A DNA stretch of 64,000 bases, taken from assembly GCF_963678975.1 (NCBI RefSeq), contig NC_089274.1:23893133-23957132 (forward strand), in the 5' to 3' direction. The notes under the pieces are model-generated. The model made no database searches, was not told the DNA's origin, and saw only the letters and a list, made by a program, of their open reading frames with translations. Below, one piece after another: positions 1 to 64,000 of the stretch (the stretch's first letter is position 1; every line of letters starts with the position of its first letter). The position numbers and the translations under genes were made by a program. Source of the DNA: Dysidea avara (taxonomy: Eukaryota; Porifera; Demospongiae; Dictyoceratida; Dysideidae).

Positions 1-178
1 ATCATATGGCTTTGTACTTTATAAACAGTCTTGCAATAAATTTTTACCCGAAAAACCACCTGAATGCATTAGTACTGCTGTAATGAGGTTAAACAAAGCA
101 GAAAGATGAATGTTTCAATGTACAGTGAGTTTTAAAATTTTCAAGTCGCCTACATGTCGTCTACCTGCCTTCCTGCTA

Positions 179-431
179 CAGTAGGACCTCGATTATCTGA
201 ATCTCGATTATCCGAACCCTCAATTATCCAAACAGCGTAAGTGACTGCTCTATTAGAGTATTTCGTCATTAGGTGAACGTTCTATTAGAGAAGGTGTATG
301 TTCTATTAGAGTAGTTGAACAGAACTCTGTATATAAATGAATGGGCTTCATTTATCCGAACAAATTCACTTATCTGAACACTTTTATGATTTAACTGGCA
401 CACAGGTGTTCGGATAATGGAGGTCCTACTG
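179..431. mobile_element. pogo/Tigger-like non-autonomous DNA transposon
   Basis: The terminal inverted repeats start CAGTAGGACCTCGATTAT on the left, with the inverse ending GGTCCTACTG on the right. It is flanked by TA on both sides. The paralogous segment near 57865 has the uninterrupted site (CCTGCTACCTGCC), so the insertion is confirmed by an empty site. Three ATTAGAG motifs lie inside it. There is no transposase. Confidence 0.85.
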
Positions 432-582
432 TACTTACCTGCTGTAAAACCTTGGTAGCGCTAGGTGTACAGCTCCAGGAATTTCTGACAGCTAAGGTAA
501 TGATGGTGGATTCATGGATCTGTTGCTCCGATTATGTTTTGTCCACTGTACCATGCCGTTCATTTTCATCATACATTGGCCT

Positions 583-1043
583 TAGGGGTGCAACAATATA
601 TCGATATATAGCAATATTTTCTATCACAATACAAGTGTGATGAAACATATCGATATATTGCATATTGCAATATATCGCTGTGTTACAATATATTGCATAA
701 TAATATTACAGGGTTGTAATGGGCTGTGGTTTGTGGATAATTAGCCTATTCAGCTGCCACCTTCCTGGAGGGCGGGAATCAAAGCCACCAGAATGCAATT
801 GTTGATGTTTTAGAAGCCACATATCCTAAACAAACAGTACTGGTTGTAGTACTGCCTACTTGTACTGTAATACCTATTTAATAACTGTTGGCCATTATAA
901 GTAGCTTTTGACTGGTGGGTGTACACCACATGACACTAATGCTATCTGCTGTATCTTATGAAGCTTAAATCCATGAGTTATTTACACAATATTTTTTTAA
1001 GGCAATACGCAATATGGTATTTACCCATATTGTTGCATCCCTA
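583..1043. mobile_element. hAT-type MITE
   Basis: The ends are TAGGGGTGCAACAATAT and ATATTGTTGCATCCCTA. The 8-base target duplication ATTGGCCT is at 575-582 and 1044-1051. The paralogous segment (about 58010) lacks the element. The interior is rich in ATCGATAT-like palindromes. No coding capacity was seen. Confidence 0.88.
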
Positions 1044-1198
1044 ATTGGCCTTATTTGTTCTTCCTGAAGGGTAATTGATAGTTGCAGCACATGTCACTGC
1101 CATAAAATGTCATTTTTTGTACATGATTTTAACGAAGTGTGAACGTGTAATATAACTAGCTAGTTAGACATAAAAATAAACAAACTAGTTAAATATTT

Positions 1199-1444
1199 AA
1201 AGGAAGTGCATGGGGATCGATATAATACACATTACAAAAAGCAAGGAAACAAAAAATAAAAATGATCCATGCAACAAAGAATAAGGAAAATAGATGGCTA
1301 CTTACTAAAATTAGACACAGTTTAATGTTTACTTTTAGCCAACATCTTGAAACCAGACTATAGCCAAAAGTAAGCATTAAAAATGTGTCTCATTTTAGTA
1401 AGTAGCCATCTATTTCTTTTTCATATCAATCCCTACTTCCTTGT
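1199..1444. mobile_element. Fold-back MITE, AAGGAAGT family
   Basis: The outer ends (AAGGAAGT...GGGGATCGATAT and ATATCAATCCCTACTTCCTT) are inverted. An inner inverted pair, GATGGCTACTTACTAAAATT, is near 1292 and 1390. The element is present in both duplicate segments (also about 58165-58425), so it predates the duplication. The AGTAGGGAT core is shared with the element at 22956. Confidence 0.6.
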
Positions 1445-1769
1445 AAAATTTTGGTTCGGAAACTGCTTTTGCTGCTTCCAGATATAGATATATGACGGGA
1501 TATGCTTGTCAGGCTGAAGCAGCTCCAAGAGTTGTGCCCATGACAGTTCAAAATGTCCTTAGTCTCCTCTTTAAAGCCACCTCAGCTTGACACATACTTA
1601 CACACCCCATGGTGTCCCCATCATGTGACTTTTATCTTGAGGTTTTCCCATGCAGGCACTGTCAGTTTATTAGACTACTTTGTAACCCTCTTCATGTCTA
1701 ATCGTTGAATTTTTCAAAATGCTTATGGTTAGCTAGTTTTCTGTGTCGATGACATATACCTAATCTAGC

Positions 1770-2328
1770 TAGTGTTGCACCAATAATCAGTTTAATAATC
1801 GGTATTGGGGCGACATTGGTTACTAGCTGATAATTGGTTTTAATTAAATCAAAGCAGATGTTAATCTCCACTGTATAATGATGTGGGGGAGGCTAGACAT
1901 AAGTTATTTGGCATTTTAATTAAGTTATGTGTTGATGATTTAGCAGTGACTACAAGCCATGCCCATAACAAACTGTCAGGTTTTAGGCCATACCAACAGT
2001 AAACTGAGGTTTAGGTTTCTATGTAGTACCAGTCACTTGTCTCACCTGTATAGCAGTAGTAAAATGTACTTAAAACCTGTTTACCTTGAGTAACTTTTAC
2101 TTATGGTATATATCTAACTTTACATTTTAGCCTAGAATGAGCATATCAATGGTTTTGTCACTAATATGAGTCATTTAGTAATGATGAGGATGAGTGTTAG
2201 TGTTATTAGGATGTGTGTTAGTGATAATTATTAGTGTATATCGGATCGATTATAGGTATCGGCTAATTCTGTTGCTTAATATCATGTTATCGGAATAATC
2301 AGCTAATTTGGATATCAATGCAACACTA
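1770..2328. mobile_element. hAT-type MITE
   Basis: The ends are TAGTGTTGCACCAATAATC and the inverse ending ATGCAACACTA. The 8-base target duplication AATCTAGC is at 1762-1769 and 2329-2336. The empty site is preserved near 58717 in the paralogous segment as a single AATCTAGC. Confidence 0.9.
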
Positions 2329-2969
2329 AATCTAGCAATACTCCAATGCAGGTCCCTGGTGGGATAGTTGACAAAACAGTCTTGACTGCTCTATTAGAGT
2401 GTTTTACTGCAGGTAATTGCTCTATTAGAGTGATTTGATCATTTTAGTGGAGGGATCCAACAATGCTACAAAGAAGCACTGTGCTGTAAAATCCAACCTG
2501 TATTATCAGGCATTGTTTGTCATCTAACCTGTAGTGATCTCTTCACTGTAGTTATTTCTCTGGAATAGTTGTTTGCACAAATTAGTAGCTAGATGACACA
2601 ATAGACTAGTACACTAGTGTGGTCATTTTGCAGCATGAGTGGCCAGCTGTGGCATATGCTAACCAACTAGCTGTCAGTCCAGACTCTGCCTAAACACCTT
2701 GCACAATGTATCCTATAGTGGAACTTAACGGATATAGCCATTAGTGTCATAAAAATATTCATGACTTATGGCTGGTAAAGTACTAGTTTGGCACATTTAA
2801 AGCATCATTATTTGGTTTTCTGTGCTTAATTGTACACCCACAATTGAAAATACACTTACGTTTGGCCTTAGTACATCTTGCTGCTTAATTTGAGCTTGTG
2901 ACTATCATGCTTGTGTGCATTATACATCAGGCAAATCACTCATGCCAATTATTACAACTTCTACATATT

Positions 2970-3166
2970 CAGTGGAATCCCTATTATCTTGGGGAAGGGT
3001 GTTTGTATAATTGAAAAGTACATAAATCAAATGTCCATACATTTATATACAGAACCTTGCTCAGTCACTCTAATAAAGTACACACTTGTTGACTAATAGG
3101 GCACTCAGCTTGGTGTTTGGATGATCAAATGTTCATGATCATGTTCGGATAATTGAGGATCCACTA
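2970..3166. mobile_element. Older pogo/Tigger-like MITE
   Basis: CAGTGGAATCCCTATTATC on the left pairs with GGATAATTGAGGATCCACT on the right. TA flanks are visible on the right here and on the left in the duplicate (about 59369). It is present in both duplicate segments and is more decayed than the element at 179-431. Confidence 0.6.
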
Positions 3167-3455
3167 TAAAATCGGTTTCCACTAGTGACATGACTCATAA
3201 GCCCTGATGTACTTGGCCAATAGTTGCTCTTCCATACTGAAATGTATGGAAGAAAAAAGCTTTGCAAACCTGTAACAGCATTAATAGGTGCATATATAGA
3301 TGGGCTGCTGGTGTAACATAGCTTCTGTTTCGTGTACCATTATATTGTTGGTCAAGATATCAACAGAAAATCCATTTTAAAAATGTTTTAGTAAATGATA
3401 TGGGATGTTCTAAGGTACATAACAGTTTAAAATTATTTTAAGTAGTGGTGAAGTC

Positions 3456-4296
3456 CAGGGGCGAATCCAGACTTTTGGAAAGGGATGGAAAGGTCAAAAT
3501 GAAATGACACTATAGGGAAGGCACACCTTTTTGTGCGAAACACAGCATGCAAGAATGCCAAGTTAGGAGGGTGCCCCTCAGGAAATGTTTTGAAAATAAG
3601 ACCTTCTGAGATGGAAACTGAGAGTGATTTCAGCATGGATTCATCACAATTTTCATTCGACTTGTACTAGAGGTGACTGCTCTATTAGGGTATCTCAATC
3701 TTGATACCTCGATTTTGATGTTTATATAGTGTACAATTTGGTGATGGGCTAGGGTTTCCAGCTACCCTCCCACTGAACTATTTTATATAGTCTGTACAGC
3801 AGCTCTGTAAAGTACACACTTATGTGCACTCAAATACAATGGTATAGTCACTAGACAGGATCTTAGAATGCACTCAATGCAGCTCCCTTGATATTAAAAG
3901 GTTTATATATTCAACAAATGTTGGTGTGTACAGCTATACAGCTATTTAGACAACAATCACTGTTTGTGCTACAGAATTTTTGTTTGATGATACAATGCCA
4001 CTCATATACACACAACTAACTGTGTGTGTACACTCAATTAAATTTAATTGTGGGCTTTAAGTAGCATGTAGATGCTGGCCATTGGGAGTATAGCATTTAT
4101 ATGATAGACACTGGTCTGATAGCTATTTGCAGCTAAAAGTCACAAATGGAAAGATAAACTTCACTGGAAGAAATTTTCATGACATATGGAGCACAATTGA
4201 CATTTATACTAAAAATTCTTGGAGGAGGGAGGGGAGGGGGGGGGGGGGGGGGGGGGGTAAAGAGCCTTTCCTGACCCATCCCTCAATCTGCCTCTG
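3456..4296. mobile_element. hAT-like element, CAGGGGCG ends
   Basis: It starts CAGGGGCGAATCCAGACTTT and ends with the inverse AATCTGCCTCTG. The 8-base duplication GTGAAGTC is at 3448-3455 and 4297-4304. A run of 22 G lies at 4236-4257. It is shared with 60573-63909, which holds an extra 2.5 kb insertion. Confidence 0.78.
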
Positions 4297-5057
4297 GTGA
4301 AGTCTTGCAAAGAATATTTTTTAGTAAGTTTTCACTGGCCCCTAAAACTGAAGATTTGGGATAGGAATTGTCCTTACGCAATAGAAATACTATAACTCAA
4401 CCATTACACTATAATGTTTATAGATTGTAATATATTTTTTGACCTACAAACGTGTCACAGAAATGTTACGGTTAAAACCATCATGCCTGAAAAAGGCAGC
4501 CCATCTATATATATAAAACAAGCATGTTATATAATATACTTCAGGCATACGATATCTACAACTTCGGCATAGGGCCAATTGATAAGCATCATGGGAAGAA
4601 ACGGTCTGCAGCTATGCAAGGCTACCTATCACTCAGGGTGGGTGATACCAGAAAATTTTGCTTCAATATGATTACCAATAGTGAGTACTATGGGAATATT
4701 GTGCTTAGTAGAGCCAAAATTTCTCAATTAAGGCTGAAACGCTTCATTTTTTTGATGTTTGCATCTTTTATATAGCTGTCAGTGTAGATGAAGTATCATG
4801 TACTTACCAGGTGTCAAAATTTCTGATTTTTCATAAAAAAGATACCAAAGTATGGCTAGGCAAACTTAATTACTTGTTTCTCATCCATGGATTTCCATGC
4901 AGGCGGCAATTCATTTTTATTAAAGAAAATGCTCCAAATCAGGCTGTCTGTTACTATAAAGGCTTTTAAATACTTACATTTTACCATCCTTTTCTGAGGT
5001 GCAAGAGACGTTTGTTGTACTGTAAAAATAATGACCATCAGTAGCCAGCCTTCTTTT

Positions 5058-5345
5058 CTGTGAATGCTATCCCACTAGGGACCTGTGAAGAGGCTTAAAG
5101 CCTGTGAATACAAGGAGTCAGAAACATGTAACTGAAACGTTGAAGAATGCAGAAAAAATCCCAGACCCAACGGTGACTTGATCCCCCACAACATGCAGTC
5201 TAGGCATGCACCAGAGCAGCTAGTATCTGAGATCTTCTCTGCACTCAAACATCGACTTCTCACCAGTGAATGGTTTTATTCTGTGAATGCTATCCCAGTA
5301 GGGACCTGTGAGGAGGCTTAAAGCCTGTGAATACAAGGAGTCAGC
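5058..5345. repeat. Direct repeat pair
   Basis: A roughly 65-base unit (TGTGAATGCTATCCCA...CAAGGAGTCAG) occurs at about 5058-5121 and again at 5279-5343 with a few substitutions. About 160 bases separate the copies. No gene was recognised from 4300 to 6250. Confidence 0.7.
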
Positions 5346-6255
5346 TTCTTAACATCAAAATACGTGCATACACATGATCAAGAGGTAGCTAACCAGTGCC
5401 TGAAATAATGGTCGGATATCTAACATTTTTGGTGTTTGTCCGAGCATGTTCTATTTTGGTCAGACATCATGTCCAACCAAAATTGGTATAAAATTCACTC
5501 AGACAAATACATATTCATAGCAAAAGTATTCAATTCTGAACAAGTTTTACAAACGTCTGATCAAAAATAGTTTAGTTTAGGTGCTATGTCCTAGCATTTT
5601 TGTCTGCTTATTTCAAGCACTGGTTTACAAGCTGGGACTCTCGTATACTATCAGAGAAATCCAATCCATTAAATATTTAGAAATCCTGAAATCTATAATC
5701 ACTTTTTAAATACGGTTATTTTCGTTCCTGTCCATTATTTCATGAGCTTTTGAGGGCAGCAACCAGTTAAAATCACCAAAGATTAGGCTTTCAGTCAATG
5801 ACTAGGTAGCTACAATGGCTATTTGGAGTAACTAGGTGCTGAATGTTTCGTGAATGAACCATTACAAAGCACATTATTGTGCAGCTTCTTTGGTCCCCTC
5901 TTGTCTACTGTCCACGAGTAGTAGTGAGAAAGCAAGCGATCAATCTTTAGAAAGTAGATAATTGTATTTATAAATACTTATTGAAATACTTATTAAATAT
6001 TTAAATATTGGGACTCTCGTACACAATTTTGGATAGCTTGTGAGCTACCCCTTGCACGTGATTGATAGTAGCAACAATAAAATTTGAGGTGGTGGGGAAA
6101 AAAGTGATGCGGGCAGAGATGAGAAACAGTTTTCCTGGCCTATAGAGTGTTATAGTATGGGTATTGACATTTTATTACTTGTATCGCCCACCCCTACTTA
6201 TCACGCGATACAAAAATGACAAGTACTGCGTGATCTAGAGATGGATTTTCCTCAC

Positions 6256-6582
6256 CTCGTTCCGCACTGATCATGGACTTCTTTATTTCTCCAGCAAGGA
6301 ACTTCACTAGAGGGTTATCACAATTCTCCATTACTCTCAACATTACATCAAACTGTCCCGTGTATCCAATAGCATACCAGGCTTGATCACTTTGTCTAGG
6401 AAGTACTCCGCTTTCTGCTTCTGTGTATCCAATGCTTCAATTCTCGCCTTGTTATCACCGGGTAGAAGATCGTGGGAGTACAAATCAGACGATATGTTGT
6501 CCATCGGCAACACTTTCACGAGCTTGGAATAAAATTCCTTGAACGCTTTTAGTTTTATTTCACCGGTCTCATGATCAGCCAT
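6256..6582 (-). pseudogene. CARD-like first exon of CARD-NMT copy A, frameshifted
   Basis: This encodes a CARD-like domain closely matching the copy C exon at 23898-24252; shared strings include NISSDLYSH, LLPGD and DTQKQKAEYFLD. The likely start is the ATG at 6582 (MADHETGE), because it lines up with the copy C start. After 'VIKPG' one base is missing relative to copy C. The reading frame then shifts to a stop, while the expected continuation (IGYTGQFD, LRVMENC, VKFLAGEIKK) is in another frame. The exon ends at a good donor, CGAG/GTGAGG. Restoring one base would give a phase-1 exon end, as in copy C. It is either a decayed paralogue or a base error in the assembly. The second exon would lie left of base 1. 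Confidence 0.72.
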
Positions 6583-6656
6583 ATTGGAAATCGACACCAC
6601 CTCGGATACCACGTAGTTGTCGGGTGGGGCTGATCTAGATAATGATTATCACATAA

Positions 6657-7926
6657 GGCCACTCCAATTGGTAATTATGTTTCTGGTCCACCGCCCGCAT
6701 CCTTTTTGGAGAATGTGAAATTTCAGAAATAGAGTAACTCACCTAAAATCGGACGGGCTCCAAAATCGGACGCAATTACTCGAGCTACAACAGGAATTTT
6801 TGAACAACTTATATGTCTTTAGGTAGTTCAAAGTTGTGGGACTTTGGGCACCAAGTATCAGCTTTCTCGGCTTCTTTGTCTGGTGGCAGCAACCCTGCAA
6901 AGTCATTTCCGATTAATGCGTATAATCGGAAAAAACAGTCGATTCACGGACACTCACCGTCTACATATCAGACTTGCATTCAATCAACAGTTTTCTACCT
7001 TAAAGTAGTAGAGTAACTCATCTACTTTCTAAATATCCCTGGTTTATTAAATCAAATCCTTTTAATCACGAATTACAAATCAAATAAAATGAGATGTCAC
7101 TGGAGTAATAATCGCACTATGAATTTAAGTATACGGAAGTAAACGATGTTTGTAAAAGTATACGGTGAACATTTTCCGTATACGTATTTCAAACAACGTA
7201 TACTTTATCAAGTTTCCGTATACTTAAATTTATGGTGCGAATATTACTCCAGTGACGTCTCATTTTATTTGATTTGTAATTCGTGATTAAAAGGATTTGA
7301 GTTAATAAACCAGGGATATTTAGAAAGTAGATGAGTTACTCTACTACTTTAAGGTAGAAAACTGTTGATTGAATGCAAGTCTGATATGTAGACGGTGAGT
7401 GTCCGTGAATCGACTGTTTTTTCCGATTATACGTATTAATCGGAAATGACTTTGCAGGGCTGCTGCCACCAGACAAAGAAGCCGAGAAAGCTGATACTTG
7501 GTGCCCAAAGTCCCACAGCCTTGAACTATCTAAAGGCATATGAGTTGTTCGAAAATTCCTGTTGTAGCTCGAGTAATTGCGTCCGATTTTGGAGCCCGTC
7601 CGATATTAGGTGAGTTCCTCTACATTGGGTAAAATGCCCGCATCAGCTTTTTAAAAAACCTGGATTTCAGAAACAAATATGGGCTGCAACAAGTATGCTA
7701 AATCTAACTATCTAAGTATCATAATGTGTATTTTATCAATGAAAACCTGCAAGAAATGGGCAGAGTACATGGTACGGATCGATATACTCTAATAGAACAG
7801 TCAGTAAATCACAAAATACTCTAATTGAGCAGTCACTTCATTGTTGCTTTGTTGCTGAATTCCGCCCGCCCGCACCTAAAACTGATTTTCAAAGGACCAG
7901 AAACATAATTACCAATTGGAGTGGCC
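6657..7926. mobile_element. Harbinger-like element carrying a large palindrome
   Basis: The ends are GGCCACTCCAATTGGTAATT and its inverse. They are flanked by TAA at 6654-6656 and 7927-7929, a 3-base duplication typical of PIF/Harbinger. Inside, about 6721-7640 is a near-perfect palindrome with arms of roughly 400 bases. The same 67-codon ORF therefore appears on both strands; this is a symmetry effect and not evidence of a gene. It starts about 75 bases upstream of the copy A CARD start codon. Confidence 0.8.
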
Positions 7927-8439
7927 TAATAGACCTGCCTATGTCTGGTCTTTGTTCCGACATTAATTATAGCTGCACGTATGCAAGATTATAATAGCTA
8001 TACGCAGTCGACTACTGACTATCCGATGACTAATCCTCTTTGAAGCAAACTTGCACTACACATCGAGCTACACATCCGTGCAATTGTAATCGTTAAACAG
8101 GAACTCAGAATTAAACCAAATATTGATTTTCAGTGGAGCCCTGTGAGCAAAAGAGTACAAAACACACCAAAAATAAACATGCACACACACACAAAGTCAG
8201 TACAAAGAAATGAAAGATGAAAGAGTAGTAGCCTCCACAACAGTTGATTGTAGATTGCTCTACAGAACACACCCATGATACTTTCCCAAAATTGGTATAT
8301 ACCCTGGAAATAGAGACGATTGGTATTACGACCAACTGGCATGGCCAGTCACGTCTTTAGAGTATCAAAAAATACCTTATGATAAATTATGGAGAAATTT
8401 TTGTGCATGGACTTATAGCCAACACTCTAAATTTTCTTA

Positions 8440-9081
8440 ACAAACTTGGACTGCACTCTTTCAGTCAGTCGTGTTGGTTAATTTAGCAGTAGTAGGACAC
8501 CAAACAGCATCACAATAATCAAACAGACATCACAAAAGCAGTATAAAGTACACAGAGTACAGCTGGTGGCAGTTATCCATAGCAAAGAATGGAGACAATT
8601 CGAGGTTTTTCTCTAGAGACCATATTAGAGATTTATAAAATCCAGAGTCAATTATAACTCCTAGGTATTGAACAGGATCTACATGAACAAGTAAAATACC
8701 TCCAACTGAAAATTAATATTGAGTGATCTATTTGCAATTTTCTGTCAACTTCCTATGAGCATTGAACTGGATTTCACAACATTTATACTCAATTGAGAAC
8801 TGCACAGCCAATTACAAGCCACAGCATCCAAATCAGATCGCAAGAATGTCTCTACTATGCTCAAATCCAAATGGCCACAGTGCAATTCAGCATCATGAGC
8901 ATACAAATCTAAAAGTGAGTGTTGGATGACAATCAGCCATAGATCCTTGGGGAACACCAATTGACACTTGACCCCAGTCAGATAGTTTACCACTAAACAG
9001 AGCTCTTGGAATTCCAGCCACATGGAATTGTGGCTTTAGTAATAGGGGCATTCTGCATGTATTATTCTGCAGTTTGTACAA
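8440..9081 (-). pseudogene. LINE reverse transcriptase remnant
   Basis: The minus-strand frames contain non-LTR reverse-transcriptase signatures: LSDWGQVSIGVPQGS (about 8950-9000), then in another frame YAHDAELHCGHLDLS, where YADD is expected, followed by SDLDAVACNWLCSSQLSIN. Further on, QYLGVIIDS and DYCDAVWCPTTAKLT match the tail of CR1/L2-type reverse transcriptases. Frame changes, a deletion after GVPQGS and several stops show it is dead. Similar decayed sequence may continue to about 8110. Confidence 0.8.
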
Positions 9082-9184
9082 TACGGACTTGGCCTATGCC
9101 ATACAATGAGTCCAGGTTACCATTACGTGCATAAATTACATAACAGCACAACACATAATAATTACACTGCAGAAAGAAACATGT

Positions 9185-10906
9185 CTAATGCAATTGAAGA
9201 GGATTATTTACACTGATGGTAGTAAAGTAGCCTGGCTTCTGATCTGAGCGAGGGCTGGCTGCATATTTGGCTGCTGTAGCTGCTGCTTTAGATGAACTAG
9301 CAGGTGGCTCTACCTGCTTGCCTCCATCTTCTTCTGCTGCCAGTGTAGTCTGACTCATCAACTGAAAGCAACAGCAACAACTAAGTGTACTTGATTATTA
9401 CACACTGTAATGCACTACACAGACATAATATTGTATGCATAAAACACTAAAAAAGAGCCTTTAGCTGTGTTGTGTACATGGTCAGGTCTAGTCAGTGGAA
9501 TACTGGGTCAATGTGTACTATTCAGAATGAGGCACTGCAGGTAAATCCTTATACTACATCACATCAGACAGTACAACTACAGTACAGTGTACTACACATG
9601 CACACACATGCACATAAGCAAACACAACATGTATACATGTATACATATCTCACAAACACTAGAATATACTCAACACACATACCTGTTTCACTTTGCTCTT
9701 ACTCATGTCATCCCTCATTGCCAGTAGTGCTGTAATGTGGTCAGCAGTAATGTCAGACTGTTTGCTAGCTAGACCCTGTATAATGTGATAATAGAACAAC
9801 AAGAGTATATCAATACACACATCACTCACAGATATTTCCAATGGGAGGAATTCTATTTTTACACTTATCAGCTCTGCTAGCTCTTCAAGAATTTTAGGTT
9901 TCTAAATAAGTAGACATAAAAACCATTATGTGCACTTGCAAATACATAAGATATAGAATATTAGCACTAGTACATATTAAATATAATCACTTTGGGATTG
10001 GTGGCATGAGATAGATGGGCAAAGAAGCTACTGATGTGTTTAGCATCCTTCTTAATCTGTTCACCTCCTTTTTGACGTTCCTTCTCATTCTTAAATACTA
10101 TCCTCCTACGACATAATAACTTACTGAGCTGCTCAGAACAGTACCACTAATGTACATACTTTCTCATTAGACTATCGATGTAGTACATTACTAGCCTCTG
10201 TTGGGCCTCAATCATAAGAGCTGAATGATGCCTTTAAAAAACAATGCATACTGCACTGTATCATTTTTGTACATACTTTTGCTTCAGATGGTGAAATTCT
10301 CCATTGTAGTCCTGAAATGTAGCTGCTACCGTCTCCATGATGTTACCTGGGCTCTGTAGCCTGTTACAAGATATGAGATACTTGTACATGTTTATGTCAG
10401 CTACCTGTTCTCCATATATTATGTAGTTAGGAAATATGTCATACATGATCATGTTACAACATGTTCACCATATTCTGTTACATTTATTACATACGTACCA
10501 TTTCTGTCTATTCAGCAGACTATCCAACACTGGTGTCAGATTGCCAAACACGATATCCAGCAGAAAATTGATACTACAATACATCAACACAATTTGTAAC
10601 TCCACGAAGAAACTTGTTACACATATGTAGCATACCACATTGAGCTAATCTCATCAAATCCATGGTGGATCTGTTTAAAAGACTTCTCCAAATTCTCCTC
10701 CAGAATGATTTCATTCAGTTCTTGTCTGAAGCAATCCTACAAAGTTACCATACACACTAAACATTCTGAGTAGTAATACAATAAACACACCCTCAGACCA
10801 TGGACAAACTCCACACAAGCATTACAGTTGTTAGTGATGGAGACCATGTAGAATATGAAGTATTGTGCCTCTGATATTGACTCCTTGTTGTAGGCCTCCA
10901 CCAGTG
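9185..10906 (-). CDS. EXOC3: Exocyst complex component 3 (Sec6)-like, C-terminal exons
   Basis: Nine exons were read by hand: 10791-10906, 10636-10736, 10499-10573, 10277-10360, 10160-10231, 9991-10105, 9830-9901, 9683-9775 and 9185-9361 (stop at 9185). All have GT-AG borders, introns of 45-321 bases, matching phases and no internal stop. EXOC3/Sec6 is a helical subunit of the exocyst, which tethers secretory vesicles to the plasma membrane. Family resemblance is clear in QYFIFYMVSITNNC, NRQKWLQSPG, SLMRKRIVFKNEKERQKGG (human KRISFRSPEERKEGAEK) and DITADHITALLAMRDDMS (human DIRDDHIGALLAVRGD). The tail after MSQTTL is Ala-rich and diverges from vertebrates. This part looks functional, but the exons upstream of it are damaged. 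Confidence 0.9.
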
Positions 10907-11036
10907 CTAGTAGCATAAGAATAAACAACTAATATAATGTGTATAATGGACATTTGTCATATCAGTATTGGACTAGTAAGCTGTTGGTCAATTTTGATCA
11001 GTTGGTAATTGAGCAATTTTGAATACACAAATTTAC

Positions 11037-11080
11037 TGTGTGTAGTCATTGATAGCCTCCATAAAGGTCTCCGCTGAATT
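11037..11080 (-). CDS. EXOC3: Probable EXOC3 exon preceding the C-terminal block
   Basis: A 44-base open exon lies between a TGTAG acceptor and a GTAAAT donor and encodes ETFMEAINDYT. By alignment it fits just before LVEAYNKESISEAQYF, corresponding to human NSFLSRYKDEAQLYKEE. However, its end phase (2) does not match the two-base lead of the next exon at 10906. Either the joint is off by one base in this copy or a splice site is misread. Confidence 0.45.
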
Positions 11081-11566
11081 CTACATCTTTTACAAAACTT
11101 TGATTTGACTGTTCTATTATTCATTATGACAGACAGTGTTTATTGCTCTCAGGCTCAGCGGTAGAAAGTATAATTAAATTGCTGTATAGACTCTATGGAT
11201 CAATTTCTACACCATAACATTGTTATACCTGTTAGGTAGAGATTATAATTTATACTGAACCCAGCAGTTACCAATCTTTTTACTCTTTATATAGCTAGCA
11301 AAACACAATATAGTAGTACAATGTTAATCCCCACTATACCACTTCAAATTATTCAAATTTAAAAATGACTTCATTTAGATTTATTTATTTCATTGTTAGT
11401 GTGTGTTCTGTTAGAATAGATGTACATTCCATCAGAGTGGATGGACTCTACAGCAACAGCAAAAGGCAAAAAGGGAAGCCAGGGGCACAGTATTTTTACT
11501 TGAGCCACAGTTATTAACATATCTCACATCTTTGTACTGTAGCTAGTCTAAACAAATCTGTAGCAC

Positions 11567-11647
11567 TTTTAATTTAGTGCCAGTCCCAAGAGAAGTCATA
11601 CCAGTGTGGTAGTGTCCATTAATGTCCAACTCCAGTGGTTCAGGAAG
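11567..11647 (-). pseudogene. EXOC3: EXOC3 exon, 3' half, split by a transposon
   Basis: The minus strand reads EPLELDINGHYHTGMTS, matching the EXOC3 region EPEADQDGYYQTTLP. The exon runs directly into the transposon at 11648. On the far side (13041-13072) the frame continues as IQHISKSSSLP after the 5-base duplication is removed, with an acceptor (GTCAG/ATACAG) 50 bases from the next exon's donor. The 3' border at 11567 is uncertain: the donor AAA/GTGCTA is weak. Confidence 0.5.
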
Positions 11648-11784
11648 CAGGGGCGTAGGGAGGGGGAGGGGGGTTCCGGGGGGGGTTCAGGAACCCCCCC
11701 TGTAAAATTTTGACTTCTGCAAGCAGGATCCTAACACACCATTTAGTGTGGCAGGACAAAATGAGTGAGTAATATAGTGTAATG

Positions 11785-12354
11785 CAGCGTTGAAACCGGG
11801 TCGGGTCATCCGGGTCACATTTTCTCCTGGTCATCCGGGTCTGACCCGGTTTACAATTTATCCGGGTCTGACCCGGATTGGATCACGTGAGAAACGAAAT
11901 TGTTCGTTTGACGACGTGGAAACTTATAAACGCTATCGCGTAGCTCTTTCGTGAGCCACGCCCACTTATCGCATTACCAACATACGCTCAGCCACGCTCA
12001 TTTGTTAGTAAGTGTAGTATGTAGCACGAAATTGAGGGTATCTATGGTGAGGGGTAGCTATTGTCAGTAGGAGAAGACTTTTTTTTTTTTTTTTTTTTTG
12101 GTACAGCTAGGCTAAAGTTGCAATATTTACTCAACACGAATCGAACGCTCAAAATGTAGACTCGTTCGCTCGCTCGAGACTATAGCCGAAACACGTCTCG
12201 GCTTTAATTAATCCGGGTCACATCCGGGTCAAATCTAGTCTGGCGTAGCCGACCCGCGCAGGTAGGTTACGCGCGCGGGTCGGCTACGCCAGACTAGGTC
12301 AAATCCGGGTCAGTGGGTCATCCGGGTCAGCAGTAGTGACCGGTTTCAACGTTG
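11785..12354. mobile_element. hAT-type MITE nested in the 11648-13040 element
   Basis: The ends are CAGCGTTGAAACCGG and the inverse of CAACGTTGAAACCGG. The 8-base target duplication GTGTAATG is at 11777-11784 and 12355-12362. Subterminal regions are packed with CCGGGTCA and GACCCGG repeats, probable transposase-binding repeats. A T-run of about 18 lies near 12080. It hosts the 61-base element at 12236. Confidence 0.9.
12236..12296. mobile_element. 61-base hairpin MITE with 9-base target duplication
   Basis: It is almost entirely inverted repeat: the left arm TAGTCTGGCGTAGCCGACCC continues CGCGC, a short loop follows, then the inverse arm. It is flanked by GGTCAAATC at 12227-12235 and 12297-12305. 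The termini match the larger elements at 38772 and 51838, which also have 9-base duplications. The duplication length is typical of Mutator-like elements. Confidence 0.88.
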
Positions 12355-12465
12355 GTGTAATGGCACAGCACAACAATTGATAAAGCTTGCATACATCTTT
12401 CAAGGAAAGATTTACAGAGGTAACATGAGCCCTAGGTCTCTTCAAAACTTGTTAAAAAGATCGAT

Positions 12466-12520
12466 ATACTCTAATAGAGCAGTCAGGTTTATATTCTGAT
12501 AGAGCAGTCAGGTATACTCC
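12466..12520. repeat. Cluster of dispersed CTCTATTAGAG motifs
   Basis: Three copies of ACTCTAATAGAGCAGTCA or a close variant lie within 55 bases. The near-palindromic core (CTCTATTAGAG / CTCTAATAGAG) recurs across the window, for example at about 247, 2390, 2417, 7787, 7819, 13375, 22885, 46925, 58785 and 60790. Its function is unknown. Confidence 0.6.
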
Positions 12521-13040
12521 AATAGAACATGCATGTTAATATATCCATGTCCACATGAAGTTTTCCAGACATTCTAACATTAAATGCAAAACTTAGCATG
12601 ACCTTATACTGCTATAGCTTTGGTGTGCAGTGTTTAAAGATATAGAGCTCCAGTAATTTATCACTTGTGTTATGCAAAATGAATTCATGCTATGCATATT
12701 TGTATAGTTATATTGTTTTGATTGTAAGCCATTCCATTTGTATCAGTGGATTCATGGCTCTTATACCACAGTGAGATAACTATCACTTACAGATTACTAT
12801 GTGTCTCTATGTGTTATGCTGTCTGTTTCCACTAGGTGGCTTTATCTAGTACTATACCTTCATCGCGGGGCACTTATATGCATCACAATTAATGTACTTT
12901 TTGCATAATTTGCTGAGTTTTGATTCATTAAAATATTGAAAGTCTCTCAGCGGCTGGCGGCTGTGCCCCCAGACCCCTGCTTCTGATAACTCAATGCTGG
13001 TGCTGGAACCCCCCTTCAAAAAATCCTGGCTACGTCCCTG

Positions 13041-14504
13041 GGAAGGGATGATGATTTGCTTATGTGCTGTATCTGACTATCTGTACACACGCATACACGC
13101 ACACATAGTAACTAGATCTTACGTTACTTCCAGCACTTTTTGGCTGTATCAGCGGTCCATAATTTTCCAAGTCAAATCCTAACTCCAACAACTGTTCCCT
13201 GATCACAGGCACACCATAGTCAGTGCAACACAAGGTTGCTGCATCAGTTGAGGAGAACAACCAGTTATGAACAGTATATGGTGCAATCTAGAGCTTAATT
13301 AAGTCATTGACAACTTACAAAAACTGTTGTCTTACTAAATCTGTTCTATTAGAACAAACCATCTTGTTTGCACTGACTGCTCTATTAGATTAATATAGAG
13401 CAATACAGAGAAGTATGTAAATCTCAATTAACTGAAACCTCAAATAGAGGCAACTGCTTAATTAGGGTTGTGTATAGGAAATTAGAATAAATAAACAAAT
13501 AGGCTTCAATTACTATGCACTATTCATGTAACTTTTAGCTGAATCCTATCATACATTACAGTACATGTATATGTACCTCAAATCTCTGACCCACAATTGT
13601 AAAAATAATATCTCTTGTAGTAAAGTTTCTGTCAGAGGTCTTTAACCTGCAAAGCGATGTGAATGGATGGCACAAAGGTTGGGGTTACTTCCTTACCAGC
13701 TTTAATAGGTTAATTTACCATGCTAGTATAGCGTCGTAGCCCCAAAAATTGGCGATATTGTGCACTTTTTCATAAAACCATGAAACTTTCCACATAAATA
13801 GTACTCCTCCTGACATGTAATTTTAGATATAGTGCCATCGCTGAGTTGATCATTGGTGACTTTTACGGCCATTTTTGTACAGAAAATTAATCATTATTGT
13901 CTTTAACTCCCTGAGGCAGTAATTAACTTGTAAAAACATGGTATCAAACAATAGATCTTGTTGATAGAAACAACTTGGTTTTTATTTGAAATCAATAGGT
14001 GATTTCATTACAAAGTTATGATCATTTTTACTAGTTGCAAAATGTGATAAATTTACCTGCCCTCGAGGTGTGAATTACCTGTGGGCAGATAATTATGCAT
14101 AAATTTATCAAATTTTGCAGCTAATAACAATACTCATAACTTAAGAATGAAATCACCTATTGACTTCAAATAAAAACCAAGTTGTTTCTATCAGCAAGAT
14201 CAAATGGCAGTAAAGGTCACCAAAGGTCAAATCAGCGATGGCACTATATCTGAAAATACATGTATTGAGGACTACTATTTATGTGGAAAGTTTCATGGCT
14301 TTATGAAAAAGTGCACAATTTTTTGGTTGTGCCGCTATACTATGCTATAATATTATGTTTCTGGTAGGTGGGAGGAAAGCATGGCATTACATCCTTCTGC
14401 ACTACAGAGAAATCTTCATATACAAGCTTCTCCACTGTAATGAGGTATTCTCCCAACCAAGCAACACCATATCATTCCTGTCTCTAGGAATGTGTTTTTG
14501 AAAC
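13041..14504 (-). pseudogene. EXOC3: EXOC3 middle exons, interrupted
   Basis: Exons: 13046-13072 (5' half of the split exon), 13123-13287 (IAPYTVHNW ... LGFDLENYGPLIQP, matching human VDVGTLEPLLSP), 13577-13646 (SDRNFTTRDIIFTIVGQRFE) and about 14347-14504. The last reads AWLGEYLITVEKLVYEDF then VMPCFPPTYQK, matching human MWLVRHLEIIRKYVLDDL and VQCFPPHYE. Two faults are visible. First, RDRNDMV and AWLGEYL are in different frames, as if one base were lost near 14460. Second, the 617-base MITE at 13725-14341 sits two bases before this exon's donor. Removing the MITE and one target copy gives a phase-2 end (GCATG/GTAAAT) that joins the next exon correctly. As written, this copy could not make full-length EXOC3. 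Confidence 0.75.
13725..14341. mobile_element. Fold-back MITE in an EXOC3 exon
   Basis: The ends are AGTATAGCGTCGTAGCC and the inverse of AGTATAGCGGCAC, flanked by ATGCT at 13720-13724 and 14342-14346. Long arms are palindromic; for example AAACTTTCCACATAAATAGT is near 13785 and inverted near 14280. A second inner inverted pair surrounds TTGTTTCTATCA. There is no ORF. Confidence 0.8.
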
Positions 14505-14519
14505 CTGCAACAGTAGCAA

Positions 14520-15360
14520 ACCAAGAGGGAATACACACACATATGAGACAGACCATGCATTGGCATCCACATGTGTATATTTAGAATGACTGTTGGCAGC
14601 CTTACTGTATAGCTCAAATAAACAACTTTTCTCAGAAGACATTTACCAATATTGAATATAATTATACTGCACTATATACATACATACAATATACTTTGTA
14701 TAAACATTAGAAACAATAACTGAGTGTAATATAAAATGTGCAGTTTGCAGCTACATCTCCACATTACCGTTTGTTTTCCTTTAGCTACACATACTCTTTC
14801 CTTCTTGCTACAATATTTTGTTTCTTTGATAGTACAGAATGCCACCAACGTTTGCCTAATTGGGTAAACCTCTAAAGATACACTGCATTAGATGATAGTT
14901 GCATTATAGAGTTCATAATTAGCCTTTAATATTTTAAGTACTGAAATACCAGTACACAGAAAATTTTGTCCTCTGTTCCCACAAATTGCATAGCTGCCAA
15001 ATGAAGCTAAAGTTTAATAAATATAATGATGCATGTGATTATTATGTCATACCGACATGATATCACCTTATAATCATCATTTTTTACCACATAAATGCAT
15101 AGATTTGGCACACAACTGCACCAACCATTCCAAAGAATCCGCCAGCTACATCTAGAGCCAATTTAGTAAGAGAGTGACAATTACTGATAAATTCCCTAAA
15201 TATTAGATTATCTCTACAAGGCATGTTTTATGACATGACCTGAAATGTAAGGTTAATGTAAGGTTTTGATCACTTGAACTGTGTTTAATTAATCAGAATG
15301 TCATTCATCTAAATCAAACTTAGCAGGGAGGTTTTACTTTAAAATGGCATGCAATAAATT
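14520..15360. other. AT-rich stretch without a recognised gene
   Basis: No exon supported by protein similarity was found. A short minus-strand frame near 15180-15090 (ALDVAGGFFGMVGAVV) looks like a membrane segment but has no partner exons, so it was not called. Confidence 0.5.
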
Positions 15361-15361
15361 A

Positions 15362-15470
15362 CCCTGTGTGTCAAGCGTCTGAGTTGTGTATAGCATCTGG
15401 TGCACTCTCAACAATACTAGGATTTTAAAGTACACCTTCTGAGATTGAATTAGAGGCTTGACACACAGGG
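15362..15470. mobile_element. 109-base fold-back element
   Basis: CCCTGTGTGTCAAG at the left end is exactly inverted at the right end (CTTGACACACAGGG). No clear target duplication was seen. A 98-codon minus-strand ORF downstream (15640-15936) has no recognised relatives and was not called. Confidence 0.55.
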
Positions 15471-16558
15471 CAAACAAGAGTTGTAGGACTTAACTGGGCA
15501 AGTAACTGGCACTATCTCCAGATTGGCTGACAGCATGCATACACTTTGTCCCCATGGGTGGGCATAATACATTAGCATGCTCTGGGCATCTATGTCATAC
15601 GGATGTCCAGAGCATATGATGTATTAGTATCATCAAGAGTTAATAATAGTGGAGGGCTGTTATTTGTATCATTGATGGATTCTGGGTATATGATACACTG
15701 GCAGGCTTTGCATCAGTGATGGCGCCAATCCCAAAAGTACCCAGGACTGGACTTTGTGATCTTTCCATGCTGATGTCCATGCATTGCATCAAAATAACAC
15801 CGAGCTTTAGAACCACTTGCTTACTTTGCTCAATTAACATTTTACGGAACCCTGCATTGTTGCTAATGTGCTTGCCTAAAATATAGTTTGAAACTGGGCA
15901 TTGAAATTGTTCTAATTTCTTACTGTGTTGTATCAATACCTCAGCTCTATTAAGCCTCAGGTTTTATGACCAAGGCTTAAATTGAAGCTGATAAAAACCT
16001 AAATACTTTAATAGAACAGTCAAATATGCATACATGCTAGAACATCCCCACACTCTTACTTCAGATTCCTGTGCTTCATAAATTTTGCTGCAACACCCCA
16101 GTTAACACACCCCTTGTGAAATCCTAGATTTGCCACTGTACTCAGGTTATCAACCAGCTAAAGTTTGGTGAGCATGTTTACATCCATCATGTTGCTATAT
16201 TTAAAGAATCCAAACTCTAAGACTCATATGTACGTATATACAACATATACATATGGAACTTTCAGAAACCAAGAAAATTACTTAATGCAAGGAGCACAAT
16301 AATTATGTGTAACTAACACAACTTGTGGCATGCTCATCATCAGTCATTTATTGGATTACAAGATATTGTTGTACTTCTTACCTGCATGGCATGGCATTCT
16401 ATACAACTCATGTTTATGAAGACCACTACACTAAGAAAGCATATTATAATCATTTACTACTACCATTTAGATTTTGTGCACAAAAACTGTTCTATGCAAA
16501 AAAAAAATCAGGCTTACTTTACCACAATGCTAATCAAGTTGAACTTCTGTCAATTGTG

Positions 16559-17196
16559 TTTGGTAAGTGTACAGGCTCCCAGAGTTTTTATTTAATTTAT
16601 TTTTTTGTGTTAGCTTTCAACTTGACTATATTGTTCTTTACTTATTGTGCATGCACTAAGTTTAAACCACAAGATTTTCCCACCATACAAAACCTATAAA
16701 ATCAGGCACACTGGACCCTGTACTATCACACCCCTGCCTGGAAGTGGAAAGTAAGGAACCCTAACTATAGGCGCAACCTCTTCTAGACACAAAAAGAAAA
16801 TTATTAACACCACAGGTGGGTTGGGAGGGCAAGTCAAGTGTGGTATGCTCACAACTAGGCACCCAAAACCAGATTTAATGGCTATACGGGCTCACTATTC
16901 TTTGCGGTTGCAAGTACCATACCAGTGCTCTGAGTACCCGGCACAACTATCAGGCAAATCATTCGCCAGTAACTCAGTTTAAATTATATAACTTTAACCA
17001 ACCTCTATCAACTGATGGTGGTGGTTATTTTGGTAGGTGTACATGCAGGGTCCCAGAGATTTTGTATTAACCTTCCACTTTCAACTTGATTGTATCATTC
17101 TTTACTATTATGCATGCACAAAGTCTAAAGGCAACCCTACAACAAAACATAATAAAGTAAACCACAAGATTTTACAAAACCTTTAAAATCAGGCCA
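16559..17196. repeat. Tandem duplicated block, unit about 470 bases
   Basis: About 150 bases at 16559-16711 (starting TTGGTAAGTGTACA, ending TATAAAATCAGGC) recur at 17031-17196 in diverged form with small insertions. No coding signal was seen. The interval 17200-17858 holds nothing I recognise. Confidence 0.6.
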
Positions 17197-17858
17197 CAGG
17201 AAGGCTAATTTCCCCCCATAGCCTTTAGACTGCTGGTCTAAAGTGTGTTTATATACACAGTGTATGCATTAGACCATTATTGATATATATGTTTACAAAA
17301 CAGGAAACACTGCCCATGCTGCATTATTTTACCACTGCACAGAAAATGTGTGTATAATGTCAACTGGTAGCTACGTGCATGCCGATAAATTTAGAGGGAA
17401 AGAGATATATAATCACATCAGCATAAATGTGCAGTTACTGCACTATTAGCTAACATAGCTGGAACTAGATGTAACCAAATAATTATACAGAATAACTTAG
17501 TCCATGCCTGCTTTTTGTGGCTTGACACATTTTGTTTGCCTGTATATAGTTATAAAATTATTCATGCCTATTACTCACAACATATGTACTGCTAACAGGT
17601 CATAAATTTTTTAACCTGCAATTACAGCCACCATAAACATGAGAAAATAAGACAGTCATAACCAGCAGCAGTTCATCTAGCACAAATCCATCATCCAATA
17701 ATCCAATGTGGCTAATTAATCAAAGTAACGTAACTTATTAATAGAAAATGTTGTGTATCAGAGTATTGGAATTTAATTATAGACAAATGAACATCATGCA
17801 ACATAATAATAATACATTAAGCACACAATTTGTTGTTGTTAAGCTACAATGATTGGGT

Positions 17859-19558
17859 TTAATCTATACACCAAAATTTAGCTTGAGAAACTTCATGATA
17901 CTTGTAGTTGTAAAAACAACGCTGCACTGGTGACTCTTCAATGAATGATAATGACAACAAAGTGTCAATTTGCAGATCTTGCTGTGAAATTGATAAGCTT
18001 ATTGCTCTATTGTTCTTTACAGAAACAGTCGTGTTTATTATTAGGTCCTTAACTGGAGTTCGTGTAGACACTAATATGGTTGTAACAGCACGTGGAAGTC
18101 CACTATTGTGATACAACAATCTGTAACTGACAAGGTCAGTAATGCTATCTTCAACTTCTACAATATATGTATATATGAATTTTGGTACAAATGGACATAA
18201 AAAATGATGACAAAATTCTTCCTCACTAGTAAAGAATTGCCCAATCTCAAACTGTGATGAATACTTGTTGACAAGAGCTAATGCACTAGGAACATCTTTT
18301 GATGTCATTTCCCTCCAACCGGACATTTTAGAAGCACTAAACAGCAGATATTGTGCAGGATGAAAAGCAACACAACTCCAGGTAGTAATCATTGCCACAG
18401 GCTTCAAGAAACTATACTTAAAGCCCAGCAACATCTGATTAACTTGATTTATATTAGCCCTTCGCATTAATTCCTTATACAATACATACCAAAGTCTCTT
18501 TTTACTTTCATATTTTATGTGACAAGTAATTTTAGGATATAGAAAGGTAACCGATACTCCTCCAACACTCACACAAATAGGATAAGCCAACACTACACCT
18601 ACAAGTTCACCATTAGTTGTTCTGATACCAAATTGCCACTCGCTCCTTGTGTGGGGGTGTGTGGTAAAATAATAAAACATCATAGAATTCATAGAGACAT
18701 TTTCATTGATATTCATGAACTTAATGACCTCTTCAGCATTACTACTATTTAGTGTAACCCACTGAAATCCTTTTTGTAATGAGTATGGCTCTTGTCTAAC
18801 ATGTTCTGGTAATGGTTCAATAGGACCAACCTCCCCTACCTCTTGTCCACGCCACAAAATAGGAATACCTGCATATTCATCTGCTTCCTCACAGACCAGA
18901 GACTTGACTGCTAATGATGACAACTCATCATGGTTCCTCTTCATTGAAGTATATGCTCGGTAAACTAGTTCTGGTGGTATGAACCATGTCAGTTCAACAC
19001 AACCTGTTTTAATGCAAAACAAAGCTAATTCTCCTTCATCTATGTCCAACACCTCCCTTTCAATTTTATATTTATGCTGCAGCAAGTCAAAAACAGTTAG
19101 ATCTCTTGGATGTTTATCAAATTTTTCTTCTAACTTTGTAAACCTTGTCATTGGCTTTATAAATATACAAGGAATTAATTCACTGATCTTTTTTGGATAA
19201 TATGCTTCTTTGAAGTGTTCTAACCATTCTATTGCCTCAGGTGACCCAGTTGCATATGTAAGTGCTTCAAGTAATCTAGTATCAAACCAGTTCCAGTATT
19301 CAGATTGAGCTAGTAAGTCCAGCAGCTCATCAAGTGTACTAGTACGTTTTATTTTTGGTACTAGTTTTCTAGGAAGATTACTTCCTAGAGTATTGATCCT
19401 TTGGACACAAGCTCTTCGTAGCTGTGCAAAATTAGCAGTTTCCAAAATGCTTTCAACTGCCGTTGTGGTTCTTGCAAAGGCTGCATTAATATTTAAACCT
19501 TTTGAAAATTTAACTAGCTTTGATGTACTTTGTCTGACCAGATCAGAAGATGGTGATG
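17859..19558 (-). CDS. CARD-NMT copy C, exon 2: adaptor-like domain plus N-myristoyltransferase-like domain
   Basis: This is a single open exon of 1700 bases (565 codons and a stop). It begins at an ATTAG/CATCACC acceptor with two bases completing a split codon, and there is no ATG near its 5' end, so it needs an upstream exon. Residue numbers here run from the first in-frame TTG at 19445. Order: Ser/Thr-rich linker; helical domain with LDELLDLLAQSEYWNWFDTR (about 38-57) and GCVELTW (148-154), of a type I recall in sponge and cnidarian signalling proteins; then an NMT-like module from about 194 to 528. NMT signatures: VRQEPYSLQKGFQW, WQFGIR, LVGVVLAYP, KELMRR, LKPV, and a tail FYNYKYHEVSQAKFWCID ending where NMTs end. 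True NMTs join myristate to N-terminal glycine. Here the acyl-CoA loop (human LRSKRVAP) reads YESKKRLW, so activity is doubtful. Confidence 0.85.
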
Positions 19559-19559
19559 C

Positions 19560-20320
19560 TAATGTTTAAAAGTCACAGTTAAACACAGTAGTATACAGCA
19601 ATATTACACTATGTAAAATATGACTATAACTATACATATAGGAGTTTACCAAATCCTATGGATTAGGGAACATTTAACTCTGTAAACAGTGAGCTTCAAA
19701 CATGGCTGCCGTGTACGCTATATCAAGCCACACTACTGTGTGTAGTGTGGCCAAGAAAGCTGGCGTGTCACACTTTGAGTATATTGACAGGAAGAAAAAA
19801 AAGTGGCATTTTCACACGTGCATAGTTCCATGGCCCCTTTTCCAAAGCACTCCATTTTTGCATTATAGCTGTCTGCCAGGTGGAATAGATCACACAGCAA
19901 ATTGGATTAAATTCACAACAGCCTTTTGCGATATGGGTGTTCAAAGTTTCAGTGTATTTTTTGTTCAGTTTTTTCCTTCTTATGCTGTACAGGGGCTATG
20001 GGGGCTTCGATTTCTTTTTGCACACTTTGTGAAAATTGTTATAAAACATATATAAATGTGTAGTATATAAATGTGTAGTTTGATTGTCTTGATTTTTGGC
20101 ACAAATGAAGAGTGTATAAAGATAAATTCATGTACCAAGTTTGCTGTGAATCTGATGAATATCCAAGGAGTTACGAGCATTATTCACGTAAAAAATACAA
20201 ACTTTTGTCACGGCTACACGGTAAACCGAGTATAGGAATAACTTGAAAATTAGTGTGTACATAGGCTGATCATCATAGCAGTGCCTTTTGATAGTTTGAA
20301 TAGCAATAGAGCTACAGCTA
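19560..20320. other. 5' part of the CARD-NMT copy C intron, no gene recognised
   Basis: This stretch and the region up to 23897 form the inferred 4.3 kb intron. Plus-strand ORFs such as 19702-20055 have no recognisable protein features. Confidence 0.5.
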
Positions 20321-20324
20321 CAAA

Positions 20325-20438
20325 GTAATAAAGCATATCAATTATCATCTGAAAAGTGAAGTATCCATTACATTGTTGTCAGTAATAAAGCATATCAATT
20401 ATCATCTGAAAAGTGAAGTATCCATTACATTGTTGTCA
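20325..20438. repeat. 57-base tandem repeat, two copies plus a third nearby
   Basis: The unit starting GTAATAAAGCATATCAATTA occurs at 20325-20381 and 20382-20438. A third partial copy is at about 20535-20590, followed by a second version of the same downstream sequence (CCCATTACACAGCA). Confidence 0.85.
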
Positions 20439-20639
20439 GCTATGTTCAACCCATTACACAGCATTTCAAATCAACAACTGTTCGAAAAGCACCTCTGCAA
20501 TTCATGCATACCAAAAGAAAGAAATGGGCCGCGCTCCCCAGTTATATCAATTATCATCTGAAAAGTGAAGTATCCATTACGCTTTGTTGTTGGCTATGTT
20601 AAACCCATTACACAGCAGTACAAATCAAGAACTGTTCAA

Positions 20640-21145
20640 AAAATACCTCTGCAATCAAAGTAGCCACTATGAAAAATACAGACGATTTTTGTTACAAAGG
20701 GAAGCCATCACGTGCTACTGCCAAATCAACACTTTTTGCTGTCAGTAAAGGTGAATGGGACACAAAGGAGGACACCGGTAAGTCCATGAAGAATGCATTG
20801 TACATACTGCAGTATGCCAAAAGGCACCTCTCGGGCTGAAGCAACATTGAATAGTGAAAAAATCAAGCCCGTAGCCTTAACCGTTATTGAGTTATGCTTG
20901 TCTGAAGGCATCAGTCAGGCAGTCAGTAGAAAATTCCGTTAAATAAATATTTTTAAAAATTCCATAGCAACTTGTTGCAAGTGTTTCAGGTTGATACGAA
21001 AGCTTGTTTGGGTTTAGTTTTACCTAACCAATACTGCCTCATTGTCGTCTAGGAAAATTGAGGCTGGTTTTTGGGCGATGTTATTTCATGGGCCATGCCT
21101 ACTCCTTAGTGGTTCCTACTATACAGCACCATTGCACTGTATGAT
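20640..21145. repeat. Dispersed repeat family R1, copy 1
   Basis: It shares CCTCTGCAATCAA, GGGACACA(A/G)AGGA(G/A)GAC, TCCATAGCAAC and GAGGCTGGTTTTTGGG with the stretches at about 45830-46330 and 53095-53300. No long ORF is present. It looks like a decayed element, possibly an ancient retroposon. Confidence 0.6.
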
Positions 21146-21559
21146 ATCCACTATAAAACTGCAATTGTCACTGCAAGTTCAAAGGTGTCACCAGTGCCAT
21201 AATTTGCATATGGCACAGCTGCAGACTGCAGCGAATGCATATAGCTTATAATGCACTGGTTATGGTTTTGCAGACCACAATGAGTGCATCATAAGTTACA
21301 ATACACTGACCGCAGTGCAATATACAGATATTGCACTGGCTGCGGTTTTGTGCAGCATTGCACAAGTGCCAGCAGCCAAGACCACTATGACACCTCACCT
21401 AATAGGTGGAAAGACGCCTCACGGTTCACTTGCATACTTTTATAGCCTAACATGTAAAAGTTGATTGTGGGATCATAGCGTCACCAGATGCCACTGGATC
21501 AAAGGTCAACCAAGCAGCTAATGATGGTCGAAAAAGCCAACACGGTGGCCAAAACTCTA

Positions 21560-21621
21560 ATCCACACACACACATGCGCACGCGCGTATGCACGCACACA
21601 CACACACACAAACGCATGCAT

Positions 21622-21656
<35 letters not shown>

Positions 21657-21701
21657 CATGCATGCATGCACACACACACACACACAAACGCATGCATGCA
21701 T

Positions 21702-21780
<79 letters not shown>
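21560..21780. repeat. Compound (CA)n / GCATGCATGCA microsatellite
   Basis: CA runs are broken by AAACGCATGCATGCA blocks, ending in an uninterrupted CA array of about 75 bases. All open frames across it (Thr-His or Val-Cys repeats) are artefacts. Confidence 0.95.
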
Positions 21781-21782
<2 letters not shown>

Positions 21783-22955
21783 ATAAACATGCTTATAAAC
21801 CTTACTAGTCTGATGACATGAAAGTTTAGATTAAACCGTACTCTCCACCTTTGGCAATGGGTCAATAAAACTATTATATTCTAAATAATTTTCACCATTA
21901 CATTTAATTGTGGCAGCCAGTTTTTGTCTTACCACTAGATTCGAGTTTAGCCAGTGTACATAGTAATAATTAGACTAGTAGTGGTTCAGTAGTTAGGTTT
22001 TGTTTACTTAAATCGTCTATTAGCTGCTTTTCTTTGTTCGATAGAACAATCACAGGCATCGTATGCTGAGTACTACACAATGATTGAGAGCCGAACACAG
22101 TGAATGCAGGTTAGTACTATATCAAACAGTACGGTCGTACCGTTTAAGTAGGGATCCATGTGAAATTTTTGCGTGCCACCCAAAATTCTGCCTTTAAAAA
22201 TCATCCTAGAGATATCTTATGAGACGAAAATCAACTTTACGGAATAGTACTAGTCCATATAATACATAAAACAGCATTAAATACAACAAAACACTTACAG
22301 GTGGCCGGATACAGAATTTTTAAAAATCACCAAAACTTGAATTTTAGACTGACTGCCTGCCTGACTGACCAGTCACAAGCCTAGAGGCCAAATGAAGCAG
22401 TGCACGGCCACCATTTTATGCCACAATAATAAACTCACCAGTGGGATGTGCCTTTTGGGGTTCCGACGAGTGTGTGCCCTCTGCGCCTTGTCTTTTCTTT
22501 TATCTTCAATCAGGCTGCTTGTCTTCTTCTTCATCCAACGAAACCATATCGAGGCATTAATTTTCCATATCAGCACTTTCTTTAAGCAGCATAATAGACG
22601 CCATAAGATTATTTAAGGCGCTTAGACTATGCTACTGTACAGAGGTACCGATACTAGACAGCTTTCACGATAGGTAACAAGACCATGCCCATTCTTCATT
22701 CTATGCATTATTGATCTATCAATTGAGACCACAATGACACACCCCTTTTACGATAGCTGTATTTCAGTGACCACACACCTTCAAGTTGGAAGGCTGACTC
22801 GAGATACTCTAATCAGTAATTGACCGAAACTATGCCCCTTTTTGGGCAAGCGCACATCTTTGCAGGCTGATCGTGACTTGAGATACTCTAATACAGCAGT
22901 CATCCTAATAGAACAGTCACATGCTGTATGCCTTAACAAAAAACTAAACAAACTA

Positions 22956-23227
22956 GTATATTAAAAATTATAAATTTAAAAATATAAAGTAGGGATCCAA
23001 GCGATAAAAAGTAGTGAAACAAGAGATGAATGATGGTAGCTATTACAGCATAACTCGGTGGGAAATCCCTACTTTGACATGGTATAGTAATTGTTTTGTG
23101 TTCAATGCCAAAGTAGGGATTTCCCACCGAGTTATGCTGCAATAGCTACCATCATTCATCTCTTGTTTCACTACTTTTTATCGCTTGGATCCCTACTTTA
23201 TTTTTAAATTTATAATTTTTAATATAC
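22956..23227. mobile_element. TA-flanked palindromic MITE
   Basis: The arms of about 130 bases are near-perfect inverted repeats, starting GTATATTAAAAATTATAAAT, with AAGTAGGGATCC inside each arm. TA lies at both flanks (22954-22955, 23228-23229), suggesting Tc1/mariner-type mobilisation. It lies inside the CARD-NMT copy C intron. Confidence 0.8.
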
Positions 23228-23897
23228 TAATAGCCCATAGCATACTAGCTTTAGTCACACGCAACATCTCAGGTGGCTGCATTACTGTAGAGGGAATGTC
23301 ACCACAACGTTTGGCTTGGTCACCATCGATGTTGGAAACCTGGCCTTTATAAGAGGTGCAGTTGTCCTGCGAGACACTCCCTACCTACGTGCTACATAAC
23401 AGTTATACAACATATACACTCATGCTCTGCCTGTATAAATTATAACTGTATACTAAATTCTGGATGAATCTGCTGCAAATTCTTAACCTTGCTTGACGAA
23501 AAGATTACACTGATATGCATGATGGTTGAAACTAGTGGGAATTCTCAAATTAGAATCTGATTGTAATTCCAAAATCTAGGAATAGCAACTTGAACCAGCA
23601 TGTTTGGTTATCCCAGAAACACATAACAATCATGTAAATCTACTTTTAAACATACTGGTACTGTGCGATTTTTACGGAAGGAAAAATTGACAAATTCACA
23701 CTTAATTCATCAGCTTTATGAGTTAAATGTTGATGAAACTCAAAATCATAGATCTAAATACATACTTTTAAAGGTGCTGATGGATGTCTGACAAATGTTG
23801 ACGATGTCAACTTCTTTTGTCAAAATTTCTTGTGGTATGATACATTTACCAATTCTGAGTATGACACGTGTTAATTTTTAACAAACATCATGTTTAC

Positions 23898-24252
23898 CTG
23901 GAGTGGGAAGAACTCCAAAATGACCATGTGATACATTTAACAGTGACGATGTTGTCGCTTCGCTGATGAACTTTTTAATCTCTCCAGCTAGGAACTTCAC
24001 TGGAGGGTCACCACTATTCTCCATCACTCTTAGCATTTCATCAAACTGTCCAGTGTATCCAATCTCTACACCTGGCCTGATCACGTGGTCTAGGAAGTAC
24101 TCCGCCTTCTGTTTCTGTGTGTCCAACGCATCAATCTTCGCCTTGTGATCACCAGGTAGAAGATTATGAGAATATAAATCACTCGATATATTATTCATCG
24201 GTAGCACTTTCACTAACTTCGCATAGAACTTCGTGAACGTTTCTTCGGCCAT
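23898..24252 (-). CDS. CARD-NMT copy C, exon 1: CARD-like domain
   Basis: This is the start exon, ATG at 24252, 118 codons plus one base, ending CCAG/GTAAAC (phase 1). It matches the two-base lead of exon 2 at 19558, giving a predicted 684-residue protein over a 4.3 kb intron. Residues about 5-95 fit a CARD (six-helix death-fold domain used for homotypic signalling assembly): FYAKLVKVLPMNNISSDLYS, LLPGDHKAKIDALDTQKQKA, EYFLDHVIRPG, FDEMLRVMENSG. A Ser/Thr/Gly/Pro-rich linker follows. The joint to exon 2 is inferred from strand, order and phase, and from a paralogous exon (6256-6582) that also ends near phase 1. An alternative is that this exon belongs to another gene whose later exons I missed. 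Confidence 0.7.
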
Positions 24253-24259
24253 TTAATAT

Positions 24260-26080
24260 GTCTTCACCTCGGCGATACCTCGGCCTTCACCAACTTTACT
24301 ACGATGCAGTTCGACTACACGTGAATAATAAATTATTAGACAAGAAAAGGTACTGAAACGACCCCAAAAATCGAGGGGGTTACGCGAAATTACACGCCCA
24401 CTATCTGGCAACTCGTGAAATTTTGATGGGTGGGGGCTATTCTACGGAAAGGAACGGAATCATGGGCTAAACTACGGAACGGAACGCTTTCTCAAAATGA
24501 AGCCTGCAGCTTACCATTGCTGAAACTTCCCTTACAAGTTATCGATGGACCTCCAGCCGGTGATTAAACCATAGATAATGTATGCACCCGATTCTCGTAA
24601 TATATTCAGGTAGTTATCTGAGGAAAAGTCACGTGTTATATCAGGCAATACCTGAATAGTATCACCGTGTATAGTCGCACGTTTGGGTAGCGCTGCTATT
24701 ATTACCATATTGAAGGATGCGGGTGTCAGGAGTAGTGCCTTGACTGTCTCTCCGGATGTATTGGAGTTTAGTGAGATTGGAAGTTTATTGTGAGTTTAGT
24801 GTGAATTTAAAGTGCTTGTGTGTTGTAAATGGCCTAAGGCAGTGTGTCATCTTACTCTACGCATAGATACTATCTATGCTCTACGCTGTATCCTCGACTG
24901 TATCCATACCCTGCAATATGCCTGATCATAGATAGGTGTCACACACACGAGACTAGGTCTCATGATGTTCCCTTGGATTTTCCTGTCCCACCGTACTTGC
25001 ATGAACTAGCAAACATGTTGTGATACCACAGATGCAAGGAGTGACTTGTACAGTCACCACTTAAACTCTGACCATGGGAAAGGCACTAGACGTTAACTAC
25101 AGTCGCAGCTCCGCCTGCAGTCCATGCCTGTGCAACACCATGCAATGCAGCAGTCATGATTTCATTAAAACATTATGGAAACACCACATTATTATTGATG
25201 TAAATGTTCAGGCCTGTAGAAAATGTTGTGGTTCTGTCCCATCATGATACTGTTAGTAAACTATTGACTCTTGAATTGTTACTCATTTTTTATTTCAACT
25301 ACTGAGTTGGGTTCGCTAGCGTCTGAAGGCTGCTTGTCATTAATAATGTTTAAATCACCTTGATCGTTCAATGTTAAATCACAAGCCACATTTCTAGAAC
25401 TATTTTAGTGCTTCCTCTATTGCTGTATATCATGACGTAGGCAAGAAATTCATGCATATTAATTTATCCTTTTAGCAGAGCAATTTCATGGTACTACAGG
25501 TACGATAGGCAATAGAGTGTATAGCAGATACTTTTTGATCACAAAAAAGAGATATTGTACGTGTTAGACGAAACTGACTCAACCCAATGACCACCTTTCA
25601 CACTGTATGCGCCAACCACACACACACATGCACACACAAACTCAATATGCAAAGTGTTAGCCACTAGAGTTCACTTTTACAAGGACTACACCATGCATAC
25701 GGTTTTGAAAGTATATATTCGTAGCTGTGTAATGCAGCTATGTAACTTTCTGCTTGGTATACCACTATTTTAGGCAGAGCATCATTTATTGTCATGTGTC
25801 TGGCACACATCAAGAAAAAATGTAGCCTCTCAGTTTGCCTTGTATTGGAGAGTAACAGTAGACCCTGGCATTACCTCAATTCATTAAAATTCATTTCAGA
25901 AATTTTAAACTTTAATATGGTACTCACAGAGTGCACAACTGCGTCCATGCTTACATGTATAATATATAATTTCAAGTGAGATTATAATGTGTTATTCATT
26001 GTATTTGCTACTATTGGCACAGGTTAGCCTTGAACCCAACCTTATCTACTGACAAAGCAGATAGTATAGGTGTGTAGTGT
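24260..26080. other. Upstream region of CARD-NMT copy C, no other gene recognised
   Basis: CATAGATAATGTATGC at 24571 matches the terminus of the element at 49449 and may be a solo end. A short CA tract is near 25617. No TATA box or other promoter element could be defended. Confidence 0.45.
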
Positions 26081-26085
26081 GTCTG

Positions 26086-26260
26086 TGTGTCTAGTGTCCA
26101 CCCAGCTGTTACATCAATGGCCACCTGGTATAAACCAGGGAGGTATACGTAAATGCCAACTATCCATGTATCGCAGAGTGGGTGAATGGGACTTTGGGTG
26201 TCCATACCTTCACCTGTGAGACATGATACAGTCTCCTGTGAGTAACTGGTCCTGTCTCAG
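26086..26260. repeat. SINE body fragment
   Basis: It shares AAATGCCAACT(A/G)TCCATGTATC and CCATACCTTCACCTG with the fuller SINE at 35893-36220. The tRNA-like head is missing here. Confidence 0.65.
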
Positions 26261-26369
26261 GATATTTGCTGGTGTTGACTCATATCACCTGGGTAATGTA
26301 CAGGTGTTCCAGTGCTGGTTCACTGCATGCATGTGTGTGTATGTGTGTGCATTAGAGAGAGAGAGAGAG

Positions 26370-26640
26370 GCAGAATAGCCAAGTGGCTAGAACATCATCC
26401 TGTTAATCAAAAGGGTCATGCCCGGTTATGCTAAGTTGTTGTTGTTGTTGTTGTTGTTGCTTTCTTAAACAAAAATCTTTACCCATATTGCTCCTGAATA
26501 CTCGGCTGTAAAATGAAGACCTGGTGACCTTGTGTCAACTGGGGAAGCAGCTCTAACATTAATGGGTACCTGGTGTTTTCTGGGGAAGCTAATACCCAAC
26601 TGTCGTTGTCTCTCTTAGGGGTGTAGGGGTCATTGTGGAA
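26370..26640 (+). repeat. tRNA-derived SINE
   Basis: The head GCCAAGTGGCTAGAACATCA resembles a Pol III A box. It is followed by a B-box-like CCCGGTTATGC, a (GTT)n tract and a SINE body (TTTACCCATATTGCTCCTGA). A GA tract (about 26352-26370) precedes it. Confidence 0.65.
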
Positions 26641-26836
26641 CTTCAGGTTCTGTGACTTCTCTCTGTGAGACTTGGGCAATCCTTGTGTGGCTTACGAGTG
26701 CTGTACTAAGAGGATTTTCCTGCACCAAACTCAAATAACTGAGGCTTCCCAGTGCTAATTCGCTGGGGAGCAACAGCTGTGTTTCACTTGGCTGCTGTGT
26801 TTTGCTTAGCTGCTGGTGACCTTCTTTTTTTTTCTG

Positions 26837-26837
<1 letters not shown>

Positions 26838-26876
<39 letters not shown>
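26838..26876. repeat. (GT)n microsatellite
   Basis: About 38 bases of uninterrupted GT. Confidence 0.95.
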
Positions 26877-26878
<2 letters not shown>

Positions 26879-26932
26879 TTGAAGTAAGTAATTAGAATAA
26901 TCAAAACAATTTGTGCATTGTATATACTCACC

Positions 26933-27339
26933 TAGGGATGGGTGGTATTGCATTTTTGAAGAACGGTACGGTATTAGGAGAAATACTTCGGTATCACTAA
27001 ATACCTTATAAAATTGGGTAAGCTATGATTTGCACTTATACCCACATTTTTTTAAAAGAAACAAATGAAACAACAATATTATTGTGCCGCAAAGTAAGTT
27101 TTGAAGTATCCCAAAAAGTAAAAACCATTGTGATTACTTCAACATGCACTCACAGCTCTGTGCTTGTCCACAGCGTAATTATGGTTGTATGAGGCTTGAC
27201 TTCATGTACGTATGGTCATCACTAAACCACCAAAAATTAATTACTACATCAAATTCGGTATTCGGTATTTTTAGAAAATCACTTTGGTATCTGAAAAATA
27301 CCTTTTTAACTACTAATACCTAAAAACCTCCCAACCCTA
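26933..27339. mobile_element. hAT-type MITE
   Basis: The ends are TAGGGATGGGTGGTATT and the inverse ending CCCAACCCTA. The 8-base flanks TACTCACC (26925-26932) and TACTCACT (27340-27347) differ at one base. The interior holds repeated CGGTAT motifs. Confidence 0.8.
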
Positions 27340-27904
27340 TACTCACTATCCACAAAGTGCACATTATCCCCATTAGGTCCAGTCCATTGCTTGTCTGATA
27401 TGCATAACAATAGTTCTGCCATAGAATAATTATTTGTTACATTTTGAGATTTTTCTGCTATGGGTTGTTTATGTATGTAGTGGCTATATTTTTCTTTTGT
27501 GTTTGGGTAGGATTCCTAGCAATGGAGTAAGCCCAATATAATTTTCAAATCAAACCACGATAAGGTGCTCAGCTGAGGGGTACACTGGTGACCCCAATCC
27601 TCATGCATCAGCTGTTGTCACCCTACTTACTTGTTCACTTGGTGTGGTGTATTTTGCTTACAAACTGGATGACAGGACACATAGACTGAGCTTTACACAT
27701 AATCCATACAGTATCTACATAGTTCTTGCAATGCATATTATTGTTTCACAATTTTTGCTATTTAGTCTTCGAAAAGTCATGCATGGAGTATTTGATTAGA
27801 CAATACAGTAATGCTGTAGTATTCATAAATTTGTATATCTGGTTTCTTCATTACTACAGCACTTGGTATAATAGTAGATTTTTAGCTTTGGTGATGGAGC
27901 AATT

Positions 27905-28699
27905 AGGGGCGTAGCCAGGATTTTTTTGAAGGGGTTTGGAGTTAAAGTGGAATTCCTTAAGGGGAAGGCCTGGGTGCTTCCCTTAGACCATGTTTGAACG
28001 AAAATGAAGTATACATAAAATGTGCCCTTAAGCAGTAACATCGAAAGGTGTGGTTTGTGCATCTAACTAACTAAAAACTACACAGTGCTGTTTATGCAGC
28101 TTATGAAACTATAAACCAATTGTAAAACTAATTAATCTTCACTTCCAGACAGCATACTGACAGCCAACTTCAATTTCATAGCACATGGAAGCCCTCCACA
28201 CTCAAGTCCCTTAGCAGTTGGCAATATTTCTTTCCAGGCATACATTATTCTCTGCCAGTCCTCCTGTTGATGGTCTTGGCTTGTACTCCTATGTGTTCGA
28301 GACATCACGTGCCCACAACATGTAACAAAATAAACAAACCATTCTTCAGTTGAATATGCATCAACAATTCACAGTTTGTTCTAACCTGACACATGTATAA
28401 CACGACCACTCAAGTTTAGCAGCAGCTGCCTTGTAATATGTCTCAACACAGTCCTTCACCATTTCACTCACACCATTTCAACCATGCATCATGTGCACAA
28501 TTGATCACGTGATGTAATAGATAAAATTTGCAATGGTTCAGCATTAATGTGATGTGACCCTCAAGAGTAGTACAGAGGAGCCGGTGGGGTAAGTAGCTAC
28601 CAGAGAGCTCCAGGGCTGTAAGACTTGGTACAGTGTATGATTTTTAAAAATTCTGCCTCTGAAAGGGGGGTTCGTCTGAACTCCCCTGCCTACGCCCGT
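27905..28699. mobile_element. TAGGGGCGTAGCCAGG-ended element
   Basis: AGGGGCGTAGCCAGG on the left pairs imperfectly with the right end CCTGCCTACGCCCGT. No convincing target duplication was seen. Its ends resemble those of the element at 11648. It encloses the two-exon ORF at 28132-28462. Confidence 0.5.
28132..28462 (-). CDS. Small two-exon gene of unknown function, 77 residues
   Basis: Exon 1 is 28386-28462 (ATG, 25 codons plus two bases, donor GTCAG/GTTAGA). A 97-base intron follows, then exon 2 28132-28288 (acceptor CATAG/GAGTAC, to a TAA). The phases match, giving an intact frame from ATG to stop. The protein starts MVKDCVETYYKAAAAKLEWS and contains DWQRIMYAWKEILPTAKG, looks helical, and has five cysteines. 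I do not recognise the family. It lies entirely within a transposon-like element (27905-28699), so it may be element cargo or a captured host fragment, or the splice prediction may be chance. Confidence 0.4.
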
Positions 28700-29613
28700 G
28701 GCAGTAGGTACTTTTAGCTACAAGTGCATTTGTTATGGTTGTAGTTTAAATCGATGGCAACTGTGTACCCTAACTAAGATTTCTAGCATCATCTTTTGAA
28801 AATATTGGTGCGTATATAGTATTCGTGAAAACAGTCTCCAACATTTCCTGTTTCAAGCCCCGTCCGTCAGTGAGTCCATGGGTCTAGTCCATGAGATGCA
28901 TTATGCTCATTCACTTATAAGTTAATGGTCAGCCGGTTCATTCATTGTCATTCTCATGAGTGACCGTAGCTTTCCTCTGGCCTTTATTTAAGGCCAGGTA
29001 TTACCATATGTATGTATGGTGATGATAGTTTCAATCGGATAAAGATTGGGACAGCTGTGTGATTTGTGTTAGCACAAGCACAGCTAAGAACAAACTACTT
29101 TTGCAGGCATATATATATAATAGTTCTATAGCCTTTATTTTGTTGAGTACATTACAATAACTGTTTTTTTTGGTTGCCAGCAAATAAATTGTTGCTGACA
29201 TGAATGCATGTAGGATATGAGTATCAATGCATAAAATTACCATAAAATATTTCCCTGTGAATCCCTGTGAATGTGTGAGTGTAGTTTTTACTTTTTGTCA
29301 AAGCTGGGTCTATTGGAAGCTTTATCATGTGATAAATAATTTCAAGTATGAAATGGAGGATAAGCAGCCACCAGAGAAGACAGCACTGCTAATAACAAAG
29401 TGAGGACTGCCCAGGGAGTCTTAATTATAATCCTTCACACTCCATTAAAACATTCTTTCCATAATTTAAAAATTCAAGAATGCAATTAGCATTAATTCTT
29501 TATGATGGTGCTGATTTCACAAGCAATTACCCTATAATCCATACTGAACTGTAATCACTTGCAAGTCCTTGTAGGTATTTTGTCATACTTGTTTAAGTTG
29601 GGCCCTAAATAAT

Positions 29614-30150
29614 AGTTATACGGGCACATTGTGGATTCTATGAAATTTATAAACCCGAAGTCCCGGGTTGTAGTGCACGAGCGAAGCGAGGGTGCTACTA
29701 TGGGCCTGAGGGTTTATAAATTTCATAGACTCCATATTGTGCCCGTATAACTGTTTTAGGCTCTATTTCACGTTACACTCTAAATAGATTATTTTGTCAC
29801 ATGAGGATGCATAGTTGCCATGGTGCTAGTATTATCACAATAAAACCAGCCACTTTTGCCAAGCCTACAGCAGAAACAGCTGTGGATGAGGTAAGTAATC
29901 TGAGTAATGTTAAATGGAGTCTAAAGCAGTTACACGGGCACAATGCGGAGTCAATGAAATTTATAAACCTGAATTCCCGGGGTGTAGCGCACGAGTGAAG
30001 CAAGGGCGCTACTGAGGGCCTTTTCTAACTCTATTTAGACTATTATTCATTTCACGGCTGTTTCTGTTGTAGGTTCGGCAAAAGCGGCTGGTTTTCTTGC
30101 AATAATACTAGCGCCATGGCTACTATGCATCCTCACGTGACAAAATAATT
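29614..30150. repeat. Nested inverted repeats with CACGAGCGAAGCGAG motif
   Basis: A palindrome at 29614-29752 has arms ATACGGGCACATTGTGGA. A second half-copy is at 29925-30030. Around them, GCATAGTTGCCATGGTGCTA (29808) is inverted near 30125. GTGCACGAGCGAAGCGAGGG is present with a variant at 29985. It is a complex fold-back family. There is no gene. Confidence 0.7.
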
Positions 30151-31870
30151 GTGCTTGCTAAATCATGCACGTGAACAATGCATAGCGATTGGATAAACCT
30201 AGATTTTGAGCATGTTATATTGTGCCTGAAGGCATGGTAAGCTGTTTGACATGCAGTAATCTATTTAATGGCAGTGTAGCCATATATATATATATATACA
30301 TACACTAGTCAGTGTGTTACAGCACATAACATGCTGTGGTTTATGTAGGTGGATTGTGGTACTTCAGTGAGTGTGAGTAAGGAAAATGAATGAAGGTATC
30401 ATTCATCAGGTATGACATATATAAAATTAACAATGTGTATCAGTCCCCTGTCACTATCTGGCATTTGCCTGCAAGCTATGAAATTCGATCATTGATTTCT
30501 ACAAAGCAGTTATCATACATAGCAATAAAATTAATTCCTCTGTAAAATATTTTAAAGTTTGTTTAGTAACTCTAACCCAATGCGCTGTTAAGCTGTAGGC
30601 CAGCTGTGGGCATGAACCTGGTTTCCTGAAATTGGATATAGGAAAACCACATATTCTGTGTAGTATGATTGTATGTTTGCCTGTCCACATCTTGCTTGTA
30701 AACAAGTGTGAAAAGTTTCAACCTTCATTCTCATTGTGATAACTTGAATGAGGATGGCTGATCTCTGAGAGCAATGAATGGGGCTTTCCTTGTGTGCTGC
30801 GAAGCACTTTAACTAGAATGGTAGGTGGACACACCCATCACAAAAATACTTTGTAATGAACCGTTTACTGGCTAAAGAATTTGCTTTAGAAAACATGTCA
30901 TGTAGTACACCTTTGCTGTGTTTGGAAACTACTTGAGGTGGCCAGTATAGAGAAGTGATTAAGGAGGTGGCCACTACATACAGAGAGGTTGTTAAGGAGG
31001 TGGCTGCTGAGTGAGTCATTCATGTCAATGTCTGTCAATACATCTCAGATCCAGCTGCCAAGTAAAATTAGGCAGTAGGTGCATGTGTGGTGGCTACAGC
31101 TCTTCTATGCAAACATGAGTTCACTTTTCGTTGAAATTGTTTTTTTTACTACTACAGTACTCTGCTTGTCAAAGTAATTTAACAGTAAAGGGATTTTTCA
31201 TTGAAGGTTTAGATGACTTAATATTTTCAACGTTTAAAGTTTACTGTAACGGTACTGTGTATTTTGCTACATGCATATTTCACTTTGCATGTACAGTGTA
31301 TAAGATCTGTTTGTTTCTACATTAGACGTAAAATTATTCTGATGGGACTGCAAAGACAAGATGCTTATACATATTGAGCTAGGTAAGCTACATACATGCA
31401 GTGGTTACAGATATACGTATATTTCTACTTATAGGAGAAACAGAAAATGGTGATTCAACGTTGCTGTATACATCTGAGAACAATTATAGTGCTACTTTGA
31501 CATTTACAGTGTGAATGTTGTGTCTGTATTGTGTTATTGTAAACTGTTTACACATCATGTATACATTAAATTTTCCATTGTGATTGTTTTATTCCTCACA
31601 TTAGTCATAAGTCAGTACATTATGTTTATGTGTACACAGTAAGGATCCAAACATTTAAGGCAGTGTATGTGCTTACTGGAGATCCAGGCCTAAGGCTTGT
31701 TTGGAGACCTGGTATGATGAATTTCAACTGATATCACTGATGACCTTTCTACTTGTGTCAGCATAAAAGTGCCATGCATGTGTAGTCAGTGGTAGTATGT
31801 GGCATTGTTGTGACTATGGAAAGGTGGAATGATGTGATTGTTGCAAGCAATCTACTAACCACATACCAAC
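30150..31870. other. AT-rich stretch, no gene recognised
   Basis: There is a short TA run near 30283-30298. A 64-codon plus-strand frame at 31131 begins at TTG rather than ATG and is not supported. Confidence 0.5.
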
Positions 31871-31878
31871 TGTACAAA

Positions 31879-32135
31879 TGTGACCGGATTTGCAAAAGGG
31901 GGGTCTTCCTACTCTTCCACACACATCCAGTTTGCCATTTTTGGCAATTCATATCTTTAGATTTAGAATGGAAAGAGCTATTGACTTGAAATTTGGTCAG
32001 AAATGAGCACCAACATAGCTGAATATATGGTGAAAGTTTCAGGATAATAATTATATTACTTGAACACTAAGGAATGGTCTCCCAAGTTTATGGAATTGGA
32101 TGTGTGGAAGACCCTTTTTCATAAATCCAGTCACA
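31879..32135. mobile_element. TGTGACCGG-ended MITE
   Basis: The ends are TGTGACCGGATTTGCAAAAG and the inverse ending CCAGTCACA. Inner TGTGTGGAAGACCC is inverted relative to GGGGTCTTCC. It shares termini with the confirmed insertion at 59742. The flanks are AA here, not the expected TA. Confidence 0.7.
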
Positions 32136-32139
32136 AATA

Positions 32140-34050
32140 GTGTTCTTTGTAACTCTTTCACAAAGATTGCTGAAATAATGTTGAAGATGTGCACAATTAT
32201 GCACACAACTACTCTTGAAAATTACGCTATTCTTAAAATTAAATACATTATAGCTAACTATAACAGATCTAGGTATGGATAATCTCAAGGGAAGTATCAT
32301 CATTTAAATGCATATAAAATTATAATACAGATAATTACGTATACACTATCTATATCCTGGCCTTTCAGTTTCAGTATAAGGCCGGTAGTTTATATATGAG
32401 CATGTATGGATTATTGACCAACTGGTCCAAAGCATTTTTTTAATCTTACATTTTTGGTTATTACTTTTATTTCATTAAAAGTATACAATCAACCACCTCC
32501 CCCTAGCAGCATACTCTTTGCATACTTAGGCTGAAGAGATGGATGACTCATTGTAATACATGGCTTACTGATATGATAGCTAGATAATAATATATAGACC
32601 AGTAGTATGCATGTCACCGACCTGATTGCGATAGAATAGACTCAAGCACATTAAATTTCTTCAATTGTATAATATTTAATTTAACTTTGTTTACTCTTTC
32701 TATATATGCATGTTTTGATTTACATACTTGGATAGACTCCATCAATATCATACATGAAGTGATACAAGCAATCAACAAAACGATTGTTTTATTAGAAAGT
32801 TTAAGCTAAAATACATAATGGCACAGATACCCAGACACATATGGACTCTTTCGTAATTATAACCATTGATTTCTTTAACAGATATATAATAATAATAATT
32901 GTATATAGACCACAATTATAATATTACAGTTCGTATAACAATGCATTATAGTTTGCAACTACTGTAACCTGCTTGCAACAGTACGTGTAAAGAGTTATAT
33001 AGGTTATAAAGCTATATATATATATATAATTATATAGGCACATGCATATGCAGCAATAAACCCATGCATGCACGGTTACTACAATATACAATTACACACT
33101 TGTGCATGCATCAGTGTTACAATGTTGTGTATAAGATACGTATTATTAATATGAAGCTCACCATCGATCGATAACAATATAATACAGTAAAGATCTGCCA
33201 ATGATGCAATTGCAGAATGCATGTATAGTAATTATAATGCTTAATACCTTATGATAAAATAATACTATATACACTTAAGTGATTACACTAAGGTTATAAC
33301 CATATGTACTATACACTAGTACTCTGCATATTATGTTTTACAGTGCATGATATACCTGTACACAGTACATGCTGTTGAACTTGCAATCACTCTTATAAAA
33401 CACACATAATATTATCTGCCCACACTGTTGTGCCAGTATATTACAGCATAACAGATCTATTATATTTGAAAAAGTACAACTACGGCATGTATTGGTTTAA
33501 TTTGCATCAATATAAATACACTTCTATCACATGTACACTGAATATGTATACACAGAATGTTTAAATATGCAACATCGTAACTGCTGTATTGCTGTTTGAT
33601 GCAGTGCTGCAGTAAGAGTTCCTTTCCATGTCTCCTTAGAATGACCTGTTAGTTATACTTAATGGCATACTCAACTGCACTGTATATAAACTATAGCTTA
33701 CCTATGTAAAACAAGCATCAATGGCCTGCATCACTAAACTGTTGAAATCCCATCATGTCACTTTAATCTATTAAATAAAATCATGTGGGTCACTAACATC
33801 CACCACCATGAATAAATTGAATATAGACATGCAGTTACTACATATGAACACAATACATGTACAGATGTACATGCACAGTACAGAACATTTTGTGTAACAT
33901 TTGACTTTCAGAATAGAAACATCATGCAGGATTTTAAAATTATGAGTTGTCTATATATGCAGTCCGTTGGGATAACTATAGCTACTTTTCTCTGTACTGT
34001 AACTATGTTACAACAATGGTTACATAGTATCTAGTAATCATGCATTAAAA
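32140..34050. other. AT-rich noncoding stretch
   Basis: No protein-like exon was found. It contains short TA/ATAT runs (about 33011-33030) and many GCATGCA palindromes. Confidence 0.5.
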
Positions 34051-34055
34051 CCAAA

Positions 34056-34901
34056 CAGGGGAATTGGAAGCAGTGGAAATGGAAACTGGAAACAGAAAAT
34101 AGAAATCGGAAAAGGTCAAATCTTCATTTACATGTATACACTAGGGTAAAACTCTTGCTTAGTTGCCACCTCTCAAAAACCACCTCATTACAAAGACCAT
34201 CTCTGTACAAAGACCACCTCGTTACAAAGACCACATTGCAATTAGGTCTAGAAGATGCCAAAGGCATACTTAATGACCTATAATGACCACCTCTTTACAA
34301 AAACCGAACGTAATAATGAATTTGTATACAATCATCATAATCCCAACCCATTACTATAGCCAGGTATACTCCAGGACCTATACTATAATGTGTAAAATAT
34401 GTACACCCCAGAAAATTAATGATGTATCTCCTCTTTATGACCCCATGGTAAGATCAATATCATCCTCCATATTTTGGTCTGATCAGACCATCTGTACCAT
34501 AAATCAGTTGGTTGGTTTGTAATGGATATTCTCATAAAGTGTTGTAAACTATAACTGTATCAAAGAAAATGCAGTCTCAAAAGATGACCATAAGTACCTA
34601 TCATTTTCTAGGAGAGTTAGTGAATAAGTCATACATACAATACATGTTTGTAGCTTAGCTATGAAATCTTAAGAAGTGGTCTTTGTAAAGAGGTGGTTAT
34701 TGTAAGGAGGTAGTCACTGTAATGTTCTTGGATATAAGTGTGCCTTTGTCATCTTATGACCTTGTACAGAAGTGGTTTTTGTAATGAGGCTGTTTTTGGG
34801 AGGTGGCCACTAAGTAAGAGTTTTACCCTAATATACATGTCATGAAGATTTGACTTTTTTCCGTTTTCCATTTCCATTGCATACAGTATATTCTTCCCCT
34901 G
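34056..34901. mobile_element. Large fold-back element
   Basis: CAGGGGAATTGGAAGC on the left pairs with the inverse ending TTCTTCCCCTG. AAGGTCAAATCTTCAT pairs with ATGAAGATTTGACTTTT, and GGGTAAAACTCTTGCTTAG (34144) pairs with its inverse near 34825. Internal repeats of the type ACAAAGACCACCTC occur on both arms. There is no clear target duplication. Confidence 0.7.
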
Positions 34902-35760
34902 GGTGAAATGGTAACAAACAAGGACATGAAACCAACTAGTTATAACCTAATTTATAGTTAGCTAATTTTACAAAAAGTAAGTTGAATGGGATATAAAGGA
35001 TTAGTTAATATTTCTACCCCTATACACAAGCTATTACTTCAATATATTTTCACAAAAGTTTCAGGTTATATGTATGCCAGCTAATTTCACTTGGTGAACA
35101 AATGGCATATGCTGGCTGATGACTGTCTTACACATCCTAAAATGGAAATAAAGTCTGTTTATATAAGAAGTGCCTCCATGCAGATAATATCATATACATC
35201 AGACTAGGTACTCCAAAAGATAGTATGTTTTAATTCTTGAGTATATACATTTCTCACAGAGTTTGGGATAGCAAGATGACTAGTTTATTGTGGCCACGTG
35301 TACACAAATTACTGTGGAGTTGTGGTCTAATTCCTATATGGTGCAACTGTAGTCACACCAATTAACTACAACTCCCAACTCAGCATTTGTTTTTGATATT
35401 TGTAATGATACTCAGTACTTGTCATGTAGATCTTACAACAAGCAAACATAAAGTTTATGGATGTATACCCATTCACTTGACTGGACTTTTGGATTACTGC
35501 ACTAGAGTACTGGGTTGGATTACTAGAATGGACTACTGGACTCACATTAAGTTTGCTCAAGTACCTTTTCAACCATTAAGCATCATTAGCGATATACATG
35601 TACACCACATTCTCGGTCTTGCATATTAGAGGCACATACAAACTGTAGTCTTGTCTATTCAACAGTATGAGTGCATAATTAAGAGTTTAAACTCACCAAA
35701 TGTGCGTAGTTTTTCACTAATATGTAGAGCCTTACCTGCATGCCTGTTAAATAGAGTGAG

Positions 35761-35892
35761 CGAGTGTGTGTGTGTGTGTGTGTGTATGTGTGGTGTGTGA
35801 TGTGTGGTGTGTGATGTGTGGTGTGTGTGTGTGTGTGTGTGTGTGTGAGTGCGTGCGTGTGTGTGTGTGTGAGTGCGTGCGTGCGTGTGTGT
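35761..35892. repeat. (GT)n compound microsatellite
   Basis: GT runs are interspersed with TGTGGTGTGTGA and GAGTGCGTGC units, directly next to the SINE head. Confidence 0.95.
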
Positions 35893-36220
35893 AATATCAG
35901 GCCAAGTGGCTAGAGCATCAGCCTGATAATGGAAAATTAAGGTTCTATAGGTTCGATGTCTGGTTACACCAATTGATATTTTGGTGTTTCCTTGAGCAAG
36001 AAACTTTACTTACATTACTCCAGTCTATTCAGCTGTTCAATGGGGACCTCACAGCCTGGTGTCACTGGAGAAGTAAATGCCAACTGTCCATGTATCACAT
36101 AGTGGGTGAAGGTCCACATGGGACTTCAGGTGCCCATACCTTCACCTGCGAGACATGGTACAACCTTCTACAGGTTACTAGTCCTGTGAAAGTCTTTGAG
36201 ATACTTGTACGTAGTGCATT
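35893..36220 (+). repeat. tRNA-derived SINE, near full length
   Basis: The head GGCCAAGTGGCTAGAGCATC is followed by B-box-like GGTTCGATGTC. Next come AAGAAACTTTACTTACATTA and the body with AAATGCCAACTGTCCATG and CCATACCTTCACCTG. Same family as 26086 and 26370. Confidence 0.75.
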
Positions 36221-36229
36221 AAAACTTTT

Positions 36230-38760
36230 TGATGGGATATTTGGGCTTGACTGCACCTACCTATGTACCAGTAAACCATCCATACCTGATAAATTTCTGA
36301 AAAATGCTCTTTGTTTTTAGCTTGAAATTACAACTTATTATGATTTTCATGATACCAACATTTGTATACAACTACAATATTGTGTTATTATACTGGCTAT
36401 TGGTATATCAATGATTACAATTTGTGTAGAAAGATTGAAGGTATAAATATTGTAGTACGTTGTGGAAGAAAAACTGGAAAATATTTTATAACATAAACAT
36501 GTTTCTTACACAACAAAAAGCTAAGCAAAAGTAAGCAATGGTGTTATATTAGTTTAGCTTTCTTTTAGAATTAATATGGTGTAGTATAACATTGCAATAA
36601 AGATGGTTCAAAGCTTCCTCTTTATCATGGTCGATTTATATGCTAAGGGATACTTTGAGACCATTACTAAATGTCCAGACTCTGGATTTTACAGGTGTCC
36701 ACATATGATTAAGTGTCTATTATTAACATTATTAACAGGTTCCACTGCTAGTTGATAATCAAACAACAAAATGATTTGTTACGTGGAAACCTGTTAATGT
36801 GGACAGTTGGGAGGTCCCAACTTCACCCATAAAGTGATCTGGAAAATCAGTACGTTTAAGTATCAGGATATTTGTGCTATATCACTCGTGAGCTTGGGGA
36901 GAGAAGCAGCTTACAAGAAAAACCATGAGGCAGGGCTGATCAAGTGGCTCATAATAAATAAATGAACACTGCATGGGGGCTATCTAATAGATTTCTCTAT
37001 AACATGCTTATGAAATTGGTTTTTAGAATTGATGATTTTACACACAATTTGCATACATCTCCTGTTCATTATGCTTATATCTGGCAACATAATTTTGCAG
37101 TAACCTGAGTTTATACCATCATGCTATTTATTAAAGACTGGTACTACTTTGACAGTGATGTATACAGCATTTGTGCATGGCAAGTTACTTAAACACCTGA
37201 TTTAAACTAGCTAATGATCTGCTGTGATCTAAATTTACTGTACGTATCATTTGATATGAAAGACAGGTTCGTATTTGTGGGTACATTCTACCTGTTTGTG
37301 TATAATACAGTATATTGATTTTAGGTGGTTTCTAAATGTTCTAAGGCAAAGAGTCTGGATGTTTCATTGTTCGGATACAGCACTTTTCTTAAAGCGAATG
37401 ACCAAATAATATACCACCATATATGTACAAATTTTTGAGGTACAGTATGTAATTTTCGGGATCGATGAATTTCATGATTTTCGTGGTTTTATTTTGAGGA
37501 TCAGTCATTTCTCACTGAGGTTATCTATTAGAAAGCATAGAACTAACCTTGATAATCATTAATTTTCAAGGATGAAAATGTCGCGGAAAGCAAAGCAACT
37601 GCAAAATCCATGAAAATTATGTCCCTTGAAAATTTGTATGTGTACAGTAACCATGGAATGTACAGTTCTGCTAATTCATCCTCCAATACGCAACCCCAAA
37701 TGTATAGCATATGGCACATGATCACAAATGATGACAACCAAATTAACTTCAACTGTTTAGTCATTTAGGCCAGGTGTGCAAACCTGGAGCTGTTGGAACC
37801 ACAATTAATTACAACAAAAGCAAGGTGAGAAAATCCCCTCACCTTGTCTTGTCTACAAATTCACCAAAGGGAAGCCACATCACCAACAGATGTTGTGTTA
37901 TCAGGCCCACAATAAGGATTTCAGCAGAATGCACACACTCACTGAAAGCAGACTTATTTTTGTTGACTAAAAAAAACAAAAGTGTAGGAGCCGCTACTTT
38001 ACACATGCAGAATCATAGCCATGTTTACCTATTTATGCTAACAATTTTGATTCATACCACAGCTGCAGGGCATCATGTATATTTTTATATTTGCTGTTGG
38101 TAGTATTTAAAAGCATTATTGCGTGGTTGCTACTTATTGAATAACTTCTGTGCTGCTCACAATCATTGGCAGCACATAGTGTGTTTAACATCGTCAGCTA
38201 CTGGCTGATAGAAGTGCCATGTGTGACAGGTGTCATAAGTTCAGTAACAATTATTGTTCTCACTATAATGCTTCCTTACTAGCAACATAGTGTAGACAGT
38301 TATTTATACTGATTATACAACAAATGACTGAACAGCCATAGATAATAGAGCTGAACTTTAAATTGCTTCTAGCACAGCAGGACTCAAGAACACATTTTTG
38401 ACACAGTATCACTGCTCTTTAAGGTGTTTGGGCACATCTTCTATGATAAGTTACAATGTTGTGTCAGTTATATTTGAATTGGTCAGGTCATCTGACTATT
38501 ACACATGCAGGCCTCCTTTCAGGTCGCCTGGCCAAGCTGGTTTAGTATTATTTTAGACAACATCATACTCATTTAGAGGTTTACTAAATCACTTATCACT
38601 TTCACATGCCCACTTAGTCACATGCATGCCCTCAAGCAATTTTGTACATGATAAACTATTACAACACAAAGACAAACTGCTAATCTAGTAGTCCTTCAGT
38701 AGCACTGTTATACTGCACTTGGCATGCTACTGCCTCTAGTCTATGATATTACTAAATTAC
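36230..38760. other. No gene recognised
   Basis: AT-rich sequence with only short unsupported ORFs. A small inverted pair, AACCTGTTAATGTGGACA, is near 36785 relative to 36695-36745. Confidence 0.5.
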
Positions 38761-38771
38761 TTTGTTCTCCC

Positions 38772-39200
38772 TAGTCTGGCAGCGCCCGCCCCTTCGCTTT
38801 TAGAGTAAGGGTCTAGTAACCGTAGTATAGGGTACTTGTGCTACTACCACTATAGTGGTAGAGCCAATCAAATTGCAATATCCAGTTTAAATAAGTATTT
38901 GTGACATAAAACGTGTAGTTTGTATCATGAATAACACATAACCATAGTTACTGAATTCGGGATAGTTGGAAAGCAGCTGATACTCTCCGAGCGAGACTCC
39001 AAGATATACACGCTGTAGACCTACGTTGAGAAGTATTAAGTTTTGTGCTTTCTTTGCCGAGTTACAACAGCCTGAAAACAGGTAAATTATTACGTCACAC
39101 GCAATTTGAAACCACATTTGAATTCTGGTAGCACAAATACCGTATACTACAGTTACCAGACCCTTACTCTAAAAGTGAAGGAAAGGGCGCTGCCAGACTA
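38772..39200. mobile_element. TAGTCTGGC-ended MITE with 9-base duplication
   Basis: The ends are TAGTCTGGCAGCGCCC and its inverse; the arm continues with CTTTTAGAGTAAGGGTCT. It is flanked by TGTTCTCCC at 38763-38771 and 39201-39209. The same terminal family occurs at 12236 and 51838. Confidence 0.88.
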
Positions 39201-39209
39201 TGTTCTCCC

Positions 39210-42200
39210 TTGGTCTTGGTGCCTAACTATTAGTTCTATTCTTCTTACCATGTACGTATTATTAGTAACAAACTGTGCAGCCCAATGATGATATATTTTT
39301 AAGTTATCCACTTGCATTGCGAATGCATCAATGGTCAAGGCTATAAAATAGTGGGTCAATGATCAATGAAACAGAGTTTTAGGCCCAAACTATACGTAAC
39401 TGGAATCAAGTTTACAGAATTATACATAGCTCACAAGATGTAAGGATCTCCAAGAAGATGTTTCAAAGTTTAAGCATCAGCAGACATTTCATTGTGCATC
39501 TAGTATGCTAGAAATGTAGGTCACATCAATATAATATGTACAATTTTATATAGATTACATGGCACAGTGGACTGTTAACATGTAATTTGGAAGGTGATGG
39601 ATATTAATTTACATGGCACAAGTTCTCTATGTCAAGCAAGGAATATGATTCCTATTCATTACCAGGGTATATTGCATGTATAGAAACTTTTGAAGGAAAT
39701 TTCCACTTGTAGAAAATGTCAGATGTAGCGCTGGGACTGTAATACTCACAAAATTTCAATATATAATAAATTATCAACAATCCTTTTCCATACTACAACA
39801 CCACTTCAAAATCACCACCCTGGACTCCTTAAATTGAATAACATAATTGAATAACATGCTACTATATATACTTACTATGTTTTTGTACAAGTAATTTTAT
39901 TTGTATATGTGACTATACCCCAGATGCAAAAATAAGGCACGTGGGCACAAACTACACACCATCACACAACAGGTCATATCTTATTACTAGAATAGAATAA
40001 TATGTATAATGTTAAGAGTGATGAAAGTACAAAAATGTAGGCCAATATACATGCTCACATGTCCTGTTTTCACACACATCACCATCTTCAAAGGGTATAT
40101 GCTGCATGTAATGGTTGTGACGCTGTGGGGAGTGCATTGCCTGATATGTACGCACGATGCCCGAGGGCGTACATATCAGGTAATGCACGACTTACAGTGT
40201 TGCAACTAATATGTTACACTTCAAAGTAGCTTTTTAAAGCAGTTCTAACCCTTTCAAGTTACTTTTACAGTAGTTTTAAGCTGCTAAATTCACTTTTAAG
40301 TTAAATGCCTTTGATGTGGTTGAGGGTGCCTTTAATGTGGTCTGGAATTTGTCCAGGATCCTCTGTATTGGTTGAATATATCATTATTGTTACTATATCG
40401 AAGCTTCATATTAGCTCTTACTATAACACTAGTACTTACCATGTAAGGTTTTCAAAATGTATAAGAAACCTTATCACCATGAGACAGTTTTGATTGTGGG
40501 ATTCGGTTGGTCTCAATTGAGAGCCACAGGAGGCTCAATTGTAGGCCACAGGAGATCACTGAAGCCCACAATGTAAAGTGGATGTTGGTTATATAGGTTT
40601 CATATACATTTTACTACAGTATTCAATAGTAAGAAGCATTAAAGCTGTACAGTTTGTGGAATGCAGTAATGAGTACTTTGCAGTGCGACATCTAGATGTT
40701 GCACTGCTAAGTGTGCCACATCACATTTGTAGCATAAAGAATTCCTTTGATCTGAGGTGTGAAAGTGTTACATATGGGAGATAATATTTACTATTAATAT
40801 CCACTTTGACCACACACTTTAGTCTATGCAACTTTGCAATCATAGATATAGTTGTCTATGATTGTTTTATTGTTTATTGATGTAACTACAGAATTACATG
40901 TAAACGACTAATTTTGAAAACGAAAATTTATAATTTCATACAAAATAACAAGGTTTTAGTAGCTTGTACCTAATTCTGAATAGAAGGGTTTTAAGCTAGT
41001 AAGGTCCGAAAGTTTAGTACTAGAGAGATCCTCATCCCCACAACCAATGCATGGGGCATTTGGGACAAAATGCACCCTTCTCCTTCCCTTTGTGGAGGAG
41101 TCATATATCTTTTAATTGATTCAGAATTGCTAAACTTTCTCAGGCCAAAATCAAGTGATCACTCAAGAAGTACACTGTATGCATACCATGACCATTTATT
41201 ACAAACTCACCTTAAATCAAAGTCAAATGAGCTGCTACACAGGCTTACAGTATAGTGGGTCCTTAATTAGGTGGATAATATACAATAAATAAATAAAACT
41301 GTTACCTAGCATCTTACTTAGCTTGTTTGTGACCCTCTCCTTGCCACTCATGGATCCACCCCTGCCCCCCCACCTTGACAAACTGTCCCCCACCCACCCT
41401 TCAGTAGTTTAAATCAAAGTGCCTTAGAATGTATCAAAAGCAATCTTAGAAAGTCTAAAATACAAAAAAATTCCTAGAGCAGCATGTACCTGAGAATGCC
41501 CCTAAAATGCAAAAATTAACTGGCAAGTTATTCGCAGATACTTGAGAATGCACTAGGAGCAACAAAACACAGCGGCATGTTATTCTCAGGTACCTGAGGA
41601 TGTACCAAAAGCATTCCAAGAGTCTAAAATACAAACATTTCTGGTGAGCATGTCCCCAGACCTAAATGCACACATGGATCTTTACACTACTGCCCTCCCC
41701 CACTCTCATAAAACCTTCCTTTGCCCCCCCCCCCCCCCCCCCCCCCCCCGACTAGATGAAGGCCTGCTATTGAAGATACTTGTTTGTGCACAAGGTACAG
41801 TTAATCTCATGTACAAATTTAAGAGTGCTGCAACTCACAGATGAGTGACACTACAATCTATTGTGTAGTGTGATCTTCATCCTAGGTCGAAATCAATGTC
41901 AAAAGGAATTTTTGTAGTAGCTCACAGGACAACTATAAAGTCACATATGTGTTAGAAATACAATGTGAATGTGAGTTTTATGAGAATTTGACTAATTAAG
42001 AGTTAAGCGTCCTTTTAATGTCAAGGCCTATTTTGCACTTTGACCAAGAATGAAGATCATAGGCATAGTCATAGTACACAATACTTTGGAGTACCACCCC
42101 CTTGTATAGCTAACGGTCAGCAAATCCACAGTATCTTAAATACACAACCACATACTGATCACAGCATTGTAACACCGCAGGGAAGTTACTGGTCATGGAG

Positions 42201-43090
42201 ATAAGGTTTATGCAGACTAATCCTTGCAATTGGTGTACTGAGGATTGAATCAGTACATAGGAATAATGCACCTATCAATGCTTTGTACCACTACTATAAA
42301 CACGAGTAGAGGTGGGGGAATCAGCCACCAACCTTTCCCCAGGTAGTGGGGCATTTAACCACAGGTGATATCTTGTTGAGCTTTATCGCTCTCAGTCTTT
42401 ACTTTCAAACACTGAGATTTATTCTCACATTAAGTTCTATCTCTTTTGCATGCAAGGCTCACGTGCTGTCTACTAGATCATGTATGTTAAAAGATATGTT
42501 GAGTGATGTAGTTCCAAGCCGAGCATGAAGACCGAAGACCACGGGAATAGTAGGGGATAGCAAGACCACCAGGTAGTGGAGATTAGAACTTTTAATGTGA
42601 TCTCCACTTATCCCCATCTCTGCCCGTGTTCATAGTAGTGGGGAAACATTGATAAGTGTATTATCTCCAAAATGAAAGCCTATTCAAGTCCTGACTCACT
42701 ACTATTTAGTTATGCACAAACCTCAGAAAATGAGGATGTCAAGTGCATCAAAATAGGACACATCATGTACATGCACGCCGACCACTCTGGCCGGCAATCA
42801 TTTCACTCACCAGGACTCAAGCAGGAAACTTGGTAGCTACCCATCCAGGAACGTATTTATTAAGTTATTCGTGTTGACATCAGTCTCACATCCTTACAAG
42901 ATCAGTAGCCCGGGCCGAGAGCCAGGCCACAATCCATTACTAGTATGCACGTTTCAGCATCCGACGTATACTAAGTATACGAATAACTTCTACAATGAGT
43001 ATACTGGGGCGCACTACCAGTTGTCAGGTATTACCTGAATATAGCATACCTTTAAAGCCAGATAATTACCTGATGATAACGCGTGAACCG
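39210..43090. other. No gene recognised; small palindromes only
   Basis: There is a palindrome at about 40126-40196 (GTGCATTGCCTGATATGTAC ... inverse, centre CCCGAGGGC). A run of 26 C lies at 41724-41749. ATGGATCCACCCCTG at 41349 may be one end of a CAGGGGTGG-type element. ORFs here have no supported similarity. Confidence 0.5.
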
Positions 43091-43093
43091 CCT

Positions 43094-43805
43094 GATGTAT
43101 GCGTTCCTAATGGATTGGAAACGCCCGTTAAATTATTTTCCTATCCTAGTTACGGTGCGCCAATACATTGGGAAATTTGTTGAGTGACTGTTTGGCTTTC
43201 TCTCGCTTGTTTGAAGGCCAGTTTGAAGGCGTGGACATTCCTTTTACATTGTTTATTGTGTTGCGTTGTGTACTGAACAAGAACACAGCGTGTCTGTGGG
43301 CACTGGGAAAAATATTGTTTGCGACAGGTGACAATGGCAGGTACGCACCAGCTAATAACTCAACAGCAGTACTATTAGCCAACTTCTTGTCACCGCATTT
43401 ACACAACCAAAGAAATGTGTGATACATTGAAATAAATTTTATGCTACAGTACTGCTCAGCTTGAGCTAAACAATAGCACAAAGTAGTGCCTGTTTTCTGA
43501 CGTTTTATCGAAGCAGTGGAAATATACAGCGGAGCAGTGAATATCTAGCTAGCCTACTACACTCTACCTGCTACAAGTGGTGTAAACAGCAACGAAGAAA
43601 CAATGGTACACTTTCTGTTTCTTCAGGAAATTTGCACAACCGTTTTGAAACACCATATTTCACCTTTGAACCTGAATTTTCTTACACTGTTGTTTACTGC
43701 TCTCCAGCGCCCCTACCCAGTCCAGCCTCCAATTAGTGTAGGTGGTAACTGACCCAGCTGTAAACAATAAACACTAATTTGCTAGTTACAAGAACAGCGA
43801 AGCCC
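43094..43805. mobile_element. Truncated inverted relative of the 49449 element
   Basis: It is roughly 90% similar by eye, in reverse orientation, to 49565-50270. It lacks the outermost CATAGATAATG terminus. Two overlapping antisense ORFs (111 and 84 codons) stay open in both copies. Confidence 0.75.
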
Positions 43806-44039
43806 AGAGCATCCTATTCAAGAGAGCACATGTCAGAACAATGACAAAATAATATGAATATAACGTATGTAACCTCTTCACAACTAGGTGTTTACTACAA
43901 ATGTTTGCTTCTATTGAGGGGAATTGTCTTCTTTTCGGAAAATAAAAAGTGGAACTGACAAAATTATTGAGACTAGCCTTGACCTTAGTGTAATAGGAAT
44001 TGCTTGTAAATCTTTAAGAGGTTGCATTGTACAGTACAG

Positions 44040-44530
44040 TGAAGTTGAAATTGAGCCCCATTTGTAACCAATAACTGGTGAGCAGTTCATCCTTGCTTCA
44101 TCAAACACTGAAGATGGCGCTCGTCTAGATATTGCTACAAATGGCTTTTGGGGAGGTTGACATAAGAAGACTTATGTTGATGTACAAGTTTTAATCCCCA
44201 TGCTCCAACTAACTATTCCACCAATGCTAGGGCTGTTTATAGGAGACATGAAATGTCTAAGAAGTGCTCATATGAGACTCGAATATGTGAAATAGAACAC
44301 GGTTCATTTAATCAATTGATTTTCTCAGCTACAGGAGGAATGACAGACAAAGCAATTGTGTTTTATAACCACCTTGCCTCTCTCCTTTCCAACAAGTAGG
44401 ATACACATTATGCTTCCATAATGGGATGGGTAAGGTGCTGCATATATTTTTTCCCTTTTGCATTCTACCATCAGATGTTTACAAGGATCTAGATCTTCTA
44501 AGAGATGTTTTGGTCAATCTCTAACATCAC
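44040..44530 (+). pseudogene. Retroelement-associated ORF remnant
   Basis: Plus-strand frames read IEPHL*PITGEQF, NTEDGARLDIATNGFWG, YVDVQV, then after a one-base shift FNPHAPTNYSTN, YRRHEMSKKCSYETRICEIE and FSATGGMTDKAIVFYN. This is the conserved VFNPHAP...FSATGGM ORF segment that I recall near reverse-transcriptase genes in sponge and cnidarian repeats. In-frame stops and at least one frameshift make it dead. Confidence 0.65.
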
Positions 44531-44985
44531 TGCCAATTTAAGCTGAAACCAGACTCGCTTCATTAATATATGTACGTTAGCTTCATTTGTAATATGTTTC
44601 TGTGTATCTTCTCTTCAAAATATTCACTGTTGCCAAAAAAATTATACGGTAGTAACAGTACTAGCACAATAACGTTCTAGCACAATAACGTTCTGCCAAG
44701 AGTACACGCCCTCAGTTCTGCTGGGTGTACACACATTAATTTTGCAATAATATGTGTATAAATGTGTACTGGTTCTTAAACTGATGTCAACTGTAATAAA
44801 GCCAATGTCTCAAAGCACAGAAACAAATTCAAAATTAGCCAGTGATTTGCAGCAAGCAGAGATATGCACATTCACATACACAGGCAGACAGACAGACAGA
44901 CAAACAGACTGATACACACTACCAGACTTAGCAGCTCCCAATACACAGATACATACATACATGTATACAGCACACCAATACTTAC

Positions 44986-45153
44986 AGACAGTCCAATAAG
45001 CTCTTCAAAGTAATGATGTAAAGACTAGAGAATAGGAAACATAACAGCACAACATGACAGGCTTAACTTACAGTATTCTTATCAGCAAAAGCCTCTGAGG
45101 ATTGGTACAATTGAATCAACAAGTCATCACGAGTCATCTCCAATTCACTAAGA
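44986..45153 (-). CDS. EXOC3: EXOC3 N-terminal-region exons
   Basis: Two exons, 45072-45153 and 44986-45024, are separated by a 47-base intron with GT-AG borders and a phase-0 joint. They read LSELEMTRDDLLIQLYQ and then SLHHYFEELIGLS. This matches human EXOC3 LMDLECSRDGLMYEQY and TLIHGYFGSTQGLS in the N-terminal third, in the same order. No neighbouring exons could be found on either side, although EXOC3 introns here are usually under 100 bases. It is either a detached fragment or part of a gene whose 30 kb intron holds CARD-NMT copy C. Confidence 0.7.
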
Positions 45154-45215
45154 CTACAATGCACGCATAGCATAAGATACAGTATACCACCCATTGGGTA
45201 TACATTGTCATGTTA

Positions 45216-45275
45216 GTATACACAGGAGCTGATAAGCACCAAAGCCTTCTGCGCTTATAAGCTCCTGGTATACAC
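45216..45275. repeat. Short palindrome
   Basis: GTATACACAGGAGCTGATAAG pairs with the inverse arm CTTATAAGCTCCTGGTATAC around a short loop. Confidence 0.7.
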
Positions 45276-45829
45276 AGTCACACATTCTATGACCTCTAAA
45301 GATGTAAGTATGTTATGTACAATAGATCATGTACACAGTGCTTTCCCTATGCACTTTTCAGCTTTGCATACATTAATAGCAACTGCAAAGCCTCTTACAG
45401 TAGAATTTGTCTTATTGGCCACCTGTATAGAGTAGCCACCTCTTAAGTTTGAACAGTGCAAAAGCACATAGGTGATTGGAGTTGAGCAAGCTTTAGCACA
45501 CTATTTTCACAAAGACCCTTGGAATTACATATACACTGTGGGACCTCTCTAGAGTAGACACTTTAAGATCAATTATTAGTGTATTAGAAGGAAAGGTTAG
45601 GTATTATAAGTTTGATTAGGGATCATAGGGAAAAAAAAGTTAAGAGCCACATATACACTAGTGGAAATTGTTAATCCTTACTTCAGTCTATACCCATGAC
45701 TGAAATAGGGATTAAATGTCAACTAGTATATCTGCAGGTATATACTGACTGGTGAACTTGTGCATACCACATCAAAAGGAAGGGGGGAGCTTTGTTCTGG
45801 AAGTGATACAGCATTTTTTATGAAGAATA

Positions 45830-46330
45830 GTAGTAGACAGCCCCTCTGCAATCAATTTAGTCACCACGGAAATATGGAAAATTCCCGGGGAAGCCGTACT
45901 TGTGCTACCATGAATTAACACCTCACACTGTCAACATGTCAAGAAGAAATGGGACACAGAGGAAGACAAAGTGAGTCCATGATCCAGCATAGCTTTCAGT
46001 TACAGGTTTCTGAGTCTCTGCTTCACAGGCTTACTGTCCCTAGAGGGATAGTTGTCTAATGATGCGTGCATTGTACATGCTGCGGTATGCCAATAGCAAT
46101 GTCGAACAGTGAATAAAAATCAAGCTTTTAGCCTCAGCCATTATTAAGTTACGCTTGTTTGAAGGCATTAGTTAGTTAGTCGGGCAAATGATTCCACCAA
46201 ATAAAAAAATTTTAAATTCCATAGCAACCTACAGTATCTGAAGCATTTTTGGTCATTCTGGAGACACTTTTGGGCTTGTAACCAATACTACCAAGGCACC
46301 ATGAGGCTATCGTGAGGCTGGTTTCTGATC
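45830..46330. repeat. Dispersed repeat family R1, copy 2
   Basis: It is a diverged match to 20640-21060 (CCTCTGCAATCAA, GGGACACAGAGGAAGAC, GCATTGTACATGCTGC, TTCCATAGCAACCT). No gene. Confidence 0.6.
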
Positions 46331-46334
46331 AATA

Positions 46335-47700
46335 CCTTTTTCGTGAAAAGGTGCTAACCTCCATGATCCCTTAGTCACTACTGTACTGTATATGATGATG
46401 TAGAGTTGTATGTGGACAGAAAGAAGTTACCCCTCTTTCAAAAGTAAAATACTAGTGACACAGAGTGGATAGAAACAATCATTTGAGAGTGGTTATATTT
46501 CTAACACATAGAAGCCAGATACCATATCACCGTACACCATATAGGGTATGTTTCTATTCTAAAGCACCACAAAATGAGAACTACGTATTACAGTATATGA
46601 GTGTCTGTAGGTCAAAACAGAAGCCTGTTTCACTACACACTAACCAAGTTAATCTCTTGTACAGTACATAGACACATAGAAAAACATGCCTCTTCTACCA
46701 TTCAACAAGAATCACATACATGCAAAAAATTCTGTTAACTTAATGTGAAACCACAATGTGTAATGTAATATCTTAGCAGTCAGTACTACAACGTCAAATG
46801 CATAATTATGTCAGCTACTATTAAAAGCCATTACACTACCAAACCACACCGACTGACTTGTTTGTAGCTGATCTCTATACAGGTTACTTGTTTCTAGCTG
46901 ATCTCTTGAATTCTCTTCAGAGTGACTGCTCTATTAGGATAACTGCTCTATTATGCGCTTATCAAAGTTTTGCCCCACCTACCCCCATGCATATCCAACA
47001 ATTAAGCGACTTTTAATAAAAAAAATTTTATTGACAAGATACACGCGTCTACACTGGAAGCAGGTTTTCAAGGCTCTGTTATGGAGCGCCAGATAACTTT
47101 TTAACCTTTTCCAGGTTCTAGCAGGAATGGCGAGCATGACATCTACTTTCACGTAAAATGTAACAGCTTAATACGGCCTTCTTCATGGTACAAAGTAGGG
47201 GGTTTAACATTACACATAGAACCATTGGCAATGAAAATATTGGCTCACCCCAACAATCCAGGCGCGAACTTTTTAACGATTCCAGGTTATACCAGGCTAG
47301 ATCTATCCTTTCTTGAATACTTCAGCTAGCTATACCGTTCGTGACGAACGTTTTACACGGTACAAATAATTTTATAAAAATCACCATCTCAATCCAATAG
47401 TCGCATACCCCGGCTAAGCACTGATTATTAGTGACGCGCGCGCTCTATTGCGTGGGCGAGTTGCAATGGAAAAGCATTCCGTTCTTGAATGTTTAATTCA
47501 TCAACTTTTCAATGGTCAATAGTCCTTGTACATCATGCTAATAACTGTTTTGATTACGTGATACATCTTTGTATTTTGTACATGTAATCAAATAAATATT
47601 TTTTAAAAATGGTCATTATAAAAATTTCAAGTTAGTTGTTTGCAGTTCTCCAACATATAAACCTGTGGAAAAAACAGTCACATTTAAATTGGTGAATTTA
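46335..47700. other. No gene recognised
   Basis: TATCAAAGTTTTGCCCCACC at 46964 is the reverse complement of 49423-49442. Two diverged copies of a 'TTTTTAAC..TTCCAGGTT' unit lie near 47097 and 47271. Confidence 0.45.
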
Positions 47701-47714
47701 AAAAATCTTTATCA

Positions 47715-47940
47715 CGCACACACTACACACACACACACACACTACACACACACACACACTACACACACAAACACACACAAACACACACTACACACACACT
47801 ACACACACACACTACACACACACACTACACACACACACAAACACACTACACACACACACACTACACACAAACACACACACACACACACACACTACACACA
47901 TACACACTACGCACACACACACACACCCACACTACACACA

Positions 47941-48004
<64 letters not shown>

Positions 48005-48012
48005 CACACACA
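47715..48012. repeat. (CA)n / CACTACACACA microsatellite
   Basis: About 300 bases of CA with periodic CTACAC breaks. Long His/Thr ORFs across it are artefacts. Confidence 0.95.
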
Positions 48013-48099
48013 CTTCAATACATATTCACATAAAAATAAAACACTACAAGGTATGGTAATGGTTGTTTACATTAGTTAATTTTGTGGTGCGCCACATAT

Positions 48100-49440
48100 A
48101 GCAACAAGGGAAATGTGTATCTGTGATCAAGAATTTAATTTAGATTGAAATATCATAATTAGTTGGTCACACTATCTTTGTCAAGTAGAGATGAACTGGC
48201 TTTTGGTAAAAAGCGAGGGGTAGCCAATGCCTTGGGACTCTTGTATGCTATGTGAGAAATCCAATCAGAAATACACAAATATATTAGAAACCAAATCCTA
48301 AATCCAAAATCATGTAAAAATAATGGAGAAAGTAGACAATGATCGATCATGAATAACTAGAACAAGATGTAGATCAACAACTGTACAGGTAGTTACTAGT
48401 TAGCAATCTCACTAAATGCTTTTAAAAATACATAAAGATTGGGAGTCTCGTACACACCATTTGGGTGCTTGCGTGGGCATTGGCAATCCCTCTGGTACAC
48501 CATTTCTGTGTTTTGCGTGGGAGTTGGCTACCCCTCGGGAAAAATAAAATAATGAAAGACTATACAGAAGCTGATCTGTACAGAAGATGAGCTGTACAGA
48601 AGATGAGCCCTGCACAGCTACGAGGGCTTCTTTTTACAAAGCATACACTCACCTTATTTGCACATTGCCCAATCGTCATCATGGACGCTTCCACCTCCCA
48701 CCGTGCACTAAAGTAATAGAAACAAACATCATTAAATAATATAAGCATTAATATTATTATAGCCTAACACAGCAGCACAATATTACAGCATGATAAACAA
48801 ACCAAAGTATTTATACAGAAAACTATGTCATAGACATTTAATCGTCTTTGAGCAAGGCCATTTTAACGAAGGCGCAAATTGGGCGTGGGCGTGGGCGGAC
48901 AATTCATTACATTCTTTTTGCCGTTTATACCTATCACTGGCAAACTAATGCATATACAGTATCAAAGAACGTATATATTTAAACAGTTGTATGATACTTA
49001 TAGACTGTTTTTTCACTGTCAACCACTTCTTGTGTGTGGGCGGCCCGCTGCCCCACCCACCCCCCCCCTATATGATATATGTGCTATACAGGTGAGCATA
49101 TAAAAGTTGCTAAAATTAACAGGTTTTTTTAGAATCAGTTTTATTTTTAAACTTCTAATTGAACAAACAGTACATTTTCATACTGTAGCTGAATGACATT
49201 AAAATACATTGAATTGTCTGATATGGCGGGAAAGGAGGGGGATTTGACCGAATTCTAAGTCTAATCCCCCCACCCTGGAGCAAATTTGGAGGTCTAATCC
49301 CCTTCCTATGAGGCCACCATCCATCAGATTTCTCAATCTTTTATTACAAGCATAGATCAAAGCCCCCACCCCTGGGGCTGAAATTTTTGTCTAATCCCCT
49401 CGTTTGCCCGCATGGGGGTAGGTGGGGCAAAACTTTGATA
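48100..49440. other. Repeat-derived spacer
   Basis: It includes a dispersed sequence (GGGACTCTTGTATGCTA, GAGAAATCCAATC) also present near 5637 and 6008, and CCCC/GGGG-rich repeats at 49220-49420 ending next to the element at 49449. No gene is supported. Confidence 0.5.
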
Positions 49441-49448
49441 GGTGCATT

Positions 49449-50277
49449 CATAGATAATGTATGTTACATTGATTGGAAACGCCCGTATTATTTACATAGT
49501 GACGTCATGGGCTATCCTTGTTTCGCTGCGCGTAAGCTTTGTGGCCTCGACAGGAGGAAGATTTCGCTGTACCTGTAACAAGCAAATCAGTGTTTGTTGT
49601 TTACAGCTGGGTTAGTTACCACCTACACTAATTGGAGGCTGGACTGGGTAGGGACGCTGGAGAGCAGTAAACAATAGCGTAAGAAAATTCAGGTTCAAAG
49701 GTGAAATATGGGGTTTCAAAACGGTTGTGCAAATTTCCTGAAGAAACAGAAAGTGTAGCATTGTTTCTTTGCTGCTGTTTACACCACTTGTAACAGGCAG
49801 AGTGTAATAGGCTAGCTAGATATTCACTGCTTCGCTGTATATTTCCACTACTTCGATAAAACTTCAGAAAACAGGCACTACTTTGTGCTATTGTTTAGCT
49901 CAAGCTGAGCAGTACTGTAGCTTAAAATTTATTTCAATGTATCATACATTTCTTTGGTTGTGTAAATGCGGTGACGAGAAGTTGGCAAATAGTACTGCTG
50001 TTGAATTATTAGCTAGTGCGTACCTGCCATTGTCACCTGTCGCAAACAATATTTCTCCCAGTACCCACAGACACGCTGTGTTCTTGTTCAGTACACAACG
50101 CAACACAATAAACAATGTAAAAGGAATGTCCACGCCTACGAACCGGCCTTCAAACAAGCCAGAGAAAGCCAAACAGCCACTCAACAAGTTTCCCAATGTA
50201 TTGGCGCACCGTAACTAGGATAGGAAAATAATTTAACTGGCGTTTCCAATCCAGTAGGAACGCATACATTATCTATG
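49449..50277. mobile_element. 829-base DNA transposon, CATAGATAATGTATG ends
   Basis: There are 15-base perfect terminal inverted repeats (CATAGATAATGTATG) extended by GGATTGGAAACGCC-like sequence. It is flanked by GTGCATT at 49442-49448 and 50278-50284, a 7-base duplication. There is no transposase; two antisense overlapping ORFs are shared with the relative at 43094. Confidence 0.82.
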
Positions 50278-50284
50278 GTGCATT

Positions 50285-50911
50285 AGAGTATCTCGATCTC
50301 GCACTTTCTACACCAAGTTGGATTTCGCGTTATAACTCCGTGGCTTTAAGTCTGATTCTTCTACACCATTGAAGAGCTCTAAGATGATTACTCCATCTGT
50401 ACAGCGAATTTCAAAGCATTACGTTGTATGTTGCATTGTAAAGCATTAATAATAATAATAATACCCCAAGCGGTTTTTCTGATAGCCGTAGCAAGTAGTT
50501 TTTTTATTAGCTAATCTCGTTTGCGTAATTGTTACACACTGTTGGTTTTTTCGTTGTATCTTCCTGGTTTTTAGCTCGATTTCTTTCAAACCACAAAAGG
50601 TTTGTGGTTCAATAGTTAACCTATTCACCCACCGATTTTCAGTTTCTTCCCATAAGCGGTTTACCCTGTAGGCGTGACAACATATTGGTGTTATTTTTCG
50701 TGAATAATCGCTCATAACTCGTTGCCTGTTTATCGTATTCCAGCCAAAGTTGGTACAGAGATGCGCCTTTATATCCCCCTTCTGTGTGCCAAATTTCAAG
50801 GCAATCGGATATGGCATTCGCGTTTTATAGCAGTTTTTGTAAGTGTGCGAAAAGAGGAAGAAAATAAGAAAAAACGAATCCTTTCTTTTAAGGGCATCGT
50901 CTGACACGTAA
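50285..50911. repeat. Repeat-derived sequence upstream of the retroelement ORF
   Basis: It carries a 153-codon minus-strand frame (SDYSRKITPICCHAYRVNRL...) ending in an (AAT)n tract. This looks like a dispersed sponge repeat read through rather than a gene. It abuts the retroelement ORF at 50912. Confidence 0.4.
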
Positions 50912-51597
50912 CCAACTGAGGTTAATTTGCATAGATGGAAAATTCAGTGTAATGCGCGATGTGTCTTATGTGACTCTGCACGTCCCACTACCGCCCATAT
51001 TTTGAGTGGGTGCCTCGGTGGGTGCCCAGTGGCTTTGGACCAGAATAGATACACCTACTGGCATAACTTGGCATTGCAATGTTTGGCGTACCAATTTATT
51101 GATCTTTGTGAAAATTTACCATTTATCCAAGTTTTTGTTGATCTCCCAAACTTGCAAGCCAATGTGTCACCTCCAGCCACAATTCCACCAGAGGTGATGG
51201 TGACTTCTTATCGTCCAGACCTTGTATTTTACAATACTGCCACCAACTCTATTGCCTTACTTGAGTTGACCTGTCCATTGGATTCAGAACACCATCTTCG
51301 GTCAGCCAGGTTACGTAAGCAGAACAAAGTAGAGTATCAGCAACTGTTAGCAGAATTAGATCGTTTGAATGTTCCTAACTATTACGAAACTCTTGAAATC
51401 AGCGTTCTAGGCCACTACCATCCTTCTTGTGTAAAGAACTTATGGAACCTGTTACATTTTGTTCACCAGGATATATTAGTGTCAAAGCAGCTCTAAGGAA
51501 AGTTTTGGATTCTGCTTCGCAGAAGTGTATTACAGCATCTCAAAGAATATTTATGGCTAGGGATTGTCGTGAGTGGTTTCCTGCCTCCCCAGACTGA
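50912..51597 (+). pseudogene. 3' end of a non-LTR retrotransposon with restriction-like endonuclease
   Basis: The frame opens at 50912 after a stop; it is a 5'-truncated copy, so there is no real start codon. It encodes a CCHC-type finger (CVLCDSARPTTAHILSGC) and then a restriction-like endonuclease pattern: RPDLVFYN, SIALLELTCPLDSE, and KQNKVEYQQLLAELD. This is the order expected downstream of the reverse transcriptase in R2/NeSL-type elements, whose endonuclease nicks target DNA for target-primed reverse transcription. Near 51450 the frame shifts by one base. The original tail (KAALRKVLDSAS ... WFPASPD) ends at 51597. The 3' UTR probably runs to about 51735. Confidence 0.72.
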
Positions 51598-51837
51598 CTC
51601 TTTAGTTAGTTAAATGTACATGCATGTATACTTACTTTATGTTTTGTACTCCCTTGCCATGCCCACCCAGGTGTTTTTAACCAACCCTGTCTGGTGGTCG
51701 CATGTGACCGAGGATTCCTTAATGTTAATGTAAATGTTTATGTCTCATTATAATAATGATGGTTTTCTCTCATTAAGCCAATTTTTGAAGTCGCATATCT
51801 CGGAAACGCTTGAAGCGATTTCACTCAAATTTGGAAT

Positions 51838-52211
51838 TAGTCTCGCGTGGCCAGACCGCTATTTCAGCGCAGGGGCTTATCGATTAGAGATTATAAGCGC
51901 CCGCGCAGAAAAGGGTCTGGTCCAGTTCGTATAGGTAAGTCGTTCACAGAATCAACAACGTGGTGTTGGGTGTTGATTGGGGTCACGTCATCCCAATGGT
52001 CACTACGTCATTGGCTTACGCGTTTGAATGCCGTATATGGATAATTGTGAATGTCAGATGACGTACCTATGATCAGCACTCCAAGTGTTGACGACGGTGC
52101 TGAGGACGACTTGCCTATATGAACTGGACCAGACCCTTTTCTGCGCGGGCGCTTATAATCTCTAATCGATAAGCCCCTGCGCTGAAATAGCGGTCTGGCC
52201 ACGCGAGACTA
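51838..52211. mobile_element. TAGTCTCGCG-ended MITE with 9-base duplication
   Basis: The arms of about 100 bases are inverted, starting TAGTCTCGCGTGGCCAGACC. It is flanked by ATTTGGAAT at 51829-51837 and 52212-52220. Mirror-image short ORFs on both strands result from the inverted arms. Confidence 0.9.
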
Positions 52212-52362
52212 ATTTGGAATGTGGAGTGCTGAAGTTGGAGGGCGTGTCCACAGCAAAAATCGTCTTGTTTCATCAAGGCAGCACAGAGCTACGGAGGTGC
52301 GAAAATTGCATTTTCGTTCTTCCTGTTAATATACTCACAGGTGTTGCGCGCCGGCTTCTTGG

Positions 52363-52801
52363 TAGTGGTGTGCGATATCAGGATTTTTATTTCGATATTA
52401 TATCGATACAATATTGGGGTAAATATCGAAATTTCGATACGATTTTCGATAATTTTTAATTGTGTGGGTGGTGTAATTGCGTGGGCGGCCGATATTTATA
52501 AATATGCTTGAAATACAATTTGCACACAAATTATTGCATATAAAACTAATAATAAGCCTAGAAAACTGGCAGACAAGTTTTTAAAATGGCTAGATAGTAC
52601 AAAACCAACCTTCATTTCTAGCGTGATTGCGCAATCTGTAGATTTATTGAAATATTCTTCGATATTTCGATAATTATCGCAAAATATCACCTTTTCGATA
52701 AATATCGAAATCTGCTAAAGCAGTATCGAAAATCGATACGATAACGATATCGACAAAATTATCGCAAAATCGATATTTTTTCGATATATCGCACATCACT
52801 A
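52363..52801. mobile_element. hAT-type MITE
   Basis: The ends are TAGTGGTGTGCGATAT and the inverse ending CGCACATCACTA. The 8-base duplication CTTCTTGG is at 52355-52362 and 52802-52809. The interior is dense in TATCGATA / TTCGATA repeats, like the element at 583. Confidence 0.92.
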
Positions 52802-53094
52802 CTTCTTGGGCCGCACGACACACCACCGTGTGTCTTGATGTATGCTCTATAAGAATCCATGCACCTATAGATGTACCCTAGATACTTGATTAGGTTGATT
52901 TTGGCTTGATCTCAAGCTATATAAACAAGCACACAAAAAGGTTTTAGAATTTTCAACTATAGAGTAGGGACCATAGCACATTGATAAAAAGTACTGAAAC
53001 AAGCTGGAGTAGTGCATGATATCAAATCACAGTAAAACAATTAGAAGTGTGTATATCCCTACTGTGCATTTTCATTATAATATCAGGGATATAA

Positions 53095-53300
53095 CACTTC
53101 AAGTTTCCTAGCAACTTGTTGAAAACGTTTCGGGTCGATCTGAAGGCTTTTTGGGGCTTAGTTTTACTTAACCAGTACTGCTTCATCATTCTCCAGAAAA
53201 GGTGAGGCTGGTTTTTGGGTGATGTTTTTCATGGGCCATGCCCACACTTTTGTGGTCCCTACCATACAGTACTATTGTATTGTATGATGCATGTACATAG
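53095..53300. repeat. Dispersed repeat family R1, copy 3
   Basis: It shares CTAGCAACTTGTTG, GAGGCTGGTTTTTGGGTGAT and CATGGGCCATGCC with 20960-21130. Confidence 0.65.
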
Positions 53301-55210
53301 CTAACTTGTTGGCAAAGTAGTTTTTTCAAAACATGTAATGGATGATTGGGCGTCTGCACATGAACTACTCAAGAGCTGCTAACTAATATGTGGTATCAAC
53401 ATCAGTAGCTGTATTGCTCTGTGCGAGGGGTGAGACACCTTTGCAATCTGTACGTGATTTGAAATCATTTCATGATTTGAAACCTGATTTGTGACTCGAT
53501 TGAAATTGGGTTTGTGATTTGTTTTGAAACCTCATGTGTGATTGCTGTAGTGTGATTTGTGAGGTTATTATTGGGTTCTGAAAGACAATACTTTATGATT
53601 AAAAACTAGTGTTGTATCACTGTGAGCTTGTATTGTTTAGAAATACGTTTTCGAGACTAGTTTTAAAGCAGTTGTAATTATTTGCGTGGGCAAAATTGCT
53701 TGAGATTGTTGATTTGTAGCTGAAGGGCATACGTGATTTGTGGAGGTGTCATACCCCCAGCTCTGTGAAACAAATGAATTAAACTGGATATGATTTACTT
53801 ATTAATACATATATGCACAATTAAATTATGCAATTAGCTACAGTGCTGGAGGCTATATATATATATATATATATATATATTTAATAGTTATACCATGGCC
53901 ACAAGGGATATATTTGCCTGACATATATGCCCAAGCCCGAGGGCAGCAGGCCCAAGCATATATATCAAGCAAATCCCGAGTGGCCATGGTATAAGTAATA
54001 TATACCACTCTGGTATGTTCACCTAATAGGTGAAGGAAGACAAACCTGCATTCACCACATTACTTTTATACAGCGGTTTGCAAACATCAATTGTGGGCAC
54101 AAAAAAGAAATGATTGTGGGTCTCACTGGTTGTAGTGATACCATTATAAACCAAATAACCACTTTGTGGATGAATAAAGTAACCTAAGGTGCTGAAATAA
54201 ACACTTAGACATAATTATAGGTTGTGAATGTTTGAGGCAGCTTTTCATGCAGTTTAAATGTACTCTGTAGAAAAACAATCCCCACATTGCAAAAATGATT
54301 ATGTAGTGATGTCTTGTAACTGAACTGTGCAATGCTGATTCGCTCGATTCTTTTTGCTTCGCATGCCCTTAACTAAACCAACATGTTTAACTCAAACCCA
54401 CAATACTAAACTTTAAGCAGCTCTAATTCAAACCCACAATGCAAAACTTTAAGCATCTCTATATAAATAATCAAAGGGAACTGATGCTTTGTAGCTGCCT
54501 CAGCATCAAAGGCAGTTGTGGTCAGATCTATATCATATCGCCCTAACCACAGGGCGATATCTAGATATCGCCCTGTGGTCAGGGAAATATGTGATATATA
54601 ACCCTGTGGTTTCCTTCAATCTGAGGTGTCAAAGTGGTATATATATATATATATGTATGTCACTATGATTCAAACGTGCTTAGTAAAGTGTGACGACCCC
54701 TCAAAGTAGTGAGTTTATGGTCTGTATTTTTGGTAAAATGTTGAGTCTTGTTAAAAAGCAATAGAAACAAGCTGGCAACATATAATGTAAACCAATTGTT
54801 GAGTAGGCAGACATACTTTTGTCACTATAATATTACCACACATCATGATAAATATTATTCTAGGCAACACCCCATAAACATCATCACATATTAGAAGTAC
54901 AAACAAAAATCATGCATTAAAACAAGTATTTTTCTGTTGTGCACCAGCTGCAGATAACCTTCTCTATACTGACAATCAGATTAAGATAGATATATAATGA
55001 CGTAACTTTAGTCAGAATGATAATTTTGGATCACAGTTACTACATAAAGATGTCATAAAGCATGTAAGCAACCCATCTACAACTCTATGTATATGATGTA
55101 CGTGTGTGCAGGCTATTAAATGTTTTAAATGCAGGTATACTTGTGCGTGTGTGTGTGCAATACATTTGCAAGTACGTTTTTTCTGGTTAAAGTTTTCTAA
55201 ACGGTGTTCA
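53300..55210. other. No gene recognised; palindromes and AT runs
   Basis: There is an (AT)n tract at about 53854-53881. A palindrome at about 53928-53992 (ATACCATGGCCAC ... inverse, centre GCCCGAGGGC). Another at 54535-54590 (TATCGCCCT.ACCACAGGGCGATA). Confidence 0.55.
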
Positions 55211-55211
55211 G

Positions 55212-56917
55212 TTAGTCCAAAGTACACCAATAATTTGCTTGAGAAATTTCATGATATCGATAGTTGTAAAAACAACGCTGCTTTGGTACACTTTGTTTGA
55301 ATGAAAGCGATTCCAAAATTTCACTCTCTATGTTACACTGTGATACAGAGAAGGTTGATGCCCCACTCTCTTTTGCATGAGCAATTCCATTTGTTAGTAA
55401 ACTTTTGATTGAAGTTTTGGTAGATACCACTGTGGTGATATGGGCATGTGATGGCATTGGCAAGCTATAATAATGAAACAATTTGAAGCTTACAAGATCA
55501 GTAACAATTGCTTTGGACTCCACTACATATGTTGAAACCAAATCTGGTACAGCTGGACACAGAAAATGATGAGAAAATTCTTCTTCACCAGTAAACACTT
55601 GGCCTATCTCGAACTGTGATGAATACTTGTTGACTAGAGCTAATGCACCTGGGATGTGCCTTGCTGTCATCTTTTTCCACCCAGGTATTCTAGAAGAACT
55701 AGATTGAAGATGTTTCGGTGCTTCAAAACGATAATTATTCCAGTTAGTTACCATAACTACAGGTCGGAATAATCTGTCTTGAAGAGATATCATCATTTGA
55801 TTGACTTTAGTTAAACTAGCCCTGCGCATCAATTCCTTGTATAACATAAACCGCAATCGTTGGTTATGATATTTTACATGGCAATTTATCTTAGACATTA
55901 TAAATGTAACTTGTACTCCTCTAATATTGAGGCAGAAAGGATAAGCCATAACTGTACCTATTAGTTTCCTACTTACTCTAATACCAAACTGCCAATCACT
56001 CCTAGTGCTGGGGTGCTTGGTGTAATAATACACCATTGTAGAATTTACAAAAGCAGAAGGATTATTTGCATTCATAAAGTCCACTATCTCATCAGCATCA
56101 TTACTACGACTTAGTGAAACCCATTGAAATCCTTGTGGTAAAGAGTATGGTTCTTGTCTAACATTTTCTGGTAATGGCTCAATAGGACCAACCTCCCCTA
56201 CCTCTTGTCCACGCCACAAAATAGGAAGGCCTGCAAATTCATCCGCTACTTTACAGACCAGAGACTTGATTGCTAATGATGACAACTCACCATGTTTTCT
56301 CTTCATTGAAGTATATGCTCGGTAAATCAGCTCATAGGGTAACTGCCATGTCAGTTCAACACAACCTGTTTTAATACAGATCAGCACCAAGTCTCCTTCC
56401 TCTATGTCTAAGATATCACGTTCAAGTTTAAATTTATGCTTTTGTAAGTCCCAAATGGTCAGTTCACTGGGAAGTTTATCAAATTTTTCATCTAGTTGTA
56501 TACACTCATTTGATGGTTTTATATAATGACAAGGAATAAATTCACTTATTTTTCTTGGATAATATGCTTTTTTGAAATCTTCAAGCCATTCTATTGCTTC
56601 AGGTAATCCCGTTGCATATGTTAGAGCTTCAAGTAGTCTAGTATCAAACCAGTTCCAGTATTCAGAATCAGCTAATAATTCTAGGAGTTCGTCCAGAGTA
56701 TTAGTGCGTCTTATTTTTCGTATTAGCTTTCTAGGGAGATTACTCCCAAGTGTATTGATCCTTTCAATACAAGCCCTTTTTAGATTGGAAAACTTCATAG
56801 TTGACAGAAAACCTTCGATTGCAGATGTTGTTTTGTTGAAAGCTGAGTCAATATTTATGTTTTCTGAAAATTTAATCAATTCTGTTGAATGTTCCTTGGC
56901 ATGGTCAGAAGATTGCC
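55212..56917 (-). CDS. CARD-NMT copy B, exon 2: adaptor-like domain plus N-myristoyltransferase-like domain
   Basis: This is a paralogue of 17859-19558 in the same layout. It starts at a CTGTAG/GGCAATC acceptor, with two bases completing a codon, so the upstream exon must end in phase 1. Order: linker with SSDHAKEHSTELIKFS; domain with YWNWFDTRLLEALTYATG and TGCVELTW; NMT-like module from LWRGQEVGEVGPIEP through RQEPYSLPQGFQW, WQFGIR, YKELMRR, ALALVNKYSSQFEIGQ to FYNYRYHEISQANYWCTLD. The acyl-CoA loop is again altered (KYHNQRLRFM where NMTs have RSKRxAP). The frame stays open upstream to an ATG at 57029, giving a hydrophobic start (TILTVICMFWVLIIV), but that extension is probably translated intron. 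The CARD exon is expected right of base 64000. Confidence 0.83.
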
Positions 56918-57687
56918 CTACAGGTAAATCAAAACAGTGTACAATAATAAGCACCCAAAACATACATATAACAGTTAAAATGGTTCTACTACCAAGCACA
57001 GGAGGATATTTTGCTATGAACCAAGGCATTAAACATCAGCCCCATTCATGCAGTTATGTAGCATGCATGGTGATGTTGCATTTAAAAGTAAGACTGCATG
57101 CCTTATGCTGTATACTGAATTAATGAGCAGATTAAACAGCACAGCTATAAGCTATAGTATTGACTATATGTTCATGTTCACCACATCCACAGATACAAAC
57201 TATGTGGTGATAGTAATACTTGTCATGCAGGCCATACTTGTCATGCAGGCCATACATGTAACACCATGTAATATTCATGACACTACTCATATTTATGGAC
57301 AAGTAATGCATGTATGATACTAAGATACTGGGCTTTACAGAGCGAAGACACTGGTTTTCCCTTCTCCAAGCCCCTCTCATAATTGTACTGGTAATTAAGC
57401 TGAGTGTACTATAGGGTAGCTAATTTTTGTTTTAGTTGTAGTTATGATATCTTTGCTTCAATTCTATAATACGTACCATTTACTGCATGAAAAAAATTAA
57501 GCACATTCATGACACTTCATTTACTCTCAGAAAAAATGAATTTGTGCATGGTATAGTATGTAGCACCAATACCTGTTCATGACTTGACCTATTGTGTAAT
57601 TTGTTACGTTTAAACTTGCAATGACAAAAATAAGTCAATATTATTAAGCACAGTAGTACTTAATAAGCAGGGATCAGTAAGAAATCA
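56918..57687. other. 5' flank or intron of CARD-NMT copy B
   Basis: Inferred intron sequence. There is a small tandem repeat at 57217-57254 (CTTGTCATGCAGGCCATA, two copies). No gene. Confidence 0.5.
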
Positions 57688-59741
57688 TAATGGCTTTGTA
57701 CTTTACAAACAGTCTTGCAATAAATTTTACCCGAAAAACCACCTTGAATGTATTAGTACTGCTGTAATGAGGTTAAACAAAGCAGAAAGATGAATGTTTC
57801 AATGTACAGTGAGTTTTAAAAATTTCAAGTCGCCTACATTTCATCTGCCTGCCTTCCTGCTACCTGCCTGCTGTAAAACCCTGGTAGCGCTAGGTGTACA
57901 GCTCCAGAAATTTCAGACAGCTAAGGTAATGATGGTGTATTCATGGATTTGTTGTTCCGATTATGCTTTGTCCACTGTACCATATATGCTGCTCATTTTC
58001 ATCATTCATTGGTCTTACTTGTTTTTCCTGAAGGATAATTGATAGTTGTGGTACATGCCACTGCCATAAAATGTCATTTTTACATGTGATTTTAATGAAG
58101 TGTGAACACGTAACATAACTAGCTAGTTAGAGATAAAATAAACAAACTAGTTATTAAAAATTTAAAGGAAGTGGGGATTGATATAATACACATTACAAAA
58201 GTAAGGAAATAAGTTACAGCTGAAATAAAAATGATCTATGCAACAAAGAATAAGGAAAAAAGTCAAAATAGACGGCTACTTACTAAAATTAGGCACATTT
58301 TAATGCTTACTTTTAGCTAACATCTTGAAACAAGACTAGCCAAAAGTCAGCATTAAAATATGTTTCATTTTAGCAAGTAGCCATCTAATTTCTTTTTCGC
58401 ATCAAGCCCTACTTCCTTGAAAAATTTTGTTTTGAAAACTGCTTTTGCTGCTTCCAGATAAAGTTATATGATGGGATATGCTTGTCAGGCTCCAAGAGTA
58501 GTGCCCATGACAGTTCACATTGTCCTTAGTCTCTTCTTTAAAGCCACCTCAGCTTGACACATACTTACACATCCCATGATGTCCCCATCATGTGACTTTT
58601 ATCTTGAAGTTTTCCCACACAGGCACTGTCAGTTTATTAGACTGCTTTGTAACCCTCTTCATGTCTAATCATTGAATTTTTCAAAATGCTTATGGTTAGC
58701 TAGTTTTCAGTGTACTAATCTAGCAATACTCCAATGCAGGTACCTGGTTGGATAGTTGACAAAACAGTCTTAACTGCTCTATTAGAGTGTTTTACTACAG
58801 GTAATTACTCTATTAGAGTGTTTTGATCATTTTAGTGGAGGGATCCAACAATGCTACAAAGAAGCATTGTGCTGTAAAATCCAACCTGTATTATCAAGCA
58901 TTGTTTGTCGTGCAACCTGTAGTGATCTCTTCACAGTAACTATTTCTCCGGAACAGTTGTTTGCACAAAGTTTTTAACTTAGTAGCTAGATGACACAATA
59001 GACTAGTACACTAGTGTGGTCATTCTGCAGCATGAGTGGCCAGCTGTGGCATATACTAACCAGCCAGCTGCCAGTCCAGACTCTGCCTAAACACCTTGCA
59101 CGATGTATCCTACAGTGGAGCTTAATGGATATAGCCATTAGCATCGTAAAAATATTCATGACTTATGGCTGGTAAAGTAACTAGTTTGGCACATTTAAAG
59201 CATCATTATTTGGTTTTCTGTGCTTAATTACACACCCACAATTGAAGATACACTTACGTTTGGCCTCAGTACATCTTGTTACTTAATTTGAGCTTGTGAC
59301 CCTCATGCTTGTGTGTATTATACATCAGGCAAATCACTCATGCCCATTATTACAACTCCTACATATACAGTGGAATCCCTATTGGCTTGGGGGAAGGGTG
59401 TTTGTATAATTGAAAAGTACATAAATCAAATGTCCATACAGTTATATACAGAGCTTTGCTCAGTTATTCTAATAAAGCACACACTTATTGACTGATTGGG
59501 CAGTCAGCTATAATCAAATGTTCATGATTAGTTGATAGGTGTTCGGATAATTATAAAATTGGTTTCCACCAGTGACATGATTCATAATACTTGGCCAATA
59601 GTTGTTCTTCCATACTGAAATGTAGGGGGAAAAAAAACAAAAAACTTTGCAAACCGGTGACAGCATTAATAGGTGCATATATAGACGGGCTGCTGGTGTG
59701 TCCCCTGTGTAACATATGCTTCTGTTTCATGTACCATTATA

Positions 59742-60385
59742 TGTGACCGGATCTGTGAAAACAGGACACAATTGCATATTTTTTGAATTCCTGTTTATTA
59801 AATATCTATACGCTACTTAGTTAAGTGTACCCACTGACAAAATTTCAACTTCATATCCTAATAACTTTTGGAGTTACAGCCCTACAAAGTAGCAACAACA
59901 GAAAAATCGATATGTACAGCAAGTATAGGGAAAATAAATTACAGGCGCTTACAAAAACGGTTGTAACTTACAAATGGACTGAGGTACGGAGTTAAACTTT
60001 TCACCATCATGTTCACCATGAACAGGGGAATCAATTACTGGGTAAGGGTTTCCTTTACTCGCCCTTCTTCACTGCATACAAAGGCAAAATTCATGAAGAA
60101 AAATTGATTGCATACGATCGCTTTGACATGTCGTAAACAAACACTCATACCTTACGTATCCTTGGGTCCACTGCAACAAAACAAAGTTTCCAACTCCTCT
60201 TGAGCAGGTGAATAAGATGATATCCAGGGTTTTATTGTTAGTTCTTTCCTTCACTAAGAAAGAGGGGTTAAAAAATTTACGATTTTTTTCAGTAATACGC
60301 AAGTATTTCACCCAATGTATTTAATGCTTTATACTGTAAATTTAGGCTTGTGCAATTATGTCCCTTTTTCGCAGATCTGGTCACA
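59742..60385. mobile_element. TA-flanked MITE, TGTGACCGG ends
   Basis: The ends are TGTGACCGGATCTGTGAAAA and the inverse of TGTGACCAGATCTGCGAAAA. They are flanked by TA at 59740-59741 and 60386-60387. The paralogous segment near 3340-3352 shows the intact empty site CCATTATATTGTTGG. Related to 31879-32135. Confidence 0.9.
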
Positions 60386-60572
60386 TATTGTTGGTAAAGA
60401 CATCAACAGAAAATTCATTTTTAAAATGTTTTAGTAAATGATATAAGGTGCAAACCAATTATTCTAAGTGGAGTCACATTTTTACTTATAGTTTTGTTTA
60501 CTGTAGCTACTTGATTGTTGTAGATACGATTTTGTACTTGGGAAAAAAATTATTCTAAGTAGTGGTGAAGTC

Positions 60573-63500
60573 CAAGGGCGGATCCAGACTTTTGGAAAGG
60601 GATGGGGGTCAAAATGAATGAAACTACAGGGAAGGCACACCTTAGTGTGCGAAACACAGCATGCAAACATGAGGGTCTGAGAGTATGCCCCCAGGAAATT
60701 TTTGAAAATTAGACCCTCTGAGATGGAACCTGAGAGTGATTTCAGCATGGGTTCATCACAATTTTTGTTCGACTGTTGTGTTAGAGGTGACTACTCTATT
60801 AGGGTATCTCGATCTTGATACCTTGGTTTTGATGTTTATACAGTGTAAAATTGTTGATGGGCCAGGGTTTCTAGCTACCCTCTTGGTAAACTATTTTTTA
60901 TAGCCTGTACGGCAGCTCTGCACAGTATACAACTATGTGCACTCAAATACAATGGTGTAGTCACTAGACAGGATCTTAGAATGCACTCAATGCAGTTCCC
61001 TTGAAAATGCTGACAAACTCTAAATATTGAAAGGTTTATACATTTAAGGGTGCTAGCGTCTTTTTGAAGCCACACAAATGCTGTTGTTTTTACCTTTGAT
61101 ACAGGCAAAAAGGAAGCTACAGAAATCTAAACTACTGCTTCGAAGATTGACCTAACTTTCTACTGTACAGAGACCAAAGTATAAGATTGTACCTTGTTTC
61201 ATTCACGCGCTATAGTCCCTCAAAGTAGCGATTTCCAACCTACCAATTTTTCACACATATTTTTGCTACTTAAATTATACACCTTCAGTAAACATTTCAC
61301 AAGCTGTCGTTCCAGTAAATGATAGCCAATGCTTCGTACTTCGTAATGCATTTTACTGGATTAAAATCCATGCGGTATTTATTGAAATACAGCAAATCGA
61401 AGTTTGAGAAATAAAAATCCCCATAGGGAGTCCATACAAATACTTGCGTACGTAATTCTAATCGGAAGAATGTGGCACCGGTGATGGCCGAAGTTTCTGA
61501 GTGTTTCCGCGTGAATCTGCTGCTGATGAGGACGAAGAAAGTGGTTCTGGGCAAACCATATATGCTGGTTTCGATTTTTTCATGTGTTTTTTGATTGGAG
61601 GACGATTGATGTTGGATTACGATGGAAATATGGCCCTTTTAAAGATAAATCACCATCTAGCACTGTTCAGAATTCAGCATTACAATCACCCTGGGCTTCA
61701 AGGCACCCCCCTGCATCAATGCAAGCATAGTTTGAAGGTGAGCAGTTTGTTGTCTTGCGCGGAATTGCAAAATAAGGTTCAAGGTTGAGCATAATCAGTT
61801 TTCAAAAGTGGAGACTGGCATGTGATACCAGCCTTACTTGGCTTCACACTTACCTGTTGTCATATTCTGGTGTATTTACTGCTGTTTAGATCCATCCATT
61901 TTATAGCAGCTTCAGTGATTGTAATTTTGATCAGAAACTGTTTATAATTTCTCTTTGTAGTATGGTGATGTCATTGTGTTATATAATAATTATCATCCTT
62001 AGTGCTTACAATGTGACAAATAAAGCTGAGCAGTGTCCAAACAAATCTATTTTAAAAATTATGTTGCTCTTACATTGTGTTATCTGATTGTCATGTTTCC
62101 GAAGTATGTGTTAATTGTGACTTTTGATGCCAGTAATTACCATGTTATAAAATATTACTGATTATTCTAGTTAGTCATCCCTGAAAATGCATTAGGTACC
62201 TGTGTATACTTAGTGTTACACATTAGACGCAGTTTTATCTGTGAATCACTTGCTTTATTCATGTAATATTCCAAGTGGTCAGTCTACAAAGAAGTGGTCA
62301 CTTTTGAGAGGTTTTACCTAGTTCATATGCTGTTCTCCATGAAATAGTTATGTGGTGAAAATTTCATGTCATTTTTAGTTTCTTATCTAGATTTATGACA
62401 CTTTGAATACTGCGTTTGGTGCCATGCAACATACATAAAAAGCATTGAAAATGCTGTACACAAAAATCATCACACTGTCAACTTCTTTCCTTATATCTTT
62501 TGATAGGAACCACTGATTGAGGTGGGGTTTGCACTACAATGACCCTGAAAACAAGCACAATATTTGTAATACCAATGAATGTATGGAATGTTAATTATTT
62601 AGTTTAGTTGGAAATCTCTACTCAAAGTCAACCCATACATTTTTCTTATTCCGAGATACTGGCTGCTTGCACAGGCATCAAATTCGCTGTGAAGGTTCTT
62701 CAACAAACTTGTGGAAACTTAGCGCAGGGATTTGTCTTTGCACTTCTTCTTTCTTGAGTTATAAAACAAAGAGTGAGTGCCCGCGAGCGAACTTCGACTT
62801 CCGGGCCTTGTAACTCCGTGCTGGATCACAACAATTATAATTCCATGCGCTAAAAGTTTACAAATTTATCACTGATGGTCCACCAAAAGTTTGGTAGAGA
62901 TCCGACTATCGTGTATTCCAGAATATCGCCTTTTACAATGCAGTGTAGAACATGCGCACGCCGACCAGTTATTACTACAAATTCCAATAAACCACAAATG
63001 CCAACTTTATCAAATAACCAGTTATAAACGAAGTTCTAAACAAAAGAAAAGCTCTTGTTCCTTTTCTTTACACACTGGGACACCTTCCTGTTGCTTGTGG
63101 AGTCGCCAAGCCTGCTCTTCGATAGGTAACGCCTCGTAACGCACCGTCAGTGTCTTGTTATGTGTGATAAATCCAGCTGGAACATCGTCACTACCTAAGA
63201 ACAGGTGTACAATACAAATATAACTTACCAGCGTACACTATCACTTGAGAAAACGCAGAAGAACGTGTGTTGGCTACAAATCAGCTTGTGTCTCGGCTTG
63301 TGTTCGCACGTATCTTCAAAACTAGCAGTAACTTTCAGGCTAATTCACTCTATTTTCACTCTTGGACACCCAGACGATCATTTTCGTGATGGTTTTCAAA
63401 CGAAACAGGCTGTTTCTTGGCCAATTCCTTTGGCGCAAAACACAGCCGCCTAACACGGATACTTTGAGTATGCCAATTATGATGTAACAGCCGCATGTGG

Positions 63501-63909
63501 TTATGTGGGTTGTCCCTTGAATGGCTTCAAAAACCCGCTAGCACCCTTAACAAATTTTGGTGTGTATAGCTAGTTATACAGCTATTTAGACAACAATCAC
63601 TGTTTGTGTTACAGAAATTTTGTTTGATGATACAATGCCACTTATATACACACAGCTAGCTGTGTACTTTTATACAACACTCAAATACATTTAATTGTGG
63701 GCTTTAATTAGCATGTAGATGCTGGCCATGGGAGTCTTGCGTTTATATGATAGAGACTGGTCTGATAACTATTTGCAGCTAAAAGTAAAAGTCACAAATG
63801 GAAAGATAAACTTCACTGGAAGAGATTTTCATGACATATGGAGCACAATTGACATTTAAAAATTCTTGGAGGGGGGGGCCTCCCTGACCCACCCCTGAAT
63901 CTGCCTCTG
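60573..63909. mobile_element. CAGGGGCG-ended hAT-like element, copy B, with internal insertion
   Basis: It corresponds to 3456-4296, with GTGAAGTC duplications at 60565-60572 and 63910-63917. It is enlarged by the piggyBac-like element at 61048-63546. Confidence 0.78.
61048..63546. mobile_element. piggyBac-like non-autonomous element, about 2.5 kb
   Basis: The ends are GGGTGCTAGCGTCTTTTTGA and the inverse of GGGTGCTAGCGGGTTTTTGA, flanked by TTAA at 61044-61047 and 63547-63550, the hallmark piggyBac target. The paralogue near 3912 has a single TCAA at the site. Internal ORFs (61501-61788, 62891-63139, 63205-63453) show no transposase features. The right part holds a (GC-richer) block with CCCGCGAGCGAACTTCGAC. 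What the 2.5 kb interior came from is unknown. Confidence 0.82.
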
Positions 63910-64000
63910 GTGAAGTCTTGCAAAGAATACTATTTTTAGTAAGCTTTCACTGGCACCTAAAACCGAAGATTTGGGATAGGAATTGTCCTTACGCAATAGA

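Follow-up and report, generated by a model that had tools for sequence, protein, structure and literature searches.

Innate recognition in early animals is mostly discussed in terms of the NACHT-LRR, Toll/Ig and scavenger families. In classical MHC grooves the variability is centred on the ligand cleft, and in plant receptors with integrated decoys a host domain is carried on an immune head. The family described here resembles both by analogy only, in having a variable ligand cleft and a host domain on an immune-type head; it differs from them in that paralogues within a single genome carry the diversity and any ligand is putative, and no homology is claimed.

Expansions of TRADD-N with death-like domains have been described in Amphimedon, Branchiostoma, Crassostrea and cnidarians (Kaur et al. 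2021; PMC8195603, in the part of the paper available to us). They share with the present family the occurrence in a sponge, the large multigene organization, one or more death-like domains at the N-terminus, a variable C-terminal module, and a unit, some 100 residues long, in which a G-S/G-C motif precedes a conserved W. In contrast, the C-terminal module here is an N-myristoyltransferase (NMT) fold with a hypervariable cleft, present at 45 loci, whereas the available part of PMC8195603 gives other modules and the word "myristoyl" is absent from its main text as available. The NLRC receptors (CARD-NACHT-LRR), for example those of Dysidea avara (PMC12909245, also available in part), are similar in their CARD-type head, multigene organization, sponge host and presumed innate role. 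However, the 27 scanned frames matched 23 Pfam families, of which none is NACHT or LRR, and the recognition part would be the NMT fold. Compared with NMT1 and NMT2, the family retains PF01233 and PF02799, the RQEPY(S/T)L stretch, parts of the CoA-loop and a similar chain end, but it has a death-fold-like head, has lost catalytic residues and the Ab-loop, and has a variable instead of a conserved groove. By title, none of the literature matches listed deals with a fusion between an NMT and a death-fold domain.

Gene A and the duplicated units around it

The window, that is, the whole stretch of 64,000 nucleotides analysed here, contains gene A and parts of genes B and C.

24252-23898, minus strand: exon 1 of gene A, CARD-like; ATG at 24252, donor CCAG/GTAAAC, phase 1
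19559..23897, minus strand: intron of gene A, 4.3 kb
19558-17859, minus strand: exon 2 of gene A, death-like (WNWFD), TRADD-N-like and NMT-like; stop at 17859-17861
19167..19502, minus strand: WNWFD region of gene A, putatively death-fold-like, with no profile match above cut-off; WNWFD at 19281-19295
18873..19166, minus strand: putative TRADD-N-like region with the G-(S/C) motif, assigned from the description in the available part of PMC8195603
17862..18872, minus strand: NMT-like module of gene A (PF01233 and PF02799)
56917-55212, minus strand: exon 2 (NMT) of gene B, 60% identical to that of gene A; acceptor CTGTAG/GG, phase 1
6582-6256, minus strand: exon 1 of gene C, CARD-like; donor CGAG/GTGAGG, phase 1, with a one-base frameshift near 6372
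1-4385, minus strand: stretch between the CARD-like exon and the NMT exon of gene C, piecewise colinear with 57684-64000

The coordinates and phases of gene A in the preliminary description were confirmed on rechecking the sequence. Exon 1 (355 nt) and exon 2 (1,700 nt; acceptor ATTAG/CA, phase 1) together give 684 codons and a stop, with the junction in phase 1 on both sides. As described before, exon 2 has no 5' ATG: the first in-frame ATG does not occur before its residue 136. This means that exon 2 needs an upstream exon. A long TG repeat is located inside the intron.

The repetition of the CARD/NMT pattern in paralogous pieces turned out to be stronger than was previously stated. The region 1-4385, downstream of the CARD-like exon of gene C, and the region 57684-64000, upstream of the NMT exon of gene B, are 82-95% identical in colinear pieces; judged from this alignment, they are a tandem segmental duplication. 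The missing halves of both genes are found just outside the window. That of gene C is an NMT match (L029, C3:23891258-23891671) 1.5 kb before the window start, and that of gene B is a CARD match (L044, C3:23964268-23964555) 7.1 kb past the window end.

The assignment of the head as a CARD holds in so far as PF00619 is the sole Pfam family matched by exon 1 of gene A (E 0.0045), but the score of 17.4 bits lies under the cut-off of 23.9. Seven of the ten CARD-like exons match this family (E 0.0015-0.045), all under 23.9 bits; it is the only family in six of the seven, and in the paralogue L021 it comes second to RAC_head. The identity of the head as a CARD is thus considered probable rather than proven. 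Profile searches of the PDB with the CARD alignment gave nothing convincing. A similarity of the CARD exon to RNA-binding protein 16 chains (best E 0.0077 with a 3-row alignment) was gone with a 10-row alignment and was discarded.

The WNWFD stretch is not special to the gene A protein. Together with the following ~100 residues it has 140 matches across the genome, and 93 of these lie outside the NMT loci; in this it resembles the constant unit of death fold and TRADD-N reported from Amphimedon (PMC8195603). Neither the WNWFD nor the TRADD-N-like region matched a Pfam model above cut-off or a PDB profile; for the WNWFD region of gene B, the only Pfam family was DUF5049 (E 0.078, below cut-off). 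The TRADD-N profile PF13820 had no match here or in control genomes, and its silence is uninformative because the control genomes were silent too. As for the tiny-Ser motif expected in the beta2-beta3 turn of TRADD-N, inspection by eye of the TRADD-N-like region shows GS at the motif in subfamily 2, and GC in its place in subfamily 1.

Family size and linkage of the parts

The genome (551 Mb) contains 45 NMT-like loci, some of them broken, in addition to one canonical NMT. A constant unit followed by a variable C-terminus is thus present in many copies: a WNWFD-type unit lies within 3.5 kb upstream in 43 of the 45 NMT_C loci. Sixteen of the 45 NMT loci have a same-strand CARD match no more than 25 kb upstream, compared with a mean of 0.26 and a maximum of 3 in 2,000 shifted trials. 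All 16 are within the 22 WNWFD-type loci, and none of the other 23 has such a match. The remaining 29 NMT loci have no upstream match among the 150 CARD candidates scored of 416.

In L021, a single open frame of 711 residues runs through the CARD-like, WNWFD and NMT parts; in other words, the fusion is independent of splice guesses. As to a possible origin of L021 as a retrocopy, no poly-A tract follows the stop, and "intronless" is as far as the evidence goes. Phase-1 donor candidates are present in eight of ten CARD exons. Phase-1 acceptor candidates occur in 16 of the 16 exon-2 copies examined, but they give weak support because most copies also have candidates in other phases. The single frame of L021 and the linkage statistics support the earlier proposal that the CARD-like, WNWFD and NMT pieces form one protein. 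With exon 2 and the alignment A1 as queries, no relatives outside the genome were found in viral or genome contig collections.

The NMT module and its groove

Exon 2 matches PF01233 with 48 bits (cut-off 25) and PF02799 with 54.7 bits (cut-off 27.9), in agreement with the preliminary description, and both families are found in 27 of 27 scanned frames when E-values up to 0.5 are allowed. Nevertheless, the catalytic residues of the human enzyme are rarely kept among the 33 aligned paralogues: Y180 in two, Y192 and N246 in none, F247 and L248 in one each, and T282 in four. In subfamily 1, one residue is missing between C249 and H251. The CoA-loop columns hNMT1 251, 253, 254 and 258 are nearly invariant in the same subfamily. 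The entropy of the CoA-loop, 0.99 bits, is not significantly under average. Counted from the N of the YN motif, most copies have 15-18 residues left to the chain end, against 17 in hNMT1, in which the C-terminal carboxylate acts as the base. C-terminal extensions are present in L034, L039, L041 and L043. From this pattern of residues, catalysis looks lost.

It should be mentioned that, according to the part of PMC7048800 available to us, the Tyr180Phe/Asn246Ala double mutant of human NMT1 retains 89% of kcat/Km (Table 1 there), and Tyr180Ala is down to 0.9%.

The groove positions were set by sequence alignment to hNMT1 and are least sure in the Ab-loop, where the length differs. In gene A, the variable segments are as follows.

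18672..18707, minus strand: hypervariable segment 1, aligned with the NMT Ab-loop (hNMT1 179-198)
18522..18533, minus strand: hypervariable segment 2, aligned with hNMT1 246-249 (N246 and oxyanion-hole residues)
18405..18428, minus strand: hypervariable segment 3, aligned with hNMT1 281-288 (T282 platform, fg-loop)
18084..18122, minus strand: hypervariable segment 4, aligned with hNMT1 401-420 (S405, L416, Y420)
17985..18002, minus strand: variable strand with an alternating pattern, aligned with hNMT1 448-453
17919..17942, minus strand: hypervariable segment 5, aligned with hNMT1 468-476 (D471)

In subfamily 1 (17 sequences; 21 of 27 literature-cited positions mapped), the groove showed 2.90 bits as against 1.24 elsewhere, a difference matched by none of 20,000 random sets and none of 324 shifts. 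Fourteen of the 21 groove positions are in the top tenth for variability, compared with 19 of 304 other positions. In the strands, one face is variable and the opposite face is not. The effect was repeated more weakly in subfamily 2, where 20 of 66 pairs had no groove excess, L041/L043 was reversed and two very close pairs were level; the youngest pair, gene B and L029, also had no excess. As a control, hNMT1 and hNMT2 are identical at 27 of 27 groove positions, and the canonical sponge NMT retains 23 of 24 relative to hNMT1.

In eight pairs that are disjoint in sequences, though not proven sisters, groove codon positions 1 and 2 differ at 186 of 324 sites, against 137 of 645 four-fold synonymous sites in the rest of the domain; the sites are non-independent, and Fisher values overstate the certainty. 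Groove columns away from gaps behave similarly (69 of 128 differ at positions 1 and 2). The classical pooled NG86 dN/dS for eight hand-picked pairs is only 1.14 (0.85-1.49) in the groove, and the rest of the domain is constrained (0.49). On the alignments used, these comparisons show that the groove lining is the most variable part of the protein and changes faster than the synonymous rate.

A proposed diversified ligand groove on a death-fold-like head

The best explanation of the observed architecture, copy number, loss of catalytic residues and groove variability above the synonymous rate is a set of death-fold receptors or adaptors in which a dead NMT fold serves as a diversified ligand groove (probability about 0.56). 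In these proteins, N-terminal CARD-like, death-like (WNWFD) and TRADD-N-like domains would be fused to an NMT fold from which myristoylation by the known mechanism has gone. The peptide groove, together with its acyl end, seems to be retained as a cleft, the lining of which may have been diversified under selection between copies, while the remaining fold and the N-terminal constant unit would be slow to change. We infer ligand binding by the groove, with N-terminal peptides as the ligands and death-fold signalling as the outcome. Each copy would accept a different ligand, probably either a protein N-terminus, exposed or lipidated, or else a short peptide from a microbe, a virus or an altered self protein. 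Binding might free or cluster the CARD and death-like domains, which could then nucleate a death-fold signalling complex. The preliminary description had offered both sensing by binding and modification of N-termini: the former fits the variable groove well, whereas modification by the NMT mechanism finds no support, given the loss of catalytic residues in nearly all of the 33 aligned paralogues.

The NMT module might instead serve as a decoy: the dead copies would be bound by microbial factors whose target or model is the host NMT or one of its substrates, the death-fold head would report the attack, and the diversity of the cleft would follow the attackers, not free peptides. This logic is that of the integrated decoys in plant receptors; the joining of a dead enzyme to signalling-type domains, the single canonical NMT elsewhere and the fast change of the catalytic cleft agree with it. 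However, a decoy should look like the guarded site, and this cleft is without nearly all canonical residues and is strongly unlike between copies, which makes the decoy rather unlikely. The copies might also be working acyltransferases that prefer other donors or acceptors and act as effectors once the death folds have assembled; this would account for the nearly invariant CoA-loop columns and the hNMT1-like chain end, and the activity left in the human double mutant is in its favour. Acyltransferase activity is harder to reconcile with the replacement of the Ab-loop, F247/L248 and T282 in nearly all copies, the residue lost in subfamily 1, the copy-specific lining of the active site, the four C-terminal extensions and the effect of Tyr180Ala; we regard it as quite improbable.

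The cleft might also be variable only through loss of catalysis, the pseudoenzyme fold being a scaffold. The general loss of catalytic residues and a pooled groove dN/dS near 1 are what relaxed constraint would give. Neutrality, however, allows at most equality with synonymous sites, and groove positions 1 and 2 differ 2.7 times more than four-fold synonymous sites in the same pairs, with the rest of the domain still constrained; because groove changes exceed synonymous changes, relaxation is disfavoured and is given only a slim chance. Lastly, the CARD exon might belong to another transcript, gene A being the exon-2 protein with a different first exon, as CARD-like exons are common in the genome (at least 150 matches, with 150 of 416 candidates scored). 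The single frame of L021, the matching phases, the duplicated CARD-intron-NMT units, the linkage statistics and the absence of an early ATG in exon 2 make this very improbable.

Taken together, the size of the family, its death-fold-like head, an NMT without its catalytic residues and the fast-changing groove point to a new kind of immune-type sensor. A more specific proposal, that the NMT (GNAT) fold has become in sponges a germline-diversified recognition domain, with the peptide/acyl groove of the dead enzyme evolving by diversifying selection in dozens of paralogues, wired to CARD/death-fold signalling and reading foreign or altered, possibly lipidated, N-termini inside the cell, is held tentatively, at slightly less than even odds. 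By analogy, the recognition logic of such reading might be comparable to that of a peptide-presenting groove. The receptor reading makes predictions on the binding residues, on the absence of acyl-CoA turnover, and on N-terminal peptides or acyl peptides as ligands; it also offers a way to seek enzyme clefts turned hypervariable among other multigene families. If it is true, the substrate cleft of a housekeeping enzyme would have become a receptor site, and a diversified dead-enzyme groove on a death-fold-like head would be a recognition module absent from the literature searched.

Gene A and the duplicated unit in the window

24252-23898, minus strand: gene A exon 1, CARD-like, with an ATG and a phase-1 donor
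19558-17859, minus strand: gene A exon 2, 1,700 nt, with a phase-1 acceptor, 4.3 kb beyond the CARD-like exon
56917-55212, minus strand: NMT exon B, 60% identical to gene A exon 2, with a phase-1 acceptor
6582-6256, minus strand: CARD C, a second CARD-like exon, with a phase-1 donor and a one-base frameshift near 6372

Read together as in the preliminary description, the two exons of gene A give 684 codons and a stop, in phase 1 on both sides. The first in-frame ATG of exon 2 does not occur before residue 136. The fusion of a CARD to an N-myristoyltransferase (NMT)-like module proposed there was borne out by Pfam on the NMT side: the two NMT domains of exon 2 scored 48 and 54.7 bits, above their cut-offs. 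The CARD, the sole Pfam match in exon 1, stayed below its cut-off (17.4 vs 23.9 bits). The closest solved structures to exon 2 are human NMT2 (E 5e-22) and human NMT1 (E 7e-18).

Paralogous pieces had been said to repeat this pattern, and the entire CARD-NMT unit proved to be duplicated. Positions 1-4385, downstream of CARD C, are piecewise colinear with 57684-64000, upstream of NMT exon B, at 82-95% identity. The window was therefore expected to be closely flanked by an NMT exon at its start and by a CARD at its end. A search of the whole 551-Mb assembly (108 contigs; the window is C3:23893133-23957132) turned up both matches, NMT at C3:23891258-23891671 (1.5 kb ahead of the window start) and CARD at C3:23964268-23964555 (7.1 kb past its end).

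Two inverted repeats are also present in the window. One, of 409 nt (6730-7138 and 7214-7622; 96%, 75-nt spacer), lies some 150 bp upstream of where CARD C starts, in the expected position of its promoter. The arms of a 707-nt inverted repeat (43095-43801 and 49563-50269) are 95% complementary, 5.8 kb apart, and each holds a 132-residue open frame, one of which gave no Pfam match; this repeat is probably a mobile element. The 194-residue frame at 50912-51496 (plus strand) resembles zf-RVT below the cut-off (E 5e-5, 24.3 vs 27.5 bits) and is probably a retroelement tail.

The fusion and its middle unit across the genome

At L021, a locus on contig C11, one open frame of 711 residues (6898-9033 of the locus) holds the CARD-like part, the WNWFD unit and the NMT module; thus splicing need not be assumed for the fusion. 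PF02799 gave 48 matches genome-wide. Two exons of canonical NMT (C3:773913 and 775533) and a broken stretch (C3:24500066) were set aside, leaving 45 NMT loci, several of them broken (e.g. L027, L028, L036, L037, L040). The WNWFD unit, which runs from the WNWFD stretch through the ~100 residues that follow it, has 140 matches in the genome. With the 47 close to NMT loci as input, 43 of the 45 have a WNWFD-type unit no more than 3.5 kb upstream on their own strand. The other 93 units are away from NMT loci, mostly in shorter open frames.

With all 150 scored CARD matches as input, 16 of the 45 loci have a match up to 25 kb upstream on their own strand, 4 have one downstream and none has one on the other strand; 2,000 random displacements gave a mean of 0.26 and a maximum of 3. 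Since there were 416 CARD candidates, a CARD may be missed at some loci. All 16 linked loci fall among the 22 of WNWFD type (at least 49% identity in at least one piece of the unit), and none of the remaining 23 has a CARD match. Of 10 CARD exons inspected, 8 have a phase-1 donor candidate. The score used left L016 without any candidate, and that of L017 is of phase 2. At least 150 scored CARD-like matches and the 93 separate WNWFD-type units were seen, many on contigs C1, C5, C6 and C15. Elsewhere in the genome, this head is probably coupled to different C-terminal modules.

Neither half of the middle unit scored above the cut-off of any Pfam model or matched a PDB profile, and the NCOA6 TRADD-N model had no match in the sponge genome or in the control genomes. 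For this reason, we only infer that a death-like domain is followed by a TRADD-N-like domain. In the sponge Amphimedon, 357 TRADD-N proteins were reported (Kaur et al. 2021, PMC8195603). Most combine one to three death-like domains with a TRADD-N domain and end in a variable C-terminal region; the β2-β3 turn is described as having a Gly-Ser motif, with Cys in some cases. The layout and this motif agree with the putative middle unit, in which the conserved W is preceded by GS in subfamily 2 and by GC in subfamily 1 (the WNWFD type). The word "myristoyl" is absent from the main text of PMC8195603. At L038 (C9:21643900-21647100), the WNWFD-type unit of an 895-residue frame is preceded by a long repeat of the SSQGPLQ type.

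Catalytic residues and the groove of the NMT module

In human NMT1 (hNMT1), the catalytic residues listed in the available text of PMC7048800 include Y180, Y192, N246, F247/L248 (the oxyanion hole), T282 and the C-terminal carboxylate. Of the 33 paralogues in the alignment, 2 keep the human residue at Y180, 0 at Y192, 0 at N246, 1 at F247, 1 at L248 and 4 at T282. The Ab-loop is shorter, and subfamily 1 has one residue fewer between C249 and H251. In most copies, the N of the YN motif lies 15-18 residues before the chain end, compared with 17 in hNMT1. Subfamily 1 hardly varies in several columns of the CoA loop; the loop overall (0.99 bits) is not significantly below average variability. As judged from its sequence, the module is probably not a working NMT. 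One canonical multi-exon NMT (L010, L045) is present in the same genome.

The singleton L009 (C1:63389145-63390134) gave the best NMT score of all, 99 bits; it carries a long insert, and its diverged WNWFD unit reads SWFD. In the tree it falls with the human NMTs, yet it too lacks the six catalytic residues examined. Subfamily-2 and C6 copies (L030-L033, L038, L046, L047) end in cysteine-containing tails, e.g. EEKCCLFSCC and EESCCVF, which could be lipidation candidates.

In subfamily 1 (17 intact frames of the 22 loci; the broken L018, L036 and L037 and two C11 loci were omitted), the NMT domain varies most in the stretches that correspond to hNMT1 179-198, 281-287, 402-417 and 470-475. The groove, the peptide and acyl-end cleft, was represented by 27 positions that line the peptide or inhibitor site, form the oxyanion hole or contact adenine in the available text of PMC7048800 and PMC9457982; the list was compiled after the alignment was seen, its members being literature-derived. 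The 21 positions that map average 2.90 bits of entropy, and the remaining 304 mapped columns 1.24; no random set (of 20,000) and no circular shift (of 324) reached the groove value. The top tenth of variability holds 14 of the 21 and 19 of the 304, many of these 19 being neighbours in the same loops or strands. Variability alternates along the strands; W297, for example, is nearly fixed, with variable 296 and 298 on either side. An earlier list of 29 positions, 12 of them from general background (7 of these later found in the available part of PMC9457982), gave the same outcome; with it, subfamily 2 (9 sequences, three near-identical copies removed) showed 1.91 vs 1.11 bits, a result reached by 1 in 5,000 random sets and by none of 314 shifts. 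The two human enzymes, NMT1 and NMT2, agree at 27/27 groove positions and 268/323 others. The exons of the canonical sponge NMT share with hNMT1 23 of the 24 groove residues that they cover and 166/293 others; intron read-through in the matches lowers this second figure. This means that the pattern of the family is the reverse of that of the enzyme.

Selection and the proposed working of the protein

Overall pairwise dN/dS is 0.37-0.63 in the 14 subfamily-1 pairs of lowest dS, so these genes are maintained. Pooled NG86 values for eight hand-picked pairs were 0.35 in the constant unit, 0.49 in the rest of the NMT and 1.14 (0.85-1.49) in the groove. Because NG86 is unreliable at such divergence, codon positions 1+2 were set against four-fold synonymous sites, using eight disjoint subfamily-1 pairs chosen by a greedy rule and not necessarily sisters. 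Positions 1+2 differ at 186/324 in the groove (0.57), or 69/128 (0.54) for groove columns away from gaps, vs 943/4802 (0.20) in the rest of the domain and 137/645 (0.21) at four-fold sites. The excess is present in 7 of the 8 pairs, the youngest (NMT exon B with L029) being without it, and in 133 of all 136 subfamily-1 pairs. Subfamily 2 shows it in 46 of its 66 pairs, with 79/284 vs 87/478 when disjoint pairs are pooled; L041/L043 is reversed and the two youngest pairs are level. Groove change above the synonymous rate points to diversifying selection, and gene conversion between paralogues may contribute to the differences.

The module may, less probably, serve as a decoy or be an altered enzyme. 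The seemingly dead cleft with its diversified lining, the conserved death-fold-like head and the tandem duplication of the family are, at the level of sequence, best read as those of a ligand-binding receptor or adaptor. In such a receptor, the ligand would sit in the NMT cleft and would presumably be an N-terminal peptide or acyl peptide, since the cleft binds these in the enzyme form; the signal would pass via the CARD and death-like domains.
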